A stretch of 64,000 bases of DNA. Origin: Prostheceraeus crozeri. Taxonomy: Eukaryota > Platyhelminthes > Polycladida > Euryleptidae. The stretch is from assembly GCA_907163375.1 (NCBI GenBank), contig CAJQUW010003216.1, positions 1 to 64,000 of the forward strand, written 5' to 3'. This document shows, piece after piece, positions 1 through 64,000 of the stretch (position 1 is the stretch's first letter; every line of letters starts with the position of its first letter). The notes below the pieces were generated by a model. That model was not told the DNA's origin. It made no database searches and saw only the letters and a program-made list of their open reading frames with translations. The position numbers were made by a program, and so were the translations under genes.

Positions 1-533
1 GAAACATTTGGCAAATGTCTCCAATAAAACTTTCTAACACTGTGAAAGTAAGTTACAAGACATTCTCCACTGTGCAGTAAAACCTTTTCGATAAAACTTT
101 CTAATGCTGCTGTGAGTTCGGTCAGTCATACAACTTCAATGATGAAACTTTATTTTCACAAACGTGCGTCGCGGTAAAACTAGTTGACTACACTGACACT
201 TACATTTTATGACATGTGTGTTTCATAAAACATCATGATCAAACTTTTCTAACTATACATCAACCTGTGTAGCAGTAAAAACTTTTGTACAACTTGATAC
301 ACTTTCTGACGACGTTCACAAGATCTTATTCACTACTAAAGAGAGAAGTCTGTAATGTGTTGCATGTGGTGCAAGGGTGGCCTCCCATTTCATTTCATCC
401 ATCATTTTTCTTCCCCTCTGCATTCCATATCCGAAGATATGTGGCGGGCTTGGGATCGCTTTAGCTGCATTAGAAGGTTGGTCCTTAAAAGAGCCCATGG
501 GTCGTTCTCGGGGTGATTGGAGGAATATGGGAC
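1..533. other. Non-coding 3' flank of the coiled-coil gene (element A)
   Basis: No gene is supported here. Bases from about 337 to 515 closely resemble 27497-27667 in B and its mirror in C, which lie just downstream of the same gene, so this is the shared 3' UTR/flank. The first 330 bases hold only A/T-rich sequence with repeated 'aaaactttctaa' words. Confidence 0.5.
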
Positions 534-1667
534 TCAAGCTTGCCGCTTCGTCTCCGGCTCGTTGACGGAAGCAGGTGGGCGCTTCTCATTGATATCTGTA
601 AAGAAAGAAGTTGTTAGTTATCATCTTGACTTCTAAGTTACTTGTTTTAACTTACAAAGCTTCTCCGGACGTGGTTCATATAGGAATCCGGTGATGTCTT
701 CCGAGTGGTTGAATGTAAAGTGAAGACAGTCAACACACTTCTTCAGCCTGGAGTAACACCGCTCACCTCTTCCTCGCTCGTAGAGAAGTGGCTCCGCTAT
801 CACCTCTCCCCTCTTGATTGGGATGTGTAGACGACTTGATCTCTGTCGCTTCTTATCACTGTCTTGTACCTTGCAATGTAGCTCCTGATTGCTCTCAATC
901 ACCTTCCCCAACTTCCTCCGCAACCCTTCGATCTGCCCTTCCTCTCCCATCCGCGTCATCTCCTTCTCTCTTTTCTCCTTCTCAACTAGCAAGCCTTCTT
1001 CTCTCGCATTGCGCGACAGGTTCTTCAACCTTTCACGCTCCAACTCGCCTTCTTTTTCATTTAACGCCTCCGTCACCTTCTTCAGCTCCTGTGTCATTCG
1101 CGAAAAATTCTCTGATTTCTGCTTATAGTAGAAAGTATCTTCCTTCCACTTAGCAAGATCTTTTTCCAGCTTTTCATGCTTAGCAAGCAGTGGTGGACGA
1201 TCTTGAAATGTGCGGCATTGAGTTACAATTCCGCTACTTCTCGCTGACTCTGTCTCGCTATCGAGATCAACTTTGTTGGATCCTTCCTCAGCCTCCCCTT
1301 CACTCTCGCTACTGGTCTCGCTGAGATCAGAAACCGACTGTGGTGCTGACTCGCTCAGGGCTGGAGTAGCTTCTGGTGGTACAATTGCAGCGACTGCCTG
1401 CTGATTTTCAAGCGTCTTCAGTTCTATGGCAAATAATCTTTCTTTCTTTGCCTCTGTGAGCTCTTCCTGCTCACATTCGCTGTGTGTGGAGTGCCATTCC
1501 GTTGGTGACTCTAATAGACGGGAAACTTGGTGTTTGCTGCAAAAGTAGCGCAGCCCAACAACCTGCCTCTTATTCGCACACTTGTGCTTTTTAAATCCGT
1601 CACTCTTAAATACTTTTGAGCAGAAGGACAACTTGTACGTTGTTCGCACATTTGCGGCTTTAGGCAT
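534..1667 (-). CDS. Coiled-coil zinc-motif protein of element A, spliced (unknown function)
   Basis: Function not recognised. The ATG at 1667 is preceded by an acceptor-like 'cacttcag', so a 5' UTR intron is possible. The N-terminus has Cys/His pairs (FCSK..., KHKC), the middle is acidic (Ser/Glu-rich) followed by a long Lys/Glu heptad region that should form a coiled coil, and the C-terminus has a compact domain with 'VDCLHFTFN'. A 60-bp intron (596-655, gtaagt...tttacag) in phase 1 leaves a 20-codon last exon ending at TGA 534-536. The homologue in B (27683-28812) has the same order of parts, 'VRCLHMTMN' in place of 'VDCLHFTFN', and a phase-1 intron at the same place, although the two proteins are otherwise hardly alignable. 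I infer a rapidly evolving element protein. Confidence 0.6.
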
Positions 1668-1713
1668 TTTTCTGAAGTGAAATGGGAAAAACAATGATTA
1701 TAAGTCCGTAAAC

Positions 1714-1800
1714 GTTTGATAGCAAACGATTGATTCGTAGTTTATAAAATTCCTGATTTATGAAACTCTAAAGACTGTTCGCATTCGTTTGATAGCAAAC
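1714..1800 (-). promoter_or_regulatory. TTTGATAGCAAAC repeats upstream of the coiled-coil gene
   Basis: Two perfect copies of GTTTGATAGCAAAC lie at 1714-1727 and 1787-1800 inside a longer duplicated segment. Related words occur at 2177-2186 and 2402-2411, and in B (28839-28850, 28904-28915) and C (35596-35607, 35660-35671), always upstream of the coiled-coil gene. I infer a regulatory binding site. Confidence 0.35.
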
Positions 1801-1910
1801 GATTGATTCCTAGTTTATGAAACTCTAAAGCTTCTTAACAAACTTTGTCAGAGCACTCACCATTCGTCTTGCAACTTGAAACAGGAGTGAAGACTAGAGA
1901 AAAGTCGCGG

Positions 1911-1918
1911 TTTATATA
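1911..1918 (-). promoter_or_regulatory. TATA box of the coiled-coil gene (A)
   Basis: On the minus strand TATATAAA lies about 245 bp upstream of the ATG at 1667. A transcript starting just downstream would carry the TTTGATAGCAAAC repeats in its leader, together with the acceptor-like site next to the ATG. Confidence 0.35.
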
Positions 1919-2176
1919 CCCAGCGAGCACAAAGCCATGATTCAGACCTTCCTTATTTGGCCGTGCTTTTGACTTGACAACAGCAGTTTTACCATGTATG
2001 GGCATCGGCAGTCACCTTGCTTTCCGTTACCAACTCCCAACACAAAGACGGATTCCCCTATGACGCGAAAAGGTTTGACGTCAATGCCTGCAGTAACCAT
2101 CTCATTTTTACCAAGTTACAATGACAAACGATAGACGTTGCCAACCTGGATTACTGAGGCTAGACGAAGAAGGCCT

Positions 2177-2380
2177 GATAGCAAGCCAGCAACCGTTTGG
2201 GTGTTAAGCTCTTGAATCCGTTACAGGCATTACTCAGAGGGGATCTTATCCCAGCTCCAAGGCCTCGACCCACAAATCCAACCTCGGGCGGACAGAGCGT
2301 GCGTCATGTCACTGTGTTGGTATCCGGGCCCCGATTGTGACATAAAAAGCGGGGAGTTATTTACAAGAGGAAACATCCCA
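2177..2380 (-). other. Highly conserved block with a 37-codon micro-ORF (copy A)
   Basis: About 200 bases are roughly 94% identical by eye to 28905-29105 in B and 35380-35605 in C, although the neighbouring coding region of A has diverged almost beyond alignment. On the minus strand a 37-codon ORF (2230-2343) is open in all three copies and ends in 'SRPWSWDKIPSE'. The few differences inside it are mostly replacing, so protein-level selection is not shown. It could be a structured RNA, a replication or packaging element, or a recently converted segment. Confidence 0.5.
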
Positions 2381-3219
2381 AGTCGTTGCTTTGATCAGCT
2401 TGATAGCAAGCCGTAGAGAGCTTGATTCACCAGCGTTTTGCAATGGAGATGTTTAGAGGCCACCCATGACAAGATAGCTAAGACTCAACCGATTGGCGTT
2501 CAAAGTGCTACGTTGAGAACTGTGTCAAATGCCCAACATGAGACATGAGTTGCCCCAGCGGTTTCGGTCTAAACTATGACACACTCCCTTGCCACACTCA
2601 TCACTACGGCATCGTCCGCCGTCCCGAAGGAACACCCTGTCAGTGGAATATTACAGCAAAACTCTCCGTGTCTTGCTCGCTTTCAGTGAAAAGCCGCTTA
2701 TACCATGACAAGACTGGCTCAGACATCATTAAAGATGCTTTCATTGACTTCAGCAGGGTCGAAAACCCAAGAAAACCTCCAAAACTAGTGAATTTAAATT
2801 TTTCAACTTTTTAGCACTACTTATGACATTTTATAAGTAGTCTATCACTTAGGGCAGGTCAATAGCGACCGAACCTTTTTTGAATCAAGTCAAACGGACT
2901 TGTAGAAGCAAAGTTACAAGCCTTAAAAGTTTTGGAGTCTTTTATTGCCTGGAGACGAAGGCCATCTCCTGGCTAACCTCTAAGTCTGACGGCTTAGCTG
3001 ATATCACCAATGAAATTTTCGAAGTCGGTTTCTTACAGAAACCTGGAATTTGGAATGTCCGAAGCTATCATCGGAGCTCAGAGAGACGACCTACCTTTGA
3101 CAATCTCTCGTATGAATGACAAGTCTCTGTCGGTTCCCAGCTTATATAGTGTGTGGCGATCAGCTGATGACGTAATACCCATCATCCAAATCTTTAAATC
3201 CGTCTATCTCCGATTCTAG
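2381..3219. other. Non-coding region of element A
   Basis: No supported gene. Bases 2755-2935 resemble 29170-29310 in B (A/T-rich sequence with 'ataagtagtct', then 'gaatcaagtc...gacttgtagaagcaaagtta'), so this is the shared subterminal spacer of the family with extra sequence inserted at about 2400-2750. Confidence 0.4.
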
Positions 3220-4567
3220 TGCTCCGATTGATCTGGAAATTCACCATTTTAATGTAGAATTTGATGCTGAATCCGAATCTGGCCTCTGTTTTCCCACCCA
3301 ATGCTTCTTTTTGGCTCTACAGTAGGCAGCCATCGCAAAAATTCTAACTCGTTTTTCGGAAAATGATGAAAAATTTATTCTCTCCGATGGCTTTCAAATA
3401 TACCATGCCGAAGCAGAATTCGACACTGATTCCAAATCTGGTCTCTGTTTTCCCGTTCGAGGCTTGCTTCACCCGCTAGAGCGATTTTCATAAACATTCT
3501 AACTCTGTCGTTTTTCGCCAATGTCCCAAATTTTCAATAACGTCTCACCTCTAAACGAAGGCAGAGTGGAACAAGCCATGTTTTCCACTGAATTTGTCTC
3601 ATTCTTAGCTTTCAAACGAGCTATTGCACGACTTTCTACGATCTCTCACACCAAAGTTGGAAGTTTAGCAGGAGGGGGGGGGAGTCAGAACTTTTTCTCT
3701 CCGATTGAGTTGGGAAGAAGTTCCTACACCCAAAATTGGTCAAAACGTCCAAATTTCCACTCCGTTTTCCCATCCGAGCATTCCTTCTGCCCGAAAAATA
3801 AACTTTCTCATCCCAAAACATCCAAAACCCGACTTTTCCAACTCTGACGTTTTCCTGACATTTTCCTCCCTCAACCCAAGAAAATTAGACCAAACTGAGC
3901 TTTCCACTGCATTTTTCTCATTCTCAGCTTTCAAATGAGCTATTACTCGACTTTCTACGATTTCTGACACCAAAGTTGGAAGATCGCTGCCGAGGGGGGG
4001 ACTTCTTCAAAACTTTTTCTCTCCGATGTCGCTGGAAACATCCCTCCTAACCTAACATTTCACGTAGATTCCGAATCTGGCCTCCGTTTTCCCATCCGAG
4101 AACTCCTTCTGCCCGAAAAATGGACTTTCTCATCCCAAAACCACTAAACCCCGCCTTTTTCCAACTCTGCCGCTTTCAGAGATTCTACCCCTTGCCTCCC
4201 AGGAAAACTCCTCCCGCCTTCCTTCCCCACCCAAAATTTCAAGTAGATTCCAAATCTGATCTCCACTTTCACATCCGAACCCTCCTTCATGACGATTTCC
4301 AACTTTTCTCATCCCAAAACCATCAACATCCACCCTTTCCTCACTCTATCCTTCCCACATTCCACCCCTTCTCCCTTCCGAGATTCCACTCCTAGCTGGA
4401 AAACTCCCGCCTTCCTTCCAGAGGGGGGGGTAGGGACCTGTTTCCTCCTCTCGGACCCATTCCTCCCAGCACATCCTTGGCCATTTCCTTCCTCTCTCCA
4501 GAGGGGGGGGGGTTAAGTCAGCCTGATGACTCATCGTTGCACATTTTGTGCTTGAATTTGGGATGGG
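3220..4567. repeat. Degenerate G-rich terminal repeats of element A
   Basis: Diverged copies of the same repeat module that ends B and C: 'tctctccgatt', 'gaatccgaatctggcctc', 'cccatccga', 'caaacgagctattgcacgac', then runs of 8-10 G after 'ccaga' or 'ccga'. G runs occur at about 3673, 3993, 4421 and 4501. The ORFs inside are by-products of the repeats. The right edge directly abuts the TIR of B and does not match it. Confidence 0.6.
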
Positions 4568-5127
4568 AGTAGTAAGAAAACGGCGAACAGCCGACCGGCG
4601 CCCCCCTCTGGAACGACAGTGTCGTGGTCGGCCGCCGTGGTGCTTTGAGTCTGACTCCCCCCCTCTGGAACGACAGAGGTCTGCCGTGGTCTGCCGGCCA
4701 AGTTGGTCCGAAAGGTTCGCTGACGTCCCCCCCTCTGGAACGACAGAGTGTCGTGGTGGACTTGGGCGACCGCCAGGTTTTGTCTTGAGGCTATAGTGTG
4801 TGATGTTTTTCGTGCAATCTGATGAATGTTGGGTTGAAAATGGGCTGTTTCGAGTGGAAGCAGTGCTCGGATGTGAAAACGGAGGCCAGATTCGGATTCA
4901 GCGTGAAATTCTGCATCGGTATGGTGAGTTTCAAGTCAATCGGAGAGAAAAATTTTCGCTGACGTCCCCCCTCTCGGCACCGACCTTCCAACTTTGCTTC
5001 CAGTGGACGGATTTTGTCGTGCAATAGCTCGTTTGAAAGCTAAGAGTGAGACAAATTCAGTGAAATACACGGCTTGTTAATATCTGTCTTCGTTTAGATG
5101 TGAGACGCCATTTAAGATTTTAGGTCG
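4568..5127 (+). repeat. Left TIR of B
   Basis: Matches the reverse complement of 30470-31028 nearly base for base. It contains three stem-loop modules (starting at about 4601, 4657 and 4727): a C run, then CTCTGGAACGACAGAG, which can fold on itself. A further C run preceded by GCTGACGT lies near 4965. Confidence 0.85.
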
Positions 5128-5519
5128 GAGCTCGCTCACCTGAAAAATCCTAAGTGTCAGAGTGGCTTTGTATGGGCAAAATTTTGAAAATTTTCCAAAG
5201 TGTCGCATTTCGACCTGGGACCTTTACCAAAACATTTTTCATCCTATTTCGCTGACGTCCCCCCCCTCGGCACCGACCTTCCAACTTTGCTTCCAGTGGA
5301 CGGATTTTGTCGTACAATAGCTCGTTTGAAAGCTAAGAGTGAGACAAATTCACTGAAAGACACGGCTTGTTAATATCTGCCTTCGTTTAGATGTGAGACA
5401 CCATTTAAGATTTTGGGAGATTGGCGAAAAACGACAGAGTTAGAATTTTGGACGTTTTGGGCTGTAGCGTCAAAACGAAGCATTGGATGGGAAAACGGAG
5501 GCCAGATTTGGAATCAGCT
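5128..5519 (+). repeat. Subterminal repeat modules, left end of B
   Basis: A second pass of the terminal module, including 'cgctgacgtcccccccctcggcaccgacc' words at about 5250, in the same order as 29820-30150 of the right end. The modules continue beyond the TIR proper and are more numerous in C (54040-55100). Confidence 0.6.
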
Positions 5520-5531
5520 TGATGTTATTGT

Positions 5532-5578
5532 CCAATGAGGATCATCATCCAATGAGAATCAAGCATTTCTATATAAAT
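5532..5578 (+). promoter_or_regulatory. CCAAT-CCAAT-TATA promoter of the leftmost gene
   Basis: CCAAT occurs at 5532-5536 and 5549-5553, and TATAAAT at 5572-5578, about 100 bp before the leader ATG at 5680. The PolB promoter has the same layout (two CCAAT boxes, then TATA), as does the mirror site in C. Confidence 0.55.
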
Positions 5579-5679
5579 AGCGAGCCTTCCACAGTGAGAA
5601 TCATTCCATCCTTGAATCACACGAGTGACGGATGCACATTTTCTCTCTCTCTACTTCCCTGTTCTATTATCGAACTAAA

Positions 5680-6454
5680 ATGGTAAGTCGCTACTTCCCT
5701 CCCTCTCCTCCCTTGAACGTAAACTTAATACAATCTTTTTCATTTTCAGGCATCTACTCCATCTGCTGCACTAGTAGGACAAAATGGCGGTCAAACGTTA
5801 CAAGGTTCGCTACGATCAGATCATCTACAACTGAGGCCAGTGGAAGAAACAACCAAGGTACATAATCCTACACCGCTACAGCGTAAATTTAAACAACTCT
5901 TGTGTTATGACGATCATAGAGTAGTACTCCAAACGGGAATGCTCCCTTCCACGGATGTCAAGATAATGCGCAATCAGTATGGGGACTACATACTGATCCC
6001 CGTGAGTCCGTACATTCGCCGCCAACTTGATATTATTGAGGAGTACGTGACATTAAATATGGACATTCCTACTCCTCTTGCTCAAGAGTGGAAGGCGAGA
6101 GATGACAAGGATACTCCCTATAGAAAGATTTGGGATGGTAATCACATTTGCCTACCGGTATCACATTGGTGTACTTACTATAAGAAGGAGGGAGATCAAT
6201 CAATACCCATCAGATGTGATGAGCTCGGAGAAGGTACTTGGGATATCCTTTTCAAAGTGAATGGGCTATATTATGGTAGACACAAGGATAATAAAATAGC
6301 CTCTCTCTCCATGCATATGGAATCCATCCTATATATTCCAAAACCACCCAACGTGGATGACATAATTGATCAAATCCTTAACAGCAGTGGTACGAAGCGC
6401 AAGTCGGAGAAGAATGCTGCATCAAAACGCAAATCAAAGAAGGAGAATTACTAG
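5680..6454 (+). CDS. Spliced early-position protein, unknown function (235 aa)
   Basis: Not recognised. Exon 1 supplies only the ATG (5680-5682), and the intron is 5683-5749 (gtaagt...cattttcag). Exon 2 continues in frame from GCATCT at 5750, adding 30 residues before Val-Glu-Glu. The body (about residues 32-205) has aromatic/charged motifs such as 'PVSHWCTYYKKEG', and the C-terminus is Lys/Ser/Arg-rich, like a nuclear localisation tail. The copy in C is intact with few substitutions, which supports a real protein. The ATG-intron architecture and the start 'M-AST' match those of PolB. Confidence 0.65.
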
Positions 6455-6488
6455 TCCTTTCCTAACTCTACCCTATGACAATTCGCTT

Positions 6489-6614
6489 ATGTGCTTTGAG
6501 TGTCGTAGACGTGGTCTTATTAGATACATTTTATTTCTTCGTTGCCATCATATCATTTGTGTATTTTGTCGTGAAAAGCATCGATGTAATTCTTCATTTT
6601 GTAATATGTTATAG
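6489..6614 (+). CDS. Small RING-like cysteine protein (41 aa)
   Basis: A 41-residue ORF with a compact zinc-ligand pattern: CFEC, then RCHHIICVFC, then C...C near the end. The spacing resembles the core of a RING finger. The copy in C (52935-53060) keeps every Cys and His while changing other residues. It lies between the first gene and the exonuclease, inside the long intron suggested for the exonuclease. A free-standing start at 6489 is assumed. Confidence 0.4.
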   Translation: MCFECRRRGLIRYILFLRCHHIICVFCREKHRCNSSFCNML

Positions 6615-6648
6615 AACGTTTCCTTAGATGTGTAAATTTCCGTTTTAG

Positions 6649-7197
6649 GCTTCTATCATCATTTTTATGGATTGTGAGGGTGAACCTGTACAGGAGCTCA
6701 GTGCTATTGCCATGAACAATTGGACATATCAGATTGTTAGTGTCTATCATCAACATGCCAACTGTGATCCCAATGTTGATCAATGGGCGACAAAACACAT
6801 TCATGGACTTAATCTGAAATATTTACAAGACTATGGCTTTTCTTGTGACAGTGCTCTTCTTATTGACTTTAAACGATGGTTAGCTGCTTTCAATGTTATA
6901 CGCATCTTTTGTAATAATCCTGGTAAGGAGAGGAAAGTATTTCCCAATTGAATCATTGATGATATTTTGCTCCCGCCTTGGGATAGTAGAGTGAATCAAC
7001 ACTATCATGAAGTCACGAAACTTTTTAAGGATTTGTCTGTTCCTATTTTGTCTGTTCGTTGTAGTAGCTACGTTCATAACCAATGCTTCTTTCCTCCTTA
7101 CCTCAACACTGCCAAAGTCCTGTATGGTTATCATTGCTCGCTGTATGATAGTTACCAGCTGTATCTATTTTATCTCTTTCAAACCATTGATTTATAA
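6649..7197 (+). pseudogene. DEDDh-type exonuclease-like gene, broken in B
   Basis: Counterpart of the intact gene at 52349-52900 in C. A good acceptor (ccgttttag) precedes 6649, and the exon opens GCT-TCT and runs in frame through 'SIIIFMDCEGEPVQELSAI'. That is a hydrophobic strand ending in D-x-E, as in DnaQ/DEDD exonuclease motif I. Near the C-terminus 'HCSLYD' fits the H-x4-D motif III. The ATG at 6667 would remove the motif I strand, so the true start probably comes from a spliced leader ATG such as 5680-5682. B carries TGA at 6949-6951 plus loss of one Asp codon, so the product is truncated after about 95 residues. Confidence 0.5.
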
Positions 7198-7284
7198 TGC
7201 ATGCTTGTTACCGTTATTCAATAAATGTTACTATGAGAAGAGTTGTTGTTTTCATACAATGGATGGGTTAGTTAAAGGGCGATC

Positions 7285-7695
7285 ATGTCTTTCTCAAATG
7301 ACTGCGGAACATTACATTTTCATAGGCAAAGTTTAAAAGGAGCTGTTCAAGATTATGTGATAAATTTTCATAAAGATGAGACCGACATCGAAGCAGTGGT
7401 CGATGATGCTAGCACTCTATTTCTAGAGTTAATGAATACATTCTCTCATAGCATTATCATGGCGCGATTAGTTGCGAAAATTAAGTTTAGTCATTTTGGA
7501 AAGGAAGAGGTGGAAAGTCGCTCTTTCCATTTTGCTTCTTATTTAATGGAAGTGGTAGATCACCCCAAAAAATTTTTTAAAAGACATAAGATAAAAATTG
7601 CTGAACGTCTTAACGCATTTAACAATCATGGCAGCAGTCTAGTGATTGAAGCGATTTCAGATATTCACATTCAACTTTCCATAAAGGAAAATTGA
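7285..7695 (+). CDS. Stand-alone homologue of the PolB N-terminal domain (136 aa)
   Basis: No named family recognised, but the C-terminal half (residues ~60-136) aligns by eye with the region that precedes the exonuclease domain in the PolB of this element (24,900-25,250) and of element D (32,330-32,580). Each has a helical start, 'KIKF' or 'KIKY', and then 'FN-H-S-LV...I...EN'. I infer a protein derived from, or interacting with, the polymerase N-domain. It is intact in B and frameshifted in C. The stop is just upstream of the next gene. Confidence 0.5.
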   Translation: MSFSNDCGTLHFHRQSLKGAVQDYVINFHKDETDIEAVVDDASTLFLELMNTFSHSIIMARLVAKIKFSHFGKEEVESRSFHFASYLMEVVDHPKKFFKRHKIKIAERLNAFNNHGSSLVIEAISDIHIQLSIKEN

Positions 7696-7697
7696 AA

Positions 7698-8021
7698 ATG
7701 CAGTGGTACTTGATTGTAGCACAACTGGTTTTCGAGCTATGCCTGCTCACTCTCGAAGTATATTCCTTCTGTACATGTGTCTATTATTTAGAAGAGGCTA
7801 GCAAATTCATATCTTCAAAAAGACTTGCTATAGACATCAGTAACGGTGAAACTATGTGTTGTGATGTATGTAAGCGAAAGGATGGAAATGAAAAGCGCAT
7901 CTTCAAGAGATGTAAGCATGCTTTTTGTCAACGCTGTTTCATACGTAATTGCATTCAACTTTGCAAATGTAGCCACTGTGATATTGCTCATTTCGAGTGT
8001 CACTTATGTCGCAATAGTTAG
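7698..8021 (+). CDS. Membrane-anchored RING-finger protein (107 aa)
   Basis: Residues ~3-30 form a hydrophobic segment suited to membrane insertion. Residues ~55-105 hold a RING-like array: CCDVC, then RCKHAFCQRC, then CKCSHC, with a further CHLC near the end. By family knowledge this layout suggests an E3 ubiquitin-ligase type protein acting on host factors, which is inference. The start chosen is ATG 7698, two codons inside the longer open frame. The copy in C is intact, with one residue changed. Confidence 0.55.
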   Translation: MQWYLIVAQLVFELCLLTLEVYSFCTCVYYLEEASKFISSKRLAIDISNGETMCCDVCKRKDGNEKRIFKRCKHAFCQRCFIRNCIQLCKCSHCDIAHFECHLCRNS

Positions 8022-8072
8022 TACCTATGCAAATGTGGTAAAGATAGGTTTTAGCAAAGACTAACACGGAAA

Positions 8073-9086
8073 ATGGCGAAACGTAAAATGACGAAATGTA
8101 AAAGTCAAAAGTCTTCAAAGTTTTCTTCAGCCATTCAAGCTCTCCGACGAATGAAAGCAAATCAGCGATACAATGCCATACGACATGCTAACGATAAATT
8201 CATTCGTGAAATTATTTCTCATGTGAGAAAGTTGAGGACGAAGAAATTAGCACCAAAACAACGAAAGCTACTTAAGCGATATGCTACAAAATTGCGTTTC
8301 ATCTCCAATCCTAAAGTCACCCTTCAAAGAAAGAGGAAAACTCTAACACAAAAGGGCGGTTTCCTTCCAGCGTTACTACCGATGTTAGCTCCTGTCGTGT
8401 GTAACCTATTGGGTAATATCTTGGCTCTAGACGTTAATTATGCAAATGTTGAATCTCAAAGTATTATAATGGATTTCAGACTTCAATGTGAGAAAGTTCT
8501 GACTGTATCAGGTCCATCTCATGCAGGTAAAACTGTTTTCACGCTGAATTTATTGGCTAAAAGAAGGGAGTTGTTTAAGGAACCTATCAATCGAGTGATT
8601 TGGTGTTATGGTATTTATCAACCGTCGCTGTTTCAGGAATTGCAAAGTCGCAACTTTATTCGACATGAAGGAATTATTGCAGAGGATAAACTTCAGTCTA
8701 ATGATGTTGTTGTATTGGATGATCTATTAAAAGAAAGTAAGAATTCAAAAGATGTTACAGATATGTTCACTCGTGCAGCACATCATAAAAGGTGTTTTAT
8801 CATCTATATCACACAAAATTTGTTTCTTGATGGAAAAGAAGCTCGTACACGAAACCTGAATACACACTATTATGCTATTTTCAAGAATCCGCGAGATAAA
8901 AGTCAATTTGAAATTTTAGCGCGACAAGTTGCACCCAGAGGATCAAAAGCCTTAATTGAAATTTTTCAAGCAGCTACTGAAAAACCACACGGTTACTTAT
9001 TCATTGACTTTACGCAGGAGTGCCCGGAAGAATTTAGATTTCGAAGTGATATTTTGAAAACTCCCATGGTTATCTACAAACTATGA
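8073..9086 (+). CDS. Core-like basic protein fused to FtsK/HerA-type packaging ATPase
   Basis: Residues 1-115 are very basic and end in a hydrophobic 'GGFLPALLPMLAP' segment, like small core proteins of adenovirus-related elements. From Met at 8469 onward the protein is a 205-residue A32-like ATPase: Walker A GPSHAGKT (Lys21 of the ATPase), Walker B 'VVVLDD', then 'IIYITQN'. In C the two parts are separate ORFs (51109-51474 and 50460-51077); B lacks one T near 8421, which removes the stop and joins them. The fusion is therefore probably a local accident. The ATPase should power genome packaging into capsids. Its stop overlaps the next start (ATGA). Confidence 0.8.
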   Translation: MAKRKMTKCKSQKSSKFSSAIQALRRMKANQRYNAIRHANDKFIREIISHVRKLRTKKLAPKQRKLLKRYATKLRFISNPKVTLQRKRKTLTQKGGFLPALLPMLAPVVCNLLGNILALDVNYANVESQSIIMDFRLQCEKVLTVSGPSHAGKTVFTLNLLAKRRELFKEPINRVIWCYGIYQPSLFQELQSRNFIRHEGIIAEDKLQSNDVVVLDDLLKESKNSKDVTDMFTRAAHHKRCFIIYITQNLFLDGKEARTRNLNTHYYAIFKNPRDKSQFEILARQVAPRGSKALIEIFQAATEKPHGYLFIDFTQECPEEFRFRSDILKTPMVIYKL

Positions 9087-9772
9087 GTTCTTATTCTCGC
9101 ATGATTGTTATTCCTCAGGATGAATATGTACAATTGACTGCCATGCAGCAAGTAAAGCAACCTCTTGCAAATCAAATGTATAGGAAAGAAATAGATTATC
9201 AGCAAAATGTTCACATCAAAGATCCACATCGTGCTGTATTATTACAATCGGAAACTGTTGAGCAATTGAAAAACTTGAAGAATAAGATGCGTGACTCTGT
9301 ATCGACTGCTACACCTTTAGCATCTCGCGCACATGCCATATCTCTTTTCAACAGTATTGAACCCCACCTCAATGTAAATGATAGAGGAGAAATCATTACA
9401 GATGAAAATAAAGTGATTGATGCTTCACGTTTTGAAGACTTAATTCAGTATGCGACGCGTAGGAAGCGCCGTCAGGGCTATGTTCCACCTGGTTGGTCAT
9501 ACTTTCTTAAACTATTGAAAAAGCATGTACCAAAATTTGCTTTGAATAATGAGACATTGAAAGAACTTGATTCAACAGTGGCTACTGCTCCAATGCTTCA
9601 GACGATGAAAATGCCAACAAATTGGTTTAAGACGTCACCTGCTACATCCCCTCCCACACTCACTAAGCAAACAAGAGGAAGAACTCGACGTAGATCTACG
9701 CCACCACTAAAACTGGTAAAAGGAAAACGTAAAGCAGCTCCTCCCAAGAAATACATGTTCTCAGACTATTAA
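9083..9772 (+). CDS. Conserved Polinton protein of unknown function (229 aa)
   Basis: Begins in an ATGA overlap with the ATPase stop, so it is probably made from the same transcript. Residues ~115-165 contain 'DLIQYATRRKRR' and 'PPGWSYFLKLLKKH', a region I recognise as recurrent in Polinton/adintovirus genomes without a settled function. The C-terminus is Arg/Lys/Pro-rich and probably binds DNA. It is intact in C with one extra Asn. A structural or assembly role is inferred only from its place between ATPase and integrase. Confidence 0.6.
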   Translation: MSSYSRMIVIPQDEYVQLTAMQQVKQPLANQMYRKEIDYQQNVHIKDPHRAVLLQSETVEQLKNLKNKMRDSVSTATPLASRAHAISLFNSIEPHLNVNDRGEIITDENKVIDASRFEDLIQYATRRKRRQGYVPPGWSYFLKLLKKHVPKFALNNETLKELDSTVATAPMLQTMKMPTNWFKTSPATSPPTLTKQTRGRTRRRSTPPLKLVKGKRKAAPPKKYMFSDY

Positions 9773-9773
9773 T

Positions 9774-9989
9774 ATGAAGCAGATGTGTTGCTTGCCATGT
9801 AATGAGCCGCCAGAGGTGAATGTCGTTGTCACTTGCACTTGCTGCGCCAGCTCTCACAATGAAACTCCTAAGCAATGTGAACACGATCGCAAAACCGCTA
9901 AAGCTAAATGCTGCAGTTGTTGTAAATGTAGAAAGGCAAGAAAGCAAAAACATGAGAAGGAGGAAAAAGAGTCAGTCGTCATCAACTGA
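9774..9989 (+). CDS. Small cysteine-rich protein (71 aa)
   Basis: The ATG follows the previous stop by one base. The product has cysteine pairs throughout (CCLPC, CTCC, CCSCCKC) and a Lys/Glu-rich tail, so metal binding is likely. The C copy differs at one residue (His to Asp), while the overlapping frame also stays open. The last 38 bases overlap the integrase start. It could be a genuine overlapping gene or a frame kept open by chance; the tight spacing favours a gene. Confidence 0.45.
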   Translation: MKQMCCLPCNEPPEVNVVVTCTCCASSHNETPKQCEHDRKTAKAKCCSCCKCRKARKQKHEKEEKESVVIN

Positions 9990-11040
9990 ACGTTTGAAGT
10001 CAATCTATTATGATGTAAAACATCCGGCAGGATTTGCATCGATCAAGAAATTATCAAAAGCGAGTGGTCTTCCACAATCACAAGTGAAGCGATGGTTAAA
10101 GGGTCAGGCTACCTATACACTCCACAAACAAGCGAAAAAGAAGTACCGCACCCGCCATTATATTGTTCATGACATTGATGAACAGTGGCAAGCAGATTTG
10201 TGTGATGTCGCCTCCATTTCAAAACATAACTCGGGCAATAATTTTATTTTAACCGTCATTGATATTTTCTCGCGTTATGCGTGGGCTCAACCTTTAAAAA
10301 CTAAAGAAGGGAAAGGAGTAGCAAAAGCATTCCAAACAATTTTTCGAGAAGGTCGCATTCCAAAAAGAATTCAGAGTGATCAAGGAAAAGAGTTTGAAAA
10401 TCAGCATGTGAGAAGATTATTTGAGAGGCATGACATTGAGTTGTTTAGTGTAAAGAGTGCTTATAAAGCTGCACTCGTTGAACGTTTTAATCGCACATTA
10501 AAAAATTGCTTGTGGCGACATTTTACTGCCAACTTGACACAAAATTGGACAAAGGTTCTACAAGATACACTCCATGCCTACAATCACTCTATCCATCGTT
10601 CTATTGGATTCAGACCAGTAGATGTAAATGCTGACAATGTAGATAAAGTGCATGAATCATTCGAACGTAAACCCACTCATGTGAAAAGTGATGTGGAAAT
10701 TGGTGATAAAGTTCGTATCTCAAAAGTGAAAAGTGTTTTTGCTAAAGGGTACCTTCCGAATTGGACAGAGGAGGTATTTACAGTATCAAGTATTAATCAA
10801 AAAGACTCTCCCACCACCTACAAGTTGAAAGATTACGATAATGAAGAAATTGAGGGTAGCTTTTACCGCGATGAGATTGAGGTAGTCACTGAAAGTGAAA
10901 CATATTTGGTAGAGAAAATCATTCGATGTAAAAAACGGCAAGGTGAAGAATGGTGTCTTGTTAAATGGACTGGTTATCCTTCAAGTATGAACTCTTGGAT
11001 GCGTCGTGCCGACATCTTTCATCTAAGTGATCGACAGTGA
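9952..11040 (+). CDS. Polinton integrase (retroviral-type, chromodomain)
   Basis: DDE integrase that would join the linear element DNA to host chromosomes. Counting from ATG 9952 (362 aa), a short helix-turn-helix-like region 'GLPQSQVKRWLKG' precedes the rve core with Asp82 ('QADLCDV'), Asp143 ('IQSDQGKEFEN') and Glu177 ('LVERFNRT'), 33 residues apart for the last pair. The C-terminus holds a chromodomain: 'LVEKIIRCKK' through 'CLVKWTGYPSSMNSW'. The frame is open upstream to 9820, but that stretch overlaps the Cys-rich gene and lacks integrase features. Intact in both B and C. Confidence 0.9.
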   Translation: MRRRKKSQSSSTERLKSIYYDVKHPAGFASIKKLSKASGLPQSQVKRWLKGQATYTLHKQAKKKYRTRHYIVHDIDEQWQADLCDVASISKHNSGNNFILTVIDIFSRYAWAQPLKTKEGKGVAKAFQTIFREGRIPKRIQSDQGKEFENQHVRRLFERHDIELFSVKSAYKAALVERFNRTLKNCLWRHFTANLTQNWTKVLQDTLHAYNHSIHRSIGFRPVDVNADNVDKVHESFERKPTHVKSDVEIGDKVRISKVKSVFAKGYLPNWTEEVFTVSSINQKDSPTTYKLKDYDNEEIEGSFYRDEIEVVTESETYLVEKIIRCKKRQGEEWCLVKWTGYPSSMNSWMRRADIFHLSDRQ

Positions 11041-11081
11041 TTCATGCAAAGTTGTAACTAACAATGTTTAGGGTTTGAGCT

Positions 11082-11348
11082 ATGAATCCAACTGCCTCAT
11101 TTTATTCACGACCCTCCTATGTAAGTGGTGGAGGACAAATTTACATCGGCGCTCGCCGCCAACGTGGAGGTAGCATACTTGGTGCACTGAAATCTGTTGT
11201 AGCACCTCTCGTATCCAATGTCGGAAGATCTTTAAAACGAAATGTTTTAAGTAATGCCGTTGGCTTTGCTGGTGATGTTGCTAGTGATCTTTCCAGAGGT
11301 AGAAGTTTTAAGAGCAGTTTGTTGAATCGTGGGAAGGAACGTGGTTGA
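11082..11348 (+). CDS. Core/pVI-like minor structural protein, interrupted by TGA
   Basis: Has a Gly/Arg-rich N-terminus ('GARRQRGGSILGALKS') followed by an amphipathic helix and 'GDVASDLSRGRSFKSS', the usual look of the small core or pVI-like protein of Polintons and adintoviruses. A TGA at 11346-11348 is followed by an open frame to 11537 that continues the protein with a very Arg/Lys-rich tail, as expected for a DNA-packing protein. The same TGA is present in C, so it is an old nonsense mutation, a read-through site or a boundary between two genes. Confidence 0.6.
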   Translation: MNPTASFYSRPSYVSGGGQIYIGARRQRGGSILGALKSVVAPLVSNVGRSLKRNVLSNAVGFAGDVASDLSRGRSFKSSLLNRGKERG

Positions 11349-11537
11349 AAAGCATTGAAGCAGACCTTTGCTGGTGTTACTCAAGGAAAGAAATCGCCTA
11401 AACGAATGAATAAAGGAAGAAGGAAACATCGCGGAGCTGGTAGGATGCGATCTTCAGTCAAAAGGCATTCACGCAAACGTCGCAGAGGCTCTAATCATTC
11501 ATCAGGCGCTAAACGACGACGCTGCTATAACTTCTAA
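11349..11537 (+). CDS. Basic tail of the core protein (downstream of TGA)
   Basis: Same frame as the preceding ORF. It encodes about 60 residues dominated by Arg, Lys, Ser and Gly ('KRHSRKRRRG') and ends 2 bp before the capsid gene. Its coding character suggests it is, or was, the C-terminal half of the core protein. If translated separately it would need a start other than ATG near the stop, or the ATG at 11407. Confidence 0.4.
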   Translation, partial: KALKQTFAGVTQGKKSPKRMNKGRRKHRGAGRMRSSVKRHSRKRRRGSNHSSGAKRRRCYNF

Positions 11538-11539
11538 TC

Positions 11540-12028
11540 ATGGAGTGTAAAACTTCCGGATTTTGTTTGTTTGATCAACAAGCCATACAGACAGATATTC
11601 TTAGTTCAAGTATTGTAGATTATCATCCTCGAACAGCTGAGAATGCTGGCCCCATTGAATTTGTTATTCCTGGTGGTAGTGATGACTACATAGATTTCAG
11701 TTATGCGATGGTTGATTTGAGGTTTAGAATTAAGCAAGCAGATGGAACTGCTATTGAAGATGTGCATAAAGTTGGACTGAACAATTTACCATTGACTACA
11801 TTACTTCGCGATGTTTCTCTAACGATTGGAGAGCAGCAGGTGGAAGGTGGTCAAAGCGATTATCCCTATAAATCATATTTCAATCATGTATCACAGTTTC
11901 ATCCAGCAGCACAAAAAAGTCATATGGAAGCCATGGGATGGTACAGAGATGAAGCAGGAAAATTTGATGTTGAAACAAACAGTGGCTTTGTAAAGCGATC
12001 TGCTATGATTAAAGATAGTAAAGTATGA
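11540..12028 (+). pseudogene. Major capsid protein, N-terminal part (split by LINE)
   Basis: First 161 codons of the hexon-like major capsid protein whose intact copy is 46726-48003 in C. The LINE insertion after TATG 12024-12027 creates a TGA at 12026-12028. The rest of the gene resumes at 16805-17598. The protein is the double-jelly-roll type of Polintons (F54H12.2-like proteins of animal genomes), for example 'GPIEFVIPGGSDDYIDFS' near residue 36. Confidence 0.85.
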
Positions 12029-13305
12029 AGAAAACTAAATCGTCAAAGTCGTCTCCTGTCAGTAGGCCTAAGAACAGTGGTATCACCAGTGTAGGATCCT
12101 CCAACAGTAGGTCGTCTGTCACGCACCAGAATTCGTCACAGTTTTCGAAGACCAACCAAGTTTCAAAAGACCCTAAAGCTCCCCAAATGAAGAGTTGCTG
12201 GTGCAAACAACCATCCAGCAAGTCTGAAATTGAATGTTCAAGTTGTAGAGATTGGATTCATTACTCTTGCCTAGGACTTTCCATTCAGGATTTATCGTCA
12301 GTCATTAACGATGATCCTGGTCTCTATCTCTGTAAAACCTGTGTGAGTCAACCCACTGAAAACTTGAAACAAATAAAGACAGATCTTCAAGCTGCACACT
12401 CATTTGCAGCTATATTTTGCTTCGACCAGAACGTTTATGATATCTTGAATGATGCATTATTTGTCAATGGTTCTTGTAGTTTATTGTCTTCTTCGTCTCG
12501 CTCACAGTTGGTCAATTCTGACGCTAATGTGCAAACCGGAGCTTCATATCCGGAACATGAGGCTCTCGAGAAATCACTCTCCATTCTACGCGAATCGATA
12601 GATGCCTTATCGAAGAAGATCAACGAATCTCTCCCGGCACGCCTCGCTGAACTAGAAAATAAAATAGAATTTCTAGCCACCTCCCTGCATTCCTCAGGGT
12701 CTTCTAGAGATGAACGGTCATTTGCTGGTGTTGTGAAGTCCCCACTATCTTCTCATCAGTTGTATCCCTTTCCTCAGATGCCCCAGAGTGCCTCACGTGA
12801 ATCGAGTGCAACCTATTCCGAAGCAACTAGCTCAGGCGTTGTTATACCTAATGAGCTTATTTTGTCAAACTTCCCGGAAAAGGAAGATTTGTCACTGAGC
12901 ATTGCTGAACTTATGAATTGTTTTAGGGACAACGGACTATTTTGCCCTGGTCCTTTTGATGTTGTTCGGTTAGGTAGGTTAAAGAACTCGACTACCGGTC
13001 CAAGAATCGTAAAGCTCATATTTCACACAACATTCGATGCTAAGTCGTTCAAGGCAGGGTTTTCTCGTATTAGCTCCTCTCATAAACTCTTCTCGGACAC
13101 GAAGTTGAGGTACAGTTTGTCTGCGCAAGGCCGAGCTTTGAAAAAACGATGCTTTGAGCTGAATTCTCCCCACTCCTCAGTTTCCTCTGATATGCGCAGT
13201 GAAAGCTATAGCCTTCGTGAATCGGGTACTATTTGGCGCTTTATTAAACTAGATAATGGGAGCTGGAAGAGAGACATGCATTGGTCAGATGCTCCAAAAA
13301 ACTGA
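12025..13305 (+). CDS. LINE ORF1 protein with PHD finger (426 aa)
   Basis: Residues ~55-110 form a PHD-type zinc finger (CWCKQ, then 'CSSCRDWIHYSC', then 'LCKTC'), as seen in ORF1 of CR1/L2-clade elements. A coiled-coil region (~180-225) and an RRM-like nucleic-acid-binding domain (~275-420) follow. The ATG lies in the target-site duplication, so this copy uses a start codon donated by the capsid gene; the native N-terminus may be longer. Its 3' end overlaps ORF2 by 25 bases. Confidence 0.75.
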   Translation: MKKTKSSKSSPVSRPKNSGITSVGSSNSRSSVTHQNSSQFSKTNQVSKDPKAPQMKSCWCKQPSSKSEIECSSCRDWIHYSCLGLSIQDLSSVINDDPGLYLCKTCVSQPTENLKQIKTDLQAAHSFAAIFCFDQNVYDILNDALFVNGSCSLLSSSSRSQLVNSDANVQTGASYPEHEALEKSLSILRESIDALSKKINESLPARLAELENKIEFLATSLHSSGSSRDERSFAGVVKSPLSSHQLYPFPQMPQSASRESSATYSEATSSGVVIPNELILSNFPEKEDLSLSIAELMNCFRDNGLFCPGPFDVVRLGRLKNSTTGPRIVKLIFHTTFDAKSFKAGFSRISSSHKLFSDTKLRYSLSAQGRALKKRCFELNSPHSSVSSDMRSESYSLRESGTIWRFIKLDNGSWKRDMHWSDAPKN

Positions 13306-16300
13306 AACCTGATAACTTTGTTCATACCAGCAACTCTCAAAACATTGCTCCTACAGTAAGCCAAAGCAGTTCTGCTTGTAACTCTGTTATAAAGTGTGTC
13401 ATGAATAACGCGAGATCATTAAAAAACAAATTGATTAATCTTTGGCAACTACTTTCATCCTGCGTCTACGATGTTCTCGTTTTTACGGAGACATGGTTAT
13501 CACCAAATATTTCAGATAGTCTTCTTACCAGTGCAACACCCTACAAAGTAGTGCGTTGTGATCGTTCTGATGGTTACGGTGGGGTTGCAATTTTTGCGCG
13601 AGACTCCTTTTCTCTGAATTGTCGAACCTCTCAATCAACTACCTGCTTGAATTTTCTATGTCTCGACATTGATTTACCCAAGGGAACATCTTATAGATTT
13701 ATCTCATTGTATCTTCCTCCCCCTGTCTCCTCAGACACTGCCAATTCCTTAATTGATCTACTAGATCTGTGGATTAATCCAAACAAACCTACATTCTTAT
13801 GTGGAGATCTAAACCTACCACATATAGATTGGTCCATTCCCATAAACCGAGGTGATGCTGCTCATGAGACGTTCTTAAACGGTATTTCCCAGAATAATCT
13901 TACACAACTGGTTGAAACTCCAACTCGAGGAAACGCCATCCTAGATCTCGTGCTCACAAATTGTCCAAATGTTGTCTCTAAAATCATTGTTTCCCCTTCC
14001 TTTCACTCTTCTTGCGATCACTTGTCTGTTGAATTCTCTATCCTGTTACCGAGCACTCTTAGTCCTCCGAAATCCACTCGTCGTTTTTACGACTACAATA
14101 AGGCAGACTTCAATGGCATGTCCACGTACCTTAGCAGCATTAACTGGTCACCTATCATGAATGGTTCTGTAGATGTTGAAACTGCGTGGGATTTCTTTAT
14201 TTTGACTATACATAGCTGTATTGCACAATATGTCCCTGTAATTACCGAAAAAAAGTATCGCTCAAGAGCTCCGAAAATTCTACGAAAACTCCTTGCTAAG
14301 AAGAAGAAATATTATAAGAAAAATTCCGCAAAATATAAAGAAGTTGCACAAGAATATGATCACGCAGTAGAACAAATAGCGATGTTTAGAGAGGAGAAGC
14401 TAACTCAGAGTGGAGATATTCGTAAATTTTACGCCTATGCTAAGCGCCGAACGAAAAGTAGTCGCGCAATTCCACCCATCTGCAATGAAAATGACAGCAT
14501 GATTTTTGACACCCTCGATAAAGCAAACTTATTAAATGCTTACTTTGCATCCGTTTTCACATCAGACGATGGTGCCTTACCTCCCTTCCCTAAACGAGTG
14601 AATCCTGGAATATCTCTGGATTTCATTCATTTTAATCCGGAAATTGTTGAAAGAGCTCTAGAACGGTTGCCGCCTAAATTATCACAAACTCCTGATGATA
14701 TCCCTCTACTTATTCTTCGACGTCTTGCTAGTACTCTCGCATTCCCATTAAGTTGCATTTTTGATCTATCCATGTCAACCGGCAAATTACCATCTACTTG
14801 GAAAAAAGCTCTAGTCTGTCCAGTCTTTAAGAACAAAGGATCCTCCTCTTCCCCCAATAGCTATCGCCCGATCTCACTTACCTCTGGCTGTTGTAAGGTC
14901 ATGGAAAGGGTAATTTCTGATGAAATATATTCCTATACAATGAGCCATAAGCTTTTATCCATGGAACAGCACGGCTTCCTTCCCCGACGTTCAACAGTTA
15001 CACACATGCTCAGTTCGATATTCGAAATGTGTTCTGCATTAAGTCTCCATAATCGCTTCGATTGCGTGTACATTGATTTCTCTAAGGGCTTCGACACAGT
15101 ATCAATACCTAAGCTTCTCCATAAACTCTCAAGCTATGGTTTCAATGGTCAATTGCTCCAATGGATTAATAATTATCTATGTAATCGAACTCAGAAAGTC
15201 ATAATCAACACCATCACTTCGGACGCGGTAGCTGTTACAAGTGGCGTACCCCAAGGCTCTGTTCTTGGACCTGTATTGTTCCTTCTTTATGTCAATGACG
15301 TGTTTGACTGCCTTGTTGGATCGACTTCAGCCCGCCTTTATGCTGATGACTTGAAATTTATGTCAACCAGAAGTTATAACTCCTCTTCACAAGTATCTTC
15401 AGACCTAAAACATACTCTTCTCAAATTTGATAATTGGTGTAAAACGTGGCAACTGAAGATTTCTATGCAAAAAAGCTTGCTGTTTACTGCAGGAGATCGA
15501 TATGCTCCTTCCGTCAACTATCATCTCGACAGCGTATCCCTGAAAAATTCAGTCACTGTGAAAGACGTGGGCTTTTTAATCTCATCAGATCTCAGATCTA
15601 GTGATCACTGTGCGCGCATCAGCTCAATCGCATATGCCAGAGCATACTGTATCCTAAAATCTTTCGTTTGCCACAACTCTCGTATCTTAATGAAAGCCTT
15701 TGTTGTCTTTGTTCGCCCTCTCTTGGAATATGGAAGTGTAATCTTTTCACCGTACCTCAAACGCGACATTTTTCGTATTGAGCGTGTTCAGAGATTCTTC
15801 ACCCGCATCGTCTGTAAACGCTCTGGTATCAAGTATGACAGCTACTCTCACAGATTACAATTGTTAAGATTAAAATCTCTAGAATATAGGCGCATTTTGT
15901 TGGACTTGTACTTCTTGTATAAACTGTACTACAATCATTTCGACTTGTCGCTCAACTCTTTCTTTACCACCTACCTTTCTTCTCAAATTACTCGAGGTCA
16001 ATCACGTAACAGCTGTCAGATTGTGCCAGTCTTTAAAGTTAATTCGAACTATCTCAGTGGATTGTTTTTCTTTCGCGTCATCAAAATATGGAATTCATTA
16101 AACGATTCAATAGTAAAAGCTCCAACCTTCATGATGTTCAAGAACAGACTCAAATCAATTGATCTAAGTGAATTTTGCTCATACTGTGACTGCTAACATG
16201 TGATTTCGTATAAAATTATTTGACAAGTGCTTTTTATACCTGATGGTAAATTTTATTTAGATACATTCCTACATTCCATATTGAAGATGATTCTCATCAT

Positions 16301-16804
16301 AATGAAGATCAAGAATAGTCTCAATCTCATTGATCCGAGTGAATTTGTATATATTGTGACCATGATCATTAAAGTGTAAATTTTGTATAGATGATTTTGT
16401 TGCATTCATTCTTGTATTAGATTTAAGCATTTACGTTCTTTTGCTCCATTGTGAGGACTCCCATTCAATGAACTCTTATCATGTCGTGATCATCACTCTT
16501 CAAATTTGTAAATATAGGCCCTATAGATCTCACGTATTTTGTATATGGTATATGATGTACAGTGTATATCATGATGACTCTGAAAATTTGTGAATATGTA
16601 GGTCTCATATAATTTGTTTATGATGTGCATGTACATCATGATCACTTGGTGTATTTGTAAATATATATCTCATGTATTTTTTATTGATGCTAAACTTTGC
16701 GTATGCATATGTAACACGTTATCAACGCTTGCTTGTAAGTGCCCTCGCGGCCATCGCTTTGCGTTTTCTGTATATTTCAGAATAAACATTTATGACTTAT
16801 GACT
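12028..16804 (+). mobile_element. CR1/L2-like non-LTR retrotransposon in the capsid gene
   Basis: Two intact overlapping ORFs (PHD-type ORF1 and endonuclease-RT ORF2), a 3' UTR with imperfect ~85-bp internal repeats (at about 16506, 16589 and 16655) and a heptameric tail (TTATGAC)2-TTATG. Comparison with the uninterrupted capsid gene in C places the insertion between GTATG and TCAGC, with a probable 4-bp duplication TATG (12024-12027 and 16805-16808). No 5' UTR is present, so the copy is 5'-truncated at or near ORF1. Confidence 0.85.
13281..16196 (+). CDS. LINE ORF2: endonuclease and reverse transcriptase (971 aa)
   Basis: Intact. The N-terminal apurinic-like endonuclease shows 'NARSLKNKL', 'FTETWL', 'CGDLNLPHIDW' and 'SCDHLSVEF'. 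The reverse transcriptase shows 'SYRPISLTSG', 'DFSKGFDTVS', 'GVPQGSVLGPVLF' and the catalytic 'YADD'. A C-terminal region ends with 'FFFRVIKIWNSL', common in CR1-like elements. It should nick the target and copy its RNA at the break. The long open frames imply a recent insertion. Confidence 0.9.
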   Translation: MVRCSKKLKPDNFVHTSNSQNIAPTVSQSSSACNSVIKCVMNNARSLKNKLINLWQLLSSCVYDVLVFTETWLSPNISDSLLTSATPYKVVRCDRSDGYGGVAIFARDSFSLNCRTSQSTTCLNFLCLDIDLPKGTSYRFISLYLPPPVSSDTANSLIDLLDLWINPNKPTFLCGDLNLPHIDWSIPINRGDAAHETFLNGISQNNLTQLVETPTRGNAILDLVLTNCPNVVSKIIVSPSFHSSCDHLSVEFSILLPSTLSPPKSTRRFYDYNKADFNGMSTYLSSINWSPIMNGSVDVETAWDFFILTIHSCIAQYVPVITEKKYRSRAPKILRKLLAKKKKYYKKNSAKYKEVAQEYDHAVEQIAMFREEKLTQSGDIRKFYAYAKRRTKSSRAIPPICNENDSMIFDTLDKANLLNAYFASVFTSDDGALPPFPKRVNPGISLDFIHFNPEIVERALERLPPKLSQTPDDIPLLILRRLASTLAFPLSCIFDLSMSTGKLPSTWKKALVCPVFKNKGSSSSPNSYRPISLTSGCCKVMERVISDEIYSYTMSHKLLSMEQHGFLPRRSTVTHMLSSIFEMCSALSLHNRFDCVYIDFSKGFDTVSIPKLLHKLSSYGFNGQLLQWINNYLCNRTQKVIINTITSDAVAVTSGVPQGSVLGPVLFLLYVNDVFDCLVGSTSARLYADDLKFMSTRSYNSSSQVSSDLKHTLLKFDNWCKTWQLKISMQKSLLFTAGDRYAPSVNYHLDSVSLKNSVTVKDVGFLISSDLRSSDHCARISSIAYARAYCILKSFVCHNSRILMKAFVVFVRPLLEYGSVIFSPYLKRDIFRIERVQRFFTRIVCKRSGIKYDSYSHRLQLLRLKSLEYRRILLDLYFLYKLYYNHFDLSLNSFFTTYLSSQITRGQSRNSCQIVPVFKVNSNYLSGLFFFRVIKIWNSLNDSIVKAPTFMMFKNRLKSIDLSEFCSYCDC

Positions 16805-17598
16805 TATGTCAGCTATATGGTCCGCTGAATTTAGACTTCTTTAGACAGTCAAAGGTTTTACTCTGTAATACCAGCATGCGACTCAAGCTGACATTGAATA
16901 AGCCTGAATTTGCACTGAATGCATTTGGTAAAGTTGACAATTTTAGAATTCATGTGGAAGATATTGCACTTTACATTCGTCGAGTAGTACCGAATCCAAG
17001 TGTCATTAGAGGACATGCTGAAGGTCTTAACCGCAAAAATGCCATTTACCCCGTTCAGCATACAAAGCTTCTCACCTTTACAATTCCGAAAGATCAAAAG
17101 AGTTTCATGAAAGATGGCCTCTTTCCATCGGAAGCACCGAAGCTCCTCATGGTGGCAATGGTTGAAAATGATGCATTTAATGGTAATATAAAGAAGAATC
17201 CTTTCAATTTTAAACACAATCAGTTAAGTGAAATTGCTTTACGTGTAAATGGTGTGAGTCATCCTGGTCCACCCTACAAATCAGATTTTGCTGCGGATCA
17301 ATTTATGCGCAGTTATGTTGATTTTATGGATGTCTTTGGCTTTTACAATACGGATGACACCAACGGACTTACTATGAAAGAGTTTAAGAGTGGATATACT
17401 ATTTATGCATTTGATTTGACTGCTGACAGCGATATTAGTGCACCTTATCGTCAAGCGAACGTGCCTCATAATATTCGTTTGGATTTGACGTTCAAAAGAA
17501 CACTATCTGAGACGATCAATGTATTAATTTATGCAGTCTTCGATTCAAATATTGAAATTACAAAGTATCGTGACGTGATTCTTCAGTATAATCGTTAA
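16805..17598 (+). pseudogene. Major capsid protein, C-terminal part
   Basis: Continues the capsid reading frame from 'CQLYGPLNLDFF' to 'YRDVILQYNR', matching residues ~162-425 of the copy in C with a handful of substitutions. The stop overlaps the protease start (TAATG, 17596-17600). Apart from the LINE insertion this capsid gene would be intact. Confidence 0.85.
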
Positions 17599-18059
17599 TG
17601 AGTTGGTTGACTGCTGACGATATTAAGACTAAAGTGCAGCGTAATGCAGACGAAGCGACGTTGAAAGCTTTCGATAATGTCTATTCACTCGATACCTTAC
17701 CACCTGCAGTAAATCACTATCCCATCTTTATTGTGCTAAACACTCATTCGCAGAATTTAGGCGGTGAGCATTGGAAAGCGATCTTTATTGGAGAAGACCG
17801 ACGTGGTGAACTATTTGACTCTCTTGCTCAACCTCCAAATATACCAACACAGCAGTGGTTGAGAAAACATACGCGTCAATATCAGCGAAATAAACGCATA
17901 CTACAACATCCACTTTCATCAACGTGTGGTGCTTTTGTACTGTACTTCATCTTAAAACGTTTACATGTATCTCGATCTGTATCTGTTATTCAAAACTTTT
18001 CATGTAATCCATCCTCTAATGAAAAAATGATTTGTAAGTTCTATCATGATTTGAAATAA
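17598..18059 (+). CDS. Adenain-like cysteine protease (153 aa), intact in B
   Basis: Capsid-maturation protease of the adenovirus C5/Ulp1 fold, as in all canonical Polintons. Catalytic residues are visible in the expected order: His58 in 'GGEHWKAIF', Asp74 in 'ELFDS', a Gln near 103 and Cys110 in 'SSTCGAFVLYF'. It starts with a 1-nt overlap (TAATG) with the capsid stop, so the two are coupled. In C a 149-bp deletion has removed the His and Asp part. Confidence 0.85.
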   Translation: MSWLTADDIKTKVQRNADEATLKAFDNVYSLDTLPPAVNHYPIFIVLNTHSQNLGGEHWKAIFIGEDRRGELFDSLAQPPNIPTQQWLRKHTRQYQRNKRILQHPLSSTCGAFVLYFILKRLHVSRSVSVIQNFSCNPSSNEKMICKFYHDLK

Positions 18060-18090
18060 AAACATCATGTTGAAAAAATTGTTTTTTATT
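18055..18090. terminator. Back-to-back poly(A) signals between convergent genes
   Basis: AATAAA at 18055-18060 overlaps the protease stop, and AATAAA on the minus strand (18085-18090) overlaps the end of the TBP-like gene. Rightward and leftward transcripts therefore end within about 40 bp of each other. Confidence 0.5.
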
Positions 18091-18631
18091 TTACAATCCG
18101 CTGGGTACGCACATACTCGATGAGATAGTCTAGGATCACATTTGCTTGTACATGAAATTTTAGTCCAGTAATGATCACTTTACTATTATGAAAGATTGCC
18201 ACATGCACAGGTAACCAACAACTAATGAGAGCTGCAGGAAAAAGTTCGGGTTCATAACACAAATTGTAACTGCTGGTACGAATCTTCAAAAATGATACAC
18301 TTTCACTCAATTGAGTAGAGATCACCATATTGTCCACAGTCAGATTCGACATCACACACCTCTCCCTCTTCCATATCCGACGTAGTAGTCTCTGTAACTC
18401 TAAGCGCATTGACTGCGCCGATGAATGAGAAAGGGCGCCGAGAATCTGTGCAGTTCCATTTGGGAAGAGTTGAAGATTCCGTGAATTGTTCATCTTCACC
18501 ATTAACATTTGAGGTCGGCAAGGGTAATACTTGCTGTTTGGAAGGTGTTGGTGTAATGTTGCGAGATCGATTTTGGTGTAGAGTCTGAAGCGACGGAGAA
18601 TGTTGACGATGGTGTAGCGATGGCGCTTCAT
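18086..18631 (-). CDS. TATA-binding-protein-like protein (181 aa)
   Basis: From ATG 18631 the product is 181 residues, the size of a bare TBP saddle, with two internal repeats. Repeat 1 runs from 'VNILRRFRLYTKIDL' through 'LQLFPNGTAQILGA'. Repeat 2 contains 'YEPELFPAALIS' and 'VAIFHNSKVIITGL' followed by a helix. These match the TBP pattern of D-L-x-x-I, then Y-x-P-x-x-F-P-A, then A-x-I-F-x-x-(G/S)-K-x-x-x-T-G, in the right order and spacing. By family knowledge it should bind promoter DNA and recruit transcription factors; use at the TATA boxes of this element is inference. The 5' 329 bases overlap the PC4-like gene in another frame. Intact in C. Confidence 0.7.
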   Translation of the reverse strand: MKRHRYTIVNILRRFRLYTKIDLATLHQHLPNSKYYPCRPQMLMVKMNNSRNLQLFPNGTAQILGALSHSSAQSMRLELQRLLRRIWKRERCVMSNLTVDNMVISTQLSESVSFLKIRTSSYNLCYEPELFPAALISCWLPVHVAIFHNSKVIITGLKFHVQANVILDYLIEYVRTQRIVK

Positions 18632-18953
18632 AATGAAGAAATGAGTAAATTGAGCGATGTACCTTCCTTTTATACTTTTCCCAACTACCTTGATGAAATG
18701 TGAAGTTAGTATGGAGTTGGGAATGATAGAGTTGAATTCGCCGTTTGTTGACGCGCAACCAGATGCGATTTCCAATACGTGAATGTCTTTTCATATAGAA
18801 GTATTTCAAATCCTTCATGATATGATGTAGAGACTGAAAATGACGATAAGATAAAGCAAACTCTCTTCTCACATTTCCAGTTGAATCTTTGAAATAGACG
18901 TTTCGATCATGATCCGTTTCAATACGTTGTAGAGAATCTAATTTCCAACTCAT
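18303..18953 (-). CDS. PC4-like protein with low-complexity tail (216 aa)
   Basis: Starts at ATG 18953. Residues 1-110 show two similar strand-strand-helix units: 'RNVYFKDS...REFALS' with helix 'YRHFQSLHHIMKDL', and 'RIWLRV...RRIQLYHS' with helix 'SWEKYKRKVHRSIYSF'. The pattern is reminiscent of the PC4/p15 single-strand-DNA-binding coactivator fold; this is a pattern-based guess. Residues 111-216 are Ser/Thr/Pro-rich, end acidic and overlap the TBP-like ORF. Both frames stay open in C. It is paralogous to the next gene upstream. Confidence 0.45.
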   Translation of the reverse strand: MSWKLDSLQRIETDHDRNVYFKDSTGNVRREFALSYRHFQSLHHIMKDLKYFYMKRHSRIGNRIWLRVNKRRIQLYHSQLHTNFTFHQGSWEKYKRKVHRSIYSFLHYEAPSLHHRQHSPSLQTLHQNRSRNITPTPSKQQVLPLPTSNVNGEDEQFTESSTLPKWNCTDSRRPFSFIGAVNALRVTETTTSDMEEGEVCDVESDCGQYGDLYSIE

Positions 18954-18975
18954 GGTGCGTGGTAGTCATGTCTGA

Positions 18976-19332
18976 TTAAGATTTGCATAGTAGGGCGATG
19001 AACTCACGACGAATAAATGTCATGATGGAGCGATGTATGTATCTTCTATACTTCTCCCAATTGTATTTGCGAAATGAGAAACAGTTTGCGGAATGAGAAT
19101 GGCAGATTTGAATTTCATTGTTGCGACGTTGAAGCCAAACTTGATCACCCAAGGAGATGAATTTTAATGTTTCAAAATATTCCAAGTCCCTCATGATATC
19201 ATTGAGGTTGACACATTGTCGCCATGTTAATGTAATACCTCTTGATGTATGACCATGAGAATTTTTGAAATGTACGTTTCCATCACGATCAACTCTGATA
19301 TATTGTAGAGAGTCCAAAATCTAAGTCTTCAT
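18976..19332 (-). pseudogene. PC4-like paralogue, nonsense codon in B
   Basis: Counterpart of the 118-residue protein at 45141-45497 in C. In B the fourth codon, Trp in C, is TAG (19321-19323), so only a non-ATG restart would give product. The body has the same two units as its neighbour: 'GNVHFKNS...GITLT' plus helix, and 'QVWLQRRNNEIQICHS' plus 'NWEKYRRYIHRSIM'. Its ATG lies only 35 bp from the oppositely directed start of the penton-like gene. Confidence 0.5.
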
Positions 19333-19367
19333 GATGTTATGCAAAGTCGCAGATCAGCAATATAAAA

Positions 19368-20148
19368 ATGTCGTTTTATCATATTTTGCTTAGCAATGCG
19401 GCCGCAAATAGATTTGCTAGTAATCGCACTCTTTTCTACTCCCATTGATCATACACAACAGCTAAATGGAAATTGGGAAGTGGGTGTCACTCAACTTGTT
19501 CATAGCAACTGTGTCTATACTTTTGATCATGAGGTGATCACTATTAATATGAGACGTACAGCTGCTTACCAATGTGAAAAGGGCTGCCGAGTGTACATTC
19601 CACAGTGGCCAAAGAAAGATCTCTTATCATGTAAAAAGTATATATATGATTTCCTGAATAAAGCGTGTAAACATATTGTCCAATTTACTCCGCACAATGA
19701 TGATCATAATTATGTACATCATGTAGTTGAGAAAGATTAGATTGTTGGTTTAAGTCCAAGTTTAAGAAATGATTCAGGTTACCTCGCTAGCGCCTTAACA
19801 AGCTATGATAATTATAACGTTAATTACCACCCAAGTGGTCATAAACAGTTAATATATCGAGAGGAAGCTTATTATGTAGATCTTATTCCAAGAAATGAGA
19901 AGACGTTGGTGAAGAAGATTGTGATTAAGCCAAGAAAGACAAACATGACTCCTGAAACATTATTGAAGAAATTTAATTATCTTCTTCGAGTTGATGGCAA
20001 ACAAGTGGCACCATTGACTTATATCAAATCATCTAATCATATTGCAATAAGTAAATTAAATGATGATGATCTAGTATTAGTTTGTTCAAAAGATTTTCAT
20101 AAAGATGCTGTGACAAGTATCACACTCCATTTCCGAATGAAGAGTTAA
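19368..20148 (+). pseudogene. Penton/fibre-like structural protein 1, degraded
   Basis: Counterpart of the 1.4 kb gene at 43707-45105 in C. The N-terminus 'MSFYHILLSNAAANRF' with a downstream 'LNGNWEVGVTQL' motif is recurrent in Polinton structural proteins, probably pentons or fibres. B has a 5-bp deletion near 19427, a TAG at 19738-19740 also present in C, and an internal deletion of roughly 0.6-0.8 kb after 'SKDFH' (about 20100). Confidence 0.6.
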
Positions 20149-20187
20149 TGCAAACGTATGCTAATATATTTTTCCAATGTGAATAAT

Positions 20188-21632
20188 ATGGAAAGTGAAA
20201 ATAAGGACTCGTTTCTAGTCTACTTACCCAGTAATGCTTCTATGAATAAATTTCCCAAAAATAAACCATCAGACTATCGAGTAGAATTAAATCGTGCACT
20301 ACATTTAGAAGGTGAATTGGAGGTTGGCGTTTCTAGTATTTGCTATGATAGCAATATTCAGAATGTGAATGATTTGGAAGAAATGATATTGACTCCTCGC
20401 ACCCATGATGGAATAACGATGAATAATGCATTCCAGTTCCCATACAATTTAACGTCAGATGGAAAGTGGAACTATGAATGGATTCAGATAAAATCAGATT
20501 ATTATGGTCCATTTGGGAATGAGAAAATTATTAAGGCATTCAATAGTGGTAATACTTCCATCATGAAGAATAAGGATCAGAAAGCTTATGAGTTTACTAT
20601 CTATCATTGGAGTGGGAGACAGTTCCTTCACTACATCTAACATCAATTGCTACTGCAAATGTTAAAAAGTTTTATTCAAATCGAATCAACAAATTTCTAT
20701 ATAAATTTAAAATATTTGATGAAGATGTTGTAGAATGTGAAGAACGCATCATTTTGAAAAAGCGTGGTGTTCAACCTTTATCACTTATTGAGTTAGTAAA
20801 ACGATGGAATGAGACTGTGGGTAAGAAGTATGGAGAGAAAATTATGGCGGACAAAAATAAGTTGGTTATTCAGAAATATAATGACAAACTTACAGTTTAT
20901 TTCTCTCCAACCTTGCGTCATTTTGTAAGACATTATACACCTATTATTGGAAGCGGTGTGGTGTATGCTTCTCATGAATATCACACTAAAGCTGATTCAG
21001 TTAATGATGAATGGTGGGTGGACATCTATGGTGATCGCATCAAGAAAATTTACCAGTCTTATCAAGAATCTAAAGTTGCTATCAATATAATGCCGCGTCT
21101 ATATCATACAGTTGAAAGCTTCATTCATGTAGTAAATCCTTATATACAACAGAAGTTGAAGCATGTGATGAAAAGTAAATATGATGTAAAGACACACCAC
21201 ATTTCGTTTTCAATTGAAAATCAACGCGTTGTTCTGAAACTGGGTGATGACATTCAATGTCAATTGAGTAAAAATTTGAAAAAACTCTTTGGTTTTTCAA
21301 TGCTACAAACTGTGTTTACTGCTGCGCATACGATTGGTATAGAAACACCAATGACACTTGATAAACATGAACAGCACCTTTACATTCAAAGTGATTTGAT
21401 TCTACCTATTTCTGTTGGTGAGAAAAAAGAATACATTTTACGTGATTTCATTCATGATAAAGACGCTTCATATGGAATAGTCGAGAAGATGTTTGAATCT
21501 ATTTTCTATCATCCCGTCATCAAACAAACTATACCCTCTATTGCTATCAAAATTACCAATGGTTTACAAGAGTGCATCCATGTGAAAGATACTAAATCCC
21601 TCGTAACTTTAGTGTTTCGGAAAACAAAGTGA
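20188..21632 (+). pseudogene. Penton/fibre-like structural protein 2, frameshifted
   Basis: Starts at ATG 20188 with 'FLVYLPSNASMNKFPKNK' and 'LHLEGELEVGVSSICY', the same N-terminal signature as protein 1, so the two are paralogues. The remaining ~400 residues have alternating strands and no named domain. Against C, B lacks about 75 bases near 20634, which shifts the frame; the frame reopens to 21632 and ends 'LVTLVFRKTK'. AATAAA follows at 21656. Confidence 0.65.
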
Positions 21633-21810
21633 AGTCATTGTGATATGTTTATTGAAATAAAAATATGTGTATGAAAAAGTCTTTTCACAGATATAGGGGA
21701 ATGGGCTGACTGTAGGCATATATTCACAAGGAAGAAACGATCTCATGCGATACATAAAACAACCATGTATATCTACAAAAAGCAACATCAAAATACTGAG
21801 TTAAAGTTGA

Positions 21811-24800
21811 TTATGTCAATACATCTCCTGAATGTGGTAGCGTTAGTTTTATTCTTTTGGGTGGAGGTATGTTTGTGTCAGGATGTCCATGTGGAAGAGA
21901 TGTGTTATGTCTTATCCAACACCTCTTATCCTCCCATGCTGAAAGTGCCCGTTTCCTAAAAGTATGAGTTTTGATCTCATGCGACTTAGATTTTAAGATT
22001 GTCATATTGACAAACGTTATATTTTTATTTCTATAGGCTTTCCTGAAATTTTTATGTTTCATGTTAGAGACCAATGATCTTGATATGCCTTTAGCACGCT
22101 TAATACTATCGTCGCTATCCTTTAATTTCACACTGTACATTTTTGGGTGGAGGAGAATCATTTCATCTATTTCCTTCCCTGCTGTCTCATCCTTAAAGCA
22201 GCCAAGTTTTGCCTTATTTTTGATGGAGTAGAGTGGGTGATCAGTAGGATAATTTGATGCATCAAAATATCTTTCTAAAGATTTTCCTACTTCATTGAAA
22301 TTTAAATCTTTTTGAGTGGTAATACCTAAGAAGAAACTATCTGTATCACCACCCAACAAACGAACCTCTTTTACGAGAGGACATGGTTTTAGTATTTTAT
22401 GAAAGAGTTGGTACATTTCAAGCTTAGAGTAATCTAGTACAGCTTGGCCAATATAGATGGGCTTGCACAACTGAACTTCAGATTTTATCATTTTAACACC
22501 TACAAGGTCCCCATCGATAATGTCTCTATCGATGAATAGAGGTCATGAGACCAATTTCTTAAATTTTTTACATCATTGACTAGTTTATAGTTTACACGTT
22601 TTCTAACATCCTCCATCGTCTTACCAAATAGACTATTATTCTTATACTTATAAAAATCTTTTTCAAAATTACTTTGGGCTAGTGCACGTTTCTGGCTGTT
22701 GCTATCAATATATGGTTTGAGGAAGGCTTTCTGTCTAAATTTAATAATGCGGTGAACTCTTTTTAAAATCATACCCATTTTTAAATAAAATTTTAAGATG
22801 GAAAAGTGGACTAGATAGTTTTGCTTATCATATTGGGTGAGTAAAAGTTTGCGGCAAGGCTTATAGTCGGGTTGACCGCATGATTCTAAATCTTTATGAA
22901 ATTGTTTCATAAAGTCGGAAAACATATCTTTGGTCACTTCACCTGATTCGGGTGCGAGTGGAAAATCTACGGTTTTATGTTTAATATTATTTGGATAGAT
23001 TAGATCTATCTCAAAATAATATCCCCAATCACCTTCATCTGGAATTGCTAGTATGTTAGAAGGGTTGGAGAGATGCTGAATTTCACTATCATCTAACCAG
23101 CTAAACTCAGAGTGAGGGAGTGGTTTGGATAGTGAACTACCATATAAATTATTTTGGTCATAATACTTAAGATGAGTCTGATCATCGCCTACTAATTTTG
23201 ATTTTAACCTATGTTTATTTACAAATGTGAGACCACCGCGAATTCCTCGCTCAAATAGATTATACATCTCTGGATCTTGTAAGAGATGAATGGTCTCACC
23301 AGTCATTTTAAAAGCAGACTTAAATGACATGGCTGGCAGACTGACAAAGTGGACGGGATCTAACTTATCTTCTTCTAATGCCACTCGTCGAAACTCCTGA
23401 AATACATCAGCCAGCAAAAATACATCTAACTTAAGATAGGCAATCATATATTCGCCAAATGTATGGCAGTCAAATTTTATCCATGCATCTTGTGCATGAT
23501 CATAATCTTCGGTCTTACATTCTGCTCCGGTCAAATCATTTTTAAATTTATCTATGGGCGGAAGAGAAGTCTCGCCGAGTTTACTAATCGCATCAAAATA
23601 TGCATATGGAAAGACTCCTTTCCGTGTGATGACTTCATCGGTTAGATTTGGATATTGTTTCTTAAGATTTTGTGTTAGTGGAAGAGACTTTAGATTTTGC
23701 ACGAGAGAGGCCAGTGATGCAGCCATAAATTGGTAGGAATCTAAAAATTTTATATTAAAATAGACCGTCTTATTTTCTTTAGTTTTATCGACAGGCACTT
23801 TTGCTGTCATGGCCATAAACTTCTCTCTCGTTTGTGCTATTACATCAAGCTTCCACTCTTTCATTTGACCTAAAGTTCCTTTTATTATCATATGGCTGTC
23901 GTAGCCCTTGAAATTATGGAAAATGACGGGTAATGTACGCCGTTTCATCCTAAGTGAAAAATTGCATTTTGAACATAGTGCGTTTCTAAATTTACCAGTG
24001 ATGTGGTCATGGTCGCGCACTTTCTTAATCTTATCATCATCAAATGTTTTCCTACATTTGAGGCAAACGTTGCAACTATCAAATTTTGCTTGATCATCTG
24101 CTGTCATATGCAATGATCTGCGATAGAGTTCACCATCATACTTTTGTTGAAATTTTACAGCCTGTTCGAGGAATTGTAGGAATTGGTAAATACAATCCTC
24201 ACCTTGCCAGACGTGCATTTTATTTTTTCTATTTTGGAAATGGTCATGCCATACTTCATAGCAGGAAATGGCTGCTGCTCGATGGGTGTTATCATCGATA
24301 TAGCATTCGATGTCAGCATAGATGACACGAAGAGGACTTAGTTCATCGCCATTCTCTCTATATGAAAACTCCTTATCTTTGGGCATGCGCTCCATTTGTA
24401 GTTTACCTCGCTTACACCATTCGTAATGAGTTTCAAATTTGTTTTTACTCCTAAAGTTCCGAATGCATCTGTCACAGTAATAAATCTCTGATGAGGTAGA
24501 ATTTCTTAAGTGGTGGTATAAGCGAGAAATTTTGGGAATACCGCAGTAGTGCCATTCCTCACTATCATCCTGTCTTACTAATAAAAGGTTGACAACGTGC
24601 TCATAACAACTCGAACGCGAGTTGTAGCGGACACCCTTCAATCCCTTTTCCCAAACATGGAGAACTATTTTGATGTTGTTCAATTTTTCAAATTTTTCTA
24701 TATCTTTAATTTTCATATCTTCACTATTGCAGTCATCAAACCTTAATTCATTCTCCCACTGTAGATACTTACTCTTACGGTATCGGCTATTCCGTACATC

Positions 24801-25800
24801 ATTATAGAGGAGAATGGAGAGGACGGCATACTTAAAACAGTGCGATTCGCAATTTACAGAAATGACTGCTGTTTTATTTTTTAAATTTTTCGGAAGTTTA
24901 AAGGAGCCTCTTCCAGAGTAGTTTTCTAATAAAGTGATTTTAATCATGGCGGTCTCAATACCATCAAAAACGAGTCCACTATCATGCTCGTTAAATTTAT
25001 CTATGTTTAATTTTAACCATTGGATATGAAAATTTATCGAAGACTCGCAGTCTACAACTTCGGTTGCAGGAGAGGAGGGTATGTGAAACTCCAACCTCTC
25101 TACTATTTGACCAGTATGGTGGTCGATTTTTACATATTTTATTTTGAGATAGATGAGCGCCTTCATTCTAAAATTGACTAAATTGTTGAAGAGCGCACCA
25201 ATCAAAGATGAATTTTGATGAAACCATTCTTCAAAGTCAGTAATGGTTTCTGAGGATTCCATCTGGTAGTTCCTCAATAAATTATTTATCGACACTTCAG
25301 AGAGTCGGATAGAGGAGGTGCTGTTAGTATAACTATCGTCACTGTGTGTATGTCGAAGTCTATGTGAAGATAGTTCAAAATGTGACTCAAAAGACTGAAT
25401 GCATAAATCGCAAGAAAAGGAGACATCGTTAACAGAATCATCCCCACCTTCGGAGACTGATGCTGACTTAGGTCTACAAACACCTCGCTTGATGTGTCGG
25501 ACGAGATCACGCTTCCTCGTGAAGATGCGCCCACAGTCAGCACATTCCCGATCGTCGCATTCTCGCGACAATGTTGATATGGACTCGCTCGAGATGGGAC
25601 TGGTATCACCTGAAAGAGAAATCATTCTATCATCTCTGTTCAAGTCTCAGTGTATTGTTACAACCTACCTTGACTCAACAACTCTAAACTTTCCTCGAGA
25701 AGGGAGGGCGTTGGTGATGAAGTTGATGCCTGAAAATTGAGGAAGATGCTATTAGCCACACGTTTGAGGGAGATGAGTGAAGAAATTTTCAACTTACCAT
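21811..25800 (-). pseudogene. polB: Protein-primed DNA polymerase B with N-terminal zinc fingers (1-nt frameshift)
   Basis: Replicative polymerase of the element, about 1290 residues. The start is split: ATG at 25798-25800, intron 25730-25797, exon 2 25669-25729, intron 25610-25668, exon 3 from 25609. Visible parts: two C2H2 fingers (~44-66 and ~88-111), the N-terminal domain shared with the 7285 gene, ExoI 'YADIEC' (~455), a Cys-rich DHDH insert (~555-580), ExoII 'FHNFKGYDSH' (~587), ExoIII 'YLKLDVF' (~748), PolA 'DQNNLYG' (~842), PolB 'NNSLFGKTMEDV' (~1015) and catalytic 'GGDTDSF' (~1108). One base is missing near 22567, and the frame resumes at 22491. That is the only lesion, so an assembly error is possible. 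Confidence 0.85.
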
Positions 25801-25977
25801 TTCAACGAAATCAAGTTTCAGGTTGATACTTCAACAAGATAGAGACTTCACTCAAATTTGGAATTCACGAGAGAGCAGTTCACTTGTACGCCTCAAATAT
25901 AGAATTCGCCAGAGAACACTTCACTTATATGTCACAAAGACAGAGTGAAATGACACGAATGTCACTTTACATACATA

Positions 25978-26016
25978 CTTTTATATTCATCATCCATTGG
26001 CTGTTCATTCTGATTG
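25978..26016 (-). promoter_or_regulatory. PolB promoter (TATA and two CCAAT boxes)
   Basis: On the minus strand TATAAAAG lies at 25978-25985, with CCAAT (reading ATTGG on the plus strand) at 25996-26000 and 26012-26016. The divergent gene at 26075 starts 59 bp beyond, so the two genes probably share this control region. Confidence 0.5.
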
Positions 26017-26074
26017 GTCGCTTGTTGATACTTAAGAATTAGAAAACATTTCAAAGTTATTATTCACAGTCAAC

Positions 26075-26524
26075 ATGACAAGCCCTCCGACAACACCAAA
26101 CACAAAATTCTCTTATCCATGCTCAACACCAAAGGCGCTCGTTGCACCAAACGCTCCAACGAAGGGGAAGGTAGAGAAGGTGTACCGACTGGACAATATC
26201 AGAAAGTTGTCATTACCAGCGGATGAGGAAGAGGAGAGTGTATGTGAGAAGGAGTGTCCCGACTTAACAGGCGTGAGGTGGAAGTATCTCCAGTACGATA
26301 CTGACAATGTGATGGAGATCACCAGCACGAAATTCCTCCACCAATTATGGGAGTGGTACACCCCTAACTCCCAGCCACGAACTATGGCGGAGTGGGAGTA
26401 CATCGACAAAGTGAGGCTCGCAGTGGAAGAACGATTGAAGCAAGTGAACTGTTTTTGTGATCTATGTGAAGCCAGACTCTGGGACGATATTGACGATGAA
26501 TACCTTTTGAAATACATGCCATAA
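26075..26524 (+). CDS. Unknown acidic protein, divergent from PolB (149 aa)
   Basis: Not recognised. The N-terminus is Pro/Thr-rich ('TSPPTTPNTKF'), the middle has an acidic run, and the C-terminal half (residues 75-149) looks folded, with 'FLHQLWEWYTPNSQPR' and a Cys pair 'CFCDLC' followed by an acidic helix. It is intact in C with small indels in the acidic run, which is what one expects of a translated gene. It shares its upstream region with PolB, suggesting early expression. AATAAA follows the stop. Confidence 0.6.
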   Translation: MTSPPTTPNTKFSYPCSTPKALVAPNAPTKGKVEKVYRLDNIRKLSLPADEEEESVCEKECPDLTGVRWKYLQYDTDNVMEITSTKFLHQLWEWYTPNSQPRTMAEWEYIDKVRLAVEERLKQVNCFCDLCEARLWDDIDDEYLLKYMP

Positions 26525-27490
26525 TAAATTTTTATTTCGTATTATCTTTGCTTTCATACTGACTTACTTGAACGGGGCTTCAGTGGATGATTTAACCATG
26601 TATACATTTTCATTTGGAAATAGTAGCACGCTTAGTTTAACTTGCAAATCTTATAACATTTCATATGGGTGGTAATGGTAAATGAAATAGTGTTAAATAA
26701 AATTAAGATAGCTTACACTTCTGATACAGGGATAGCAATCGACTGCAATCCATGTGTAAAGAGCTTGTTAGACTCGCGGTAGAAGAACGATTGAAGCAAG
26801 TGAACTGTTTTTGTGATCTATGTGAAGCCAGACTCTGGGACAATATTGATGATGAAGACCTTTTGAAATACATGCCATAATAAATGTTTATTTCGTATTA
26901 TCTTTGCTTGCTTTCATACTGACTTACTTGAATGGGGCTTCATTGGATGATTTAATCATGTATACTTTTTCATTTGGAAATAGTAGCACGCTTAGTTTAA
27001 CTTGCAAATCTTATAACATTTCATATGGGTGATAATGGTAAATGAAATAGTGTTAAATAAAATTAAGATAGCTTACACTTCTGATACAGGGATAGCAATC
27101 GACTGCAATCCATGTGTAAAGAGCTTGTTAGACTCGCGGTAGAAGAACGATTGAAGCAAGTGAACTGTTTTTGTGATCTATGTGAAGCCAGACTCTGGGA
27201 CAATATTGATGATGAAGACCTTTTGAAATACATGCCATAATAAATGTTTATTTCGTATTATCTTTGCTTGCTTTCATACTGACTTACTTGAATGGGGCTT
27301 CATTGGATGATTTAATCATGTATACTTTTTCATTTGGAAATAGTAGCACGCTTAGTTTAACTTGCAAATCTTATAACATTTCATATGGGTGATAATGGTA
27401 AATGAAATAGTGTTAAATAAAATTAAGATAGCTTACACTTCTGATACAGGGATAGCAATCGACAGCAATCCATGTGTAAAGAGCTTGTTA
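26417..27490 (+). repeat. Three tandem ~360-bp copies of the 3' end of the 149-aa gene
   Basis: The segment starting 'ctcgcagtggaagaacgattg' at 26417 recurs at about 26774 and 27134 ('ctcgcggtagaagaacgattg'). Each copy carries the last ~35 codons of the gene, its AATAAA and the flank ending 'gagcttgttagact'. Copies two and three are almost identical to each other. C has a single copy, so the expansion is specific to B. Confidence 0.8.
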
Positions 27491-27682
27491 GACTACGGAA
27501 GAGAGAAGTGTGTTATGTTGCGTGTGGCGCGTGAGTGTCCTCCCATTTCATTCCATTCATCATTTTTCTTCCCCTCTGCATTCCATATCCGAGGATATGT
27601 GGCGGGCTTGGGACCGCTTTAGCTGCATTAGAAGGTTGGCCCTTAAAAGAGCCCATGGGTCGTTCTCCGTCCACCGACACTA

Positions 27683-28812
27683 CTACTGCAAACACTCTGA
27701 AAGGAAAATAATAGGAGATTAGATGAGCTACAAAAATGATTATGTCGAATAGACTTACTGGGAACCTTCTTTCTAACTTTTCTGACGACGAAGTCATCAA
27801 GCTCTCCATTGATATTCATCGTCATGTGGAGGCAGCGAACTCCATCCCCCTCGTAACACAACTGCGTTTCGTTCAAATCGCTGGAGATTGTGGGGGCATC
27901 ACATATATTATTCTCAAAGAGGGGAAGATGAACCTCATAGACTCTCCTTTTTCGACACTTCAAACGCTCATGCAGTCGCTCCACTTCACCCGACAACCTC
28001 TTATTAATAGCCTTCACCTCCTCCGTCTCCTTCACCACGCTTCGCATCCGCTCTATCTCTTCATCCTTCCTCGACACATTCGCCTGTAAACTTTCCACCA
28101 AACCTGCCTTCCTCATCAACTCGCTCCTTTCCGCCATCCATTCCTTTTCCTTCTTTCTCAAGCTCTCCAACTCTTCCCTCGTTGCCCTATACCCCTCAAC
28201 CTTCACCATCAGCTCTTCATTCTCCTTAAAAACTTTTCTATTATTACTTTCCAAAGCCATCACACGATCCTTCATCCTCACAAATACCTCCGTATCATAC
28301 GCCTCTTGCTGCCGTGGCGATGACGCTGCCATCGGCTTAGCCACTTCCTTCCCCTCCCACTCTTCCTTCAAATCCGCTATATCCCCAAACAAATCTTCCA
28401 TCACCGCATCCAAATCAACATCATCCTTCTTCTTCATTTTCGCTCTCAACTCAACTTCCACACTCGAACTCCCATCACTCGCATTCCTCACCACTTTCTC
28501 CCCAACCACGTCCTGAATCATTGCCAACGTCTTCCTCACCTCTTCCCTTTCCAACAACTCTCCCTCAAACCATGTCTTGAACCCCTTCTCTTCGATGTTC
28601 CCACTCTCACACTGTAAATGCGCCTTGATAAATTCCTTCTCATCCCCCATCACACATTTCCGACAAGACACACACAACCTCAACATCACTTTCCTCTCAT
28701 GGCCCATCGTCCCCTCTTTTTCTTTTAAATGCTTCTTCAGCTCACTACCTCTGGCAATCTTGCCACAACTGCACTTGCCAACCAACATCTTAGCATTAGT
28801 CGGTTTTGTCAT
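27683..28812 (-). CDS. Coiled-coil zinc-motif protein, spliced (355 aa)
   Basis: Starts at ATG 28812, just after an acceptor-like 'ctatctttacag'. Exon 1 ends at 27759, the intron is 27697-27758 (62 bp, gtaagt...cctttcag, phase 1), and exon 2 adds four residues before TAG. The N-terminus has a Cys/His array ('GKCSCGK', 'LCVSCRKC') followed by a long Glu/Lys coiled coil (~130-285) and a C-terminal domain with 'VRCLHMTMN'. Nearly identical in C; diverged in A. The function is unknown; a scaffold or regulatory role is a guess. Confidence 0.65.
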
Positions 28813-28838
28813 GATAATTCTGTAAAGATAGAGTAAAA

Positions 28839-28915
28839 TTTGATAGCAAGTGTTTATAGGATACTACTTGCTGATATGCATTGAAAGACTAAGTCATCAA
28901 ACATTTGATAGCAAG
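28839..28915 (-). promoter_or_regulatory. TTTGATAGCAAG repeats upstream of the coiled-coil gene (B)
   Basis: Copies at 28839-28850 and 28904-28915 match the pair found upstream of the homologous gene in A. Confidence 0.35.
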
Positions 28916-29105
28916 CCAGCAACCGTTTGGGTGTTAAGCTCTTGAATCCGTTACAGGCATTACTCAGAGGGGATCTTATCCCAGCTCCAAGGCCTCGACC
29001 CACAAATCCAACCTCGATCGGACAGAGCGTGCGTCATATCACTGTGTTGGTATCCGGGCCCCAGTTTTGACATGAAAACCGGTGGAGTTATTTGCAAGAG
29101 GAAAC
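28905..29105 (-). other. Highly conserved block with a 37-codon micro-ORF (copy B)
   Basis: Homologous to 2177-2380. The micro-ORF here is 28960-29073 on the minus strand, upstream of and in the same direction as the coiled-coil gene. Confidence 0.5.
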
Positions 29106-29464
29106 GACCCAAGTCACAGAGACTCATAAACGGCTGCTTTTTATTCAAAAACTTTAATTATTATCATTAAATATGAATTTAAATTTTTCAGTACTTTAGT
29201 ACTACTCATAAAACGTTTATAAGTAGTCTGTCACCTACAGCATAGCAAACGCTGTCGAATGTTTTTGAATCAAGTCTAAAGGACTTGTAGAAGCAAAGTT
29301 ATAGCCGTTTGAAGATTTCGGCCTATTATCATCAAATGGTCAGTCATGCTATACTGACTAACCTATAAGTCTGACACCTTAGCTGATATCAGCAATATAA
29401 AGTCAGAAGTCCGATATCGGAACTCAAGAGAAACGACTTACCTGTAGTCAGTTTCTCAACTTAG
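29106..29464. other. A/T-rich spacer before the right terminal repeats (B)
   Basis: No gene seen. Shares 'ataagtagtct' and 'gacttgtagaagcaaagtta' words with A (2800-2920) and is mirrored at 35050-35400 in C. Confidence 0.4.
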
Positions 29465-30469
29465 TGAAATTCCTCTCCCGATCCCGTTCTTATATACCCT
29501 GTGAATATGCAATCGATAAGAGGGGGGACGTCAGCGAAAATTTCTCTCCGATTGCTTTCAAATTCACCATACCGATGCAGAATTTCACGCTGAATCCGAA
29601 TCTGGCCTCCGTTTTCCCATCCGATGCTTCGTTTTGGCGCTACAGACCAAAACGTCCCAAATTCTAACTGTTGTCGTTTTTCGAAAAATGTTGAAAATTT
29701 TTTCTCTCCGATTGACTTGAAACCCACCATACAGATGCAAAATTTCACGCTGAATCTGAATCTAAAGTCCGTTTTCACATCCGATGCTTCGTTTTGAAGC
29801 TACAGCCCAAAACGTCCAAATTCTAAAAACGTCGTTTTTCGACAATCTCCCAAAATCTTAAATGGTGTCTCACATCTAAACGAAGACAGATATGAACAAG
29901 CCGTGTCTTTCAGTGAATTTGTCTTACTCTTAGCTTTCAAACGAGCTATTGCACGACAAAATCCGTCTACTGGAAGCAAAGTTGGAAGGTCGGTGCCGAT
30001 GGGTGGGGGGGACGTCAGCGAAATTGGATGAAAAATGTTTTGGTAAAGGTCCCAGGTCGAAATGCGACACTTTGGAAAATTTTCAAAATTTTGCCCATAC
30101 AAAGCCACACTGACACTTAGGATTTTTCAGGTGAGCTCCGACCTAAAATTTTAAATGGCGTCTCACATCTAAACGAAGACAGATATGAACAAGCCGTGTC
30201 TTTCACTGAATTTGTCTCACTCTTAGCTTTCAAACGAGCTATTGCACGACAAAATCCGTCCACTAGAAGCGAAGATCGAAGCTAGCTCCCCCGAGGGGGG
30301 GGGACGTCAGCGAAAATTTTTTCTCTCCGATTGACTTGAAACTCACCATGTTGATAGAGAATTTCACGCTGAATCCGAATCTGGACTCCGTTTTCCCATC
30401 CGATGCTTCGTTTTGGCGCTACAACCCAAAACGTTCAAAATTTTAACTCTGTCATTTTTCGACAATCTC
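29465..30469 (+). repeat. Subterminal G-rich repeat modules, right end of B
   Basis: Several partial copies of the ~400-600 bp terminal module, with G runs followed by 'ggacgtcagcgaaa' at about 29520, 30006 and 30296. Modules differ in order and number between the ends of B and C. Confidence 0.65.
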
Positions 30470-31028
30470 CCGAAATCTGAAATGGCGTCTCACATCTAAA
30501 CGAAGACAGATATGAACAAGCCGTTTCTTTCAGTGAATTTGTCTCACTCTTAGCTTTCAAACGAGCTATTGCACGACAAAATCCGTCCACTGGAAGCAAA
30601 GTTGGAAGGTCGGTGCCGAGGGGGGGAAGTCAGCGAAAATTTTTCTCTCCGATTGACTTGAAACTCACCATACCGATGCAGAATTTCGCGCTGAATCCGA
30701 ATCTGGCCTCCGTTTTCACATCCGAGCACTGCTTCCACTCGAAACAGCCCATTTTCAACCCAACATTCATCAGATTGCACGAAAAACATCACACACTATA
30801 GCCTCAAGACAAAACCTGGCGGTCGCCCAAGTCCACCACGACACTCTGTCGTTCCAGAGGGGGGGCGTCAGCGAACCTTTCGGACCAACTTGGCCGGCAG
30901 ACCACGACAGACCTCTGTCGTTCCAGAGGGGGGGAGTCAGACTCAAAGCACCACGGCGGCCGACCACGACACTCTGTCGTTCCAGAGGGGGGGGGCGCCG
31001 GTCGGGTGTTCGCCGTTTTCTTACTACT
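30470..31028 (-). repeat. Right TIR of B
   Basis: Inverted copy of 4568-5127, ending CTTACTACT at 31028. Stem-loop plus G-run modules lie at about 30842, 30911 and 30971. Confidence 0.85.
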
Positions 31029-31030
31029 GA

Positions 31031-31570
31031 GAAAACGTGGAAACTTTTTATAAAACTACACAAAATAATACTGCATTCTTTGAGGATATCAAGAAAAATT
31101 ATAGACTCACGTTTCCATTAGCTAAATATACACATGTTAAATATGGGATAATACGTGTTGATACTATTATGAATCAAATGCAAGTGTACGATAAAGATCT
31201 AAATGTGCTTTTGGATAATGAACATTACTTATATAACAATTCATCAGATTTTGACATTAGTCATTATGCAGGGGCAAAGAATTTATCACCACATAATATA
31301 GAAGAAATCACTATCTTCCTAGAAAATGAATCACTTGAGCCACTAACGATTATACCTGAAACGTTTTATTTTTATTTCGATAATTATCTGAATAATGTAT
31401 TAAAGATGGCAACTCCTAAACGATTAGAAAATAAAGATACACTAGATGTTATCAGAACAGGTATTACTGACTTCCTTGATGTATTAAGAAATGTACAACC
31501 TCTAGTCTCTGATGCAAAAAATACATTAAGTGCCATGCGTCCAATAATAGGTGAAGTACATGAAATGTGA
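31031..31570 (+). CDS. Unknown D-element protein, 5' end cut by B
   Basis: Not recognised. The open frame begins right at the TIR of B with no ATG (the first codons are cut off; the stop upstream includes the last TIR base), so B removed the N-terminus. The visible ~177 residues have a strand-rich first half and a helical C-terminus ending 'AKNTLSAMRPIIGEVHEM'. Base composition is more A/T-rich than B, as in the rest of D. A structural protein is possible, without evidence. Confidence 0.4.
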   Translation, partial: ENVETFYKTTQNNTAFFEDIKKNYRLTFPLAKYTHVKYGIIRVDTIMNQMQVYDKDLNVLLDNEHYLYNNSSDFDISHYAGAKNLSPHNIEEITIFLENESLEPLTIIPETFYFYFDNYLNNVLKMATPKRLENKDTLDVIRTGITDFLDVLRNVQPLVSDAKNTLSAMRPIIGEVHEM

Positions 31571-31724
31571 TTTTTGTTTTAAAAAAATGATTAATGAGGT
31601 GAGTGAAACTTAGAAGACAAATGCCTATAAAATAGAACACGTACCAGTTTTAAAAAATTATCGTCATCCTACAAAGCATATCACCCCGAAACATTAAGTT
31701 AAATTTTATTACCATCGTAAATAT

Positions 31725-31952
31725 ATGCAATTCGTGAAAGACTATAAAATCAAACACGGTATAAGAAGTTACACGAAAACAAAAGACTTCCCACTTTGTC
31801 TACGAAGTTTCGGAGTATTTCTAGCATATAATAATTTATGGTGGCTGATTACTAAAGAACATTTAACTGTTTATGATTTAGAAAAATTACATCAACTAAA
31901 TATTCCTGTATATGTGAAAAACATAATTTTTTTATTAAAAAGTAAAACATAA
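31725..31952 (+). CDS. Short hypothetical ORF of D (75 aa)
   Basis: Starts at ATG 31725. It contains a hydrophobic/aromatic middle ('FGVFLAYNNLWWLITK') and a basic N-terminus. No family recognised and no homologue in B or C. It may be a remnant of a longer gene. The 150 bases before it hold no gene. Confidence 0.25.
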   Translation: MQFVKDYKIKHGIRSYTKTKDFPLCLRSFGVFLAYNNLWWLITKEHLTVYDLEKLHQLNIPVYVKNIIFLLKSKT

Positions 31953-31968
31953 ATTTTTTATTAAAAAA

Positions 31969-32073
31969 ATGGAAAATGTTAATTTATATTGCAGCATATG
32001 TAACAAGCAGTTACAGACGCCTAGAGGTTATAAATCTCATTTAAAGAGTCGCATGCACTTACAGAATGTATAA
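31969..32073 (+). CDS. Single C2H2 zinc-finger mini-protein (34 aa)
   Basis: Starts at ATG 31969. One finger reads 'YCSICNKQLQTPRGYKSHLK' with the second His two positions after 'RM'. It lies directly upstream of the D PolB N-terminal domain, whereas in B/C the fingers are fused to PolB, so it may be the detached finger exon or domain. Confidence 0.45.
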   Translation: MENVNLYCSICNKQLQTPRGYKSHLKSRMHLQNV

Positions 32074-32100
32074 CGACATGGTACAAGTAATATAACGAGA

Positions 32101-33020
32101 ATGAATGAATATATAAACTATCTAAAAACATTACCTATTGATATAGAAGTTAAAAGAGTATTTGATGATTATTCACATTCAGAATATAAAAAAGTTTTTG
32201 GTGTAATAGATGAACCTGAAGTAGATGTAAGGTTTTTATTTAATGATGAACATGATGAGTATGATGAATCTATCGAAACCGATGAAACTTTTTATGATAT
32301 TCTATCTAACTTTTATAACATATTTAAAAAATCTTTCAAATGTTATATGAATGTAGAAGTACTTTACACAAAGATTAATCTAGATGGGCATACTAAAGAA
32401 ATAGTACAAGGCCATTTTAGTCAAACTCAAGTAATCTTAAATGTAAATGATATACAACCTATATTTGAAATAATGATAAATAAATCAAAAGATGCTATAA
32501 CTGAAGCTCAATTGCGTGAATCTGGTTGGAAGCTTGTTAGAATAGTATCCAAAAAATTAATAATTAATAAATATGAAAATAATACTGGAGGTAGTTACAT
32601 ACCCCTACCTTTCAGTTCACCACAAATAATTAACATACAAAACGAAGACAACTATTGTTTTCTGTGGAGTGTTATAGCACATTTACATCCTGCACGTCAT
32701 CACAAAGAAAGACTAAGTCATTACAATAAAGAAGAATACATAAATGAATTTGATCTTTCTGATGGATTAGATGAATTTCCATATGATTATAATTAGCTAA
32801 CAAAGTTTCATAAAAAGAACAAACATATAATAGAAGTAAATGTGTTTGAGTTAAATGTGAAGTATATTTCTATTGGTAATGTTACTCCCTTATATACTGG
32901 AGATGTTAAAGTTAATGACACTGTCTATGCAAACATAATAGAATTTTACTTGATAATAAAAGTTTATGCCGAATAGAAATGCAATATAATGAACGCGGTA
33001 ATTATATACACCATAATATT
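32101..33020 (+). pseudogene. polB: D-element PolB, N-terminal domain
   Basis: From ATG 32101 the region includes 'LRESGWKLVRIVSKKLIINKY', 'GGSYIPLPF' and 'INIQNEDNYCFLWSVIAHL', the usual lead-in to the exonuclease domain of Polinton PolB proteins. A TAG (32797-32799) interrupts the frame before 'LTKFHKKNKHIIEVNVFELN', and a further stop follows near 32976. The gene is then cut by the PLE at 33021. The exonuclease and polymerase parts are at 60100-63094. Confidence 0.65.
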
Positions 33021-33637
33021 ATTATGACAGGGAAAATCCAATATTCTCTCCTTCGATTTATTGACCGGTTTTTAATAAAATGATTTAAAAACAGCCGGCG
33101 CTTCGTGCCGCAGACACTTCTGAAGGGCTTAGATAAAATATAGTTTTGATGCCCCAGGTTAAATATGCCGCAATAAAGCTGAGTTCTTATAAAAGTGTTC
33201 AGAAATTTGGGAGCTCGTGTTTTCGGTTGATGCTTGGGCGTAGAGACTTAATCAGGCGAGCTTCGGTCAATCTGCAATCTACGGCGTTCTGGCTAGTGTC
33301 GATGATATCAACTGCGTAGTTTGAAATTGTGACGTCATCACAGTTATGAACTTTTTCATTATGTTTCAATGTAGAAATCGTTGCAAATCTTACAGGTCAT
33401 TATCTTACATCTTAATGACCTGTAAGACTTGCAACGATTTCTACATTGGCCAGACTAACCGACCTTTCTGGAAACGCTATAATGAACACAAGAGAGACCT
33501 AATAAATAAGAACAATAAGAATGCCCTATACGAACATAATGAAAAAGTTCATAACTGTGATGACGTCACAATTTCAAACTACGCAGTTGATATCATCGAC
33601 ACTAGCCAGAACGCCGTAGATTGCAGATTGACCGAAG
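33021..33637. mobile_element. Penelope-like element, inverted arms (left part)
   Basis: 33021-33406 (minus) and 33407-33637 (plus) are two inverted copies of a PLE 3' end meeting at a hairpin centred near 33407 (CTTACAGGTCATTA on each side). The minus arm has an internal deletion. The plus arm encodes a GIY-YIG type endonuclease end: 'CKTCNDFYIGQTNRPFWKR' then 'DCRLTE'. It is continued at 59538-59781. Confidence 0.65.
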
Positions 33638-33678
33638 AGAGAGAGAGAGAGAGAGAGAGAAACGTTTATATTTTGTAA
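33346..33678 (+). pseudogene. PLE GIY-YIG endonuclease C-terminal fragment
   Basis: Encodes C-x2-C-x3-YIGQTN, an EHKRD segment and a 'HNCDDV' stretch, typical of the C-terminal GIY-YIG nuclease of Penelope-like elements. The frame is broken by the LINE at 33638, where a (GA)n tract takes over; its true ending lies at about 59541-59600. The first 25 codons of the open frame come from the opposite arm of the palindrome and are not native. Confidence 0.6.
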
Positions 33679-33809
33679 ATGAAAATCATACATTTCGATT
33701 TATAAGTCAGATATACACATGCACAAAATAAACGTATAACCAATTCGATATATTAAAAATCAGACCAAAAATACACAAGAAATACAAAATTTGTTAAAGA
33801 GTATTTATG
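33638..33809 (-). mobile_element. LINE 2, 3' UTR end with (TC)n tail
   Basis: On the minus strand this continues the 3' UTR that stops at 55667, after removal of Polinton C. It ends in a (GA)n/(TC)n tract at 33638-33661. GAAG at 33634-33637 and at 59538-59541 is the likely 4-bp target duplication in the PLE. Confidence 0.55.
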
Positions 33810-34371
33810 AGTAGTAAGAAAACGGCGAACACCCGACCGGCGCCCCCCCTCTGGAACGACAGAATGTCGTGGTCGCCGCCGTGGTGCTTTGAGTCTGACT
33901 CCCCCCCTCTGGAACGACAGAGGTCTGTCGTGGTCTGCCGGCCAAGTTGGTCCGAAAGGTTCGCTGACGCCCCCCCCTCTGGAACGACAGAGTGTCGTGG
34001 TGGACTTGGGCGACCGCCAGGTTTTGTCTTGAGGCTATAGTGTGTGATGTTTTTCGTGCAATCTGATGAATGCTCGGTTGAAAATGGGCTGCTTCGAGTG
34101 GAAGCAGTGCTCGGATGGGAAAACGGAGGCCAGATTCGGATTCAGCGTGAAATTCTGCATCTGTATGGTGAATTTGAAAGCAATCGGAGAGAAAAAATTT
34201 TCGCTGACGTCCCCCCCCCTCGGGAGAGCTAGCCTCGATCTTTGCTTCCAATGGACGGATTTTGTCGTGCAATAGCTCGTTTGAAAGCTAAGAGTGAGAC
34301 AAATTCAGTGAAAGACACGGCTTGCTCATATCTGTCTTCGTTTAGATGTGAGACGCCACTTAAGATTTTAG
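33810..34371 (+). repeat. Left TIR of C
   Basis: Inverted match to 55107-55666 with the same three stem-loop/C-run modules. One internal C run is followed by a variant 'gggagagctagcctcgatc' instead of 'ggcaccgaccttccaac'. Confidence 0.85.
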
Positions 34372-35045
34372 GTCGGAGCTCACCTGAAAAAATCCTAAGT
34401 GTCAGTGTGGCTTTGTATGGGTAAAATTTTGAAAATTTTCCAAAGTGTGGAATTTCGACCTGGGACCGTCACCAAAACATTTTTCATCCAATTTCGCTGA
34501 CGTCCCCCCCCTCGGCACCGACCTTCCAACTTTGCTTCCAGTAGACGGATTTTGTCGTGCAATAGCTCGTTTGAAAGCTAAGAGTAAGACAAATTCACTG
34601 AAAGACACGGCTTGTTCATATCTGTCTTCGTTTAGATGTGAGACACCATTTAAGATTTTGGGAGATTGTCGAAAAACGACGTTTTTAGAATTTGGACGTT
34701 TTGGGCTGTAGCTTCAAAACGAAGCATCGGATGTGAAAACGGACTTTAGATTCGGATTCAGCGTGAAATTTTGCATCTGTATGGTGGGTTTCAAGTCAAT
34801 CGGAGAGAAAAAATTTTCAACATTTTTCGAAAAACGACAGAGTTAGAATTTGGGACGTTTTGGTCTGTAGCGCCAAAACGAAGCATCGGATGGGAAAACG
34901 GAGGCCAGATTCGGATTCAGCGTGAAATTCTGCATCGGTATGGTGAATTTGAAAGCAATCGGAGAGAAATTTTCGCTGACGTCCCCCCTCTTATCGATTG
35001 CATATTCACAGGGTATATAAGAACGGGATCGGGAGAGGAATTTCA
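34372..35045 (+). repeat. Subterminal repeat modules, left end of C
   Basis: Mirror of 29465-30470 in B with fewer module copies. Confidence 0.6.
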
Positions 35046-35379
35046 CTAAGTTGAGAAACTGACTACAGGTAAGTCGTTTCTCTTGAGTTCCGATATCGGA
35101 CTTCTGACTTTATATTGCTGATATCAGCTAAGGTGTCAGACTTATAGGTTAGTCAGTATAGCATGACTGACCATTTGATGATAATAGGCCGAAATCTTCA
35201 AACGGCTATAACTTTGCTTCTACAAGTCCTTTAGACTTGATTCAAAAACATTCGACAGCGTTTGCTATGCTGTAGGTGACAGACTACTTATAAACGTTTT
35301 ATGAGTGGTACTAAAGTACTGAAAAATTTAAGTTCATATTTAATGATAATAATTAAAGTTTTTGAATAAAAAGCAGCCG
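35046..35379. other. A/T-rich spacer (C)
   Basis: Mirror of 29106-29464. No gene seen. Confidence 0.4.
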
Positions 35380-35607
35380 TTTATGAGTCTCTGTGACTTG
35401 GGTCGTTTCCTCTTGCAAATAACTCCACCGGTTTTCATGTCAAAACTGGGGCCCGGATACCAACACAGTGATATGACGCACGCTCTGTCCGATCGAGGTT
35501 GGATTTGTGGGTCGAGGCCTTGGAGCTGGGATAAGATCCCCTCTGAGTAATGCCTGTAACGGATTCAAGAGCTTAACACCCAAACGGTTGCTGGCTTGCT
35601 ATCAAAT
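35380..35607 (+). other. Conserved block with a 37-codon micro-ORF (copy C)
   Basis: Micro-ORF at 35437-35550 on the plus strand, identical to that of B in its central part. TTTGATAGCAAG-type words (read CTTGCTATCAAA here) lie at 35596-35607 and 35660-35671. Confidence 0.5.
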
Positions 35608-35697
35608 GTTTGATGACTTAGTCTTTCAATGCATATCAGCAAGTAGTATCCTATAAACACTTGCTATCAAATTTTACTCTATCTTTACAGAATTATC

Positions 35698-36827
35698 ATG
35701 ACAAAACCGACTAATGCTAAGATGTTGGTTGGCAAGTGCAGTTGTGGCAAGATTGCCAGAGGTAGTGAGCTGAAGAAGCATTTAAAAGAAAAAGAGGGGA
35801 CGATGGGCCATGAGAGGAAAGTGATGTTGAGGTTGTGTGTGTCTTGTGGGAAATGTGTGATGGAGGATGAGAAGGAATTTATCAAGGCGCATTTACAGTG
35901 TGAGAGTGGGAACATCGAAGAGAAGGGGTTCAAGACATGGTTTGAGGGAGAGTTGTTGGAAAGGGAAGAGGTGAGGAAGGCGGTGGCAACGATTCAGGAC
36001 GTGGTTGGGGAGAAAGTGGTGAGGAATGCGAGTGATGGGAGTTCGAGTGTGGAAGTTGAGTTGAGAGCGAAAATGAAGAAGAAGGATGATGTTGATTTGG
36101 ATGCGGTGATGGAAGATTTGTTTGGGGACATAGCGGATTTGAAGGAAGAGTGGGAGGGGGAGGAAGTGGCTAAGCCGATGGCAGCGTCATCGCCACGGCA
36201 GCAAGAGGCGTATGATACGGAGGTATTTGTGAGGATGAAGGATCGTGTGATGGCTTTGGAAAGTAATAATAGAAAAGTTTTTAAGGAGAATGAAGAGCTG
36301 ATGGTAAAGGTTGAGGGGTATAGGGCAACGAGGGAAGAGTTGGAGAGCTTGAGAAAGAAGGAGAAGGAATGGATGGCGGAAAGGAGCGAGTTGGTGAGGA
36401 AGGCAGGTTTGGTGGAGAGTTTACAGGCGAGTGTGTCGAGGAAGGATGAAGAGATAGAGCGGATGCGAAGCGTGGTGATGGAGACGAAGGAGGTGAAGGC
36501 TATTAATAAGAGGTTGTCGGGTGAAGTGGAGCGACTGCATGAGCGTTTGAAGTGTCGAAAAAGGAGAGTATATGAGGTTCATCTTCCCCTCTTTGAGAAT
36601 AACATATGTGATGCCCCCACAATCTCCAGCGATTTGAACGAAACGCAGTTGTGTTACGAGGGGGATGGAGTTCGCTGCCTCCACATGACGATGAATATCA
36701 ATGGAGAGCTTGATGACTTCGTCGTCAGAAAAGTTAGAAAGAAGGTTCCCAGTAAGTCTATTCAACATAATCATTTTTGTAGCTCATCTAATCTCCTATT
36801 ATTTTCCTTTCAGAGTGTTTGCAGTAG
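35698..36827 (+). CDS. Coiled-coil zinc-motif protein, spliced (355 aa), copy C
   Basis: Exons 35698-36751 and 36814-36827, with a 62-bp intron. It differs from B at about a dozen residues (for example Arg to Gly in the Cys array, Thr-Leu to Ala-Val), with no indel. The good match in the coding frame and the conserved splice sites support a functional gene when the copies formed. Confidence 0.65.
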
Positions 36828-37265
36828 TAGTGTCGGTGGACGGAGAACGACCCATGGGCTCTTTTAAGGGCCAACCTTCTAATGCAGCTAAAGCGGTCCC
36901 AAGCCCGCCACATATCCTCGGATATGGAATGCAGAGGGGAAGAAAAATGATGAATGGAATGAAATGGGAGGACACTCACGCGCCACACGCAACATAACAC
37001 ACTTCTCTCTTCCGTAGTCTAACAAGCTCTTTACACATGGATTGCAGTCGATTGCTATCCCTGTATCAGAAGTGTAAGCTATCTTAATTTTATTTAACAC
37101 TATTTCATTTACCATTATCACCCATATGAAATGTTATAAGATTTGCAAGTCAAACTAAGCGTGCTACTATTTCCAAATGAAAAAGTATTCATGATTAAAT
37201 CATCCACTGAAGCCCCATTCAAGTAAGTCAGTATGAAAGCAAAGATAATACGAAATAAAAATTTA

Positions 37266-37709
37266 TTATGGCATGTATTTCAAAAGGTCTTCATCGTCAA
37301 TATCGTCCCAGAGTCTGGCTTCACATAGATCACAAAAACAGTTCACTTGCTTCAATCGTTCTTCCACTGCGAGCCTCACTTTGTCGATATACTCCCACTC
37401 CGCCATAGTTCGTGGCTGGGAGTTAGGGGTGTACCACTCCCATAATTGGTGGAGGAATTTCGTGCTGGTGATCTCCATCACATCGTCAGTATCGTACTGG
37501 AGATACTTCCAACTCACGCCTGTTAAGTCGGGACACTCCTCACATACATCATCTTCGTCGTCCGCTGGTAATGACAACTTTCTGATATTGTCCAGTCGGT
37601 ACACCTTCTCTACATTCCCCTTCGTTGGAGCGTTTGGTGCAACGAGCGCCTTTGGTGTTGAGCATGGAGAAGAGAATTTTGTGTTTGGTGTTGTCGGAGG
37701 GCTTGTCAT
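37266..37709 (-). CDS. Unknown acidic protein (147 aa), copy C
   Basis: Two residues shorter than B, with a changed acidic run but the same Pro-rich start and Cys-pair C-terminus. Only one copy of its 3' end is present here. It is divergent from PolB. Confidence 0.6.
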   Translation of the reverse strand: MTSPPTTPNTKFSSPCSTPKALVAPNAPTKGNVEKVYRLDNIRKLSLPADDEDDVCEECPDLTGVSWKYLQYDTDDVMEITSTKFLHQLWEWYTPNSQPRTMAEWEYIDKVRLAVEERLKQVNCFCDLCEARLWDDIDDEDLLKYMP

Positions 37710-37766
37710 GTTGACTGTGAATAATAACTTTGAAATGTTTTCTAATTCTTAAGTATCAACAAGCGA

Positions 37767-37806
37767 CCAATCAGAATGAACAGCCAATGAATGATGAATA
37801 TAAAAG
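37767..37806 (+). promoter_or_regulatory. PolB promoter (copy C)
   Basis: CCAAT at 37767-37771 and 37784-37788, TATAAAAG at 37799-37806; the leader ATG is at 37984. Confidence 0.5.
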
Positions 37807-37983
37807 TATGTATGTAAAGTGACATTCGTGTCATTTCACTCTGTCTTTGTGACATATAAGTGAAGTGTTCTCTGGCGAATTCTATATTTGAGGCGTACAA
37901 GTGAACTGCTCTCTCGTGAATTCCAAATTTGAGTGAAGTCTCTATCTTGTTGAAGTATCAACCTGAAACTTGATTTCGTTGAA

Positions 37984-40900
37984 ATGGTAAGTTGAAAATT
38001 TCTTCACTCATCTCCCTCAAACGTGTGGCTAATAGCATCTTCCTCAATTTTCAGGCATCAACTTCATCACCAACGCCCTCCCTTCTCGAGGAAAGTTTAG
38101 AGTTGTTGAGTCAAGGTAGGTTGTAACAATACACTGAGACTTGAACAGAGATGATAGAATGATTTCTCTTTCAGGTGATACCAGTCCCATCTCGAGCGAG
38201 TCCATATCAACATTGTCGCGAGAATGCGACGATCGGGAATGTGCTGACTGTGGGCGCATCTTCACGAGGAAGCGTAATCTCGTCCGACACATCAAGCGAG
38301 GTGTTTGTAGACCTAAGTCAGCATCAATCTCCGAAGGTGGGGATGATTCTGTTAACGATGTCTCCTTTTCTTGCGATTTATGCATTCAGTCTTTTGAGTC
38401 ACATTTTGAACTATCTTCACATAGACTTCGACATACACACAGTGACGATAGTTATACTAACAGCACCTCCTCTATCCGACTCTCTGAAGTGTCGATAAAT
38501 AATTTATTGAGGAACTACCAGATGGAATCCTCAGAAACCATTACTGACTTTGAAGAATGGTTTCATCAAAATTCATCTTTGATTGGTGCGCTCTTCAACA
38601 ATTTAGTCAATTTTAGAATGAAGGCGCTCATCTATCTCAAAATAAAATATGTAAAAATCGACCACCATACTGGTCAAATAGTAGAGAGGTTGGAGTTTCA
38701 CATACCCTCCTCTCCTGCAACCGAAGTTGTAGACTGCGAGTCTTCGATAAATTTTCATATCCAAGGGTTAAAATTAAACATAGATAAATTTAACGAGCAT
38801 GATAGTGGACTCGTTTTTGATGGTATTGAGACCGCCATGATTAAAATCACTTTATTAGAAAACTACTCTGGAAGAGGCTCCTTTAAACTTCCGAAAAATT
38901 TAAAAAATAAAACAGCAGTCATTTCTGTAAATTGCGAATCGCACTGTTTTAAGTATGCCGTCCTCTCCATTCTCCTCTATAATGATGTACGGAATAGCCG
39001 ATACCGTAAGAGTAAGTATCTACAGTGGGAGAATGAATTAAGGTTTGATGACTGCAATAGTGAAGATATGAAAATTAAAGATATAGAAAAATTTGAAAAA
39101 TTGAACAACATCAAAATAGTTCTCCATGTTTGGGAAAAGGGATTGAAGGGTGTCCGCTACAACTCGCGTTCGAGTTGTTATGAGCACGTTGTCAACCTTT
39201 TATTAGTAAGACAGGATGATAGTGAGGAATGGCACTACTGCGGTATTCCCAAAATTTCTCGCTTATACCACCACTTAAGAAATTCTACCTCATCAGAGAT
39301 TTATTACTGTGACAGATGCATTCGGAACTTTAGGAGTAAAAACAAATTTGAAACTCATTACGAATGGTGTAAGCGAGGTAAACTACAAATGGAGCGCATG
39401 CCCAAAGATAAGGAGTTTTCATATAGAGAGAATGGAGATGAACTAAGTCCTCTTCGTGTCATCTATGCTGACATCGAATGCTATATTGATGATAACACCC
39501 ATCGAGCAGCAGCCATTTGCTGCTATGAAGTATGGCATGACCATTTCCAAAATAGAAAAAATAAAATGCACGTCTGGCAAGGTGAGGATTGTATTTACCA
39601 ATTCCTACAATTCCTCGAACAGGCTGTAAAATTTCAACAAAAGTATGATGGTGAACTCTATCGCAGATCATTGCATATGACAGCAGATGATCAAGCAAAA
39701 TTTGATAGTTGCAACGTTTGCCTCAAATGTAGGAAAACATTTGATGATGATAAGATTAAGAAAGTGCGCGACCATGACCACATCACTGGTAAATTTAGAA
39801 ACGCACTATGTTCAAAATGCAATTTTTCACTTAGGATGAAACGGCGTACATTACCCGTCATTTTCCATAATTTCAAGGGCTACGACAGCCATATGATAAT
39901 AAAAGGAGCTTTAGGTCAAATGAAAGAATAGAAGCATGATGTAATAGCACAAACGAGAGAGAAGTTTATGGCCATGACAGCAAAAGTGCCTGTCGATAAA
40001 ACTAAAGAAAATAAGACGGTCTATTTTGATATAAACTTTTTAGATTCCTACCAATTTATGACTGCATCACTGGCCTCTCTCGTGCAAAATCTAAAGTCTC
40101 TTCCACTAACACAAAATCTTAAGAAACAATATCCAAATCTAACCGATGAAGTCATCACACGGAAAAGAGTCTTTCCATATGCATATTTTGATGCGATTAG
40201 TAAACTCGGCGAGACTTCTCTTCCGCCCATAGATAAATTTAAAAATGATTTGACCGGCGCAGAATGCAAGACCGAAGATTATGATCATGCACAAGATGCA
40301 TGGATAAAATTTGACTGCCATACATTTGGCGAATATATGATTGCCTATCTTAAGTTAGATGTATTTTTGCTGGCTGATGTATTTCAGGAGTTTCGACGAG
40401 TGGCATTAGAAGAAGATAAGTTAGATCCCGTCCACTTTGTCAGTCTGCCAGCCATGTCATTTAAGTCTGCTTTTAAAATGACTGGTGAGACCATTCATCT
40501 CTTACAAGATCCAGAGATGTATAATCTATTTGAGCGAGGAATTCGCGGTGGTCTCACATTTGTAAATAAACATAGGTTAAAATCAAAATTAGTAGGCGAT
40601 GATCAGACTCATCTTAAGTATTATGACCAAAATAATTTATATGGTAGTTCACTATCCAAACCACTCCCTCACTCTGAGTTTAGCTGGTTAGATGATAGTG
40701 AAATTCAGCATCTCTCCAACCCTTCTAACATACTAGCAATTCCAGATGAAGGTGATTGGGGATATTATTTTGAGATAGATCTAATCTATCCAAATAATAT
40801 TAAACATAAAACCGTAGATTTTCCACTCGCACCCGAATCAGGTGAAGTGAGTAAAGATATGTTTTCCTTTATGAAACAATTTCATTAAGATTTAGAATCA

Positions 40901-41970
40901 TGTGGACAACCCAAGTATGAGCCTTGCCGCAAACTTTTACTCACTCAATATGATAAAGAAAACTATCTAGTCCACTTTAGCATCTTAAAATTTTATTTAG
41001 AAATGGGTATGATTTTAAAAAGAGTTCACCGCATTATTAAATTTAGACAGAAAGCCTTCCTCAAACCATATATTGATAGCAACAGCCAGAAACGTGCACT
41101 AGCCCAAAATAATTTTGAAAAAGATTTTTATAAGTATCGAATAATAGTCTATTTGGTAAGACGATGGAGGATGTTAGAAAACGTGTAAACTATAAACTAG
41201 TCAATGATGTTACAAAATTTAAGAAATTGGTCTCATCACCTCTATTCATCGATAGAGACATTATCGATGAGGACCTTGTAGGTGTTAAAATGATAAAATC
41301 TGAAGTTGAGTTGTGCAAGCCCATTTATATTGGCCAAGCTGTATTAGATTACTCTAAGCTTGAAATGTACCAACTCTTTTATAAAATACTAAAACCATGT
41401 CCTCTCGTAAAAGAGGTTCGTTTGTTGGGTGGTGATACAGATAGTTTCTTCTTAGGTATTACCACTCAAAAAGATTTAAATTTCAATGAAGTAGGAAAAT
41501 CTTTAGAAAGATATTTTGATACATCAAATTATCCTACTGATCACCCACTCTACTCCATCAAAAATAAGGCAAAACTTGGCTGCTTTAAGGATGAGACAGC
41601 AGGGAAGGAAATAGATGAAATAATTTTCCTCCGCCCAAAAATGTACAGTATGAAATTAAAGGATACCGACGATAGTATTAAGCGTGCTAAAGGCATATCA
41701 AGATCATTGGTCTCTAACATGAAACATAAAAATTTCAGGAAAGCCTATAGAAATAAAAATATAACGTTTGTCAATATGACAATCTTAAAATCTAAGTCGC
41801 ATGAGATCAAAACTTATACTTTTAGGAAACGGGCGCTTTCAGCATGGCAGGATAAGAGGTGCTGGTTAGAACATAACATATCTCTTCCACATAGACATCC
41901 TGACACAAACATACCTCCACCCAAAAGAATAAAACTCACGCTACCACATTCAGGAGATGTATTGACATAA
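37984..41970 (+). pseudogene. polB: Protein-primed PolB, copy C (multiple lesions)
   Basis: Same split start as B: ATG 37984-37986, intron 37987-38054, exon 2 38055-38115, intron 38116-38174, exon 3 from 38175. Zinc fingers, exonuclease motifs, 'DQNNLYG' and 'GGDTDSF' are all recognisable. Breaks: TAG at about 39929-39931 where B has Trp; a lost Asp codon followed by TAA at about 40886-40888 where B has Lys; and a 1-nt deletion near 41137. The 1-nt deletion of B near 22567 is absent here, so the lesions of the two copies are independent. Confidence 0.85.
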
Positions 41971-42148
41971 TCAACTTTAACTCAGTATTTTGATGTTGCT
42001 TTTTGTAGATATACATGGTTGTTTTATGTATCGCATGAGATCGTTTCTTCCTTGTGAATATATGCCTACAGTCAGCCCATTCCCCTATATCTGTGAAAAG
42101 ACTTTTTCATACACATATTTTTATTTCAATAAACATATCACAATGACT

Positions 42149-43668
42149 TCACTTTGTTTTCCGAAACACTAAAGTTACGAGGGATTTAGTATCTTTCACA
42201 TGGATGCACTCTTGTAAACCATTGGTAATTTTGATAGCAATAGAGGGTATAGTTTGTTTGATGACGGGATGATAGAAAATAGATTCAAACATCTTCTCGA
42301 CTATTCCATATGAAGCGTCTTTATCATGAATGAAATCACGTAAAATGTATTCTTTTTTCTCACCAACAGAAATAGGTAGAATCAAATCACTTTGAATGTA
42401 AAGGTGCTGTTCATGTTTATCAAGTGTCATTGGTGTTTCTATACCAATCGTATGCGCAGCAGTAAACACAGTTTGTAGCATTGAAAAACCAAAGAGTTTT
42501 TTCAAATTTTTACTCAATTGACATTGAATGTCATCACCCAGTTTCAGAACAACGCGATGATTTTCAATTGAAAACGAAATGTGGTGTGTCTTTACATCAT
42601 ATTTACTTTTCATCACATGCTTAAACTTCTGTTGTATAAAAGGATTTACTACATGAATGAAGCTTTCAACTGTATGATATAGACGCGGCATTAGATTGAT
42701 AGCAACTTTAGATTCTTGATAAGACTGGTAAATTTTCTTGATGCGATCACCATAGATGTCCACCCACCATTCATCATTAACTGAATCAGCTTTAGTGTGA
42801 TATTCATGAGAAGCATATACCACACCGCTTCCAATAATAGGTGTATAATGTCTTACAAAATGACGCAAGGTTGGAGAGAAATAAACTGTAAGTTTGTCAT
42901 TATATTTCTGAATGACCAACTTATTTTTGTCCGCCATAATTTTCTCTCCATACTTCTTACACACAGTCTCATTCCATCGTTTTACTAACTCAATAAGTGA
43001 TAAAGGTTGAACACCACGCTTTTTCAAAATGATGCGTTCTTCACATTCTACAACATCTTCATCAAATATTTTAAATCTATAATGAAATTTGTTGATTCGA
43101 TTTGAATAAACTTTTTTAACATTTGCAGTAGCAATTGACGTTAGATGTAGTCCATGACCAAAACCGAGATGTGGATAGAATTCATTATCCAACCTCAGTG
43201 TAAGACCTTTAGTAAAAGAATGAAAGCGAAGGAACTGTCTCCCACTCCAATGATAGATAGTAAACTCATAAACTTTCTGATCCTTATTCCTTGTGATGGA
43301 AGTATTACCACTATTGAATGCCATAATAATTTTCTCATTCCCAAATGGACCATAATAATCTGATTTTATCTGAATCCATTCCTGTTCCACTTTCCATCTG
43401 ACGTTAAATTGTATGGGAACTGGAATGCATTATTCATCGTTATTCCATCATGGGTTCGAGGAGTCAATATCATTTCTTCCAAATCATTCACATTCTGAAT
43501 ATTGCTATCATAGCAAATACTAAAAACGCCAACCTCCCATTCTCCTTCTAAATGTAGTGGGCGATTTAATTCTACTCGATAGTGTGATGGTTTATTTTTG
43601 GGAAATTTATTCATAGAAGCATTACTGGGTAAGTAGATAAGAAACGAGTCTTTATTTTTACTTTCCAT
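42149..43668 (-). pseudogene. Penton/fibre-like protein 2, copy C (1-nt frameshift)
   Basis: Starts at ATG 43668. One base is missing near 43380, just after 'TSDGKWN'; the rest (43390 down to 42149) is open. C keeps the ~25-residue segment lost from B ('KGLTLRLDNEFYPHLGFGH'). Apart from the frameshift it is about 500 residues. Confidence 0.65.
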
Positions 43669-43706
43669 AGTATTCACATTAGAAAATATATTAGCATACT
43701 TTTGCA

Positions 43707-45105
43707 TTAACTCATCATTCGGAAATGGAGTGTGATACTTGTCACAGTATCTTTATGAAAAGGAATCAACGCACCAGCATCGTCATAAATGGCAATATCA
43801 ATTTGTGGGATGTAGTTTGATTTCAGCTTTGTATAATGCACTTTCTTGAAAGTATGCTCAGATAAAATACTGAAGCTTTTTGGCTGGTATGGTATCATTG
43901 CTAGCAGTGGAGCTTCAACATCTCCCACACGTACATCTTCACCAATATTGGAATATATATGAAAATAGTTAATACGACGCGATAGTGACATGTCTGCGCT
44001 AGCTTTGGTTACAGTACCACTTTTAAAGATATTTCGATCAAAAACCCAAAATGTCCATTAGAGTTTTATCCATAATTAGTTCAATACCTTTTCCACTTAT
44101 AGTGAGAGACAAAACACCTTCTTTTTCAGAAAATGAAATATGTTGCTCATTAATCACTTCATTTAAATAATCTACAACCAATTTAACTGAAGTAATAATG
44201 CGAGGCATCAACACTCTTGTTTCATGTAAGATACCACCTAAAGGCTCTACACACTTTCTGTATAAAGATACGGTCCATTCTGTATCAAATTGATTTGACC
44301 TTTCACATGGTAAATGTTGCATATCAAATTTTCCATGAACAGCTGCAGAACGATGTCGCAGGAACTGATGAAAATCTTTTGAACAAACTAATACTAGATC
44401 ATCATCATTTAATTTACTTATTGCAATATGATTAGATGATTTGATATAAGTCAATGTTGCCACTTGTTTGCCATCAACTCGAAGAAGATAATTAAATTTC
44501 TTCAATAATGTTTCAGGAGTCATGTTTGTCCTTCTTGGCTTAATCACAATCTTCCTCACCAACGTCTTCTCATGTTTTGGAATAAGATCTACATAATAAG
44601 CTTCCTCTCGATATATTAACTGTTTATGACCACTTGGGTGGTAATTAACGTTATAATTATCATAGCTTGTTAAGGCGCTAGCGAGGTAACCTGAATCATT
44701 TCTTCAACTTGGACTTAAACCAACAATCTAATCTTTCTCAACTACATGATGTACATAATTATGATCATCATTGTGCGGAGTAAATTGGACAATATGTTTA
44801 CACGCTTTATTCAGGAAATCATATATAAACTTTTTACATGATAAGAGATCTTTCTTTGGCCACTGTGGAATGTATACTCGGCAGCCCTTTTCACATTGGT
44901 AAGCAGCTGTACGTCTCATATTAATAGTCATCACCTCATGATCAAAAGTATAGACACAGTTGCTATGAACAAGTTGAGTGACACACACTTCCCACTTTCC
45001 ATTTAGCTGTTGTGTATGATCAATGGGAGTAGAAAAGAGTGCGGCTCGATTACTAGCAAATCTATTTGCGGCCGCATTGCTAAGCAAAATATGATAAAAC
45101 GACAT
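43707..45105 (-). pseudogene. Penton/fibre-like protein 1, copy C (stops and a frameshift)
   Basis: Starts at ATG 45105. It keeps the full length (~465 codons) that B has partly deleted. Lesions: TAG at about 44728-44730 (shared with B), TGA at about 44702, and one extra T in a T run near 44040. The C-terminal third, absent from B, includes 'SRRINYFHIYSNIGEDV', a type of motif seen in Polinton structural proteins. Confidence 0.6.
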
Positions 45106-45140
45106 TTTTATATTGCTGATCTGCGACTTTGCATAACATC

Positions 45141-45497
45141 ATGAAGACTTGGATTTTGGACTCTCTACAATATATCAGAGTTGATCGTGATGGAAACGTA
45201 CATTTCAAAAATTCTCATGGTCATACATCAAGAGGTATTACATTAACATGGCGACAATTTGTCAACCTCAATGATATCATGAGGGATTTGGAATATTTTG
45301 AAACATTAAAATTCATCTCCTTGGGTGATCAAGTTTGGCTTCAACGTCGCAACAATGAAATTCAAATCTGCCATTCTCATTCCTCAAACTGTTTCTCATT
45401 TCGCAAATACAATTGGGAGAAGTATAGAAGATACATACATCGCTCCATCATGACATTTATTCGTCGTGAGTTCATCGCCCTACTATGCAAATCTTAA
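45141..45497 (+). CDS. PC4-like protein (118 aa), intact in C
   Basis: Starts at ATG 45141; the fourth codon is Trp (TAG in B). It has two strand-helix units similar to PC4 halves: 'GNVHFKNS', 'GITLTWRQFVNLNDIMRDL', then 'QVWLQRRNNEIQICHS' and 'NWEKYRRYIHRSIMTF'. By family knowledge PC4-like proteins bind melted DNA and aid transcription or replication. The assignment rests on pattern only. The divergent start of penton-like 1 is 35 bp away. Confidence 0.45.
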   Translation: MKTWILDSLQYIRVDRDGNVHFKNSHGHTSRGITLTWRQFVNLNDIMRDLEYFETLKFISLGDQVWLQRRNNEIQICHSHSSNCFSFRKYNWEKYRRYIHRSIMTFIRREFIALLCKS

Positions 45498-45519
45498 TCA
45501 GACATGACTACCACGCACC

Positions 45520-46170
45520 ATGAGTTGGAAATTAGATTCTCTACAACGTATTGAAACGGATCATGATCGAAACGTCTATTTCAAAGATTCAACTGGAAAT
45601 GTGAGAAGAGAGTTTGCTTTATCTTATCGTCATTTTCAGTCTCTACATCATATCATGAAGGATTTGAAATACTTCTATATGAAAAGACATTCACGTATTG
45701 GAAATCGCATATGGTTGCGCGTCAACAAACGGCGAATTCAACTCTATCATTCCCAACTCCATACTAACTTCACATTTCATCAAGGTAGTTGGGAAAAGTA
45801 TAAAAGGAAGGTACATCGCTCAATTTACTCATTTCTTCATTATGAAGCGCCATTGCTACACCATCGTCAACATTCTCCGTCGCTTCAGACTCTACAACAA
45901 AATCGATCACGCAACATTACACCAACAACTTCCAAACAGCAAGTATTACCCGTGCCGACCTCAAATGTTAATGGTGAAGATGAACAATTCATGGAATCTT
46001 CAACTCTTCCCAAATGGGACTGCACAGATTCTCGGCGCCCTTTCTCATTCATCGGCGCAGTCAATGCGCTTAGAGCTACAAAGACTACTACGTCGGATAT
46101 GGAAGAGGGAGAGGTGTGTGATGTCGAATCTGACTGTGGACAATATGGTGATCTCTACTCAATTGAGTGA
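45520..46170 (+). CDS. PC4-like protein with low-complexity tail, copy C (216 aa)
   Basis: Same length as in B; the first 110 residues are almost unchanged, and about nine changes fall in the tail that overlaps the TBP-like gene. Confidence 0.45.
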   Translation: MSWKLDSLQRIETDHDRNVYFKDSTGNVRREFALSYRHFQSLHHIMKDLKYFYMKRHSRIGNRIWLRVNKRRIQLYHSQLHTNFTFHQGSWEKYKRKVHRSIYSFLHYEAPLLHHRQHSPSLQTLQQNRSRNITPTTSKQQVLPVPTSNVNGEDEQFMESSTLPKWDCTDSRRPFSFIGAVNALRATKTTTSDMEEGEVCDVESDCGQYGDLYSIE

Positions 46171-46408
46171 AAGTGTATCATTTTTGAAGATTCGTACCAG
46201 CAGTTACAATTTGTGTTATGAACCCGAACTTTTTCCTGCAGCTCTCATTAGTTGTTGGTTACCTGTGCATGTGGCAATCTTTCATAATAGTAAAGTGATC
46301 ATTACTGGACTAAAATCTCATGTACAAGCAAATGTGATCCTAGACTATCTCATCGAGTATGTACGTACCCAGCGGATTGTAAAATACAAAACAATTTTTC
46401 CAACATGA
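45842..46408 (+). CDS. TATA-binding-protein-like protein, copy C (188 aa)
   Basis: Differs from B at about six residues plus a 7-residue C-terminal extension caused by a changed stop. Both TBP-type repeats and their 'LFPNGTAQILGA' and 'IFHNSKVIITG' cores are unchanged. The first 329 bases overlap the PC4-like gene. Confidence 0.7.
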   Translation: MKRHCYTIVNILRRFRLYNKIDHATLHQQLPNSKYYPCRPQMLMVKMNNSWNLQLFPNGTAQILGALSHSSAQSMRLELQRLLRRIWKRERCVMSNLTVDNMVISTQLSESVSFLKIRTSSYNLCYEPELFPAALISCWLPVHVAIFHNSKVIITGLKSHVQANVILDYLIEYVRTQRIVKYKTIFPT

Positions 46409-46413
46409 TGTTT

Positions 46414-46726
46414 TTATTTCAAATCATGATAGAACTTACAAATCATTTTTTCATTAGAGGATGGATTACATGAAAAGTTTTGAATAACAGATACAAATCG
46501 AGATACATGTAAACGTTTTAAGATGAAGTACAGTACAAAAGCACCACACGTTGATGAAAGTGGATGTTGTAGTATGCGTTTATTTCGCTGATATTGACGC
46601 GTATGTTTTCTCAACCACTGCTGTGTAGGTATTGAGTGAATAGACATTATCGAAAGCTTTCAACGTCGCTTCGTCTGCATTACGCTGCACTTTAGTCTTA
46701 ATATCGTCAGCAGTCAACCAACTCAT
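46414..46726 (-). pseudogene. Adenain-like protease, copy C (deleted)
   Basis: A 149-bp deletion near 46630-46645 joins residue ~30 to residue ~83 out of frame, removing the catalytic His and Asp. The Cys part 'SSTCGAFVLYF' survives. The start overlaps the capsid stop as in B. Confidence 0.8.
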
Positions 46727-48003
46727 TAACGATTATACTGAAGAATCACGTCACGATACTTTGTAATTTCAATATTTGAATCGAAGACTGCATAAATTAA
46801 TACATTGATCGTCTCAGGTAGTGTTCTTTTGAACGTCAAATCCAAACGAATATTATGAGGCACGTTCGCTTGACGATAGGGTGCACTAATATCGCTGTCA
46901 GCAGTCAAATCAAATGCATAAATAGTATATCCACTCTTAAACTCTTTCATAGTAAGTCCGTTGGTGTCATCCGTATTGTGAAAGCCAAAGACATCCATAA
47001 AATCAACATAACTGCGCATAAATTGATCCGCTGCAAAATCTGGTTTGCAGGGTGGACCAGGATGACTCACACCATTTACACGTAAAGCAATTTCACTTAA
47101 CTGATTGTGTTTAAAATTGAAAGGATTCTTCTTTATATTACCATTAAATGCATCATTTTCAACCATTGCCACCATGAGGAGCTTCGGTGCTTCCGATGGA
47201 AAGAGGCCATCTTTCATGAAACTCTTTTGATCTTTCGGAATTGTAAAGGTGAGAAGCTTTGTATGCTGAATGGGGTAAATGGCATTTTGGCGGTTAAGAC
47301 CTTCAGCATGTCCTCTAATGACACTTGGATTCGGTACTACTCGACGAATGTAAAGTGCAATATCTTCCACATGAATTCTAAAATTGTCAACTTTACCAAA
47401 TGCATTCAGCGCAAATTCAGGCTTATTCAATGTCAGCTTGAGTCGCATGCTGGTATTACAGAGTAAAAACTTTGACTGTCTAAAGAAGTCTAAATTCAGC
47501 GGACCATATAGCTGACATACTCTACTATCTTTAATCATAGCAGATCGCTTTACAAAGCCACTGTTTGTTTCAACATCAAATTTTCCTGCTTCATCTCTGT
47601 ACCATCCCATGGCTTCCATATGACTTTTTTGTGCTGCTGGATGAAACTGTGATACATGATTGAAATATGATTTATAGGGATAATCGCTTTGACCACCTTC
47701 CACCTGCTGCTCTCCAATCGTTAGAGAAACATCGCGAAGTAATGTAGTCAATGGTAAATTGTTCAGTCCAATTTTATGCACATCTTCAATAGCAGTTCCA
47801 TCTGCTTGCTTAATTCTAAACCTCAAATCAACCATCGCATAACTGAAATCTATGTAGTCATCACTACCACCAGGAATAACAAATTCAATGGGGCCAGCAT
47901 TCTCAGCTGTTCGAGGATGATAATCTACAATACTTGAACTAAGAATATCTGTCTGTATGGCTTGTTGATCAAACAAACAAAATCCGGAAGTTTTACACTC
48001 CAT
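46726..48003 (-). CDS. Major capsid protein, intact (425 aa)
   Basis: Hexon-like double-jelly-roll capsid protein of the Polinton/adintovirus type, recognised by its likeness to the F54H12.2-like proteins scattered through animal genomes. N-terminal part: 'GPIEFVIPGGSDDYIDFS', 'LTTLLRDVSLTIGEQQVEGG', 'YPYKSYFNHVSQFHP'; the C-terminal part ends 'VLIYAVFDSNIEI'. It is shorter than many Polinton capsid proteins but collinear with no internal break. It is flanked by the core protein upstream and coupled to the protease downstream. This is the only complete capsid gene in the window. Confidence 0.85.
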   Translation of the reverse strand: MECKTSGFCLFDQQAIQTDILSSSIVDYHPRTAENAGPIEFVIPGGSDDYIDFSYAMVDLRFRIKQADGTAIEDVHKIGLNNLPLTTLLRDVSLTIGEQQVEGGQSDYPYKSYFNHVSQFHPAAQKSHMEAMGWYRDEAGKFDVETNSGFVKRSAMIKDSRVCQLYGPLNLDFFRQSKFLLCNTSMRLKLTLNKPEFALNAFGKVDNFRIHVEDIALYIRRVVPNPSVIRGHAEGLNRQNAIYPIQHTKLLTFTIPKDQKSFMKDGLFPSEAPKLLMVAMVENDAFNGNIKKNPFNFKHNQLSEIALRVNGVSHPGPPCKPDFAADQFMRSYVDFMDVFGFHNTDDTNGLTMKEFKSGYTIYAFDLTADSDISAPYRQANVPHNIRLDLTFKRTLPETINVLIYAVFDSNIEITKYRDVILQYNR

Positions 48004-48005
48004 GA

Positions 48006-48461
48006 TTAGAAGTTATAGCAGCGTCGTCGTTTAGCGCCTGATGAATGATTAGAGCCTCTGCGACGTTTGCGTGAATGCCTTTTGACTGAAGATCGCATCC
48101 TACCAGCTCCGCGATGTTTCCTTCTTCCTTTATTCATTCGTTTAGGCGATTTCTTTCCTTGAGTAACACCAGCAAAGGTCTGCTTCAATGTTTTTCAACC
48201 ACGTTCCTTCCCACGATTCAACAAACTGCTCTTAAAACTTCTACCTCTGGAAAGATCACTAGCAACATCACCAGCAAAGCCAACGGCATTACTTAAAACA
48301 TTTCGTTTTAAAGATCTTCCGACATTGGATACGAGAGGTGCTACAACAGATTTCAGTGCACCAAGTATGCTACCTCCACGTTGGCGGCGAGCGCCGATGT
48401 AAATTTGTCCTCCACCACTTACATAGGAGGGTCGTGAATAAAATGAGGCAGTTGGATTCAT
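48006..48461 (-). pseudogene. Core/pVI-like protein with in-frame TGA, copy C
   Basis: 48195-48461 encodes the Gly/Arg-rich N-terminal part and ends at the same TGA as B; 48006-48194 is the open basic tail. Codon changes relative to B are few. It could be read through or made as two products. Confidence 0.55.
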
Positions 48462-48502
48462 AGCTCAAACCCTAAACATTGTTAGTTACAACTTTGCATG
48501 AA

Positions 48503-49591
48503 TCACTGTCGATCACTTAGATGAAAGATGTCGGCACGACGCATCCAAGAGTTCATACTTGAAGGATAACCAGTCCATTTAACAAGACACCATTCTTCAC
48601 CTTGCCGTTTTTTACATCGAATGATTTTCTCTACCAAATATGTTTCACTTTCAGTGACTACCTCAATCTCATCGCGGTAAAAGCTACCCTCAATTTCTTC
48701 ATTATCGTAATCTTTCAACTTGTAGGTGGTGGGAGAGTCTTTTTGGTTAATACTTGATACTGTAAATACCTCCTCTGTCCAATTCGGAAGGTACCCTTTA
48801 GCAAAAACACTTTTCACTTTTGAGATACGACCTTTATCACCAATTTCCACATCACTTTTCACATGAGTGGGTTTACGTTGGAATGATTCACGCACTTTAT
48901 CTACATTGTCAGCATTTACATCTACTGGTCTGAATCCAATAGAACGATGGATAGAGTGATTGTAGGCATGGAGTGTATCTTGTAGAACCTTCGTCCAATT
49001 TTGTGTCAAGTTGGCAGTAAAATGTCGCCACAAGCAATTTTTTAATGTGCGATTAAAACGTTCAACGAGTGCAGCTTTATAAGCACTCTTTACACTAAAC
49101 AACTGAACGTCATGCCTCTCAAATAATCTTCTCACATGCTGATTTTCAAACTCTTTTCCTTGATCACTCTGAATTCTTTTTGGAATGCGACCTTCTCGAA
49201 AAATTGTTTGGAATGCTTTTGCTACTCCTTTCCCTTCTTTAGTTTTTAAAGGTTGAGCCCACGCATAACGCGAGAAAATATCAATGACGGTTAAAATAAA
49301 ATTATTGCCCGAGTTATGTTTTGAAATGGAGGCGACATCACACAAATCTGCTTGCCACTGTTCATCAATGTCATGAACAATATAATGGCGGGTGCGGTAC
49401 TTCTTTTTCGCTTGTTTGTGGAGTGTATAGGTAGCCTGACCCTTTAACCATCGTTTCACTTGTGATTGTGGAAGACCACTCGCTTTTGACAATTTCTTGA
49501 TCGATGCAAATCCTGCCGGATGTTTTACATCATAATAGATTGACTTCAAACGTTCAGTTGATGACGACTGACTCTTTTTCCTCCTTCTCAT
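48503..49591 (-). CDS. Polinton integrase, copy C (intact)
   Basis: Same 362-residue extent from ATG 49591, with both catalytic Asp residues, the Glu and the chromodomain. Differences from B include Asp-Ile to Asp-Val-Gln near residue 160 and Val to Gly near residue 255. Confidence 0.9.
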   Translation of the reverse strand: MRRRKKSQSSSTERLKSIYYDVKHPAGFASIKKLSKASGLPQSQVKRWLKGQATYTLHKQAKKKYRTRHYIVHDIDEQWQADLCDVASISKHNSGNNFILTVIDIFSRYAWAQPLKTKEGKGVAKAFQTIFREGRIPKRIQSDQGKEFENQHVRRLFERHDVQLFSVKSAYKAALVERFNRTLKNCLWRHFTANLTQNWTKVLQDTLHAYNHSIHRSIGFRPVDVNADNVDKVRESFQRKPTHVKSDVEIGDKGRISKVKSVFAKGYLPNWTEEVFTVSSINQKDSPTTYKLKDYDNEEIEGSFYRDEIEVVTESETYLVEKIIRCKKRQGEEWCLVKWTGYPSSMNSWMRRADIFHLSDRQ

Positions 49592-49769
49592 CTTTTTGCT
49601 TTCTTGCCTTTCTACATTTACAACAACTGCAGCATTTAGCTTTAGCGGTTTTGCGATCGTGTTCACATTGCTTAGGAGTTTCATTGTGAGAGCTGGCGCA
49701 GCAAGTGCAAGTGACAACGACATTCACCTCTGGCGGCTCATTACATGGCAAGCAACACATCTGCTTCAT
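49554..49769 (-). CDS. Small cysteine-rich protein, copy C (71 aa)
   Basis: Identical to B except one residue. All cysteines are kept. Confidence 0.45.
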   Translation of the reverse strand: MKQMCCLPCNEPPEVNVVVTCTCCASSHNETPKQCEHDRKTAKAKCCSCCKCRKARKQKDEKEEKESVVIN

Positions 49770-49770
49770 A

Positions 49771-50463
49771 TTAATAGTCTGAGAACATGTATTTCTTGGG
49801 AGGAGCTGCTTTACGTTTTCCTTTTACCAGTTTTAGTGGTGGCGTAGATCTACGTCGAGTTCTTCCTCTTGTTTGCTTAGTGAGTGTGGGAGGGGATGTA
49901 GCAGGTGACGCCTTAAACCAATTTGTTTGCATTTTCATCGTCTGAAGCATTGGAGCAGTAGCCACTGTTGAATCAAGTTCTTTCAATGTCTCATTATTCA
50001 AAGCAAATTTTGGCACATTATGCTTTTTCAATAGTTTAAGAAAGTATGTCCAACCAGGTGGAACATAGCCCTGACGGCGCTTTCTACGTGTCGCATACTG
50101 AATCAAGTCTTCATAACGTGAAGCATCAATCACTTTATTTTCATCTGTAATGATTTCTCCTCTATCATTTACATTGAGGTGGGGTTCAATGCTGTTGAAA
50201 AGAGATATGGCATGTGCGCGAGATGCTAAAGGTGTAGCAGTCGATACAGAGTCACGCATCTTATTCTTCAAGTTTTTCAATTGCTCAACAGTTTCCGATT
50301 GTAATAATACAGCACGATGTGGATCTTTGATGTGAACATTTTGCTGATAATCTATTTCTTTCCTATACATTTGATTTGCAAGAGGTTGCTTTACTTGCTG
50401 CATGGCAGTCAATTGTACATATTCATCCTGAGGAATAACAATCATGCGAGAATAAGAACTCAT
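49771..50463 (-). CDS. Conserved Polinton protein of unknown function, copy C (230 aa)
   Basis: Has one more Asn than B ('KKHNVPKFAL'), a version closer to what is usual for this family. Its start overlaps the ATPase stop (ATGA). Confidence 0.6.
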   Translation of the reverse strand: MSSYSRMIVIPQDEYVQLTAMQQVKQPLANQMYRKEIDYQQNVHIKDPHRAVLLQSETVEQLKNLKNKMRDSVSTATPLASRAHAISLFNSIEPHLNVNDRGEIITDENKVIDASRYEDLIQYATRRKRRQGYVPPGWTYFLKLLKKHNVPKFALNNETLKELDSTVATAPMLQTMKMQTNWFKASPATSPPTLTKQTRGRTRRRSTPPLKLVKGKRKAAPPKKYMFSDY

Positions 50464-51077
50464 AGTTTGTAGATAACCATGGGAGTTTTCAAAATATCAC
50501 TTCGAAATCTAAATTCTTCCGGGCACTCCTGCGTAAAGTCAATGAATAAGTAACCGTGTGGTTTTTCAGTAGCTGCTTGAAAAATTTCAATTAAGGCTTT
50601 TGATCCTCTGGGTGCAACTTGTCGCGCTAAAATTTCAAATTGACTTTTATCTCGCGGATTCTTGAAAATAGCACAATAGTGTGTATTCAGGTTTCGTGTA
50701 CGAGCTTCTTTTCCATCAGGAAACAAATTTTGTGTGATATAGATGATAAAACACCTTTTATGATGTGCTGCACGAGTGAACATATCTGTAACATCTTTTG
50801 AATTCTTACTTTCTTTTAATAAATCATCCAATACAACAACATCATTAGACTGAAGTTAATCCTCTGCAATAATTCCTTCATGTCGAATAAAGTTGCGACT
50901 TTGCAATTCCTGAAACAGCGACGGTTGATAAATACCATAACACCAAATCACTCGATTGATAGGTTCCTTAAACAACTCCCTTCTTTTATCCAATAAATTC
51001 AGCGTGAAAACAGTTTTACCTGCATGAGATGGACCTGATACAGTCAGAACTTTATCACATTGAAGTCTGAAATCCAT
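50460..51077 (-). pseudogene. Packaging ATPase, copy C (nonsense codon)
   Basis: Starts at ATG 51077 and is the same length as B. Walker A GPSHAGKT is intact, but the Lys74 codon is TAA (about 50856-50858), just before the Walker B strand 'VVVLDD'. The downstream frame is open. Confidence 0.8.
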
Positions 51078-51108
51078 TTTAATACTTTGAGATTCAACAT
51101 TTGCATAA

Positions 51109-51474
51109 TTAACGTCTAGAGCCAAAGATATTACCCAATAGGTTACACATGACAGGAGCTAACATCGGTAGTAACGCTGGAAGGAAACCACCGTTTTGTG
51201 TTAGAGTTTTCCTCTTTCTTTGAAGGGTGAATTTAGGATTGGAGATGAAACGCAATTTCGTAGCATATCGCTTAAGTAGCTTTCGTTGTTTTGGTGCTAA
51301 TTTCTTCGTCCTCAACTTTCTCACATGAGAAATAATTTCACGAATGAATTTATCGTTAGGATGTTGTATAGCATTGTATCTCTGATTTGCTTTCATTCGT
51401 CGGAGAGCTTGAATGGCTGAAGAAAACTTTGAAGACTTTTGACTTTTACGTTTCGTCATTTTACGTTTCGCCAT
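51109..51474 (-). CDS. Small basic core-like protein (121 aa), separate from ATPase
   Basis: An Arg/Lys-rich protein ending in 'GGFLPALLPMLAP' and 'GNIFGSRR'. The hydrophobic patch after a basic region resembles the small core peptides of adenovirus-like genomes. It stops 31 bp before the ATPase ATG, so this is probably the ancestral two-gene state that B has fused by loss of one base. Confidence 0.55.
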   Translation of the reverse strand: MAKRKMTKRKSQKSSKFSSAIQALRRMKANQRYNAIQHPNDKFIREIISHVRKLRTKKLAPKQRKLLKRYATKLRFISNPKFTLQRKRKTLTQNGGFLPALLPMLAPVMCNLLGNIFGSRR

Positions 51475-51525
51475 TTTCCGTGTTAGTCTTTGCTAAAACC
51501 TATCTTTACCACATTTGCATAGGTA

Positions 51526-51849
51526 CTAACTATTGCGACATAAGTGACACTCGAAATGAGCAATATCACAGTGGCTACATTTGCAAAGTTGAATGCAATT
51601 ACGTTTGAAACAGCGTTGACAAAAAGCATGCTTACATCTCTTGAAGATGCGCTTTTCATTTCCATCCTTTCGCTTACATACATCACAACACATAGTTTCA
51701 CCGTTACTGATGTCTATAGCAAGTCTTTTTGAAGATATGAATTTGCTAGCCTCTTCTAAATAATAGACACATGTACAGAAGGAATATACTTCGAGAGTGA
51801 GCAGGCATAGCTCGAAAACCAGTTGTGCTACAATCAAGTACCACTGCAT
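51526..51849 (-). CDS. Membrane-anchored RING-finger protein, copy C (107 aa)
   Basis: One difference from B (Ile to Lys next to 'QRCF'). All zinc ligands and the hydrophobic N-terminus are kept. Confidence 0.55.
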   Translation of the reverse strand: MQWYLIVAQLVFELCLLTLEVYSFCTCVYYLEEASKFISSKRLAIDISNGETMCCDVCKRKDGNEKRIFKRCKHAFCQRCFKRNCIQLCKCSHCDIAHFECHLCRNS

Positions 51850-51851
51850 TT

Positions 51852-52261
51852 TCAATTTTTCTTTATGGAAAGTTGAATGTGAATATCTGAAATCGCTTCA
51901 ATCACTAGACTGCTGCCATGATGGTTAAATGCGTTAAGACGTTCAGCAATTTTTATCATATGTCTTTTAGAAATTCTTCGGGGTGATCTACCACTTCTAT
52001 TGAATAAGAAGCAAAATGGAAAGAGCGAGTTTCCACCTCTTCCTTTCCAAAATGACTAAACTTAATTTTCGCAACTAATCGCGCCATGACAATGCTATGA
52101 GAGAATGTATTCATTAACTGTAGAAATAGAGTGCTAGCATCATTGACCACTGCTTCGATGTCGGTCTCATCTTTATGAAAATTTATCACATAATCTTGAA
52201 CAGCTCCTTTTAAACTTTGACTATGAAAATGTAATGTTCCGCAGTCGTTTGAGAAAGACAT
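51852..52261 (-). pseudogene. PolB-N-like protein, copy C (frameshift)
   Basis: A missing base near 51963 ends the frame after 'EEFLKDI'. The downstream 'FN-H-S-LV' part is still readable in another frame. Confidence 0.5.
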
Positions 52262-52348
52262 GATCGCCCTTTAACTAACCCATCCATTGCATGAAAACAA
52301 CAACTCTTCTCATAGTAACATTTATTGAATAATAGTAACAAGCATGCA

Positions 52349-52900
52349 TTATAAATCAATGGTTTGAAAGAGATAAAATAGATACAGCTGGTAACTATCA
52401 TACAGCGAGCAATGATAACCATACAGGACTTTGGCAGTGTTGAGGTAAGGAGGAAAGAAGCATTGGTTATGAACGTAGTTACTACAACGAACAGACAAAA
52501 TAGGAACAGACAAATCCTTAAAACGTTTCGTGACTTCATGATAGTGTTGATTCACTCTACTATCCCAAGGCGGGAGCAAAATATCATCATCAATGATTAG
52601 ATTGGGAAATACTTTCCTCTCCTTACCAGGATTATTACAAAAGATGCGTATAACATTGAAAGCAGTTAACCATCGTTTAAAGTCAATAAGAAGAGCACTG
52701 TCACAAGAAAAGCCATAGTCTTGTAAATATTTCAGATTAAGTCCATGAATGTGTTTTCTCGCCCATTGATCAACATTGGGATCACAGTTGGCATGTTGAT
52801 GATAGACACTAACAATCTGATATGTCCAATTGTTCATGGCAATAGCACTGAGCTCCTGTACAGGTTCACCCTCACAATCCATAAAAATGATGATAGAAGC
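52349..52900 (-). CDS. DEDDh-type exonuclease-like protein, intact in C
   Basis: The exon begins after acceptor 'ccgttttag' with GCT-TCT at 52900 and is in frame with 'SIIIFMDCEGEPVQELSAI' (hydrophobic strand, D-x-E). The C-terminus has 'HCSLYD' (H-x4-D). By family knowledge such enzymes remove nucleotides from 3' ends of DNA or RNA; whether this one proofreads, degrades host RNA or processes termini is unknown. A motif II Asp is not clear. A leader ATG (53867-53869, shared with the upstream gene) is the likely start; otherwise ATG 52882 would cut into motif I. Confidence 0.5.
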   Translation of the reverse strand, partial: ASIIIFMDCEGEPVQELSAIAMNNWTYQIVSVYHQHANCDPNVDQWARKHIHGLNLKYLQDYGFSCDSALLIDFKRWLTAFNVIRIFCNNPGKERKVFPNLIIDDDILLPPWDSRVNQHYHEVTKRFKDLSVPILSVRCSNYVHNQCFFPPYLNTAKVLYGYHCSLYDSYQLYLFYLFQTIDL

Positions 52901-52934
52901 CTAAAACGGAAATTTACACATCTAAGGAAACGTT

Positions 52935-53060
52935 CTATAACATATTACAAAATGAAGAATTACATCGATGCTTTTCACGACAAAATACACAAATGATATG
53001 ATGGCAACGAAGAAGTAAAATGTATCTAATAAGACCACGTCCACGACACTCAAAGCACAT
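52935..53060 (-). CDS. Small RING-like cysteine protein, copy C (41 aa)
   Basis: All Cys/His ligands are as in B, with two other residues changed. Confidence 0.4.
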   Translation of the reverse strand: MCFECRGRGLIRYILLLRCHHIICVFCREKHRCNSSFCNML

Positions 53061-53094
53061 AAGCGAATTGTCATAGGGTAGAGTTAGAAAAAGA

Positions 53095-53869
53095 CTAGTA
53101 ATTCTCCTTCTTTGATTTGCGTTTGGAGGTAGCATTCTTGTCCGACTTGCGCTTCGTACCACTGCTGTTAAGGATTTGATCAATTATGTCATCCACGTTG
53201 GGTGGTTTTGGAATATATAGGATGGATTCCATATGCATGGAGAGAGAGGCTATTTTATTATCCTTGTGTCTACCATAATATAGCCCATTCACTTTGAAAA
53301 GGATATCCCAAGTACCTTCTCCGAGCTCGTTGCATGTGATGGGTATTGATTGATCTCCCTCCTTCTTATAGTAAGTACACCAATGTGATACCGGTAGGCA
53401 AATGTGATTACCATCCCAAATCTTTCTATAGGGAGTATCCTTGTCATCTCTCGCCTTCCACTCTTGAGCAAGAGGAGTAGGAATGTCCATATTTAATGTC
53501 ACGTACTCCTCAATAATATCAAGTTGGCGGCGAATGTACGGACTCACGGGGATCAGTATGTAGTCCCCATACTGATTGCGCATTATCTTGACATCAGTGG
53601 AAGGGAGCATTCCCGTTTGGAGTACTACTCTATGATCGTCATAACACAAGAGTTGTTTAAATTTACGCTGTAGCGGTGTAGGATTATGTACCTTGGTTGT
53701 TTCTTCCACTGGCCTCAGTTGTAGATGATCTGATCGTAGCGAACCTTGTAAAGTTTGACCGCCATTTTGTCCTACTAGTGCAGCAGATGGAGTAGATGCC
53801 TGAAAATGAAAAAGACTGTATTAAGTTTACGTTCAAGGGAGGAGAGGGAGGGAATTAGCGACTTACCAT
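53095..53869 (-). CDS. Spliced early-position protein, unknown function, copy C (235 aa)
   Basis: ATG 53867-53869, intron 53800-53866 (67 bp), exon 2 53095-53799. Splice sites and reading frame are identical to B. Confidence 0.65.
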
Positions 53870-53974
53870 TTTAGTTGGATAATAGAACAGGGAAGTAGAG
53901 AGAGAGAGAGAAAATGTGCATCCGTCACTCGTGTGATTCAAGGATGGAATGATTCTCACTGTGGAAGGCTCGCT

Positions 53975-54021
53975 ATTTATATAGAAATGCTTGATTCTCA
54001 TTGGATGATGATCCTCATTGG
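53975..54021 (-). promoter_or_regulatory. CCAAT-CCAAT-TATA promoter, copy C
   Basis: Minus-strand TATAAAT at about 53975-53981, CCAAT at 54000-54004 and 54017-54021; mirror of 5532-5578. Confidence 0.5.
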
Positions 54022-54039
54022 ACAATAACATCAAGCTGA

Positions 54040-55106
54040 TTCCAAATCTGGCCTCCGTTTTCCCATCCGATGCTTCGTTTTGACGCTAGAGCCCAAAAGT
54101 CCAAAATTCTAACTCTGTCGCTTTTCGCCAATCTCCCAAAATCTTAAATGGTGTCTCACATCTAAACGAAGACAGATATGAACAAGCCGTGTCTTTCAGT
54201 GAATTTGTCTCACTCTTAGCTTTCAAACGAGCTATTGCACGACAAAATCCGTCCACTGGAAGCAAAGTTGGAAGGTAAGTGCCGAGGGGGGGGACGTCAG
54301 CGAAAATTTTTCTCTCCGATTGCTTTCAAATTCACCATACCGATGCAGAATTTCACGCTGATTCCAAATCTGAAATCCGTTTTCCCATCCGATGCTTTGT
54401 TTTGAAGCTACAGCCCAAAACGTCCAAAATTCTAACTCTGTCGTTTTTTCGAAAAATTTTGAAAATTTTTTTCTCGCCGATTGACTTGAAACTCACCATG
54501 TTGATAGAGAATTTGACGCTGATTCCAAATCTGAAATCAGTTTTCCCATCCGATGCTTCGTTTTGAAGCTACAGCCCAAAACGTCCAAAATTCTAACTCT
54601 GTCGTTTTTCGCCAATCTCCCAAAATCTTAAATGGCGTCTCACATCTAAACGAAGACAGATATGAGCAAGCCGATTCTTTCAGTGAATTTGTCTCACTCT
54701 TAGCTTTCAAACGAGCTATTGCACGACAAAATCCGTCCACTGGAAGCAAAGTTGGAAGGTCGGTGCCGAGGGGGGGGGACGTCAGCGAAAATTTTTCTCT
54801 CCGATTGCTTTCAAATTCACCATACCGATGCAGAATTTCACGCTGAATCCGAATCTGGCCTCCGTTTTCCAATCCGATGCTTCGTTTTGAAGCTACAGCC
54901 CAAAACGTCCAAAATTCTAACTCTGTCGTTTTTTCGAAAAATGTTGAAAATGTTTTCTCTCCGATTGACTTGAAACTCACCATGTTGATAGAGAATTTGA
55001 CGCTGATTCCAAATCTGAAATCCGTTTTCCCATCCGATGCTTCGTTTTGAAGCTACAGCCCAAAACGTCCAAAATTCTAACTCTGTTGTTTTTCGACAAT
55101 CTCCCA
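54040..55106 (-). repeat. Expanded subterminal repeat modules, right end of C
   Basis: At least three module copies, with G runs at about 54286 and 54770 and 'gatgcttcgttttgaagctacagcccaa' words repeated near 54390, 54555, 54880 and 55035. The B end (5128-5519) has fewer, so module number varies. Confidence 0.65.
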
Positions 55107-55666
55107 AAATCTTAAATGGCGTCTGACATCTAAACAAAGACAGATATGAGCAAGCCGATTTTTTCACTGAATTTGTCTCACTCTTAGCTTTCAAACGAGC
55201 TATTGCACGACAAAATCCGTCCACTGGAAGCAAAGTTGGAAGGTCGGTGCCGAGGGGGGGGACGTCAGCGAAAATTTTTCTCTCCGATTGACTTGAAACT
55301 CACCATACCGATGCAGAATTTCGCGCTGAATCCGAATCTGGCCTCCGTTTTCACATCCGAGCACTGCTTCCACTCGAAACAGCCCATTTTCAACCCAACA
55401 TTCATCAGATTGCACGAAAAACATCACACACTATAGCCTCAAGACAAAACCTGGCGGTCGTCCAAGTCCACCACGACACTCTGTCGTTCCAGAGGGGGGG
55501 GGCGTCAGCGAACCTTTCGGACCAACTTGGCCGGCAGACCACGACAGACCTCTGTCGTTCCAGAGGGGGGGAGTCAGACTCAAAGCACCACGGCGGCCGA
55601 CCACGACACTCTGTCGTTCCAGAGGGGGGGGGGCGCCGGTCGGGTGTTCGCCGTTTTCTTACTACT
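55107..55666 (-). repeat. Right TIR of C
   Basis: Inverted copy of 33810-34371, ending CTTACTACT at 55666. Confidence 0.85.
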
Positions 55667-55701
55667 TTCATGAGACCACAATAAATAAAGATGAAAATAA
55701 A

Positions 55702-58242
55702 TCAGAAGAAATCGTTGCTCGTGCCATTTGCTACACCACAAATCCATGGGAAAAAAGCGTTCGAGCGTCTAGCGGTTGATGAGAAAGGAACCCGAAGGTG
55801 TTCAGTATTAGGAAGTCGGACTGGAACCATGTCATGCAGCGGATAAGTTGAAAATTTCTCACAAACCTTTAAAAATTGAAGTCCATGCTCTTTGAAAACT
55901 GAAGTTAATGGAGGAAATGCGTCACAAAAACAATCGATTCCGCAAATTAGTCGATGGGCTTTCTTCTGAAACCTCTCAAGCTTTGCCATCAAGAGTTTCG
56001 GTAAATTACCATACGTAGGACTTGCATACAGGAAAAGAGAAGTTATAATCGCATGATATACAGTAATCAGTTCCCTTTTGCTCAGCACAGATCTTAAACA
56101 AAACACTATATAAAGTCTTTGCGCGGCTCTCTTCAAAATGGTACTTATTTGATCTTGCCAAGACAGAGAGTCGGAAAACACAAAACCGAGAATACATAAT
56201 CGAGACACTCGAGCAAAAATAGGTGGAAACATCTGGTCAACTCGCAAAGTGGATCTCTGAACAAACAGTTCCTGACATTTATTCAAATTTAGCATAAGTC
56301 CAGCATTAAAAAACTTTTCTTTAATTAAATCAGTCTGTAGCGGATACTGTGATAATGAGTGAATTTTCTCAATTATTGTAACATCATCAGCGTATTTAAC
56401 ACACTGTACGGTGCTCGACTTGAAGTCAATAGTTGACATAAATGCCGCAAATAGAAAGGGGCCTAAAACAGACCCTTGCGGTACACCGGAATCAGTGCAC
56501 AATAAGGAACCATAGTTGCCATGGATACGAACTTTAAAACATCTGTTACACAAATACGATTTCAACCACAGAAGAAGACCGTGGTCAAAGCCAGAGGTTC
56601 CAAGGAAGTTCACAAGTCGATTGAAGTGAAGTCGATCGAACGCCTTGGAAATATCCAGGGCAGTAATGCGAACAGCCATAGTTTGCGCCTCGTCCAAATA
56701 AATAGTCACAAGATTATGAATTTCAACCAAAGCTGATGAAGTGGAGCCATGAGGTCTATATGCATGTTGGTTGCTACCATACAGTTGAACCAATTTATCT
56801 TTCACATCAGGCAGCACAAGACGCTCAAAGATCTTACCAATGATTGATAGCAGTGAAATAGGACAAAAATCCTTCAATCCTGGCCTAGATTTCTTCGGAA
56901 TAGGCTGTACAATGGCAGATTTGAAGGAGTCAGGAAAGGTTCTTGTTCGTATGGAGAGATTGAATAACATGCATAGTGGTCTGTACAAGAAATCGGCACC
57001 AACTTTCAAAAGTCTCGCTGGAATATGGTCAGGTCCACAAGCTTTTCCAATATCTAGACGAAGTAGCTCCCTCAAAACATCCTGCTCAGATATCACAAAA
57101 TCCCAATGATCCTCGGTAAATGGCATGAGCTCAACATCCGAAGTATGGTTAAAGTTTTTCTGAAACTCTTCGGTCAATTCGCGCAGTAACTCGTTGTCGC
57201 TCGAAAACTGATTTCGAAGATGTAGGAAGGGATCGGAAACAGGGGAACTTTTTACCTCATTCACAATTTTCCAAAGATCGTTGATGTTCTGCTTGTACTT
57301 ATCTGCCCAAGCCCGTTTTGCTTTGATAATTTCGCTTTTTACTTTGTCCTTGAAATGATTGAAAAGTGGCCAATCTCGACGTCTGAAGGCCTCCCACCTC
57401 TTATTTATTAGAAGTTTAAGAAGTGGAGTAATCCAAGGCTTATCTCTTGATGTTAGAGTCACCATTTCGTGCGGAATCACGCTCATAGAATAGTAAAGAC
57501 GCCGATAGAAAAGGTTGCACATATCATTCACAGATCCAGCATCTTCAATCACAGAGAAATCAGTCGAGACCAATCGAGATACAAAATTCTTTAAATGAGA
57601 TTCACGAAAGTCCCACACAGGAAAAGATTTTTTAGTCAGGTCACCAACTGAATATTTTGATGCTCGTAGAAAGATAGAATTATGGTCAGAATTGCTTATC
57701 GGAGGACCTACCTCAGCAAACTCCTCGAAAAAATCACACAATTTTGCATCGATGAATATTCTATCCAAAATTGAATTAGCACGGGTTGGGATATTGACCT
57801 TATCCTTTAAAGCCGTTTCTTCCTCAAAAATGGCACATGGAAAATCGTTGAAATCACCGGCGACGATAACGTTAAAGTCAGATTCGACAGTCATGACATA
57901 GTCTAATTCATTGCAGATGCTATTAGATATCTTTCGTTGCTCGTCTCTGCACAGACTCGGTGGGATATAGGCGACACAGCAAATAACTTTATGAAAAGAA
58001 AACTGCAGTTTCACAAATAAAACTTCACAGGATAATGGAGGGCTGAAGACAGGAATATGCAAATTTGAGTGTATGCAATCTTTCACCCATAAACATACGC
58101 CGCCTCCCTTACGATTTCTACGATCTTGACGATAGAATCGGTAATTTGGGATGTTGAAAAGTTGGTCACTCATCAAATCAGTTAGCCATGACTCAGTCAC
58201 CATTACAAGTCCAGGATTGAAAGTACTGATTGTGGAACACAA
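55702..58242 (-). CDS. LINE 2 ORF2: endonuclease and reverse transcriptase (846+ aa)
   Basis: Endonuclease motifs 'VTESWL', 'VAGDFNDFP' and 'SNSDHNSIF'; reverse transcriptase motifs 'LKDFCPISLLSI', 'ALDISKAFDRLH', 'GVPQGSVLGPFLF' and catalytic 'YADD'. The endonuclease opening motif 'NSRSLLPKF' lies upstream of 58242 in the same frame, so translation must begin at about 58300 or earlier, overlapping ORF1; no clear ATG is seen there, and coupling by reinitiation or frameshift is likely. Confidence 0.85.
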   Translation of the reverse strand: MCSTISTFNPGLVMVTESWLTDLMSDQLFNIPNYRFYRQDRRNRKGGGVCLWVKDCIHSNLHIPVFSPPLSCEVLFVKLQFSFHKVICCVAYIPPSLCRDEQRKISNSICNELDYVMTVESDFNVIVAGDFNDFPCAIFEEETALKDKVNIPTRANSILDRIFIDAKLCDFFEEFAEVGPPISNSDHNSIFLRASKYSVGDLTKKSFPVWDFRESHLKNFVSRLVSTDFSVIEDAGSVNDMCNLFYRRLYYSMSVIPHEMVTLTSRDKPWITPLLKLLINKRWEAFRRRDWPLFNHFKDKVKSEIIKAKRAWADKYKQNINDLWKIVNEVKSSPVSDPFLHLRNQFSSDNELLRELTEEFQKNFNHTSDVELMPFTEDHWDFVISEQDVLRELLRLDIGKACGPDHIPARLLKVGADFLYRPLCMLFNLSIRTRTFPDSFKSAIVQPIPKKSRPGLKDFCPISLLSIIGKIFERLVLPDVKDKLVQLYGSNQHAYRPHGSTSSALVEIHNLVTIYLDEAQTMAVRITALDISKAFDRLHFNRLVNFLGTSGFDHGLLLWLKSYLCNRCFKVRIHGNYGSLLCTDSGVPQGSVLGPFLFAAFMSTIDFKSSTVQCVKYADDVTIIEKIHSLSQYPLQTDLIKEKFFNAGLMLNLNKCQELFVQRSTLRVDQMFPPIFARVSRLCILGFVFSDSLSWQDQISTILKRAAQRLYIVFCLRSVLSKRELITVYHAIITSLFLYASPTYGNLPKLLMAKLERFQKKAHRLICGIDCFCDAFPPLTSVFKEHGLQFLKVCEKFSTYPLHDMVPVRLPNTEHLRVPFSSTARRSNAFFPWICGVANGTSNDFF

Positions 58243-59159
58243 TTCTTCAAATTTTGGCAGAAGGGAACGAGAGTTGAATAGAAATATTGAAATATTGTCA
58301 ATACTATCACTAAAAGCTGTTGCCGAAAATTTTGTAGGTCGGACCGTTTCACTATCTTTCCTTGGTAGATGACCACATCTTCATTATTTTGACGACGTGT
58401 CTTCAGCTGAAGTCGCAAAACCCTGTTTCGTTCTTGCTCAGTAGGCGTTAGATCTTGGTTTATAAATACTCTATTAAAGTCTGAAGAACTGCGAAGGTTT
58501 TTTGACACTTTCATGATTTCATTCTTCTTGCTTAAGTCTTTCACACTAATCTTCAATAACCGAGGTCCATTGCTTCGAGGTTTACCAACCCTCCTGCACA
58601 AAGATACCCCAGCGTTGGAAACTTCGAGCTCATCAAAAATATATTCAACTTGAGACGAATCGAACTTGGTTCGTTCATCAACAGAACCTGTACACTGTTC
58701 CGGAATTCCACGTAATATCAGATTATTCATCCTCGATAATCGTCCTTGAAATTCTTCCATACAAAAGTCAACGCTTTTCAACATGCCATTCTGTATTTTT
58801 GTCATCTCCTGCTTAATCATGTCAACCTCCAAAGTAAGCTGACTATGATTTGTACGTATATTTTCGATAGAATTTTCAATTGCCACAATGCGGGCCGACA
58901 AGGCATTTTCCATTTCCCTCAAGTCCGTTCGAATTGTTGTTATCACAGAAACACGAGATTCCTCAATTAGAGTTTTTAATTCTGAGAAATGTGCAGCAGA
59001 AATAGATCCTGCACGTGTGCTACGTAAGGTCGTCGGCTTATCTTTACCAGTCGCTTTATCAGTCGCTTTATCTCTAACGTTTGATGGCGAATCCATAGTT
59101 CGGAAAGGTGGCAAGATTTGAATCAAGGCCAAAATGATACAAGATTGAATTGCCGACAA
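58203..59159 (-). CDS. LINE 2 ORF1 protein (coiled coil and RRM-like)
   Basis: The region around 'MDSPSNVRDKATDKATG' (ATG near 59096) precedes a coiled coil (~60-125 from there) and an RRM-like region with 'MNNLILRGIPEQ', 'VSLCRRVGKPRSNGPRLLKI' and 'FNRVFINQDLTPTEQ'. That is the usual build of an ORF1 RNA chaperone. The first ~20 residues of the longest frame are probably not translated. No zinc knuckle or PHD finger is seen, unlike the LINE in B. Confidence 0.7.
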   Translation of the reverse strand: MSAIQSCIILALIQILPPFRTMDSPSNVRDKATDKATGKDKPTTLRSTRAGSISAAHFSELKTLIEESRVSVITTIRTDLREMENALSARIVAIENSIENIRTNHSQLTLEVDMIKQEMTKIQNGMLKSVDFCMEEFQGRLSRMNNLILRGIPEQCTGSVDERTKFDSSQVEYIFDELEVSNAGVSLCRRVGKPRSNGPRLLKISVKDLSKKNEIMKVSKNLRSSSDFNRVFINQDLTPTEQERNRVLRLQLKTRRQNNEDVVIYQGKIVKRSDLQNFRQQLLVIVLTIFQYFYSTLVPFCQNLKNCVPQSVLSILDL

Positions 59160-59537
59160 ATTAGCATCTTAATCAACTCGACCACTGAATCAACGTTGAA
59201 AAAGCGATTCAATAGGTTTACTTAACTCGATCTTCAACAGCTATGTTGATGAAAGGACACCAATTAGTGACGTCAGAATTCAATGTTACAGAGTCACAAC
59301 GGAAAGAGACCGATGAACAATATTCTATCGGCATAGGAATCTAGAAAGAACGGTGCACGTAGGGATAATTCCAGATGTAGACGATGAAGGCCAACAGCAC
59401 AGCGATGAGAAGCACAGAACGATGAGTACACAGGCGAAAAATTCAGGAAAATTGATCCACAGAAACCGAAGATAACCACAAAGACAGTAACTGACAACAG
59501 AGAGCGCGCAGACCGACCGTTCACGGACACGTTACCA

Positions 59538-59781
59538 GAAGCTCGCCTGATTAAGTCTCTACGCCCAAGCATCAACCGAAAACACGAGCTCCCAAATTTC
59601 TGAACACTTTTATAAGAACTCAGCTTTATTGCGGCATATTTAACCTGGGGCATCAAAACTATATTTTATCTAAGCCCTTCAGAAGTGTCTGCGGCACGAA
59701 GCGCCGGCTGTTTTTAAATCATTTTATTAAAAACCGGTCAATAAATCGAAGGAGAGAATATTGGATTTTCTCTGTCATAAT
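59538..59781 (+). mobile_element. Penelope-like element, right end
   Basis: Continues the GIY-YIG frame of 33407-33637 ('EARLIKSLRPSI' then a stop) and the 3' UTR. Bases 59542-59781 are an inverted repeat of 33021-33262, so the PLE ends point outward on both sides. Confidence 0.65.
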
Positions 59782-60099
59782 GAACAACCTCCTGTACATG
59801 ACCATCAACTGCATAATATTATTTACCAAGACGTTGTAATATGTACTGAAAAATATGAAATTATAAAAACATTAACACCCATAATGGTTAATTATAATAA
59901 TTATAAAGGACGCGGTTTTACTTCTGGATATCAACAGCAGTTACAGGTGTTACAGCAGCAATATCAACAGCAGTTACAGATGTTATAGCAGCAATATCAA
60001 CAACAGTTACAGATGTTAATGCAACCAGCACAAGCAAATATGCTACTCAAGCAAATATATATGATATTATCAAGGTCATTACATATTGCGTAAAGATAT
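59782..60099 (+). other. D-element remnant with CAA/CAG-rich 33-bp repeats
   Basis: An open stretch to 59988 ends in three copies of a ~33-bp unit (about 59925-60020) encoding Gln/Leu-rich 'YQQQLQVLQQQ'. It may be part of the broken PolB or an unrelated microsatellite expansion. No function is visible. Confidence 0.3.
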
Positions 60100-63094
60100 T
60101 TCTATATTTACAAAAACTTCAGATAATGCTAATTTTCCCTGTCTCCAATGTATGACAAGTTTTAGAACTGAAGAAGAAATGAATAGACATTTGGAGAATT
60201 GTTAACAAAATGAAGCAGTTAGAAACACGTTTCCAAAAGAAGATTATTTAGAATATAATAAATGGTATTACAAAAATAAAATACCCTTTACAATATATTG
60301 TGATTTTTAAGCATATAATGTCAAAATTACAGAACAACGTACTAACAAGAATTGGTTTGAGCAAAAACCATTATGTTGGGGAATGTACATTCATTCAAAT
60401 TACCCCGAATTATTTAAATCAGAATATTATCAGTACTATGGTGAGGACAGTGCTATAAAGTTTGTTAACACAATAGAAGAATTACAAGGACGTTTTTCAC
60501 AATTGCTTAAAACAAATAAACCAATGCTTCCATTAACGTCTGACAATTAGTGCAATTTAATAATGAAAAGAATTGTTATTACTGTGGTAAAGAATTTACA
60601 ACTTATGAGCGAAGCGACGGCTCTGCCGACAAAGTAAAAGATCATGATCATCTAAATGGATTATATAGAGGTGCGGCACATAATTCTTGTAATCTTAATG
60701 CAAATAAATTTAGATATAACTTTGTTCCTTTATATTTCTACAATGGTTCTAAGTATGATTTCCATTTAATAATAAACGATTTATTCTCTTCGAAAACATT
60801 ACAGCAATTAAGAACAAACATACTGTGTAAAACAGAAGAAGAATACTTTTCAATGCAATTTGATAGTATTAGAATATTAGATGCATTTAGATTTTTTACT
60901 CCTTATTCACTAGAGGTCATGGGTAAAACATTAAAACCTGAACAATGTAAAATATTAAATAAATATAGCTTGAGACCTCTTACAGGCATATTTCCCTATG
61001 AGTACATAACTGGGGATATAAATAGGATAAACGAAATAATGCAAGAACAACAACTTCCTTCACGTGACATTAATAAACGATTTATTCTCTTCGAAAACAT
61101 TACAGCAATTAAGAACAAACATACTGTGTAAAACAGAAGAAGAATACTTTTCAATGCAATTTGGTAGCAGTAGAATATTAGGTGCATTTAGATTTTTTAC
61201 TCCTTATTCACTAGAGGTCATGGGTAAAACATTAAAACCTGAACAATGTAAAATATTAAATAAATATAACTTCAGACCTCTTAAAGGCATATTTCCCTAT
61301 GAGTACATAACTGGGGATATAAATAGGATAAACGAAATAATGCAAGAACAACAACTTCCTTTACGTGACAAATCTAAAACAACATTAAAACAATCACAAC
61401 TGTCTGAAGAAGATTATGCAGAAGCTGAAAGGAATTGGAAAGAGTTAAATTGTAGAACAATGTATGATTATACAATGAAATATCTTCAGATAGATGTATT
61501 AATCCTTACTGATCTGTTTGAAAACTTTCGTGATATGTGTATAGAATATTATGGAATAGATCCATGTTATTGTTATTCTACACCAGGTTTAACATGGTCA
61601 GCAGGATTAAAACATACTGGTGTTAAACTTAAACATTATAAAGAAAATACATATGATAAATTATTATTTTTTGAATCTGGTATTAGAGGTGGTGTTTCAT
61701 CAGTTTTAGGTAATAGATATGTTAAATGTTATAATAAGAAAGTAAATCCTGCTGATTATGGAATATATAAACCTTTATCTCCAGAAGAATGCGATCAGTT
61801 TATAAAATTGTTAAATCAAAATATAGAAGGACTTATATCAAATGAAGAGAGTCAAGCAGCAGTTGATGAATTCATGAGAGAGAACTATTTGTCATATTAT
61901 GATTTTAATAGCTTGTATTCTTCCTGTATGATACAAGAGTTGCCAACTGGTGAAATGGAATGGAGTGGTAATGATAAGTACGAACGAACTATTGAAGATG
62001 GATATGGTTACGTATATGAAGTTGATTTACGATACCCTGATGAACTAAAAGATACAACAAAATATTTCCCTTTCTGCCCCGAAAACAAAATATCTATTAT
62101 AGACGACTTTACAGATTATCAAAAGTCCATAATACCTAAAAAATACAGACCAACTAAGAAACTGATGTTAACGCAGACTAATAAAGAAAAATATGTTGTT
62201 GAAGGAAGAATGTTAGATTGGTATTTAGATCATGGAATGATTCTCACTAAAATACACCGAAAATTAGTATGTGAGAAATCTAAGTGGTTAAAAAATTATA
62301 TAGAATTTAATATTGAAAAACGTAAAATAGCTAAAAGAAATAAAGATGATTTTGGAAACGTATTCTTCAAATTAATGAATAACGCATTTTATGGTAAGAC
62401 TTTAGAAAATGTACGTAACAGGCAGAACATAGAAATAGTTTATAATAAAGATCGCTTCCAAAATTTATGTAGGAAACCAACATATAAAAGAACTGCTGGA
62501 TTTAGTGATAATCTATGTGCTGTTCATCTAAGAAGAAGCATTGTAAAACATGACAAGTTTAATTTTATAGGATTTACTATATTAGAATTAGCTAAACTAT
62601 TTATGTACAGTTTTATATATGATTATTTGGCACCTGCTTATGGTCAGAACTATAAATTACACTTTACAGATGCCGATTCTGTTTTCTTAGAATTAACAAT
62701 ACCGTATAATTCTTCACTTGATAAAGAAATAAATAAAATAAAAGATATCATTCATCCTTCTGATTTATGTAAAGTAAAAGATGAGTTAGGAAATGAGGAG
62801 TACATAACAGAAGCTATATTTTTAAAATCTAAATGTTATTGTTATAATACAACTAATAATATTAAAACACATAAAACATTAATAGGAATTTCAAAGGCAT
62901 CAGTGGCTAACCAAATAACATTTCAAGATTATAAGAATGCATTATTTAATAATGAAATAAAAACAGCATGTAATTATAGACTTAATTCAAAGAAACATAA
63001 AATGTATTTAAAAGAGGAACATAAATTAGCATTAGATCCATTTGATGATAAAAGAAAGATTTTACCTGATGGAATAACTACTTTACCTTTTTAA
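60100..63094 (+). pseudogene. polB: D-element PolB, exonuclease and polymerase domains
   Basis: 60130-60205 encodes a Zn finger ('CLQCMTSFRTEEEMNRHLEN'). ExoI is near 60298 with the Glu codon mutated to TAA ('YCDF-stop-AYN'), a DHDH Cys region is at about 60640, and ExoII 'FYNGSKYDFHLI' is at about 60740. A 301-bp tandem duplication (60771-61071 and 61072-61372) shifts the frame. From 61064 to 63094 the frame is open: ExoIII 'YLQIDVLILTD', 'YYDFNSLYSS', 'MNNAFYGKTLENV' and catalytic 'FTDADSVF'. It is a protein-primed polymerase of the Polinton group, clearly inactive. Confidence 0.75.
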
Positions 63095-63197
63095 TTTCTT
63101 TAACATCTAGTCAGAGAACAATTGTTCGATTCAGAGTTTCAGTCGGGACAAAGCCAAGAAATCTCCCCTTCCGATGGAGGGTCCCTCGAGCCGAAGG
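63095..63197. other. Short convergent spacer (D)
   Basis: Between PolB and the ATPase stop. The word 'ctagtcagagaacaa' occurs at about 63108 and again at 63200, where it encodes the last ATPase codons, so a small duplication of the gene end is likely. Confidence 0.35.
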
Positions 63198-63973
63198 CTA
63201 GTCAGAGAACAAATCTTCTATAACTCTATCATGTACTTTTTTATCAATATTGATTGTGATAAATCCATGGTCGATTGACCAAGCATTACGGCAAGATTGT
63301 TTAAACTCCTCTTTATCGCTTATACATAAGTCTCTTAACAAATCACTTAGGTTTCTTGGATTGATTTCGAAAAGCATAAAAATATTAGCATTCTTTCTAA
63401 TAACGCTGCCATCTAGTGAATACATACTTTGTGTCAAATAAAAGACACTACAGTTTTTGTGTCGTCCTCTTGTGAAATAATTTCTCTGAACTGCCTGATC
63501 TCTGTTATTAACACAATCATCAAACACAACACAATGTTTTTTCGTTTTATTTAGTTTACTAGGATCTTGCATATTACCACTATCATCTATTAATTGTATC
63601 GATATGTGTTTATTTTTATTGGGTTCTACTAATTGTTTATTTTTCTCTGCTTCTTCACACCAGGAACTTATTTCCTCTTCATACTCCGATTTTTTATATT
63701 CTTCAAACAGTGAAGCTATAGCTGATTTTGTAAGATTATTTTCAAAACCATATTTCAAAATTGATAAATAGGTTGCTCTGCTGTTGTTGTATAAATGATA
63801 AGATTGTTATAATCCAAAAAGTTGGGTGTCGTGAGAATTTTAAATAATAGATACGTTTTTCCGCAACCTGATCTTCCACAGATAACTGATAAAACTTTAC
63901 TGGATAGGTTTGGATGATGATTGAATTTCACTTTCTTGTTTAGTGGAGATTTTACAGAAGTGTTTTCACTCAT
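63198..63973 (-). pseudogene. D-element FtsK/HerA-type packaging ATPase (frameshift)
   Basis: From ATG 63973: Walker A 'CGRSGCGKT' near residue 35, then a 1-nt shift at about 63757. The second part has Walker B 'HCVVFDDCVNN', then 'SVFYLTQSMYS' and a helical C-terminus. The order matches the ATPase of B with a much longer, charged insert between the Walker motifs. It would package the D genome, but this copy is broken once; the rest of D lies beyond the window. Confidence 0.75.
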
Positions 63974-64000
63974 TTTTTAAGTCAATATTTTTAATTACAC

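Follow-up and report, generated by a model that had tools for sequence, protein, structure and literature searches.

The window analysed here, 64,000 nucleotides of a contig from the polyclad flatworm Prostheceraeus crozeri (GenBank CAJQUW010003216.1), holds two copies of a Polinton whose features are collected in Table 1. The terminal inverted repeats (TIRs) of both copies start AGTAGTAAG, with AGT ends in both, and the flanks of copy 2 resemble a 6-bp target duplication, none being evident at copy 1. The family B DNA polymerase (PolB) and RVE integrase that together mark a Polinton/Maverick are both present, PolB being recognized by Pfam in copy 2; the long frame of copy 1 is called PolB because its stretch is 99% identical to copy 2, which does match. 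An adenain-like protease is indicated by a profile (A6) that matches the S273R protease of ASFV in the PDB (1.6e-6), and its residues H58, D74, Q103 and C110, which we take to be catalytic, are invariant across five aligned rows. The candidate capsid gene is broken by the LINE in copy 1, where one piece matches the Pfam DJR-like family below the cut-off (E 0.041), while the whole protein gave no meaningful match, PDB included; the candidate packaging ATPase likewise had no PDB match.

Table 1. Features of the two Polinton copies, in positions of the window.
Feature	Position	Strand	Remarks
Polinton copy 1	4568..31028		26,461 bp including a LINE at about 12028-16804; TIRs; termini AGTAGTAAG...CTTACTACT
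Candidate packaging ATPase	8073..9086	+	AAA_14 0.013, Pox_A32 0.036, best row Adeno_PX 0.0054; all under cut-off
Integrase, retroviral-type with chromodomain, copy 1	9820..11040	+	Pfam rve 5.3e-11, Chromo 6.6e-7
Cysteine protease, adenovirus/ASFV-type	17598..18059	+	Tail-to-tail with TBP; Pfam C48 E 0.0011, just under cut-off
Polinton TBP gene, copy 1	18086..18631	-	181 aa, two TBP repeats
Small gene upstream of TBP	18303..18953	-	216 aa ORF: domain of about 105 aa plus tail
TATA motif TATAAAAG	18667..18674	-	43 nt upstream of TBP start codon; in most copies of families i-iii
Paralogue upstream of small gene	18976..19320	-	114 aa open frame
PolB gene, copy 1 ORF	22500..25643	-	1047 aa; Endonuclease_7 2.1e-6; no PolB row
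Polinton copy 2	33810..55666		21,857 bp, inverted relative to copy 1; TIRs; flanks TTTATG / TTCATG (5/6)
PolB, copy 2	38141..40888	+	Frame broken by a stop; DNA_pol_B_2 2.7e-11 on 39968-40888
Polinton TBP gene, copy 2	45842..46408	+	188 aa as read; Pfam TBP 3.9e-17
Candidate major capsid protein, copy 2	46726..48003	-	425 aa; called from position and conservation
Integrase with chromodomain, copy 2	48503..49723	-	Pfam rve 5.5e-11, Chromo 6.5e-7

Several further features were seen in passing. The LINE, which is absent from copy 2, encodes an endonuclease and a reverse transcriptase (RVT_1 7.8e-30), and its upstream ORF has a PHD-finger match below the cut-off. Within the copy 1 PolB frame lie an Endonuclease VII-like segment above the cut-off (residues 525-563) and a C2H2 finger below it (residues 33-53); a further PolB fragment at the right edge of the window (60550-63094, plus strand; DNA_pol_B_2 8e-14) has an Endonuclease VII-like segment just under the cut-off. 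Tandem repeats occur near the element ends, at 29675-30594, 53961-55228 and 26548-27567, with spacings of 484-620 and 360 bp. A short first exon ending ATG/GTAAGT, with an intron end TTTTCAG/GCATC, appears to lie upstream of 5840 (plus strand) and of 25643 (minus strand), that is, at the first left gene and at PolB, which suggests that the element may rely on host splicing and nuclear transcription by RNA polymerase II.

The product of 18086-18631 belongs to the family of the TATA-binding protein (TBP), the factor that marks the sites at which cells begin to read their genes, and it is encoded by the Polinton. A preliminary description made from the DNA alone had proposed a TBP-like gene of 181 codons in both copies, and the gene lies exactly there on the minus strand of copy 1; in copy 2 the frame has 188 codons, extending a few codons beyond the position of the copy 1 stop. 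The profile search and structure prediction it called for bear out the identification: both proteins match Pfam TBP (PF00352, cut-off 22.9 bits) in two stretches each, copy 1 with E 3.4e-18 and 65.7 bits and copy 2 with 62.3 bits, and the predicted fold is the TBP saddle, with structural matches in BFVD. A phmmer search of the PDB returned 35 distinct sequences (E up to 1, best 3.5e-11), and in 34 of these the name is TBP or TFIID (a fusion in four cases); the remaining one carries only the name ECU04_1440 protein and is presumably the TBP of E. cuniculi. The order of motifs quoted in the description holds for the second repeat (YEPELFPA, then IFHNSKVIITG), the first repeat showing a degenerate form of it (YYPCRPQM, LFPNGTAQILG), and identity to cellular TBP in structural alignments is 19-25%.

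Upstream of the TBP gene lie two paralogous small domains (18976-19320 and 18624-18953, both on the minus strand), for which a bbba-bbba arrangement is predicted with low confidence. The tail of the nearer ORF overlaps the first 108 TBP codons in another frame; such a run-on over the first 101-112 TBP codons occurs in the window and in L020, L022, L025 and L028, and is interrupted in L002 and L026. Across families i-iii (defined below) the tail has a similar PFSF...A...L stretch and an acidic end, ...SIE in most, and TBP synonymous divergence within the overlap is only slightly lower. It is possible that the small gene and TBP are conserved overlapping genes. A search with the small-gene protein found two relatives, and no PDB fold matched at E 0.001 or better; one of the two small genes had a Nudix match at 0.015, under the cut-off. 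A by-eye resemblance to PC4 was rejected, with no PC4 Pfam row at E up to 10 and a poor AF2 model (pLDDT 55).

The gene is not peculiar to this locus. The genome behind the window comprises 2.05 Gb in 14,165 contigs, and a 36-base tag from the TBP gene, allowing up to 3 mismatches, matched it 5,936 times (3,046 + 2,890; reversed control 0), which points to a very large expansion of Polintons; if all were full length, 5,936 copies of about 22 kb would account, by this tag count, for roughly 6% of the assembly. Among 11,785 candidate protein matches, 149 of the best 150 scored, a sample biased to the best, have no internal stop. At least four kinds of Polinton-type TBP exist in the genome, which we group into families i-iv by our own assignment. 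Twenty loci of 9.9 kb each, all picked for a TBP match, were fetched, and every one also matched proteins of the window Polinton by tblastn, so that the homologues that the preliminary description suggested seeking in other Polintons do exist, within this TBP-chosen set. In families i/i' (L028, L032 and the window), iii (L024-L026) and iv (L027) the TBP gene adjoins the protease, in 6/6 fetched loci; in family ii (14 loci) PolB matches lie within the fetched pieces and no protease match does.

Divergence between the families is considerable: the window TBP is 39-55% identical to those of families ii-iv over the matched stretches, and other Polinton proteins have diverged too (in L025, capsid 55% and integrase 62%), so that the TBP gene looks like an old resident of the element. 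Between four copies of the window family and L028 (sub-families i and i') dS is about 0.37-0.41 and dN 0.10, a ratio of 0.26-0.28. Comparisons between families, where computable, give a dN/dS of about 0.15-0.6 while dS approaches saturation; those within families give 0.15-0.69, from a handful of changes, as expected for partly decaying copies. These substitution patterns indicate that the Polinton TBP is under purifying selection.

Relatives beyond this genome are numerous. A single-sequence search found 33 and a profile search 290 at E 1e-10 or better, the best 120 of which all carry PF00352, as do 34/34 members of the set labelled A1. Their sources are public assemblies and metagenomes, with contigs of up to 24.5 kb, the Polinton setting being seen in the loci of the flatworm's own genome; two scans of IMG/VR yielded no relative of the Polinton TBP, and IMG/VR held no relative of the window PolB. 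The family of Polinton TBPs is real, widespread and under selection.

For the tree we used 131 rows: 119 for database sequences and the window, 6 copies from the same genome, 4 cellular TBPs and 2 viral TBPs from IMG/VR (L039, L040). The Polinton-type TBPs do not group with cellular TBP, being set apart from the cellular and IMG/VR viral sequences by a branch with 100/100 support whose two parts, on either side of the midpoint root, measure 2.44 and 1.21; given the long-branch warning issued by the program, this should be interpreted with caution. The host TBP, found by a Pfam search of the genome on contig C9306 (exons), falls with the other cellular and IMG/VR viral TBPs, and a TBP paralogue on C3829 resembles TLF in our reading. 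Families i/i' form one clade and families ii-iv another, and both include database relatives.

An alignment of 122 sequences, the window's own and 121 relatives from the single-sequence and profile searches, allowed the functional surfaces to be compared. Residue numbers are those of the 339-aa human TBP, mapped through the host TBP, and the intercalating and other DNA-contact positions, as well as the TFIIA positions 184, 189, 191 and 205, are those that we take to hold in the human protein. The C-lobe contacts with DNA are almost invariant (N257, V259 and F305 in 122/122; F288 and T313 in 121/122), and in the N-lobe F214 is kept in 122/122 and N167 in all 106 sequences having a letter there. 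The full set of four intercalating phenylalanines of canonical cellular TBP is not present: three are kept in 121-122 of 122, and F197 is replaced by P in 118/122 (2 gaps, 1 L, 1 Q), a replacement that might make TATA binding weaker. Other N-lobe changes are also consistent, position 222 being hydrophobic in 122/122 (T to L) and V169 surviving in 6/122 (V to M/H). At the TFIIA position 191, E has become K/R in 101/122.

In cellular TBP two C-lobe glutamates are tied to TFIIB, and a basic cluster of the N-lobe to TFIIA, TAF1, Mot1 and Brf, according to the available text of Ravarani et al. (2020; PMC7221094). The glutamates are retained in the Polinton family, E286 in 122/122 and E284 in 118/122 with D in the other four. 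The basic cluster for TFIIA, TAF1 and Mot1 is not, K/R remaining at position 231 in 4/122, 235 in 28/122, 239 in 16/122 and 243 in 38/122, in a mapping onto the published positions that is partly our own. Judged by its residues, the Polinton TBP is thus a non-standard TBP, with one intercalating phenylalanine and most of the N-lobe regulator surface gone.

The evidence from promoters is more equivocal. TATAAAA lies 43-47 nt upstream of the TBP start in 21 of the 24 distinct copies with the start placed, in a survey covering 26 of 30 loci (the start is unplaced in L019, L029, L031 and L034, and six loci are repeats of the same copy); it is missing from L007, L021 and L027, the one family iv copy in the survey. 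In families i and iii, by our own count, the motif is followed at about 32 nt from its first T by an initiator-like CTCAT. Because these TATAAAA bases double as codons for YK(R) within a WxxYKR that is conserved in the small ORF upstream, the conservation of the motif is ambiguous. The preliminary description had further spoken of TATA promoters in the same element, and as a general statement this finds no support: TATAWAR occurs 4, 11, 8 and 8 times in four pieces of the two copies, at the level of shuffled sequence (means 4.9, 11.7, 9.2 and 7.0). A coupling of TATA with an initiator was likewise rejected, with 2 observed against a shuffled mean of 1.3 and 119/300 shuffles as high. Inspected by eye, the tightly packed structural genes have neither a TATA nor any convincing common late-promoter motif upstream. 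In one family ii copy (L041), too few to count, TATAAAAG stands with an initiator-like sequence and a splice donor upstream of PolB.

We suggest, as the reading that we consider on balance probable, that this is a Polinton-specific TBP which would bind TATA-like boxes in the element's own promoters, bend them, and recruit host TFIIB and RNA polymerase II. With its altered N-lobe it would evade host regulators, being blind or less sensitive to TFIIA, TAF1, Mot1/BTAF1 and NC2, and one half of the box may be read with a different preference. In favour of this reading count, among other things, the wide conservation and purifying selection, the many tag matches and the TATAAAA upstream of the gene's own start. 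The main mechanistic argument is that the TFIIB glutamates are kept and that no TFIIB ORF was found, set against the situation in viral TBPs: a TFIIB-like gene in the same genome, as in an orthogonal viral TBP-TFIIB system, and indeed any TFIIB family match, was absent from Pfam scans covering 49 of the 50 window ORFs of at least 120 aa (all except 45520-46170, the two TBP-holding ORFs being represented by their TBP part). The self-supplied initiation factor of the preliminary description agrees, as an interpretation, with the conservation of the residues that contact DNA and TFIIB, but it has to do without element-wide TATA promoters. Against the proposal stand the lack of TATA enrichment, the structural genes without a TATA by eye, the coding role of the TATA upstream of TBP and its absence from the family iv copy, the change of F197 to P, and an N-lobe that is still partly basic in some members, at positions 243 and 235 above all.

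A bolder form of this proposal is possible, and we hold it only tentatively: an ancient TBP lineage belonging to Polintons and their relatives, in which the C-lobe still docks on host TFIIB while the rebuilt N-lobe, free of host control, reads a different half-site, so that one factor of 181 residues would be enough to capture the host's RNA polymerase II, with the neighbouring small gene perhaps as its partner. Less likely again is a late-gene initiation factor of non-TATA specificity resembling the herpesvirus vTBPs, the N-lobe reading another half-site at the structural genes while early genes use host TBP. The consistent changes among the N-lobe DNA contacts (F197, T222, V169) and the structural genes without a visible TATA would suit it, as would the presence among the BFVD matches of U58 of Elephant endotheliotropic herpesvirus 4, at only E 1.0e-3; but those genes share no motif by eye, and the Polinton TBP keeps its TFIIB contacts whereas herpesvirus vTBPs work within a viral complex.

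Two further roles seem to us improbable. As a modulator of host transcription, the protein would occupy host TFIIB or TATA boxes and dampen or redirect host genes instead of serving the element's promoters, which the (near-)invariant TFIIB contacts, the largely lost N-lobe surface and the absence of an element-wide TATA signal would allow; yet a small element would presumably gain most from its own transcription. A DNA-bending protein for replication, integration or packaging, to which we give equally little weight, could account for TBP lying next to the protease and the candidate capsid gene in 6/6 loci of families i, iii and iv, and bacterial proteins without a role in transcription do contain TBP lobes (PMC7221094, in the text available). 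It would leave the near-invariant TFIIB glutamates without an explanation, and the family ii gene lies near PolB instead, with no protease match in the pieces fetched. A recent capture of host TBP or a decaying passenger is very improbable: the host does possess a TBP gene and a paralogue, and some Polinton copies are interrupted (e.g., L028, L018/L027), but the gene is a single open frame under purifying selection, and host capture is disfavoured by the tree, in which host TBP lies across the 100/100 branch (subject to the long-branch warning), and by the divergence (25% identity to host TBP).

The TBPs known so far from viruses belong to large DNA viruses, and almost every one of these has a TFIIB gene of its own (PMC7221094, in the text available). 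Here virus-like transposons of about 22 kb have a large and conserved family of TBPs that keep the TFIIB contacts, with no TFIIB found among the ORFs scanned, which suggests a leaner logic, in which the element would supply only promoter recognition and borrow the rest, bringing with it a part of its own gene-switching machinery. The family also offers a natural experiment on which surfaces of TBP are essential (DNA, TFIIB) and which serve host regulation, and its gene can serve as a marker of a Polinton lineage with thousands of tag matches in one animal genome.

With the Polintons/Mavericks and adintoviruses the element shares an integrase with chromodomain, PolB, a protease and TIRs with AGT ends. 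The preliminary description knew of no established report of a Polinton TBP, and we found none in literature searched for Polinton, Maverick or adintovirus together with TATA-binding: in the accessible text of papers on Polintons, Mavericks and PLVs the term is absent (PMC11071308, PMC10120064, PMC8097293, PMC4642659) or confined to the references (PMC12220804), and PMC7786948, as far as its text is available, mentions host TBP only. Viral TBPs are otherwise described, in the available portions of the respective papers, from mirusviruses (PMC10132985), mirus-like elements of an alga (PMC10675990), a phycodnavirus together with TFIIB (PMC4602308) and a giant virus (PMC11464507).

Compared with cellular TBP of archaea and eukaryotes and with animal TLF/TRF2, the Polinton protein has three of the four intercalating phenylalanines and has mostly lost the N-lobe regulator surface; the TBP and TLF-like genes of the host are separate from it. 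The herpesvirus vTBPs (the UL87/BcRF1/ORF24 family), which recognize TATT boxes, likewise represent a virus-encoded TBP-like fold, but they are much longer proteins and form part of a viral pre-initiation complex. The TBP-like proteins of Nucleocytoviricota and Mirusviricota have the same two-lobe fold and mostly keep the DNA-contact phenylalanines (PMC7221094, PMC10132985, from the text available), although in our tree the Polinton TBP stands apart from the two IMG/VR viral TBPs, with the long-branch warning noted above. Redirection of the host polymerase by an element's own TBP would not be wholly without precedent, as the authors describing the algal giant virus CpV-BQ1 propose that its viral TBP and TFIIBs do so (PMC12085832, in the text available). 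Loss of the N-lobe surface is common to the Polinton TBP and the viral TBPs of PMC7221094; according to the accessible text of that study, the latter usually lose the TFIIB glutamate (about 40% keep it) and nearly always come with a TFIIB of their own, whereas the Polinton, at about 22 kb and with no TFIIB among the ORFs scanned, has kept the glutamates.
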